Source: Ectocarpus siliculosus
Lineage: Eukaryota; Sar; Phaeophyceae; Ectocarpales; Ectocarpaceae
Direction: 5' to 3'
Length of the DNA: 26,440 nt
NCBI GenBank assembly: GCA_000310025.1
Contig: FN647790.1
Location: forward strand, 101,344-127,783
Below the pieces are notes generated by a model, which was given only the letters and a program-made list of their open reading frames with translations, had not been told where the DNA came from and made no database searches. Below, piece after piece: positions 1 through 26,440 of the stretch. Numbering within the stretch: the stretch's first letter is position 1; every line of letters starts with the position of its first letter. A program made the translations under genes and the position numbers.

Positions 1-53
1 ACTCTGAGGAGGCGTGTCCCCCCGGCCGTGCCGAGGGTGTTCTTCCTCTCCGG
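1..53 (+). CDS. Possible 3' end of an exon entering from the left
   Basis: GC-rich sequence open in at least one frame up to a GTCAGT donor-like site at 54, the same hexamer as the USE1-like exon 1 donor. Too short to identify. Confidence 0.2.
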
Positions 54-1492
54 AGGTCAGTCGGAAGAGGCGCGGGGAGAGGGAGGGGCAGGGGGAGGGG
101 GAGAGGAAGGGCCGCTGTTGTTGAGGCGGACAGGCGGAAGAGCGGACGGGCCAGAAAGCGGAAGGTGATTGTTTATGGAGTGGTGATCATGATGGTAGCG
201 GTGGCAGGCCTGTACCCCGTAGGCGATATTCTTCGCGATTTAGATACACTAACTTTTCCTCCACTCTATTTTCAGTATTATTTTATGTATTAGTGAGAGC
301 TGCGGGCAAGCAACCATTTTTTTGGTCGATGCGAGCGCTGGCGAGCACGCGCGGACCTTTTTTTTTTTTTCTAATTGTAGCCCTAACCCCGTAACCATGA
401 TCCTGTTCCCATTTTTTTTTCTTTTTTTCTGGCCTCGACCCCCAAGGTGATGGGCGATGTCGAGGAAGATGACGACGGGATGGATGGCGACTACGAAGGT
501 GATGAGAGGCGATAGGTGCACGAACCGTTGTTGTTGTTGGTAGCGGCAGAGTTGTAGTTTTTTTTTTCTTTTCGTCACTTCCGATCAGTCCTGACAGCTC
601 ACAGCGTTGGCATTTCTGCCGGCATGGGCTCCAACCCGTGTTCACGCTGAAGGGTTGCTCTCCCTCCACCCACCCCTCCTGCGGTGCTTGCCTCGACGTA
701 GTCGGCGGGGGAGTTAAAAGACCCTTTGCCACAGAGCCAGAGAACAAGGCTTTCGTTGTTAAGCGTCTTTCCGAAACGGTGGGAAGAGGGAGAGAAAAGG
801 GGACCGCTTGCCAGGCGGACAGCGGTGACTCCCACCCTGGCACCCCTCGCCTCTTTTTTTTTTTTTTCGCGCGAGGGGGGCCCGCGGGATCCCCTGCTCG
901 ATCGACCGTCCCCGTCTCCGGTTGCTGTGGTACGCAGACGGTGGAGGGCAGGGGGGGGGGGGGGATGGGCCCGCCCGGTCACGGAACAACGTGCCGCCGC
1001 CCTTTTGCATTTTTTTCGAGAGCGCGAGCGAGCGAGCATACACGACGAGCTTATCGCGCCAAAAGGCAAAAGTCGTCGCCCGCCCCCGTAAACGTACAGT
1101 ACGAAGCGAGTGCTGCACTTTGTTAGCATCGACCGCGTCATATAGCCGGCTGGCCAAATGGAGAGACGCCAGTCTCAAGTGTGTCGTTCTGTTGTTGTAG
1201 CTTCGGCCACACCACATGTATGTACGACCCCCACCGAACGTGCGTCCCGTGTATGCTGGTGGGGTTGCCTGTTGACTTTGGCCAATGGTTTGTCACTTGT
1301 AAGAAGGTCTACGGAGACTCGGGTCGCCGTGGTATGGATATAATTTAGGGTGTGGATTTATGGCTTGGATGATACACGGGATCCCATGTCTTGGACTCTC
1401 ATGTGACACTCCTTATGTCTGTGTTCACGGATAATTAAAGCCTTTTTTTTTTATGTCCCTTTTTTATTGATTCCGTGCCCCCTTTCGTGCAG
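54..1492. other. Non-coding stretch with T-runs and G14
   Basis: T9-T13 tracts (356-371, 412-427, 558-567, 853-867) and a G14 run (951-964). Open frames on both strands here are driven by these tracts (poly-Lys, poly-Phe) and are not convincing genes. Confidence 0.6.
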
Positions 1493-1770
1493 GCGGCGGA
1501 TACTCCCACCGGGGCTAGGAGCGCTGGACTAGAGGCAGAGGGCGGAGGCGGGCACGGACTAATAGATTTCTGCTGTGCGCGTTGGAATTGCGGGAGGGCT
1601 TCGAGTGCCGGCCGGGGGAATCGCTTGAAGTCTTGCTTGTGTTCGGGACCTCGCGCGGACGAGAAGCGAGGGGGTGCGGTGGATGATGCGCGCCCGCGGG
1701 GGGGGGGGGGTACAACCATCGGCCGACAACCTTTGTTCTTGGAAGCGGGCTGGCTCCTTCAAAGGGTCTG
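1493..1770 (+). CDS. Possible exon of unknown gene
   Basis: A strong acceptor (CCCCCTTTCGTGCAG) precedes a 92-codon open frame beginning AADTPTGARSAGLEAEGGGG that reaches a possible GTGATT donor at 1771 or a TGA immediately after. Rich in Gly, Arg and Cys; not recognised. A terminal exon of a gene entering from the left is possible. Confidence 0.28.
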
Positions 1771-2091
1771 GTGATTGGTGATTGGGTAATTTGCGAAGCC
1801 AAGAAGCGGTGCAAGCCCTGCTTACCCACGGTAGGCAACGAAACGGTCCGGCGCCACGGGACTGTCGGGACGGCGGACCGCAGGTGCTTAGAAACCGGAA
1901 AAGCTCTCCCGCTCTCCCGCCTAGAGCGAGTTACAAGTAGTTTTATTATGTTCTTGTTTTGTCTTGTCCGCGGGGAGTGTCTATTATTTCAGCACCAAGT
2001 ACGAAAATTTAGGTTAATTGTATAGTTGAGAGGGTACGGGGACGAGGAGGTTTCATTAGCCTTGGCAGGCAGGCATGTCCCCCCTTGACCG

Positions 2092-2931
2092 TTGTTGTTT
2101 CGTTCACCGTCGTCGACGCCCAAAACGAATGCTCGAAAGATATTTCGCTTGCATAAGCCGGGGTATGCCCTTTTTTTTCTTTTCTCGGGCGTATTGTGGG
2201 GCAGTAGATTCAGAGGGCAACAGGTGAGTTGGGCGGGTGCGTTACAAAAGAGAATTGCGTGTGTGACGGGTGATCAACGGCAGCAACTAAGCATACATCT
2301 GGTTGTTTTGTCTGTCCTCTCTTGCTCTTTTTTTGATGTGGTGAACGGCATGAAGAGCGAGCCGTACATTGTACCTATAGCTCGGTCGGTGTGCAGGCAG
2401 CACGCGGCCTTGGTTTTGGGGGTGGTATGCGTTCACATTTGTACAGTGCGCGGGCCCCCCGCGGCTTCGTTCTTTGTTGAGTTTGTAAGCGGGGAAGACT
2501 CGAAAGCAGACACGTTGTTGCGGTGCTTTGCCCCCCCAGCAGCAGCACGTAACAGCAGTATCGATATACCATCTCGTCACACGTTGGCATGTAAAGTAAT
2601 TAGTGATGTGGGTGGCGTGACGAAGCTCTTCCGAAGCACGCACCGGCTTTGTTTTCCATTTTTTTTTTATTGTTCAAGGAGACCTCGAGAGCGACGAGGA
2701 GTTTCCGTATTGGTTGTGCAGAGACCACCACACCCACTCACTCTACATAGTGTAGACTGTTTTCTTCGCGTTCCGCACTGTGACCCGCCGCAATTACAGT
2801 CTAGGCCGGTTGTTTATCGTAGATGCCGTACATTCCAGGGTGCGGCGCTTACTAGGCAAGACCACCCTTCGAGTTGTCGTCACGCGTCGGGTACTGTTGA
2901 CTGCTGCTGCTGCTGCTGCTGCTGCGTGTGA
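2092..2931 (+). other. Unexplained 279-codon open frame
   Basis: Open for 279 codons from a TTG with no ATG near its start; the first good internal ATG is near 2350. It has mixed codon third positions (unlike the GC-rich USE1-like exons), hydrophobic patches, and a CTG run at the end read as Cys. No domain recognised. A frame this long is unlikely by chance, but its sequence does not look like a conserved protein. Confidence 0.25.
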
Positions 2932-3168
2932 ACCCTTGGCATGGCCGAACCTGATGATAGTACGGCAGGCAAGCCGTAGCTCCTCGTAAGTTGTATGTGC
3001 ATCCACGGCGCCTAGAATATTGAGAACGCAAGAAAACATGGCCTTGAATTGTGAATTGAGGAGGAGTGTTCGGCAATTTTTGACAACGACAAAGGTTCAA
3101 GTGGTAGAAGGTGGCGCTCCGTTCATGCCCACACGACCCGTTCACGGCGAAAATTCCGCCTAGGTTTA

Positions 3169-3387
3169 CAGTAAGGATGTGGGTCTCCGCACAGGGGTGT
3201 TAGCATTTTTCAAAGCTTTCTTACTCCGCAACTAGGAGGGTGCGAAGGCCAACCAACACGTCTAAGTAAAGACCTCGATGAGATAATTCCAAAACCGCCC
3301 TTTTCGGCAGTGTTGCATTCCTAGTTGTCGAGCGGTGAAGCTTTGAAAAACTCTAACGCCCCCGTGCGGAGACCCGCATCCTTACGG
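3169..3387. mobile_element. Tc1/mariner-type MITE (219 bp)
   Basis: Imperfect terminal inverted repeats of about 70 bp: left starts CAGTAAGGATGTGGGTCTCC, and right ends GGAGACCCGCATCCTTACGG. Both ends are flanked by TA (3167-3168 and 3388-3389), the target duplication of Tc1/mariner elements, and CAGT-type ends are usual there. There is no coding capacity, so it is non-autonomous. Confidence 0.8.
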
Positions 3388-3918
3388 TATTCCTCTTAAG
3401 GGACCAATACGGTCACTAAAGGTCTCACAGCGCCGTAGTAAAACGTGAGTCTGTCTGACGCCGTTCAGGTCAGAAGCTCCGGGGACCACGCACTTTTTTT
3501 TGCCGAACCGCCGAGGCGTAACGATAACCTCTTTGAGGACCTAGTACGGTTGACTGAGGCCAAGCTGCGTTGCCAATCAGCTTAATCAACAGCGACTTTC
3601 GGGGGGAAACGTCTTCCCGTGCTTGCGTCAGCGCCGAGCCACTTTACTGGCCACAGGTAGGTCCCATGCTTGCTTGTGACGTACATTCATCGACGGTGTT
3701 CTCTAACTGAAGAAGGGGCTACCGATCCACGGTTCACACAGAGAAAATCCGCTGTCTGTGTGCGGTGCGTGCTGCTTCTTCTGCGGTTTTGCCCAACAAG
3801 GGACAGGGTTTGGAGCTCCTTCCCGGAAGGACTGGACTGACTGGCAGACAAGCCACCCGATGGGCACGGGGAACAAGTGTGACGTTAGGATTGATTGGCC
3901 CAGCACACTAATGTGAAG

Positions 3919-3954
<36 letters not shown>

Positions 3955-4325
3955 CCATGTCGAGAACTTCAACAAATAATTCCGTCGTACACGTGGCCCC
4001 GGAAAGGCGTCCGAGCCGGTTGGACCAGTATGGACATTAGAAGGTACTGAACGGAGACCGGACCGATATGTTTAATGTGAAGACAACAACAATGCTGCGT
4101 GAAGTCGAATCGCTCCTTCCTTCTGTGACGCCACAAGAAGGAAGAACGTGACATGTCTGGGAGCAAAAATAAAACGACCACACCCAAGAATTGCACCATG
4201 AAAACATGAGCGAGAGCGAAAAATTCTCATGGAAACCAAACCTCCCCACCACGCCCCGATCGCGAACTGCGCTCAGTCCTCGTGAGAGCCAGAGCTCGAA
4301 ATTCCTCGTGAGAGCCACTTTAGAG
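3388..4325. other. Gene-poor stretch with short repeats
   Basis: Contains (AAC)11 at 3921-3953, a reused segment TAATGTGAAGACAACAACAA (3910-3929 and again about 4074-4092), and a 15-bp direct repeat TCCTCGTGAGAGCCA at 4277-4291 and 4303-4317. No exon supported. Confidence 0.6.
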
Positions 4326-4815
4326 TTGTTTTGAAACTATGTTATGTGCGACAAGCACAAGAAATGTTGCCCTAGGTCAACGAGCGACACTACTACTACA
4401 ACTACAAACGAGCTATATTGATGTCGCCTGTACCGCGCTGAAGGCCTTGCCAAAACTACAGGATGCTAGCTTTATTAATCCTCCGTGTGGACACCTTGAC
4501 GTCATCGCGTGAAGGGATCTCCCGCAGACCCTTCCTCCCTCGGCTGTGCTCAAGATCAGGCGCATTCTACAAGAAAGACTTGACCAACAACGCATCGCCA
4601 CCGCCACCAACCAAAACGCCTCCAGCTACCATACATTCGATGGTAACAAGCACCCCCCTTCGTTCCGATCAGCCACAATCACAGGGAGTCGTTTTCTTCA
4701 AAACGAGAACACTCGGTCCCATCAAACGTCTTTCGATGGGTTAGGCAGAAGTCGCCGCAGTTGTGTAGCGGAAAACCGCTTGGTTTCTCTGCGTCTGGTG
4801 CCTTTTACTCGTTGA
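4326..4815 (+). pseudogene. Protein-like open frame broken by one TGA
   Basis: One plus-strand frame is open for about 160 codons apart from a single TGA near 4528. Before it reads DVACTALKALPKLQDASFIN, then PPCGHLDVIA. After it reads RDLPQTLPPSAVLKIRRILQ, then ERLDQQRIATATNQNASSYH. The composition is ordinary protein rather than repeat-derived. No family recognised. It could be a decayed gene or transposon relic, or an exon interrupted by an unrecognised intron. Confidence 0.4.
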
Positions 4816-5202
4816 CTACCTTCCACAAACCCATCAACACTCAATTTCCATACCACAACAACAATAACACTTTGTGATATCGCGTAGTGAAATCACGCAA
4901 CCACCAACACAGTCCCCACCCATTCAAAAATTAACACGAACCGGTACCAGGTTGGTCATCGATCCTGTATTTTCTACCCGGCGCGTTGGGTCGGCTCGAT
5001 GCCAACCCCTCGTACGCGCACGGTACAACATAACTCCTTCCATGCCACACCGTTGTTACTGTTCTTCGTGCGGCTCTGACTGCTGTGCGCACACACTTGT
5101 TTCACTTGACCGACCTTCGCCTCCCTTTACTCTTCGTGAACACCCCAGTGCTCGGCTTCGCATTGCCCCCCGCCGGGTCCCGACCTCCGCGCCCACGCTC
5201 AC

Positions 5203-5617
5203 CACCAAAGATAGCGGTATCGGTAAGATTATTACTTCCTCCGTTTTCGGCAACGAGGCAAATTGCAGAATTCACGCCCGTGGTGGAAGCAGCGGGAGAA
5301 TTAGCGCTTGCCGCTAGCCTCGACACCGCCGCCGCGAAATTGGAGATAGCCTTCCGGCGCACGAACAGCAGCAGCTCCTTCAGGATCTGGGCGTCCCGCT
5401 CCTGCGAGGTGGAATACACCTTCCGCCGCCGATCTAGGCCGAGCTTCGACGCGTGGCTCCCCCCCCACCCCCCCTCGTGGCCGGCAGGCGACGATGCAGA
5501 GAAACGGCGAAAGGGGGACAGGCTTCGTCGCCGAACGGGGACCGGAGCGCCGGTAACGGTGGTCTCGGAGTAGATTATTGTCACCGACGTGCCCTCGCAG
5601 GTAACCTCGTCAATATC
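5203..5617 (-). CDS. PH-like gene, exon e
   Basis: Starts after acceptor TTCATTCTGCTGCAG in phase 0, matching exon d. It codes DIDEVTCEGTSVTIIYSE, a basic Ser-rich insert, then SKLGLDRRRKVYSTSQERDA and ILKELLLFVRRKAISNF. It has a GTGAGC donor at 5202. If unspliced the frame stops at 5102. Confidence 0.6.
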
Positions 5618-6046
5618 CTGCAGCAGAATGAACAGATTTGAGGTATAAATGCGTCAACACTGTCGTTGTTTGGTCTTGTTGGGTGTTGGTGTTATGGTGT
5701 TGAAGAGAGCGGCGAGACACCCATCCCGACAAAGGGCACAAGGAGAGAGTCGAACAGGCTTCGTGCTTAGAAGGGCAGCATCTATTCTCGCGAACCGACC
5801 GCGCCTACTAGTTGCTTCATCTTCAGTCACCTTGGCCAGCATGCTCCCCGGTTTGCGTCGCAGGCCGGTCGATATCCAGTTCAGCCGCATCTGGTCCGGG
5901 TCATACGACAAGATCCGTTCCTGCCGTTTTTTGCGCAACGTTGGATCAAGGGTTTTGGTGGGCTTCACTCATCAGTCGGGAGCCGTGCTCTTGTAAAGGA
6001 ACACATATTCGCGGCGGTGTAGCTTTCGTTTTGAGAGAGGGAGAGG

Positions 6047-6080
<34 letters not shown>

Positions 6081-8022
6081 GTGGGAGAGAGAGTGGGAGA
6101 GAGAGAGACTACATTTACGAGAGTCAGCGGATGATGGCCTCAGTTCAATCACTCGCCCCGCTCTTCTTCCCGCTTCCGTCGGAATCAAGCTTGTCCAAGA
6201 CGAGTCCGCTCCCGTCCACCAGCGTCGAGTACAGGAACCCTTCTAACACATCGTCCGTCCAGCGACTGAGAACGTGAAAAACCGGGCATAAACGGCTGAG
6301 ACTGGCATTTTTTTCACCAATCAGCCGATTGGCGCTGTAGCTTAACGTGAAAAAGAGCAACACACATGTATGTGCACGAAAAGGCTAGATTGCTCTTATC
6401 TTGGTCCGCTTTCACGAGTAGTGCATGATGCCTTTCGATTTCGTGTGACGACGTGATGTGCTTCGTGTGAATCTATGTCGATCAACCCGTCGGTGCAACA
6501 CACCTCGAGTCTTCCAGAGCAATACAATGATGCCCTTCGCACGACTGCCAACGACATGCTCTTTGACGGTACGAGCGCTGGAAAAAGCGTCAAGAGAACC
6601 GTGCCGCAGACGGACAGTTGACGCTCCGTAAAATCTTGGTTTGAATGACACCCAAGGAGACACGGAGCTACAAATCAAGAGAAACGTACACGACCATCCT
6701 CATACTGTGAAACTAAAGCACAGAGATGCAACGCCTGAAATCTCTCCCTCTCTCTATCTCTCCCTCTCTCTACCTCTTTCTCTCTCTGTGTGTTCCACAC
6801 TTTCGTTAGCAACACATACCAAGGAGCTTACCAACTAGAGGTTCGTCCGACACATACAAACAACGAGAGGTCGCAAGTTTCGCTGCGGTCAATGAAGCAC
6901 ACTGCCAAAATGGCCTTCGTGTGTCGTCATCGAAATCGACGAATCATACTGTTGAGAGCACGATGACCACTATTATAGACCACTAGTCAGCGCTGAGTGG
7001 CATTCTAGTGGTCATCGTGCTTCTCAACACATACCACAGCGGTCAAGGCACACCTTTTCTTGGATGTTGTCCTTGGAGGCAGTCTGCTAGGCCTGGCGCG
7101 AGAAACCACTCCAGCCGGGGTGCTCCCTCCTCTTGCGGTATCGGGAAAAGGAGTCTGCGAGGGGCGGGGGCGTACTTGTGGTTCAGGGTGACACTCCTGT
7201 CGTTGTTATGCTGATGTTTTGCCGTAGGTGTTTTTGTTGTTGAGTCTTGTTCTCTGGTTGTTGGCAGTGATGGTGCTAGCAGGAAGGGGGGTAAGAGGAA
7301 TGCTCGACAAAACAAGTCCACCGCTCATGGGGGATGTGTAACGTGGGCATATGTAGGCGTTCACGCGGATGTATGCCTAATTCGCGTGCGCAGCCACGAA
7401 TGGGGGGCATCCGGGAACCATGTGCAGCATTGCTGTCTGTAGGTAACTTGTTGTTGTGGTGGAGGTGGCGTTTACGGCAAACGCGTCTGATCTACATATG
7501 CCCAGCACCTCCTCCTCCTCCTCTCTGCTGCTGCAAAGATAGCCAGGGAGCTTGATGCGCATGCTGACGATGCAGACGCACGAAAACTTTCAACGACATG
7601 TAAGCTCATATTTTTTGCACGGTGAACCCGCTCACGTTTCTCTCGGGTACGTCACCGCCAGTTGTTGCCGATGCCGGTGACGTCGTGCTGGTCACGCCCG
7701 TGCCCGGAGAGGGGATGCAACTGCTCTCCCTCTCCCTGGATGTACTATCTTCGCTCAAATCCCGTTGCATCCGAGGACCGTTTTCAGGAACATGAACCGC
7801 GATCCCCCCGTCGGTCTCCCGTCCACCCTTACCGGCATCATGTTTTGCAGAAGGGGGCTGGGATGTAGCGATAGCTCCGGCAAGCTTCTGCAAGTTAGGG
7901 CGCCGGATATCCTCACGGGTAAGGACGCTCCCGTCGTCGTCGCTGCAGCTGTCGTAGTCCCCAGGACTCGGCTCACAGCAGGCGTGCCTCAACGCCTTGC
8001 ACACGTACCGGAGACGGTACAT
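5203..8022 (-). CDS. Minus-strand gene with PH-like region (partial 5-exon model)
   Basis: Model, in transcript order: complement of 8022-7636, 6577-6504, 6265-6153, 5967-5831, 5617-5203. All internal junctions are GT/AG and the phases chain 0, 2, 1, 0. The first 129 residues are Ser/Asp-rich and probably disordered. From about residue 158 there is a pattern like a PH domain: LEGFLYS; LRKKRQERIL; DPDQMRLNWIST; then DIDEV-x-x-EGTS; then DRRRKVYSTSQERDAQILKE. The order of basic strand, Trp-containing strand, I-x-(D/E)-V-x-x-G strand and a final helix with DA-x-x-L resembles PLC-type PH domains, which bind phosphoinositides. The fold call is inference. Both ends are open: the start may lie in an earlier exon near 8513, and coding may continue below 5203 or stop at 5102 without the last splice. 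Confidence 0.5.
5831..5967 (-). CDS. PH-like gene, exon d
   Basis: 137 nt ending AAG|GTGACT in phase 0. It codes LRKKRQERILSYDPDQMRLN, then WISTGLRRKPGSMLAK. The protein-like content is strong. The acceptor (GATGAG) lacks a pyrimidine tract, so the 5' boundary is tentative, but stops lie just upstream. Confidence 0.55.
6033..6110. repeat. (AG)n / GGGAGA microsatellite
   Basis: About 75 nt of GAGA and GAGTGGGAGA repeats in the exon c to d intron of the minus-strand gene (a CT tract in the transcript sense). Confidence 0.95.
6153..6265 (-). CDS. PH-like gene, exon c
   Basis: 113 nt after acceptor CACGTTCTCAG. It codes RWTDDVLEGFLYSTLVDGSG and LVLDKLDSDGS, then a donor GA|GTGATT in phase 1. 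It looks like the first strand and variable loop of a PH-like fold. Confidence 0.5.
6504..6577 (-). CDS. PH-like gene, exon b (small, frame uncertain)
   Basis: 74 nt between a strong acceptor (GACGCTTTTTCCAG) and donor GAG|GTGTGT on the minus strand. All three frames are open. The frame chosen (phase 0 to 2) is the one linking exons a and c. Another frame (ARTVKEHVVGSRAKGIIVLL) looks more protein-like, so the splice chain may be wrong here. Confidence 0.35.
6951..7028. other. 78-nt near-perfect hairpin
   Basis: Left arm 6951-6972 (GTTGAGAGCACGATGACCAC, TA) pairs with right arm 7006-7028 (TAGTGGTCATCGTGCTTCTC, AAC) with a single one-base bulge. The 33-nt loop can pair further (CCACT with AGTGG). 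It lies in the intron between exons a and b of the minus-strand gene. The size suits a microRNA precursor; a short inverted-repeat element is the alternative. Confidence 0.85.
7636..8022 (-). CDS. PH-like gene, exon a
   Basis: 129 codons from ATG (8022-8020) to a GTGAGC donor, phase 0. It begins MYRLRYVCKALRHACCEPSP and continues with an acidic segment SCSDDDGSVLTREDIRR. The open frame extends a few codons above the ATG to possible acceptors near 8046, so this could be an internal exon instead. Confidence 0.5.
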
Positions 8023-8439
8023 GTCACCCCGCAGTTGGGGTTCTGTTTTCTGAGTGGTTGGCGTCGTCCGCTACCCGCGGCGAGTGTCGTCGGGTTTTGT
8101 TTCTTCCGGGGAACAGCAGGGTCACGCAGGCCCGCCCATCTGTTTGCTGGGCGTGAATCGCGTGTGGCGTGGAATCACGTGTGGGAATTCGTGAGAGTTC
8201 GTTATCGTGAGAAACTTAATAAAACATGCACTGCAACTCGACGCAGGTCTACCCCATGCATTATATTACCCCCGTGCACGCGAAGTGTTGAAGTCTTTAC
8301 GTAAATAGCGGCTTTTTTGTACCATGGGAGATCCCCATGTTTTGGCGTTGTGCGAGAACTCCGCTGACTTTGCGTTTCGCTGATTCTTCACTAACCTAGC
8401 TCTTCCCGATCCTCGGCAACCTCGATTCGGTTGATTCAC

Positions 8440-8513
8440 TCTTTCTCTCGCGAAGGATCCGGATCGTTGGAAACAACAACATCTCCTCTCGGAAAGAAAA
8501 ATTCGGTTGACAT
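8440..8513 (-). CDS. Possible first exon of the minus-strand gene
   Basis: ATG at 8513-8511 starts MSTEFFFPRGDVVVSNDPDP and SREK, then a possible donor GA|GTGAAT just before an in-frame stop. The phase (2) does not fit the most obvious acceptor of exon a, so the link is unproven. Weak support. Confidence 0.25.
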
Positions 8514-8792
8514 CGCCCCGTCAAGGCATCCCTCTGGCCATACGCGCTAGTTCTAGTGTGGGGCTTGTCCTTGACGCCTCTGTCAAGGGCGCAAACATGC
8601 GTCAACCGATAACCTTTCAGCGTCGCACTTGACGACCGTTACGATGAACTCGCGGAGCTCCCCCCCCTACTAACCGGAGATATGCGTCCGCGCGCCCCCT
8701 ACTTTGTGTTCCTCCGCATCATGCGACAGACCACACCACCTTCTTGTCTTGACCTACCGGGCCAGACCAGACGCCGGCTTCCCATACAGGAC
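8514..8792. promoter_or_regulatory. Presumed divergent promoter region
   Basis: The PH-like gene (minus) and the USE1-like gene (plus) point away from each other across this interval, so their 5' regions must lie here if the 8513 start is right, or within 8023-8792 otherwise. I see no TATA box or other named element; the call is from gene orientation only. Confidence 0.35.
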
Positions 8793-8915
8793 ATGCCGTC
8801 TGTGCACGAGATCCACGTTGAACTCGTCAGGCTCCTGAGCGCCACGGAGCGCCTCGTTGCTGCTGGAGAGCCATCAGCGAGTGGGAGCTGGGAGAACTGG
8901 CCGCGCTTCTGTCAG
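8793..8915 (+). CDS. USE1: USE1-like exon 1 (start codon, N-terminal helix)
   Basis: It encodes 41 codons from ATG (8793) to a GTCAGT donor at 8916, ending in phase 0. The peptide begins MPSVHEIHVELVRLLSATER and ends with a Trp-containing stretch ENWPRFCQ. In USE1 proteins the N-terminus is a short helix with an L-x-R-L-L pattern followed by an acidic/Trp segment leading into a second helix, which matches. An upstream in-frame ATG (8682) would add 37 residues of unlike composition. The downstream one is preferred because the family pattern begins there. Confidence 0.72.
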
Positions 8916-11900
8916 GTCAGTCGGTCACTTGCTGCTGCTGGTCTAGAAAAAATCTGTTCCCCCTCGGGTAGGCTCTTGGTCTGTCCGCGTTTTGGAACAA
9001 CGCCCTACTGCTGCTGCTGCTGCTGCTGCCGCCGCAAGGCCATGAAGCGTCACGAAACTTGATCAGGGTTGGCTGGTTGTCGATGGTTCGAGACATGTTC
9101 TTGCTGCAGTACTGCTGCGGCGGCCTCTCCGCTCTCCCGCTGGCCGTCGCGTACGGAGTATTTCGTTGGTCCCGATTTGGACTTCCGCTTTGTTGTTTGG
9201 TGGGTTGGGCAGTGGTTGTGTAGGGACCCAGCTGTGGTCGAAAGGATAGCTGAAAGAGCATGGAGTGCAGCTTACCAAGTAGGTACTGCCGATTGTAGCA
9301 AAGCAGCAGTGCCTTTGATTTGGGTTGTTTTCGTACCAAAACACGCTTCTCTCTACATACAAGTACATTTTTCCGAAAACTCTCAGCTCTACGCATACGG
9401 AGTAGTTGTATCCGAAAGACACTCCGCACGATGTACCCACGCAAACACACAAGGGCACCACCACCGATTGCTGCTTCCCGGCGAGCTTGTTGCCGTGACA
9501 CAGGCGTCGATATCGCGACCATCTCAGACCCCAGCTGAAACGGACAGAGAACTCCGCGCTCCTTCTCATTTCCTTCTAATGGAACCCCCCTTCGTCTCCG
9601 CCGCCGCCGCTTGCTGACTCCTCCACCCTTAGTTCATTACATCGCTGGACAGCACCCAGTCTCAGCTGCAAGCAAGGGTGGCAGAGGTTTCCCGTGGAGC
9701 CGGCGCCGGCTTGTCGCCAGCGCTCCCAACCGCGGAGGATCTCGCCGACTACGACCGACGCCTCGAGATTTTGCGGCGCAAGCGAGACGATCTCGCGTCT
9801 GCGGCCGCCGCCGCCGCCCTCGCTTCAGCGAAGAACTCCGCAGCAACCGATCCTTCGCAGCAGCAGCAGCAAGCGACTGGGACTGGCGGCGTTGTCGGCG
9901 GTGCTGTTTTCGTCCCCCAAGAAGATGGTGACCGCGTCGTCAGAAGGAGGGAGGCGCGAGGCTCGTCGCGCCGCCGGGGCGCCAAAGACAGCAGCCAAGA
10001 TGATTCCGGCGGGGTGTTTGGCGGGCGGCGCCCTGGCGGCGGGAAGGGGGGGGGGGGGGGGGAGCGGGCCGCGGACGAGGCTGAGGCGGACCAGGTCGCC
10101 CAGGAGATATCTAGCATGGCTGGGAGGCTGAAGGAGTCCAGCGTGGCTATCAACCAGACCCTGAGGACGCAGACCCAGGTACATTTGTGTGGACGGGCGG
10201 ACGGACCCCCAGAATAGCTGCGTCAGTTTCAGACAGGTCGCGCGAAGTTTCGAACGCACAGCACATGCCCGTCTTGTCTTACTCATTGGTGCTCGATGTG
10301 TTGAGGGAAAATCGTCTCCTGCCACACAGGTACACGTGCGATCTGGTCCACCCGAAGGAAATCCTGCATGCAATCAAAACTTTACCTCTTTCTATTTCGT
10401 CGGTTTCTCCGCCTCCTCCGATTTTGTTTGTTTTTTTGGGGAGAAAGCGTGCGGAGGTAGACTGCGTGATGTGCTGGTGGGGACGAGTCCCAACCGCTAC
10501 TCTGTGCGATAACTGTTTAAAGGGTTCTTCCTTGCGGAAATATTCCCCACTAGTGTCACGCATCTCGTGTGTGATCGCTGAGGTGCTCTTTCGGGCGTTT
10601 TCGAGATCAGTCAAGATCAAGATCGGTTGATCATCACACCCTTTTTAAGCTTGGTTTCTTCTTGCTGAGGTGCTCTTTCGGGCGTTTTCGAGATCAGTCA
10701 AGATCAAGATCGGTTGATCATCACACCCTTTTTAAGCTTGGTTTCTTCTTACGGTCCACGAAGATGCGCCCTGTACTTTAGGGGAAGGCCCACCCACGCG
10801 GCAAGGTTTGACGGTTTTGCGGCCGCATCACGTCCACATGTTCGACCCGAAAGCTTGTTCCTCAACCGAAGCAGGAATTTTGGTGGCGTGGCACACCCAG
10901 AGCGCAACAACGGTTGGGCTTAACAACACAAATAAAAATATATCGTGTGACAGATGATAACCTTAAAAGCAAAACAACCTCCTTTTTCGCAAACAGTAAC
11001 CTTAGCAATTAATAGTGACGTGCGAGACTTCTCGCCCCACACACGTTTTTGTTTTATGTGTTGTTATGAAAAGATCGCCCGTTCATGTGCCCTGCGGAAC
11101 AACCCGGCGTTTTCCTTCCTTTTTGCATTCCACAACCTTTTTCAGGTGCTTGAAGACACGGGCGATGCCGCCACCCAGAACGTAGACCGGGTGAAGAGGG
11201 AGAACGCTCGGGTGTCGGAGCGGCTGCGCAAGAAACGGGCCGCCATGTTCGCGTCATGGTGCATGATGATCACGGTGAGACTAAGGGGGATCCCTGAACG
11301 TACGAACGACTCGGGAGGAGAAGAAGGGGGGGGGGGAGGGCGGCGATATGCAGATGCAGTGGCTAACGCAGAGGTGGTTGATCTAGCCATGCTGGTGTTG
11401 CGACTGTTGTTGATGTTGCTGTTGCTGTGTTGTAACTGTTGGTGTTGTTCTTGTTGTAACTGTTGGCTTTGGCGTTGTTGTTGTTGTTGCTGCTGCTATT
11501 ATTGTTGTTGTCGTTGTCGTTGTCGTCGTCGTCATCGTCGTCTCCATCTTCAGCGTCATACCTTGTCGTGCAGCCCTCCGTGTACTGCACCCTCACAAAC
11601 CTCCACCCCGTCCCCGCCAGAGTGCCGCAGCAGACACGAAAGGGTACACTACAGTTCTGCTGCAACTCATGGCGCGAAAAGAGCGCCTGGTTCTGTGCTA
11701 GAAGGCGGATCTACACGATTAGGCAGGCGGCTTGACCTCGCCCTGGAGGTTTCATATTTTGAATAACTCCCGAGAAGAGCGGCAAGTAATCGCCTGCCAC
11801 TCCCCTGCCCGCATCCGTAGCGACCCTTTCGTCTCGTTCACGGATTGGCTATGTCAGTGATGGTGAGAGTAAAACGGGCGTCCCCTCCCCCCCGCAGGTG

Positions 11901-12241
11901 GTGGTGACCTTCTTCGCAACCTACTTCCTCGTGATCGTGCCGTTCGAGAAGAGAAGGGGGCCTTTCGTCGCCGCCCGCACCTCAGCGTTTGCTCAGGCGG
12001 CGGAGCCGAGGGAACGCATCCCCTCGGAGGTAGCTAGTTGTTGTTGTCATCGTCGTTGTTTGTCAAAGCATTTGGGCCCCCAAAGCCGTGCGCTTTCCTC
12101 GTGAGCTGCCGCGTCACGTGCTTGGCTACTGATACAGTTGTCGAGCACCACCACGACCACAGCCGTAACACCGGCCCGGCATCGATTTCTTCTTCTACAA
12201 CCAGGCGTATAGATTTTGGCAAAGACAAGGACTGGTAAACC

Positions 12242-12297
<56 letters not shown>

Positions 12298-13518
12298 GGA
12301 ATGCTGGAACACCCGGTAGGAGGCAGCAGCAGGAAAACGTTCCTCAGCCCCCAACAACGTGCCGACCGAAGCCATCAATACATCTGAACGTGATTCTCCC
12401 ATCCCCCGCTGCGAAAAAACTGTTGGCTTGTCCGTGATGGCAGCACGACGCCGCAGCAACAGCAGCGGGAGCCGCAACAGCGGAGGAGATCCAGCGCCGT
12501 GCGCAAGAGGCGTACCGTGAAACCGCGCGACGTGCCCGCGGAAGGCACGAAGGCGACAACGCTGCCCACCGCGTCGCCAGGGAGGAGAAAGAGGCGTTTC
12601 GTCACCGCCAGGCGTGAGTTTGCGTGCCCCCCAAGTGTATAGCGTTTAGTGTAGTGGCTCCTATGGTACTGGTTTTAGTATTTAGTATGTCGACTACGGC
12701 AGGTTGGCCACACCGCCTTGTCACCTGGTACAGCAGTAGTACGGTCGTGCACGGTAGGTACCACACCACACCCGATTGTACTCCACGACAAGGAGGATGC
12801 CGCAATCAAATGATTTCGGCGAGGTCTCTACAACGGTACTGATGCTGGCCTCCTTGGCTTATCCTGCTTCGGCCACTTAGTGTAGCCAGCACCCAATCGA
12901 GGCACACAGAGGCACAACGGACGGTATCTTCCATTGTTTGGTGTGGTGAAAAGAGGGGATGATTGGTGCAGTTTGTTACGACAGCAGCAGCAGCAGCAGC
13001 AGCAGCAGGTGTCGCGACAACGCGTACGAGCTGATGACGCCTCGAGACCCCGCCCCCCGGCCTCGCCGCCTGCAACACCCCTGTGTCCTTTCACCCACAT
13101 CGCAGGGAGAGGATGATGGCCGCCAATAGAGACAGAAAAGCGGCAATGAAGAAGAATTCCCAGCAGGAAACACTGGAGGCGGGGACCGACTCTGTTCCGC
13201 AACACCGTCAGGAAGAGGGAGCGGAGGAGGGGCAGGTCGTCACGCAGGCTGGGAGCTGCAGTGCTCCCCCTCCCGCTTCTGGTGAGGACAGCAGTGGCGG
13301 TGCGGTGGCTTTGGGTAGCTGCAGTGCTCCTCCTCCTCCTGATGAAGATGGAGATGCTACGGCTGCTGCCGGAAGTTGCACCGCGCCTCCTTCCGACGAA
13401 CATGCTGCTGATGCTGGTGCTGGTGCTGCTGGTGCTGCCGGAAGTTGCACAGTCCCCCCTCCTGACGAAGATTATGCTGGTACTGCCGGAGGTTGCACAG
13501 CTTCCCCTCCAGGCGAAC

Positions 13519-13566
<48 letters not shown>

Positions 13567-16500
13567 ACACTTCGGATAAAACTGTGCCCGCGGTCGAAGA
13601 GGCAGAGGCCTCTCCCGCACAGCCCGTGCTTGACCCGGCGGTAAGTGTGGTGGAAATGTTGTAGGCATTCAATTTTCTATCCGCTTTGTGTGTGCCATCC
13701 TTTTTCTTACGTTGTTTTTGCCGTTCTGCGTGTCCATGTTCCGTCGACAATCCGGAGATATCTACTACAAGTACGTTGAAACAAACGTACGGAGAAGGTG
13801 CTGAATAGAAGTCAGTATGGTTGTTGTTGTGACAATAACACTTGGCTAGCGATGAGAAAGCGCTTCTCTGCTGTCGACTAGGAACGTTGTCGGTTTCGCT
13901 TCTCTGCTGTCGACTACGAACGTTGTCGGTTTGTCGCCTGCTATCTGGCTATGACAACGCACTTGCAAACGGTGTGGTTGAGTTATCCATCACAGCGGTG
14001 TGTAATGTTTTCGTTAAAAATATGGTTGTTGTCCGTGTTGATTTTGGCAAGCCCTACAAATGCTTGGCTCCAAGAGCAATCATTTTTTCGTTCCCGGAAC
14101 TGTGAAAGGTCATCGACTCTGCAAATGTTTTGCAGACGGCAAACGTCCGATTATTCGGAACATGTTGTTTGGCTGCCGAGCATCGAACACACTTTCCCAC
14201 CCAGGCGTCTGGCCGTATCGTGCTCGCTCGCTTTGCACTGGTGCTTTTCCACCCGCCTCCCTCCCCGTACAACATTTTTGAGCCACCGTTGGTAAAGTAG
14301 GAAGGAACCATTGGCCCTCGGTGATCGGTCCTGCGAGAACAATGCTCTCGAGGGCGCGTGGTCCATGGTCTGACAACAAGGGCATGCAAAACATGAGTAC
14401 CCCCCCGCACTCCGCGTAACCCCCCCACCAGGAGGAGCACCGACGAAGGGCGAATCAGGCGTACGAGGAACGGTCTAGGCGCGAGACCGAGAACCTGAAG
14501 AGCACAAACGCCGGGCTCCGTCTTGTGGCGGAGGAAAAGGAGAAGCACCAGCAACAACAAGCGTGCGTGCTGACCCCCCCCCCCCCCCTCCCCCCTGTTT
14601 TTTCGTCTAGGAAAACATCAAAACCCACGGAGTCTTACTATCGCCCTTGGATCAAGGTCCAGCTCTGATGAGCAAGTGTGTAGCCGGAATTGCCTACCTA
14701 TTGTGTGTATGTGTGTTGATGTCGCCTATTCTGGATACCAGCCTTCACCTTCGGTACATGTTGGATGCACAAGCGCTGGATTTTTTGTTTTGTTTTTGCC
14801 GCGGTCGGTGCTTGCAACCAATTTTTTAACGTCGGAAAAGTTCCTTCCCTCTTTGTGGCGCTTACCCTCGAGGTAGATTGCGAGATTCGAACCCACAACC
14901 CAGAGACACTCACACAGACAGAGAGAGACAGAGAGACAGAGACAAAGACAGAGAAGACAGAGACAGAGACAGGCAGACAGAAAGGCTGACAGGCAGAGAC
15001 TGAGAGACAGATAGTCTGACGGTTTCAAGATCACAAAACTGAACCACAGGGTCGACTACCCTGGAAGTAGTTTTTCTTGCGATACGTATGCATACCCTTG
15101 CGTTAGGTGTTTTGACCTCCGTTTTTCTCCCCCCACTATCATCGGCGTGCTCTACTCTCGCGGACCAACAACCTCCAGCGAGAAAATGCTGCAGGCAGCG
15201 AGCGAACGCAAAGCCATGGCGGCCGCGGGAAAGGTCAGGGAGGAGGCGCAAGTACGGCAGCGGGACGAGGAGGAGGCGGAGGCGGAGGCGGCCTTACAGG
15301 CTAGGGCTCCCGGTTCAGCCGGAGGCGAAACCGCCACGGATGTTAACACCGCCACGGATGACAACACCGCCACGGATGATAACACCCCCACGGATGACAA
15401 CACCGCCACGGATGATAACACCCCCACGGATGATGACAACGATGAGCGGAGTGGAGGTGGACAAGTCGACCGTGCCGGGGGTCCTGCCGCTGAGGTGGCC
15501 GAAGAAGCGGACAAAGGAGGCGATGATGCCGCGGCTCTACCAGATTCTTCTGTGGACTCTCAAGAGGTCGGAATTTTAATTTTTTGTATTTTTTTGCTTC
15601 GCGACTTGGCAGTATTTATTCATAAAAGTCGCCTTCGGGGGTGTGTCCGAATTGGTGCAGACAGGGTCGTCTTTCTTCTTCGTATTTTTCTCGAAACCAC
15701 CTCGACGACGTTGATATTTTGTTTTGTCGCCGCACGCGGCCTTTGTATCCTTCTTTCTTCTGCGGTAGGGAAATTTCGTTTGTTCTTTCATCACGATTTC
15801 GCTCTCGATCGGAACGGAAGTTGGTGCCAAAATCACAACGACACACTTGATGCTGTCCGGGTTTTGTAGGGATGGGAGGTCAATGTTTTAAAGGATTAGG
15901 CCATCCACCCTTAGGAGTCCCCCCCCCCCCGGGGGGGGGGGGGGGCGTACTCTTATGTTTTGCATTCCTTAGCGGTTAGACCATTGCGGGGGGGGGCGCT
16001 GATTGTACCGCGTGTTCCCGTGTTCGATTCTTTTTTTTGCCCGCTATTTCGGAGGACTGACTTATGATTGGTCAGCAGGTTAACGCGGTCGATGCGAGAT
16101 AAAGAGACGCTACGCTAAGTCATTCTCTGCCAGGGAGGAACACCGCAGCTAGCCGAGTCCTAACGAAACAGACGCAAGCGATGAATACAACGGCAAACTG
16201 CTTCTCCTCCGCTTTTTGTGTCCACGTCTCACCTTTGTTTTCGTTCGTCCTGCCCGTAAAATCATCAGGCCGGGCGTCGAAGGGCGGAAGAGGCGAGGTT
16301 GGCGTACGAACAAAACGCACGCCGCGCGGCGGACAGCTTGGCCAGCCAGAACGCCGGGCAGCGGCTGGTCTCTGAGGAGAAGGAAAAGTACCGGCAACGC
16401 CAAGCGTGAGTTTTTTTTTTTTTGCGAACATATTTATGTGGATGCTGTGCTCTCGTTCGTAACATTGGGCTGGCTCGGGGATTCGGTTTCACCCCTGCCT

Positions 16501-18184
16501 TTGATTGGTTGGTTGTGAGGCAGGCTAGCAGTCAACCTGCCGAACGTTATCTCGTAAGCTCCAACCCTGCCCAACTACTACAGCACGCGCCACCCACCAC
16601 TTCGGAACGTTGGAGTTAACGACTTTAGCTCGAAACGAGCTATTTCGAAGTCAGAGCTTGACCATCAGAACAGCTGCTTAGTTGAGAACCCCTACAGCTA
16701 ACACCTATTATTCATCAGTGTGAGGTGCCCCCATAGAGAAAGACTAAGAAACAAGCCTCTGAGTTAAAACAAAGTAAAACAAAGAAGGGTTTCGAAGAGA
16801 TTGGTGACGCCCTTTGTGTTGGGAAGGTTGACGACGATCGGATTTCCAGCATGCCTTGGCCGCAGACCTGCAGCGAAACGAACGACCCCTGTCATGTGAA
16901 ACGTGCGGGGCTGCGCGGCAATATCGCGATGTGATCGAGGTCTTGGCTCTAGCCGAGCGTGATGTTTTTGTACTCTCGCCGAGAAAGGATTAATCTCAAG
17001 TGTTGGTCGCCTCAAGTTCAACTTGCCGCATCGTAGGGCTAGCGTATTGTAGGCTAGATCGTGGCCACCCAATGCCAAGAAAGAATCGAGAAGACGTGCA
17101 AGAATTTTTTGCGCAAAACACGCATGGGGCTCCCGACTGTTGGTACCGCTTGTGTCAGGAGAAGGAGCGGTGATGTCTCTCGAAAAAGTGATGGGTGGCA
17201 AGAGGCCAAATACATTAAAGACAAGCAACCACGCGCCCCCCGTTGTGTTTGCCATCGGGGTTGGGTTTTCGTCGCTTGGCAGCGACGTTGTAAAACAAGC
17301 CGATCACTTCGTGAGCTCGACAACCAGGTTACTGCTATTTTTTGCCTCTGTTTGTTTTTGCGGTAACCATGATGGTGGTCGAGTAGATTGTGTTGTGCGG
17401 GGTCGAGAACCCTCACTCCGCGCAAACGGGATGATCGCACCACGTTGTGTTAAATTGGTCAAGCACCCTCGAGGCAGTTACACAGTGCTTACAACCAACT
17501 GTCTCTGGAAGTGAAAACACCAGACAATAAACTTAGTCATACGCAGCTGCCATCCGTAAGGAAGTAAGTACAAGATGCCGAACACCCTTAGCAGGATGCA
17601 GCGCACCCTTCATGCGACTCGCCGAATACTTCACGGTGCTTTGCGCTTGGTGATGTGAGAGCCTGGTCCGGTGAGAACCCGGCGTGGTCCGTCCCGGCTT
17701 TGTAGGGATGCGAGGTCAATGGTCTAACGACTGCGGCATGCACGACTATGAGTACCCCCCCCCCCTCGTGTGTTTCTCCTCCCCCCGCTAACCCACCCCC
17801 TCTACTTGTTTCTGTCGCTCCAGAAAAAAAATCATGGAAGGTGCGGCGAGGAGGAAGCAGCAGCGCCACCAGCAAGGCGGCGAAACTAGCGATCAGCTAG
17901 AGCTAGAGGGTGACGGTTCACCGCCCGACTCAGAGACCGGCAGAGAGAACGCCGACGGGACGATTGGAAACCCCGCTGAGGAACCCTCTTCGGGAGTTGG
18001 GGGCGACGGTGGTGGTGGTGGTGCTACTCCTGCGGTTGGGAGCAGCGGGCGTGGGAGTAGCCAGGGATCAGGCGGTCTCGATGCCGTTCGCATGCGGCTG
18101 CGCGAGAGCTTAGGAAGCAAACGAGGGGGAGGGGGGGGGGAGACGTCAACGAACGGTCACGGAAGCCGAAGAGACGAGCTTTGA
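8793..18184 (+). CDS. USE1: USE1-like ER SNARE with long exon-cassette luminal tail ending in RDEL (10-exon model)
   Basis: Model: join 8793-8915, 9633-10178, 11146-11274, 11898-12029, 12444-12613, 13106-13640, 14432-14562, 15179-15566, 16269-16405, 17824-18184; 883 codons. USE1 is the ER-resident SNARE of the retrograde Golgi-to-ER fusion complex (with syntaxin-18, Sec20 and Sec22 type partners) and is C-terminally membrane anchored. Seen here: an N-terminal helical region (ELVRLLSATERL, then LADYDRRLEILRRKRDDL), a SNARE heptad region at residues about 196-245, a basic stop (RLRKKR) and a hydrophobic anchor at about 257-282. Known family proteins end almost at once after the anchor; this one continues about 600 residues through three repeated exon pairs to a terminal RDEL. 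Every junction is GT/AG and phase-compatible. Identification as USE1 rests on recognised sequence pattern, not a search. The link from exon 4 to the tail is inferred from phase and topology, so a separate downstream gene is the main alternative. Confidence 0.78.
8916..9632 (+). other. USE1-like intron 1
   Basis: 717-nt phase-0 intron, GTCAGT donor and CCACCCTTAG acceptor. It contains a CTG/CTGC tract at 9009-9030. Splicing it out joins RFCQ directly to FITSLDSTQSQL, restoring the helix expected in this family. Long open frames inside it on both strands have no recognisable protein content. Confidence 0.65.
9633..10178 (+). CDS. USE1: USE1-like exon 2 (linker and first half of SNARE motif)
   Basis: 182 codons, phase 0 at both ends. 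It starts FITSLDSTQSQLQARVAEVS, continues with LPTAEDLADYDRRLEILRRK, then a low-complexity linker (A7, Q5, G runs), and ends in ISSMAGRLKESSVAINQTLR plus TQTQ, the N-terminal half of the SNARE heptads. A 17-G homopolymer (10046-10062) lies inside the coding sequence. The frame is right on both sides of it, since recognisable family sequence flanks the run, which argues that the G count as given is correct. Donor is AG|GTACAT. Confidence 0.85.
10179..11145 (+). other. USE1-like intron 2, carrying an exact tandem duplication
   Basis: 967-nt phase-0 intron with a clear polypyrimidine tract (CCACAACCTTTTTCAG). It holds the perfect 87-bp duplication at 10577-10750. It splits the SNARE motif next to the central layer. 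Confidence 0.8.
10577..10750 (+). repeat. Exact 87-bp tandem duplication (2 copies)
   Basis: Copy 1 is 10577-10663 and copy 2 is 10664-10750. I see no mismatch between them. Each copy starts GCTGAGGTGCTCTTTCGGGC and ends GGTTTCTTCTT. Absence of divergence implies a very recent event or an assembly artefact. Confidence 0.95.
11146..11274 (+). CDS. USE1: USE1-like exon 3 (second half of SNARE motif and start of anchor)
   Basis: 43 codons, phase 0 at both ends. It reads VLEDTGDAATQNVDRVKREN, then ARVSERLRKKRAAMF and ASWCMMIT. It supplies the + layers of the SNARE helix, the juxtamembrane basic cluster RLRKKR and the first residues of the membrane anchor. The pattern A-x-Q-N-V/L-x-x-V/L-K-x-E-x-x-R just before the anchor is the most diagnostic USE1-type segment in the window. 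Donor GTGAGA. Confidence 0.9.
11898..12029 (+). CDS. USE1: USE1-like exon 4 (membrane anchor and first luminal residues)
   Basis: 44 codons, phase 0 at both ends, after a CCCCCCCGCAG acceptor. VVVTFFATYFLVIVPFEK completes a hydrophobic segment with exon 3, giving about 25 residues (257-282). It continues with RRGPFVAARTSAFAQAA and an acidic/Pro end. By USE1 topology everything after the anchor is luminal. Donor is GAG|GTAGCT. If not spliced, the frame reads 24 more codons to TGA at 12102-12104, which would give a conventional short-tailed SNARE of 334 residues. Confidence 0.85.
12245..12293. repeat. (TC)n microsatellite
   Basis: An uninterrupted TC tract of about 24 units in the exon 4 to A1 intron. 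Confidence 0.95.
12444..12613 (+). CDS. Tail cassette exon A1
   Basis: Starts in phase 0 and ends in phase 2 with donor GC|GTGAGT. It encodes an Ala-rich lead HDAAATAAGAATA followed by a charged helix EEIQRRAQEAYRETARRARG and the end motif AREEKEAFRHRQA. It is homologous to A2 and A3 (shared R-R-A-x-x-A-Y, R-R, then EEKE-x-x(2)-Q-x-Q-A). It is the most diverged of the three, with a 13-residue extra N-terminus. The acceptor TGATGGCAG has only a modest pyrimidine tract, but it is the only nearby AG giving the needed phase. Predicted luminal coiled-coil type helix; no family recognised. Confidence 0.7.
12982..13008. repeat. (CAG)9 microsatellite, intronic
   Basis: Nine CAG units in the A1-B1 intron. 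Although it reads as polyglutamine, no exon boundary supports translation. Confidence 0.9.
13106..13640 (+). CDS. Tail cassette exon B1 (helix plus Cys-Pro repeats and polyalanine)
   Basis: Starts with one base completing the Ala codon left by A1 and ends in phase 0 (GCG|GTAAGT). The conserved B-type opening is ERMMAANRDRKAAMKK. It is followed by five imperfect repeats of G-(S/G)-C-(S/T)-x-(P/S)-P with acidic D/E spacers (GSCSAPPP, GSCSAPPPP, GSCTAPPS, GSCTVPPP, GGCTASPP), each with one cysteine, then 15 alanines encoded purely by GCT (13521-13565). Five regularly spaced cysteines in a predicted ER-luminal region could form disulfides. No known domain recognised. Frame is fixed by the upstream exon. 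Confidence 0.75.
13521..13565 (+). repeat. (GCT)15 coding microsatellite (polyalanine)
   Basis: Fifteen uninterrupted GCT units in the B1 reading frame. The purity suggests a length-variable site. Confidence 0.95.
13861..13932 (+). repeat. 36-bp tandem duplication in intron
   Basis: Copies 13861-13896 and 13897-13932 differ at one base (AGG versus ACG). It lies in the B1-A2 intron (13641-14431). Confidence 0.9.
14341..14410 (+). repeat. Intronic repeat family, copy i
   Basis: The segment around GTGGTCCATGGTCTGACAAC, GGCATGCA and ATGAGTACCCCCC resembles 17671-17760 (GGTCAATGGTCTAACGAC, GGCATGCACGAC, ATGAGTACCCCCC) and more weakly 15864-15930. It sits about 20 nt before the A2 acceptor, so its C-run may serve as pyrimidine tract. 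Confidence 0.55.
14432..14562 (+). CDS. Tail cassette exon A2
   Basis: Phase 0 to phase 2 (donor GC|GTGCGT). It encodes EEHRRRANQAYEERSRRETE, then NLKSTNAGLRLV and AEEKEKHQQQQA. It aligns with A3 over its full length (RRRA, AYE, RR, NAG-x-RLV, EEKEK, QQA) and with A1 in the second half. Acceptor CCCCCCCACCAG is strong. Predicted charged helix on the luminal side. Confidence 0.8.
14876..15056 (-). repeat. tRNA-like element with microsatellite between its Pol III boxes
   Basis: On the minus strand, TGGTTCAGTTT (plus 15036-15046) resembles an A box. GGTTCGAATCT (plus 14883-14893, within a TGGGTTCGAATCTCGC context) is a near-consensus B box. Between them, about 120 nt consist of TCTG/TCTC repeats. 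This looks like a tRNA or tRNA-derived SINE head expanded by a microsatellite. It is not a functional tRNA because no cloverleaf spacing remains. It lies in the A2-B2 intron. Confidence 0.5.
15179..15566 (+). CDS. Tail cassette exon B2 (helix plus acidic minisatellite)
   Basis: One base completes the A2 Ala codon; the end is phase 0 (GAG|GTCGGA). The B-type opening EKMLQAASERKAMAAAGK matches B1 and B3 in layout. It continues as a Glu/Ala helix (EEEAEAEAALQA), then six copies of an 18-bp unit coding T-(A/P)-T-D-D-N (15333-15440), and an acidic end. Strongly acidic overall; low-affinity calcium binding, common in ER-luminal acidic regions, is a possibility but only inferred. Confidence 0.75.
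15333..15440 (+). repeat. 18-bp coding minisatellite, 6 copies
   Basis: Units of the form (G/C)CCACGGATGAYAACACC, giving alternating A/P at one residue. The first unit has GTT for GAC/GAT and the last ends in GACAAC. The multiple-of-three length keeps the frame. Confidence 0.93.
15864..16036 (+). repeat. Intronic repeat copy ii followed by tRNA-like A/B boxes and T8
   Basis: 15864-15930 shares TTGTAGGGATG-(C/G)-GAGGTCAATG with 17700-17721. Downstream, TTAGCGGTTAGACCATTG (15969-15986) resembles a tRNA D-arm/A box. GTGTTCGATTC (16020-16030) resembles a B box and is followed by T8 (a Pol III terminator type run). Together they look like a decayed tRNA-derived SINE. Confidence 0.45.
15919..15945. 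repeat. C12G15 homopolymer palindrome
   Basis: Twelve C followed directly by fifteen G in the B2-A3 intron. It can fold as a perfect GC hairpin or form a G-quadruplex on either strand. It may also mark a sequencing or assembly join. Confidence 0.85.
16269..16405 (+). CDS. Tail cassette exon A3
   Basis: Phase 0 to phase 2 (donor GC|GTGAGT). It encodes AGRRRAEEARLAYEQNARRA, then ADSLASQNAGQRLV and SEEKEKYRQRQA. Compared with A2 it has a short insertion before AYE and otherwise aligns throughout. Acceptor AAATCATCAG follows a mixed pyrimidine tract (CGTTCGTCCTGCCC). Predicted luminal charged helix. Confidence 0.8.
16406..17823 (+). other. A3-B3 intron
   Basis: 1418-nt phase-2 intron with donor GTGAGT and acceptor TTTCTGTCGCTCCAG. 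It holds intronic repeat copy iii (about 17671-17765). I found no decayed extra A or B exon in it. Confidence 0.7.
17671..17765 (+). repeat. Intronic repeat family, copy iii
   Basis: The best preserved copy: GTCCGGTGAGAACCCGGCGT, GGCTTTGTAGGGATGCGAGG, TCAATGGTCTAACGACTGCG, then GGCATGCACGAC and a long C run. The portion GGTCAATGGTCTAACGAC resembles a tRNA D-arm. It ends about 60 nt before the B3 acceptor. Confidence 0.55.
17824..18184 (+). CDS. Tail cassette exon B3, terminal exon ending in RDEL
   Basis: One base completes the A3 Ala codon. The B-type opening is KKIMEGAARRKQQRHQQ, then an acidic Ser/Gly-rich low-complexity region, a short helix (DAVRMRLRESLG) and an end GHGSRRDEL followed by TGA at 18182-18184. 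RDEL fits the ER-retrieval pattern [KRHQSA]-[DENQ]-E-L at a C-terminus, which the KDEL receptor recognises on luminal proteins. That placement agrees with USE1 topology and supports both the frame and the joining of the tail to the SNARE. Confidence 0.82.
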
Positions 18185-21100
18185 CCTTCGCTGTGCTGAC
18201 GATCTTCCTTGCGTTCCTGCGCCGCAAGGGTAGAGACGGCGACTCTAGGCTCGAGTGTTGTCGTGTCTCTGAGCCAGGCATGGTAAGATGGTTGGGTGTG
18301 TGTCAATTTTGTTTGGATGAAAAGTACAAGTTGTGGCGTTCTTTGTCGTGCTTGACGGCCAAGTCGTTTGTGGGAGTGAGTGCTGCTATCCATCCGGAGC
18401 CTTGTGCAAGAGGGAAACGGGCGTGCTTTCGAAATTGTTGTGGAGCTTGCATTTGGTTTAGTTGAGGATTATTAATAGAAGTAGTCTACATAGTCTGGGT
18501 CTCTCCGAACCCATCACTGACGAATGCAGCACTTGGATTCTTTTTTGGGATCTTCGTTGAAAAAGGACGACCAGTCAGAAGTATAGGCCTGAGAGTTCAA
18601 ATCTCTTGTTGATTGTTGTTCGATGGAATGGGTATCAAGTTGTGCGAAGACATACACAGGTAACATACAAACAAACGTGGTACCGAGAGACGTGTGGTGT
18701 GTGTGTGTGTGTGGGAACGGCGACATTGACTAGGCTATTAAAAAAAAATAGTGAATGAACGTTGTTGTTTTGTACTTCCTTTAAAGGTCAGAGTACCAGG
18801 CAGCAAGTTTTACTTCTACTATGCGCTTTAGTAGTGAAATGCAAGCTGAAACCATACTTTTTCCCTCTGTCGCTCCTCTTGTCTCATTCGGGCGACGTCG
18901 GCGCGGTCTTCAGTTCACCAGAAAAAAATAGAAGAAGTGCAAAGTATCGTATGTATGTATGCTACACGTGTGTAGCGCACATATTATACATAGCGTGTTT
19001 TTTTCTCACATGACGAATTCATCTATATCTCGAATGGATAGTGTTTTTTTCTGCGTGTGTATTTATTTTTCTTTATATCCGGATTCTACAGAAAAGACTC
19101 CGGGATAAATATGCCGTGGCAATGAATTTCAGGACAATGGCCAACTTGGTTGATGAGCCTGTGAACGCACAGGGGAGATATCGCTGCATGCTGCTCGGGC
19201 AATCGTATGCCATAGGTATGCATCCATTATGACCATCTTGTGCATCTGCCTACCATCTATGAATATATATCTGTCTCGTTTTGTCGGCGGGTGGCGAGGG
19301 AACGACTGTGGGTACATCTCGAATGGATAGTCTTTCTGTGTGTGTTATTATATATTCCTTAATAAATACTGCTTTAGAGACAAGCGGCAAGAAAGTATGT
19401 GGTAGGGTGTTGGGCGTGTTCTGAATGTTGCATGAAAATATGACAACAAAAACAGTGGCGGCGCGTTCCACGTGTATTCTGTTGTATCCATAACTTGAAT
19501 TCTGGTATACCCCCGACCGAATGCGGATGCATCCCCCATTGTTTCTTCACGTCTTCTCTCTCTGCGTACTGCTGCACAACAACCAGACGACCAACACAAG
19601 TGCAGTACAAGGTTGGTTGCTTGCCAGAAAACAAATAAATCCATTACACCCGCCGTTTGTGGGACCTTGAAGTTGGACACCACAGCTGTCCTTGACATCA
19701 TCTTGTGTTCCTCGCATGCCAAAGGTCATCTATCTCACGGTAGAAGAAGTATACACCCACGGGGATACATGTGCTGTGAAAGAATCGTGGTGCCCGTCAG
19801 TAGTGCCGCCAGTGCTACGTGTCGACAGAACCTGTTGCAGCTGTCCTGCAGGGCAAAAGTATGTATGTACAGAATCTAATTGGTTGTATGCGCAAGAATC
19901 TAATTGGTTGTATGCGCAACAGCACCACACCACACAGAACTTGTTCTGGGTTCAGGAGGAACATATCTCTCTCGGATCTGACATGTAAGAAACACAACAA
20001 ACTGCGTAGTATATTGTCGTTGTGTCGTCAGCATCGTCTAGACTATGTATGCATAGTACCATCTCTCTTCGATATCCGCTCTCATGTCATCCACCTACTA
20101 CCATCTACGGTGGGTGACATCCCAGCGAGTGCTTGATATGAGGACGGCGAACGGAGAGAAGAAGAGTATATGTAAAACCTTGTGCGACCGGCGGAAGAAC
20201 CACCACGCAACGACATTTTTACATCATCTGTGTTTGTTTTTTGGTTTTCCATGCAGACAGGGAAACTGCGAATTAGAGGCACCCAGTTATGTTGAATAAA
20301 GAGACAGTCACCCAGAGCAGCTGATACACACACAGCGATCGGAGACTCGTCATTTCATATTCGTTGAAAAACCTCCGAGCACGGCATTGTAGTGCTGCCT
20401 GCATCATGAGCCGTCGCCTATGCACAGGTTGCAAAAAGTCCGACTCGCACGCCCTGTATCGGGTACCCATCCTGCACCACCGAGAGATATACCCCGAGTT
20501 CGAACGGTATGCATCATCTTCATCAGGACAATACAAACGATGGATATAATTATTTTCCCAACAACACCAAAATCATCTAAAAAAACACGGCAAGTAATAA
20601 AATCCTTGGATCTTTGTCGCGCACATGGTATCCCCTTTCGGCTGTTATCCGTGTGTGTGCATGCACGCGCATGTGATGACGTTGCTGTGCTGTTATACAT
20701 CCATGTCCCACGGGCCATCGCAGCACACGGGGGGTGGACACACCAGCAATTTCCTCTCGAGGTACCCTTGGGATCATGGTGGCCGGGGAAGGCGAGAACA
20801 ACGCGCGGCGGCACGATACGCCAAAACACAAAATGCGTGTCGCAAAACCTCATCTGAGCTTTCTCCTCTCGGTCCAACATGTCTACAAGCAGTGCCAGCG
20901 AGAGACGGAAATGTTTCTCCGTCGGTGGGCGAAAGAAAGTTCACTGAGGGCAGCGGTATCCACACAACGAATGTTCCCGAGAGAGAAGCGCACATATAAT
21001 ACAGAGAGAACGGAAACCTTCACTTTTGCTGCCACCTGCCCGGTTTTCCACCTCTACTTACTCTCACCTGACACACACACACACGCAGCTAGCTACTTCT

Positions 21101-21328
21101 TCTTTTGCTCCACAGACAACCACCAGGACGGGACGCAAAGGGCGGCAGGAGAACAAGCCTATACGAGACGCGCAGGAGGGAGGCACACGCCGCAGCAGTC
21201 AGTCAGCAGCGCCTGGGACGAGCGAACGAACTGCGTCAAATTCCCGTGCGCTACCACTTCTCTTCAGCAAGTCTCCGCCTCTCCTCTCTTTCCACGACAA
21301 CATCGATCGCATACGACAGACTGCAGCC
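18185..21328. other. Intergenic region, probably USE1-like 3' UTR and downstream gene 5' flank
   Basis: No exon is supported. It holds a GT tract (18697-18713), a GAGTTCAAATCTC B-box-like site near 18591-18603, a 24-bp tandem duplicate (19868-19915), a repeated motif ATCTCGAATGGATAGT (19028-19043 and 19315-19330), and AATAAA-type hexamers near 19361, 19636 and 20295. Open frames of up to 204 codons here have no protein-like pattern. Confidence 0.55.
19868..19915 (+). repeat. 24-bp tandem duplication
   Basis: AGAATCTAATTGGTTGTATG-CGCA occurs twice head to tail without visible mismatch. Confidence 0.9.
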
Positions 21329-21394
21329 ATGTCGACTTCTTTCTTTGACCAAGGACGAGGGGGCTTCGGCCACCGCTCCCAGCAGCAGCTGCCG
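21329..21394 (+). CDS. Low-complexity gene, candidate exon 1
   Basis: ATG then STSFFDQGRGGFGHRSQQQL and P, up to donor CCG|GTAAGC in phase 0. Gly/Gln composition agrees with the later exons. An alternative start lies at 21479 or 21628. Confidence 0.45.
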
Positions 21395-24300
21395 GTAAGC
21401 AACAACGGTCGCGGCATGCTCGCCCCGTCCACCGACGGTAGGTAGTAGTAGCAGCAGTCAGCTATCCTCTGCGCCACCATGGATAATAGAAGCGCGTCGT
21501 GCCTCGCTGCCTTTGTTGCGCGCAACAAGCTGGCGGTCGACATGTACGTTCTACTTTCGTATCCTGTTTGACTGAGAGAGACTTAGACGAAAAGAGCCAA
21601 TCGTGCCTCTATTTACTCGCGCACCCGATGGACAACAACCAGCAGGAGCAACCGCAAGACTTCCGCGGCATGCAGCGCGACGCCCAGCACCGGGGGGGGT
21701 CTTCTGCTCGTCACCATCATCACCTGGCGTTGCGAGGCAGCGCAGCATCGGCACCCTCATCATCGGCCCCCCTTCTCCGCCGCGAACGGTGAGTTGTTTT
21801 TTTTCCGAGATCTTCACAGACTTTGGCATTTTGCATTGTTCGGCTGCGTGGTGGTGACATGTATTCTCTTTGATGTAGACAGACGGACCCTGCACTTGAG
21901 GGATGCGTACCTCTGCTAGACGGCCCCTTTGCTCCCTCGTGTCGTGTCTTGCACGCACGCTGATAATGATGATGATGACCCGAACTGAGCGAGAGAGGCA
22001 TGGTGCGGTGCGCTATGCTATCGGCCAACCACGGCCCTTACGTGTGGAGTTTTTGACGATAATCTTAATCTTTATTTGCCGAAGAGGGCAAACGACAACA
22101 AACAACAGAACCGCCACAAGAGACGAACACAAGCCGTTTTCCGGAAAATATCCTTGTGTATGTGTGTGTGGGCGCACATAATTTTTGTTCATGTCCAAAA
22201 ACACAATGGCAGGTTCTGCACACCATCTGCGGCAGCCGCTGCCGACCTTTCTAACGACGACGATGGGGAAACATCGTCCGCCTCCGAGGACTCCACCTCG
22301 AGCTACAGATCGGCGGCGGCGGCAGCGGCAGCGGCCAGCTACAAGCGTGCGGCCGAGCCATCCGAATCGTTCTGTCTCCCACCGTCCCAGCGCCCTCGAA
22401 TAATCGAACAGCAGAAAAAATCTGCCTCTTCTCCGCCCCGCTGGCTACCGGTCTCCTCTGGAGGAAATTTCGACACCAGCGGCGCAAACCTTACAGCAGC
22501 AGCAGCAGCAGCAACCACGGCTGGGCCTCAGCAGCAGCAGCACAAGCAACGCCAGCTACCACGGCTAGCTGCGCTGGGGACGCTTCTCTCCTCCTCGCAC
22601 CATCCCTCTCCCCAGCAGCAGCAGCGCCAAAACGACGAAAACGAGCAACTGCAACAACAACAACAACAACAACGGTCGTCACGCCACCACCACCCCCCCC
22701 ACCAGCAACGACGTTCCACAACAACATCATCAGCACTGCTGTCTGCAGCTGGTGCGGCGGTTTTGGCGAAACCGATGCAACTGCCTCTTTCTCTGCCACC
22801 TCTGGCGCCCTCTGCAGCCAGGGCACCGCCAGCTACAACGACGGCACAGCGTGGGTCGTCATCCTCATCATCGTCGTCGTCGCCGTCGTGCTCCCCGCCC
22901 GGCTCGCGGTCCAACTCTCCGCCCACTTCTTCGAGTATCAACATTCACCGGCGTGATGTTCGGTACAAACTTCCTCCGCCTCAGCAATCGGCAGCGGGAA
23001 TTTCTTCTTCTTGCGCTGAACCGGTCAACCACCAGGAACAACGTTGGTTGCACAGCGGCAGCAGCAGCGGCACCGGCGAGCTCCGCCGCCACGTGCCTAG
23101 GATAGGGGCCTTGAGCAGCAGCAGCAGCAGCGACAGCAGCAGCAGCAACGGCAGCATGAGCCCGGTCTCTAGGAGGTGGGAATCGGCGGAGGTATCTTCA
23201 TCAGCAGCGCCCTCCGGCAGCGCTCCTGCTACTGGTGGTGCGGCGACTTCCTGGCCCAAGCCTGCAGGGGACCAGCAGACCACCGTTCCGTACAACTCGA
23301 ACCCGAACGTTTCGAGTTCTTCAGCCGGTCACGCCTCCTGGACGGGGCCCACACACCGCGGAGCATGGGCGCAGGAGTACAGCGGCGGCCGCGACGAATG
23401 GCAGCCTCCGCAGCGGCAGCAGCAGCAGCAAGCGAAGGTGACACATTTTTTTTTCCCCGATCGGTTGCTTCATAGCGGAGACTTTTTTTTCCACCACAGA
23501 ATGTACTTCTATAAGTAGCATACATCCGAAAACTTTCTTTCGTTCTTGCGGGGGTTGAAGGGTTCGTTCGTGTCGCCTGTGTGCATGTATTGTATGTATT
23601 GTATGCGCGAAAAATAACCCAGGGGCTCACCTCACCACCCACACACCCGATTCGCTTCTTATTTTTCGAGTCTCCGCTCTCTCTGTCTGTCTGTCTGTCT
23701 GCTGCATACATGCGCGGTTGTTGACGTTTCTCTTGTCTGGAAGTGGGAGCTATTTTTTTTGTTCATCCGAAATGGGTGTCACCTGCTTGCTTTGGGCGGT
23801 GTGTACTTGTACGCATCCACAGGAAAATCGTCATGGAATAAACCTCTGCCAGAGTATTCTCCGAGCACCAGCGTTGTATACTGCTGTATACAGCAACAGA
23901 GTCACAACTAGTACCATGTATTTATGAACTACTGCTGACTGCCCGAGACTTGATGGGGGAGTGTTTTTGTCGCGCTTCATGACACCCTCTTCGCTAGATA
24001 GCACTGCAGGGCATATCTCCCACAAGAAAATGGCTGCATACCGAACGAACGCATGCCCTGGTTGTCGAAAACGACAGGTGCCATATTCATTAGCTGAGAA
24101 TAATGTCATCGCGCATGTCAGCACAAAAATGCATTTTTTTTTTGTCTTCACTTCAAATCAGCGCCCACAGCACTATTAGTAGTGCCGTTTACTCCTTCCC
24201 GTGGTCACACAGAAGAGCCCCTCTCTACCCTCCCCTCCTGCGGTACTTTGCCTTCGATTTTTACTGCGAGAAGAGTTCAGCACTCTCTTCACTCTGTGTA

Positions 24301-26015
24301 CACACGAACTAGCGCTATCCACTAGGCCAGAAGCGGAAGCGAGAGAAAAACTCACTTTGCAAGAAAAAATTACATGCACCATTATGTGTGCGCATAATGC
24401 CGTGCACAGCGCAGCAGCACCACCACACGTTCACTTCAACGAATGCTTCATAAATACAGCAGTCAGTACAAGGCTGGATTGGATGCACAGCCTAGGTGGT
24501 GTGTGTACCCCGTCTTTCCTATTAGCCATTGTTTTCGCCGAAACCAGGAGCGGAGGATGCGCATTTGGTTGTGTGATCGACCTTTTCTTTCTATTCGTAA
24601 ATTTACCTGTAGTTGTACGGTACAGCAGTATGACTGTACAAATTCACGTCACGTAATGGAATTTGCACAAAATGTCGAGTACTCCGCGTATGTATGCCAC
24701 CGCCCGCCTTACGCATTCAGTCGTCTAATGCATGGACACAAATGCACAAGATACATGTACCGACAGCAGTAGATTGGTATGCACATGCATAGATACACCT
24801 CCGCCGCCTTGAACCTTCGGTTTGCTGCTATGGCCTTAGTCTGTCTTCGTTCGCGATTATACCCGATACCAGTACTGCTGAATGCATATGCACATGTACA
24901 TCCGCGGCAGCGGGTAGTGTTTGCGAAAGTGTTACATCCGTTTTTCACCCTTTCACGTCAAGCAGGAGTTGACCCGAAGAAACGCGGCTGTGAATGATTG
25001 GGGTGATCGGTTCATATGCGGGCCCGCGACAATACTGCTGTTTTACGACGTGCTTGTGTGCAAGATCTCGAACTCGGCTTGTAGGTCATTGCTATTCTGG
25101 TGCTTGGCGAAGGGGCAGAGAGGATAGCTATTAGGTCCAGAGTTTTTTCTTGTGCATATGCATACGTACGATGAACATAACGAATCGATCTCGTCCCACA
25201 GATTGAGAGTCCGCGTTAGATTTGCGATGAATTTGCAAGGTCAGTGTTGCGGTGACCAACTTATCTTTTGTGGTTCCCTCGAGAGCAGGTTTTGGGAAAA
25301 CCCCATCCCGAACAGTTGCAGCGAAGGTGATTCGGACGATTTTTTTTGTGGACAATCCATGGACTGACTGCCTGTACTTGGCTGTACTTCGAAGAATGCG
25401 TTGTCGAGAAGGCGATTCTATCGTTAGGTGGATACTCGGGGCAATTGCCAAGAAAGAAAAATGAACCGCCGCAGCTCCCTGCATCCATGCACCAGCATAC
25501 CAGCGCGATGCTTGTCTCTCTGTGCTGCGCATGATGCATGCACCCACGCCCTAACAATTCGCCCCGTATATGTTCTTGCGACGATCCGAAAACACGTGCA
25601 GGGTGTGCCCCAGCACCCCTCCGACATGACAGCCGCGCCCTCGTCGTCGCCATCGTGGTCATCCTCTTCTCGGACCCCGTCGCCCTCCTTCCGGCACGGG
25701 CACGAGCAGCAGCACTTCGCTCGTCAGCAGCAGCAGCAGCAGCAGTCGTACCAGCAAGCGGCGGCGCCTCTCTCGACATCGCCGCCGTCACCGTCATGGC
25801 GAAGGAGACCGTGGAACCCTCCCGTGGTTGCTGACGATGGTCACGCGGCGGCGGCGGCGACGGCGGCGGCGTCTTCCGCCGGCGGCGGCCACCACCTCCA
25901 AAGCGGCAGCAAGAGCAAGGGCCTGGGCAAGTGGGACGAGGAAGCGCAAGCCCGCGCATCCGGTAGCGTCGGCAAGCAGATCCTCCAGCGCTACCTGACC
26001 CACCTCTATCCTAAG
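21329..26015 (+). CDS. Q/S/A-rich low-complexity protein (partial, continues past window)
   Basis: Model: 21329-21394, 21577-21788, 22213-23437, 25602-26015; phases 0, 2, 0 chain correctly. The protein is dominated by Gln, Ser, Ala, His and Pro runs (A8, Q7-Q8, S9, HHHH) with no membrane segment, as in transcription coactivators or RNA-granule proteins. The only compact stretch is at the end of the last visible exon: KGLGKWDEEAQARASGSVGK, then QILQRYLTHLYPK. A Trp followed about 26 residues later by Y-P, with a helix between, loosely recalls the first helix of KIX domains in Gln-rich coactivators (MED15, CBP), but this is a weak resemblance. The first two exon boundaries are uncertain. Confidence 0.55.
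21479..21571 (+). CDS. Short 30-codon ORF with ideal start context
   Basis: GCGCCACCATGG surrounds the ATG, matching the Kozak optimum. It codes MDNRSASCLAAFVARNKLAV and ends DMYVLLSYPV-stop. It lies in the intron or 5' leader of the low-complexity gene. It might be an upstream ORF or an alternative first exon (donor-like GTACGT at 21544). Confidence 0.3.
   Translation: MDNRSASCLAAFVARNKLAVDMYVLLSYPV
21577..21788 (+). CDS. Low-complexity gene, candidate exon 2
   Basis: The in-frame segment MDNNQQEQPQDFRGMQRDAQ (from 21628) continues with HHHH and Ser runs to ERG-type donor CG|GTGAGT, phase 2. The 5' boundary at 21577 is chosen only because it gives phase 0 with exon 1; ATG 21628 could instead be the true start. 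Confidence 0.5.
22213..23437 (+). CDS. Low-complexity gene, large exon 3
   Basis: 408 codons after acceptor AATGGCAG (one base completes Arg from exon 2), ending AAG|GTGACA in phase 0. Begins FCTPSAAAAADLSNDDDGET. Recurrent polyQ, polyS, polyA and Pro/His tracts, with short ordered-looking bits (SQRPRIIEQQKK; RRDVRYKLPPPQ). The ORF extends upstream of the acceptor but that part is microsatellite-like. Confidence 0.65.
23438..25601 (+). other. Long intron of the low-complexity gene
   Basis: 2164 nt, phase 0, acceptor CACGTGCAG without a strong pyrimidine tract. Contains (TCTG)n at 23682-23701 and TGTATG repeats. No internal exon is supported, but a small one could be missed. Confidence 0.45.
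25602..26015 (+). CDS. Low-complexity gene, exon 4
   Basis: 138 codons, GVPQHPSDMTAAPSSSPSWS onward, Q8 and A-rich tracts, ending in the compact segment GSVGKQILQRYLTHLYPK before a GTGAGC donor. If the donor is not used the frame stays open to 26297 and includes NYAPSWLMINQNYPLYEPHE, which also looks protein-like. Confidence 0.6.
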
Positions 26016-26440
26016 GTGAGCTCATGTTGTTTTGCTTTGTTGTTGGATTTTAGTAGTTGTCGGGGAGGTTTTGGCCGTGAGGATTCGTTTGAAACGGCTG
26101 ATCTGTACAACGGCCGACAGCAGAGGGTGAACTACGCTCCCTCTTGGCTTATGATTAATCAAAATTACCCCCTGTATGAACCACACGAGTGGACCATGTG
26201 CTGCTCGGTGTACATAAGTTTCTCTCGGGATGTCGCACGCGGCGAAATGACAAAATACGAACTTCCATACCAGAGACCGAGCAGACGCCGGGCTTAAGCC
26301 TTTCTGGACCAGGAGCCATCCCTCTGCGTCGATACAACACCACCACTACTGTCTTGGGACGTCCCCCCACCAGGTATGGTGCACGTGGTGTTCTTCACCG
26401 CCCCATGTGTTTGCTCACCCCCTCCTCCCCCCCCCCCCCC
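26016..26440 (+). other. Intron or continuing exon, ending in a C-run
   Basis: Starts with GTGAGC; the window ends in CTCCTCCC-type C-rich sequence, consistent with the tract before an acceptor just outside the window. Confidence 0.35.

Follow-up and report, generated by a model that had tools for sequence, protein, structure and literature searches.

A USE1-type SNARE gene of Ectocarpus siliculosus with a likely long luminal tail and a terminal RDEL as a candidate retrieval signal

Introduction

The closest described relatives of the gene considered here are two SNAREs, USE1/Slt1 (PF09753), which is a Golgi-to-ER Qc-SNARE, and the yeast Qb-SNARE Sec20. Known USE1 proteins stop shortly after the membrane segment, which is a usual trait of the family and not a defining one. 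Sec20 bears an HDEL on its luminal C-terminus, at the end of a luminal tail of fewer than 100 residues. In yeast, Sec20 is reportedly sorted by the HDEL system, to judge by the title of a 1992 paper of Sweet and Pelham that appears in reference lists. Use1p, Ufe1p and Sec20p are named together as SNAREs of the ER and partners of the Dsl1 tether (excerpt of PMC5963807), and Use1p is described as widely conserved (excerpt of PMC9804665).

A gene of the brown alga Ectocarpus siliculosus invites comparison with both. Its product resembles USE1/Slt1 in its match to nearly the whole length of the Pfam family and in the order of a SNARE motif followed by one membrane segment, but it differs from known USE1 proteins in the roughly 601 residues that lie beyond that segment. 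The likeness to Sec20 lies in membership of the same complex (Ufe1, Use1 and Sec20; PMC5963807, in excerpt) and in sorting by the ERD2 system, which is a prediction for the algal protein. In contrast to Sec20, however, the algal protein belongs to another SNARE family, with no Sec20 match, ends in RDEL instead of HDEL, and has a much longer, modular tail.

An earlier note on this DNA had held that no SNARE of such architecture was described. That claim fails on the example of Sec20, since this partner of USE1 in yeast already depends on HDEL sorting. The use of ERD2 by a SNARE of the Ufe1/Use1/Sec20 complex is already known, and what would be new is its occurrence on USE1, together with a tail of about 600 residues. 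Neither a USE1 that uses ERD2 nor one with a tail of that size was found in searches of one library of open papers, which is not proof that none exists.

The gene and its product

The window, which is the whole stretch of DNA that was analysed, comprises 26,440 bases (C37:101344-127783) of an assembly whose 492 contigs total 189,456,909 bases. A search of the genome with the DNA of exon 4 gave one match, at this window. Ten exons join into a single open frame of 883 residues that closes with RDEL and a stop:

8793 to 8915, plus strand: USE1 exon 1, with the start codon at 8793; phase 0 out
9633 to 10178, plus strand: USE1 exon 2, the cytosolic part and the first half of the SNARE motif
11146 to 11274, plus strand: USE1 exon 3, the second half of the SNARE motif and the start of the membrane segment
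11898 to 12029, plus strand: USE1 exon 4, the membrane segment and the first residues beyond it; donor GAG/GTAGCT, phase 0
12444 to 12613, plus strand: tail exon 5, first half of module copy 1; phase 0 in, phase 2 out
13106 to 13640, plus strand: tail exon 6, second half of module copy 1, then a linker with five Cys and a run of 15 Ala residues
14432 to 14562, plus strand: tail exon 7, first half of module copy 2; phase 0 in, phase 2 out
15179 to 15566, plus strand: tail exon 8, second half of module copy 2, then a linker of TDDN repeats
16269 to 16405, plus strand: tail exon 9, first half of module copy 3; phase 0 in, phase 2 out
17824 to 18184, plus strand: tail exon 10, second half of module copy 3, then a Gly-rich linker and the terminal RDEL (18170-18181), closed by the stop codon (18182-18184)

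All nine introns of this model start with GT and end with AG, and they range in length from 414 to 1418 bases. The end of exon 1 is fixed at 8915, as the frame is lost with an end at 8913 or 8914. The phase-0 end of exon 4 at 12029, proposed earlier, was confirmed, and the chain of six further exons in frame to the RDEL likewise held in the 883-residue frame. The proposed tail of some 600 residues also stands, with 573 of its residues supplied by exons 5 to 10. Within intron 2, a stretch of 87 bases is repeated exactly and in tandem (10577-10663, 10664-10750).

The assignment of the N-terminal part to USE1 is supported by Pfam. Residues 1-310 match the Use1 family over residues 8-274 with an E value of 2.8e-18 and 66.9 bits, above the curated cut-off of 38.3. 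A single hydrophobic segment, residues 253-285, follows directly after the SNARE motif; when the 883 residues were scanned in 19-residue windows, a mean hydropathy above 1.2 was reached only by those starting at residues 253-267. Sec20 (PF03908) is absent among the nine families listed at E <=1 for this protein. Gln 221 is aligned to the Gln of the DTQ of SNAP-25 in gapless alignments that are nevertheless weak (E 0.43 and 0.44 for the chains shown), and the aligned position is presumably the central layer of the SNARE complex. Both yeast and human Use1 have Asp at the central-layer position.

Other searches with this part of the protein gave little. A search of the PDB with exon 2 alone returned three matches, the best at E 0.048 to an unrelated chain, and none was usable. 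Relatives of the USE1 anchor were not found in viral contigs or plasmids, collections that do not hold eukaryotic orthologues. When the whole genome was searched with the USE1 family, no match rose above the cut-off; the gene in hand, with its short exons, was missed as well, so that the result is no evidence of absence. The same holds for the search of the whole genome with the Sec20 family, which also gave nothing above its cut-off. Two sub-threshold Sec20 candidates were inspected and set aside. One looks like another Qb-SNARE, which is taken here to be Vti1-like, and ends right after its membrane segment, and the other could not be interpreted.

The tail and its modules

The tail is built from three tandem homologous copies of one exon pair (exons 5 and 6, 7 and 8, and 9 and 10) with identical phases. 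Each pair starts and finishes in phase 0, the last one with the stop codon, and the phase-2 intron between its two exons interrupts the Ala codon of a Q-A pair inside the module. Pairwise alignments of the modules score 114, 105 and 142, while the maxima among 2,000 shuffles per pair are 82, 77 and 75. Copy 1 is 42% identical to copy 2 and likewise to copy 3, and 18 of the 63 columns of the three-copy alignment are invariant. Among 174 aligned codon pairs, differences number 67, 62 and 107 at the first, second and third positions, respectively, with a Fisher p of 1.5e-7 that is too small because the three copy pairs are mutually dependent. Based on the tandem duplication of the exon pair, an argument absent from the earlier note, and on the excess of third-position changes, exons 5 to 10 look to be truly coding. 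The module homology further settles in which frame the beginning of exon 10 is read, downstream of its run of eight A.

As far as two genome searches reach, in which only the top candidates were scored, the module appears to be confined to the USE1 locus. With copy 1, all four matches lay within the USE1 gene. With copy 2, four of the five matches at E <=10 did so and the fifth, on C9, had an E value of 0.69. No Pfam family was found at E <=1 in the 573 residues of exons 5-10, and a search of the PDB with the module profile gave two matches (E 1.7 and 5.1), neither of them usable. There were no relatives of the module in viral contigs or prokaryote genomes, a result that says nothing on eukaryotic orthologues.

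Ala makes up 20% of the tail, Glu 11% and Arg 9%; with 107 acidic and 67 basic residues, the tail is acidic on balance. It contains no N-glycosylation sequon in 573 residues. A charged, Ala-rich tail without a sequon is atypical of luminal domains and counts against a luminal reading. The term "large luminal domain" used in the earlier note was therefore too strong: the length stands, but in place of a domain there are charged modules and low-complexity linkers, with neither a Pfam domain nor a sequon. It might be guessed from the composition that the tail forms a helical, extended spacer.

All five Cys of the tail lie in exon 6, at residues 418, 439, 458, 481 and 497, at intervals of 16 to 23 residues, and their Pro-rich surroundings resemble one another. 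Four of them stand in G-S-C-[ST]-[AV]-P-P and one in G-G-C-T-A-S-P-P. Disulfides would be possible if the tail is luminal.

One gene or two

The joining of USE1 to the modules depends on the splice from 12029 to 12444. No ATG stands in the frame of exon 5, and a TGA in that frame (12435-12437) starts nine bases upstream of it. Because of these two features, exon 5 must be spliced in phase 0 to an exon further upstream, and exon 4 supplies a donor of that phase at 12029. Exon 4 holds five other phase-0 GTs, of which four (11900, 11903, 11930 and 11936) fall within the membrane segment and the fifth, at 11966, lies beyond it (TTC/GTCGCC). Two features of the intervening sequence bear on alternative structures:

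12030 to 12104, plus strand: continuation of exon 4 past its donor until a stop (12102-12104), GTT/GTC-rich; possible end of a short USE1 isoform
12301 to 12315, plus strand: alternative first exon of five codons with an ATG; 128-base intron to exon 5

The 12029/12444 splice is inferred from the sequence, and the fusion is probable. The alternative is that USE1 ends near 12104 and that exons 5-10 form a separate neighbouring gene, with its first exon in 12030-12443 or nested in a USE1 intron, in which case RDEL would be the chance end of a cytosolic protein. Such an arrangement would agree with the donor at 12029 (GTAGCT), which is weak in lacking a G at +5, as is only one other of the nine donors (exon 2). 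It would also account for a tail that has no Pfam family, no sequon and a composition unlike that of the lumen. Additionally, the 17 bases before the acceptor of exon 5 are 53% pyrimidine, the joint lowest of the nine acceptors with exon 8. However, a second gene would leave only 414 bases for a 3' end, promoter, 5' end and exon together, and exon 5 is unable to start itself. When introns of at least 60 bases were allowed, the five-codon exon at 12301-12315 was the only phase-compatible ATG exon in 12030-12443, and although it offers a possible start, its 128-base intron falls far below the 414-1418 bases of the nine model introns. An RDEL by chance would be rare and would have to coincide with an ER membrane protein as neighbour. 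Two separate genes thus seem rather improbable. A scan of 12030-12443 for bacterial promoters and terminators found none, which is uninformative for a eukaryote, and the AATAAA count, 16 against 7.5 expected, was given no weight.

In a further alternative, both ends are used: a short USE1 reaching 12104 acts as the SNARE, and the tail is found only on a less abundant long isoform. A transcript could either be spliced at 12029 or read through to 12104, and a weak donor favours inefficient splicing. On the other hand, the sequence past 12029 begins with microsatellite-like GTT/GTC repeats such as are also present in intron 3. This GTT/GTC-rich start makes 12030-12104 look intronic, and a conserved short end is unlikely there. 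Alternative splicing of this kind is regarded as quite unlikely; it overlaps the main explanation, and the likelihoods attached to the different readings in this text do not add up to a whole.

The RDEL terminus and the ERD2 receptors

The likely product is a USE1 whose long tail lies in the ER lumen; the luminal side of the tail would follow from the single membrane segment. The C-terminal [KRHD]DEL pattern is present as the RDEL encoded at 18170-18181, subject to the reading of a homopolymer shortly before it:

18131 to 18140, plus strand: run of ten G that sets the frame of the last 14 residues

The other two frames past this run end differently, and a miscount of it could remove the RDEL, a dependence that the earlier note had missed. 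Among the frames of the window that close with a stop and span 20 residues or more (387 on the plus strand and 399 on the minus strand, 786 in all), only that of exon 10 ends in [KRH]DEL; no others match the wider pattern. From the protein's own composition, the chance of such an end is 3.8e-5 for strict [KRH]DEL and 4.4e-4 for the wide pattern. The figure of 1.5 in 10,000 given earlier for the wide pattern was therefore somewhat small.

The genome encodes candidate receptors. In a profile search of the genome, seven of nine ERD2-like matches, on C4, C12, C2 and C55, were above the cut-off. By an alignment made by eye to the human sequence, with numbering partly from an excerpt of PMC8248988, all four copies carry W at position 120, and D stands at position 50 in each of the three for which that exon was seen (C12, C2 and C55). 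The gatekeeper position 117 is not E in any of them, being Q in C12, N in C2, R in C55 and D in C4. The four ERD2-like genes could thus encode receptors with different signal preferences.

The termini of ER proteins of the same genome were read from single exons rather than from spliced frames. For protein disulfide isomerase (PDI), the last exon near the domain match ends VKDEL. For BiP (C2:6087300-6092800), the last exon, which runs to about 6092014, ends GDDEL and not KDEL or HDEL, and a GRP94-like HSP90 gene (C13:949500-953400) probably ends LDEL (DLDEL after an acidic run). Given the DDEL of BiP, the ER signals in use would seem to differ from the textbook set. The RDEL protein has a C-terminal xDEL in common with PDI and BiP, but PDI and BiP are soluble ER proteins and it is a membrane SNARE. 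For two calreticulin-like genes, no xDEL end was found in the flanks examined. A pattern of two acidic residues followed by HDEL, KDEL, QDEL or NDEL gave two matches, of which the first is not at a stop and the second lacks a sensible frame. Both were ascribed to chance; no real ER protein was found by this pattern.

Because ERD2-like genes are present and PDI ends in KDEL, a role of RDEL as a retrieval signal is plausible from the sequence, and, given the fusion, there is a good chance that it works. The vertebrate receptor binds RDEL with a KD of 2.71 uM, compared with 1.94 for KDEL and 0.24 for HDEL (excerpt of PMC8248988). It could also be that the fusion is real and the tail luminal, but that RDEL goes unused, with the receptors reading other signals or the G run miscounted, and that the tail serves another purpose. 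The receptors may indeed prefer other signals, because BiP ends in GDDEL and the GRP94-like protein probably in LDEL, and in place of E their position 117 carries Q, N, R or D. In the receptor study (PMC8248988), a D50N/E117Q receptor shifts its selectivity to ADEL and DDEL, and diatom studies check for KDEL, DDEL or DEEL (excerpts of PMC2173943 and PMC4523565). In contrast, the KDEL of PDI speaks against an idle RDEL, as do the human E117Q and E117D receptors, which still respond to KDEL, RDEL and HDEL (excerpt of PMC8248988). Overall, an unused RDEL is considered improbable. A further point counts against a reading by ERD2: according to a review on yeast, Rer1 and a KKXX motif, and not Erd2, bring ER-resident SNAREs back (PMC4307317).

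Proposed function and significance

Taken as a whole, the reading towards which the evidence leans is that of one gene for a USE1-type SNARE with a cytosolic N-terminus, an ER-luminal tail of about 600 residues and an RDEL read by ERD2. Because hundreds of residues follow the membrane segment, established insertion pathways suggest co-translational insertion as a signal anchor, in place of the route taken by tail-anchored proteins. The N-terminal USE1 part would face the cytosol, and the tail, with its three charged modules of roughly 60 residues and two exons each and its low-complexity linkers, would lie in the ER lumen. Should the SNARE leak to the Golgi, its RDEL would be bound by at least one of the ERD2 receptors of the genome, and COPI vesicles would return it to the ER arrival site, which is its workplace.

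More speculatively, luminal retrieval, a property of Sec20 in yeast, may have moved to USE1 or arisen on it independently, with the charged modules serving in the lumen to space or organise ER arrival sites and also as a handle for ERD2. This broader idea is a long shot.

If the join is true, the algal gene would make USE1 the second member of the ER arrival SNARE complex with an ERD2 signal of its own, here outside yeast. One could then test whether a Qc-SNARE can bear so large a tail in the lumen, at odds with the usual picture of SNAREs as tail-anchored proteins. It would also be testable whether the ERD2-based return of arrival SNAREs is a general need that is met by different subunits in each lineage.

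Follow-up and report, generated by a model that had tools for sequence, protein, structure and literature searches.

SNARE proteins are usually viewed as cytosolic machines plus an anchor. Among them, Use1 is the ER Qc-SNARE of Golgi-to-ER fusion. Its SNARE motif is cytosolic, so that the part following the anchor lies in the ER lumen; a typical Use1 ends shortly beyond the anchor, and a tail anchor with little or nothing on the luminal side is a typical, non-definitive feature of this protein. Yeast Sec20 is an ER Qb-SNARE found in the same complex as Use1, and Sweet and Pelham reportedly established in 1992 that it is sorted by the HDEL system. Two papers differ on distribution, Use1 being called ancient and widely distributed in one (PMC9804665) and, contrary to this, animal- and fungus-specific in the other (PMC6143360), which also names K/HDEL retrieval as an ER-SNARE signature. 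Two other described systems are close to the locus in architecture. The brown-algal ROCO genes, according to PMC11378527, contain many 72-bp LRR units of one exon each, with positively selected sites and alternative splicing. Sed4, according to PMC11959615, resides in the ER membrane and has a disordered luminal region able to steer location in the ER. A prior description of a Use1 tail such as the one reported below was not found among the best-ranked matches when a PMC subset, from which most subscription journals are absent, was searched for SNARE tails and brown-algal exon shuffling.

The window, i.e., the whole stretch of 26,440 nucleotides of Ectocarpus siliculosus DNA that was analyzed, contains a gene model of ten exons on the forward strand (8793-18184), in which all nine introns of the predicted splicing are GT-AG. 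The spliced frame has 884 codons (883 residues and a stop), is open throughout and gives a C-terminus reading RRDEL. Exon 1 (8793-8915) provides the start methionine, which occupies the same position in the homologues P0011, P0012 and P0013, and an N-terminal helix. Exon 2 (9633-10178) encodes the remaining N-terminal domain, a low-complexity loop and the first half of the SNARE motif, exon 3 (11146-11274) the second half of the motif and the start of the membrane anchor, and exon 4 (11898-12029) the anchor, an EKRRGPF motif and what would be the beginning of the luminal side. Exon 2 ends on a conserved TQTQ, and six of the ten homologue matches (P0004-P0008, P0010) continue beyond it into unrelated sequence, as an unspliced genomic reading would. 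Intron 2 also contains two perfect tandem copies of an 87-base sequence (10577-10750), a duplication which is probably recent since its copies match at 100%.

The Use1 identity of this protein can be read from its sequence, exons 1 to 4 matching the Pfam family Use1 (PF09753) at 66.9 bits, where the cut-off is 38.3 (E 2.8e-18, from residue 8 to residue 274, exon 3 included). The membrane anchor was assigned from a reading of the sequence together with this match, and in the AlphaFold2 model of P0012 the SNARE motif runs directly into the single anchor as one continuous helix (residues 200-298). The window protein thus shares with the Use1 family the N-terminal domain, the SNARE motif and the single anchor. 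Unlike a typical Use1, it adds about 590 residues carrying three helical units and RDEL; 603 residues separate PFEKRRG, at the anchor end, from the C-terminus. The short luminal end of a tail-anchored Use1 is therefore not what was found here, and the assignment, which comes from the Pfam match, is independent of that feature. The six exons which follow exon 4, A1, B1, A2, B2, A3 and B3, are accordingly predicted to encode a C-terminal extension of a Use1 SNARE, a point absent from the original prediction. A search of solved structures gave weak matches only, the best with a SNAP-25 chain (E 0.011). A Pfam scan of both protein halves up to E 1 gave no match to the Sec20 profile (PF03908), and the tail matched no Pfam family up to the same limit. 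When the genome was searched with the protein of exons 3 and 4 for a second Use1, it gave three matches, namely the two query exons themselves and one at E 0.22; a six-frame search with the Pfam Use1 profile was uninformative, with zero matches in this genome and in 14 control genomes. A Sec20 of the same genome was sought as well, and a first search gave none. Two matches at a loose limit (E 0.34 and 0.91) were below the cut-off and their frames were unlike Sec20 by eye; they were rejected as chance level because two prokaryote controls also matched.

The A and B exons had originally been described as three tandem copies of a frame-neutral two-exon cassette, and this arrangement held in its coordinates, splice sites and phases, each A exon being phase 0 to 2 and each B exon phase 2 to 0. 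Exon A1 (12444-12613) is followed by exon B1 (13106-13640), A2 (14432-14562) by B2 (15179-15566), and A3 (16269-16405) by B3 (17824-18184), the last exon. The three A-to-B introns each interrupt an alanine codon behind its first two bases, GC, so that this shared position was very probably copied together with the cassette. The B1-A2 intron contains a near-perfect 36-base tandem duplication (13861-13932, 97% matches). The A1 open frame starts at 12438, just past an in-frame TGA and six bases upstream of the exon, and A1 codes for no methionine; A1 must therefore be spliced onto an upstream exon. Also, read-through of the exon-4 donor (11898-12104, within the frame 11790-12104) would produce a short tail with a stop inside intron 4, a possible ordinary short Use1 isoform.

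The A exons are related to each other, as had been claimed. Local alignments scored 84 (A1-A2), 89 (A1-A3) and 116 (A2-A3), and none of 2000 shuffles reached any of these scores. A profile made of five foreign units (three from Scytosiphon, two from P0012, the Discosporangium and Laminaria units being left out) matched all three when scanned against all 791 reading frames of at least 20 residues in the window, with E-values of 4.9e-14 for A1, 1.8e-19 for A2 and 1.5e-17 for A3. The best match after the A exons was the head of B3 (E 0.18), and nothing else was significant in the window. On the spliced tail, the same profile runs through all three B heads, each adding 10 to 14 bits. The claim that the helical B head has been kept was not borne out by pairwise comparison of the first 30 residues, the scores being reached by 199, 1058 and 281 of 2000 shuffles, and was upheld by a matrix of 12 residues made from seven heads of other proteins, one of them (Discosporangium) from a doubtful unit. 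With this matrix, the three B-exon starts ranked first to third of 562 tail positions, at 23.5, 22.8 and 20.7 bits, and the next position scored 5.0. Across species, a motif like NAGLRLVAEEKEKYRQRQA is followed by a head like KxMMxxAxERKA.

The same architecture was recovered in relatives. Five named proteins occur among the homologue matches, all brown-algal by name (Ectocarpus fasciculatus, Hapterophycus canaliculatus, Laminaria digitata, Scytosiphon promiscuus and Discosporangium mesarthrocarpum). No named homologue from outside the brown algae was found among the approximately 8,000 candidates scored per search, all sharing 5-letter words with the query, a design which cannot establish absence from diatoms or oomycetes. 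Identity over the SNARE-anchor core is 90-91% for Hapterophycus, Laminaria and Scytosiphon, 85% for P0012 and 69% for Discosporangium; over 178 residues of exons 1-2, the fragment from E. fasciculatus reaches 83%. The Scytosiphon protein P0011 (926 aa) presents its parts in the same order as the window protein, with 98% query coverage and 48% identity (E 1.1e-154). P0012 (616 aa) is encoded on a contig of 2,562 nt in which Use1, the anchor and two units follow each other uninterrupted up to a terminal VRDEL; the contig is probably a transcript, since the window needs ten exons across 9.4 kb. Copy number thus varies between relatives, as the original prediction had it, with three units in the window protein and in P0011 and two in P0012, counting the apparently complete proteins. 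In the partial Laminaria protein P0003, the anchor leads into an A unit (E 5.4e-11), and the sequence breaks off at the boundary of the A exon. The partial Discosporangium protein P0013 contains Use1 and one clear unit (24.7 bits, E 4.6e-9), which scored 25.8 bits with a nine-unit profile, the highest score among 1000 shuffled tails being 8.6. Two clear units had been considered for Discosporangium; the first is non-significant at 0.8 bits, leaving one clear and one doubtful.

These proteins bear on the question of whether the window holds two neighbouring genes, Use1 stopping after exon 4 and the A and B exons belonging elsewhere or being noncoding. We regard this as very improbable. It would be in line with the short product of exon-4 read-through and with the Hapterophycus model P0002, which ends shortly past exon 4. 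However, P0002 lies on a contig of 3,371 nt and its end may be a truncation, A1 cannot begin a gene given its upstream TGA and its lack of methionine, and P0011, P0012 and the partial P0003 and P0013 hold both halves in a single protein.

The copies had been read as exon-shuffled, fast-evolving modules, and our data do not support this reading. Between copies, pS is 0.74-0.82 and pN 0.29-0.38, i.e., less than half of pS; synonymous changes are saturated in two of the three copy pairs, so dN/dS is usable for its direction only, which is that of constraint. Thus, since synonymous sites are saturated or nearly so and nonsynonymous sites are not, the helical units appear old and constrained. A genome search with A2+B2 as query (189 Mb in 492 contigs, best candidates scored only) gave five matches; four lie in this gene, and the fifth (E 0.69) is no better than chance. 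Also, the best Scytosiphon match of each copy is the copy of the same rank, with identities in the A parts of 62% (A1), 65% (A2) and 69% (A3), which suggests from sequence comparison that the duplications predate the split from Scytosiphon; for A2 the margin is only 2 points, the P0012 units being 63 and 61% identical to it. In the unit tree, one of eight inner branches was well supported and joined window A3 with Scytosiphon A3 (95/99). Its pairing of window A2 with the second Discosporangium unit (82/81) is probably due to long branches.

Like the ROCO genes, this tail is built of repeated exons which could be added or skipped without a frameshift. Unlike ROCO, it has three old, constrained two-exon units; neither diversifying selection between copies nor many interchangeable units of the ROCO-LRR type were found, the genome yielding three units. 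The shuffled, fast-evolving exons originally proposed, taken as a diversity module comparable to the ROCO LRRs, are hardly credible for this gene. Such a module could draw on the frame-neutral cassettes and on the shuffled 72-bp LRR exons documented in brown algae (PMC11378527). This reading is opposed by the three old copies, which show constraint instead of diversification, by the lack of a further significant genome match among the best candidates scored, and by the same-rank matches in Scytosiphon. As judged from the sequences, the pattern fits an old duplication with constrained helices and looser linkers rather than rapid exon shuffling.

The linkers, i.e., the 3' parts of the B exons, had been described as three unrelated low-complexity sequences that replaced the original one. 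They are indeed unlike among copies, the alignment scores being reached by 1785, 676 and 1294 of 2000 shuffles. They are nevertheless constrained in part: linkers 1 and 3 are conserved with respect to Scytosiphon (0 of 1000 shuffles reached the score, in each case). Conservation of linker 2 with respect to Scytosiphon was not found (67 of 1000 shuffles), and the P0012 linkers showed no clear resemblance to those of the window (54 of 1000 shuffles for the best pair). Counted from residue 31 of the B exons, the net charge is strongly negative in linker 1 (-21) and linker 2 (-25) and hardly so in linker 3 (-3). Linkers 1 and 2 contain in-frame coding minisatellites, with a 48-nt unit in B1 and an 18-nt unit in B2. 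Linker 1 (13246-13566) contains five cysteine-containing repeats of the GSCSAPP type, most of them followed by an acidic stretch, and a poly-alanine run. B3 encodes, after its helical head, linker 3, GLDAVRMRLRESL and the terminal RDEL before the stop, and the GLDAVRMRLRESL stretch is also present in the Scytosiphon protein. The five cysteines of window linker 1 have a parallel in the Scytosiphon tail, where all six cysteines lie in the corresponding linker; the tails of P0012 and Discosporangium contain none. The lone cysteines of linker 1 would sit in an oxidising lumen.

Such linkers, of low complexity and partly turning over, together with the variable copy number among relatives, raise the question of whether the tail is a tolerated, mostly neutral extension, generated by exon-pair duplication and minisatellites and with no role of its own. 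This we consider unlikely, because A units and B heads occupy fixed exon positions and can still be identified from one species to another, and because pN is less than half of pS between copies whose pS is near saturation.

The AlphaFold2 model of P0012 predicts one long helix per unit (residues 327-441 and 481-565). In the helix regions, 16 of 21 ten-residue blocks have a mean pLDDT of at least 81, and the linker and C-terminal blocks are below 50; the model is weak overall (pLDDT 67, pTM 0.25, six sequences in the alignment). A coiled coil was also considered and rejected: over 8 of 11 units (two Discosporangium units and the Laminaria unit being left out), hydrophobic periodicity of 3.4-3.7 residues was not above that of shuffles, 1225 of 2000 of which reached the value. 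A coiled-coil oligomer is thus unsupported, since the hydrophobic periodicity of the helices is no higher than in shuffles.

Long single helices of this kind could mean that the tail is mainly a luminal scaffold or spacer that places Use1 in ER subdomains, such as tubules, RDEL being secondary or dispensable. We hold this for a serious but rather doubtful alternative. At least one clear helical unit persists as far as Discosporangium, while the Scytosiphon model is without RDEL. According to PMC11959615, yeast disordered regions imported into the lumen localised to ER tubules, and the Sed4 luminal region, when fused to Sec12 or Sec22, led to enrichment in tubules. The likeness to Sed4 is one of architecture, and unlike the disordered region of Sed4, the Use1 tail alternates predicted helices with disorder on a SNARE. 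On the other side, a scaffold has no known binding partner here and no periodicity suggesting a coiled coil, and two proteins whose linkers are unlike each other both terminate exactly in RDEL, which is unlikely by chance: from tail composition, the probability of a [KHRDN]DEL terminus is approximately 6e-5 per terminus, for a letter class that we chose ourselves.

These two termini are HGSRRDEL in the window protein and GERVRDEL in P0012, so that RDEL ends two of the three apparently complete proteins, a sample (n = 3) too small to separate common descent from independent gain. The third, Scytosiphon P0011, as annotated ends in NNK with no xDEL, and resembles the window protein up to the shared stretch near the end; its RDEL is either lost or mis-annotated, and the NNK end is the chief result against a retrieval reading. 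In the same genome, six exon matches to the KDEL receptor were above the Pfam cut-off, and a BiP-like exon scored 475 bits to solved BiP against 417 to the best non-BiP. Approximately 0.9 kb downstream of this exon, an open frame (L016:3300-3389) ends in DDEL; it is probably the last BiP exon and would carry BiP's own ER signal. When 20 HSP70 loci were scanned for an xDEL or EEVD terminus, only this one DDEL and no EEVD came out, so that such a scan evidently misses ends.

We lean toward the reading, with slightly more for it than against it, that the A and B exons encode a luminal tail of Use1, retrieved from the Golgi by the KDEL receptor through RDEL, and whose helices serve as a rod or binding surface. 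From the established topology of Use1 we infer that the approximately 590 residues are luminal. They would form three long charged helices, each made of an A exon and a B head, separated by mostly acidic disordered linkers and closed by RDEL. With a tail of this length, the anchor would exit the ribosome long before synthesis ends, and insertion would then be co-translational. A Use1 molecule leaked to the Golgi would be captured by its luminal end, through the KDEL receptor, and sent back, as yeast Sec20 would be with its HDEL. RDEL retrieval by itself accounts for four residues and leaves the preceding 590 unaccounted; the repeated helices could form a rod, or offer a binding surface, in the lumen and so help to keep the SNARE in the ER or to cluster it there, and helices and acidic linkers together may retain Use1 in subdomains of the ER or interact with luminal proteins. 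Like yeast Sec20, the window protein is an ER SNARE with a K/HDEL-type signal at its predicted luminal end. Unlike Sec20, a Qb-SNARE, it belongs to the Qc subfamily and its tail is made of repeated exon cassettes; the likeness of the two tails would thus be convergent. A broader formulation, improbable on present data, is that in brown algae a tail-anchored SNARE became a type II protein with a modular, sensor-like luminal arm, in which helical units are gained or lost as whole cassettes ahead of a KDEL-type end; the location or activity of this core fusion protein would then be tuned from the lumen, by way of the KDEL receptor or of partners there.

In the remainder of the window, eight longer open frames flank the gene on both strands (5102-8070 and 20404-26297) and gave no Pfam match up to E 0.1. 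An inverted repeat with 76-nt arms, 80% complementary and spaced by 81 nt, was observed at 3162-3394, and is perhaps a small non-autonomous DNA transposon.

If the retrieval reading is true, fusion at the ER would be under a lineage-specific control exerted from the inside of the ER, through a luminal arm built of repeats and ending in a retrieval signal. It would also constitute a parallel to yeast Sec20 on another subunit of the complex, with parts of the arm kept as far as Discosporangium.
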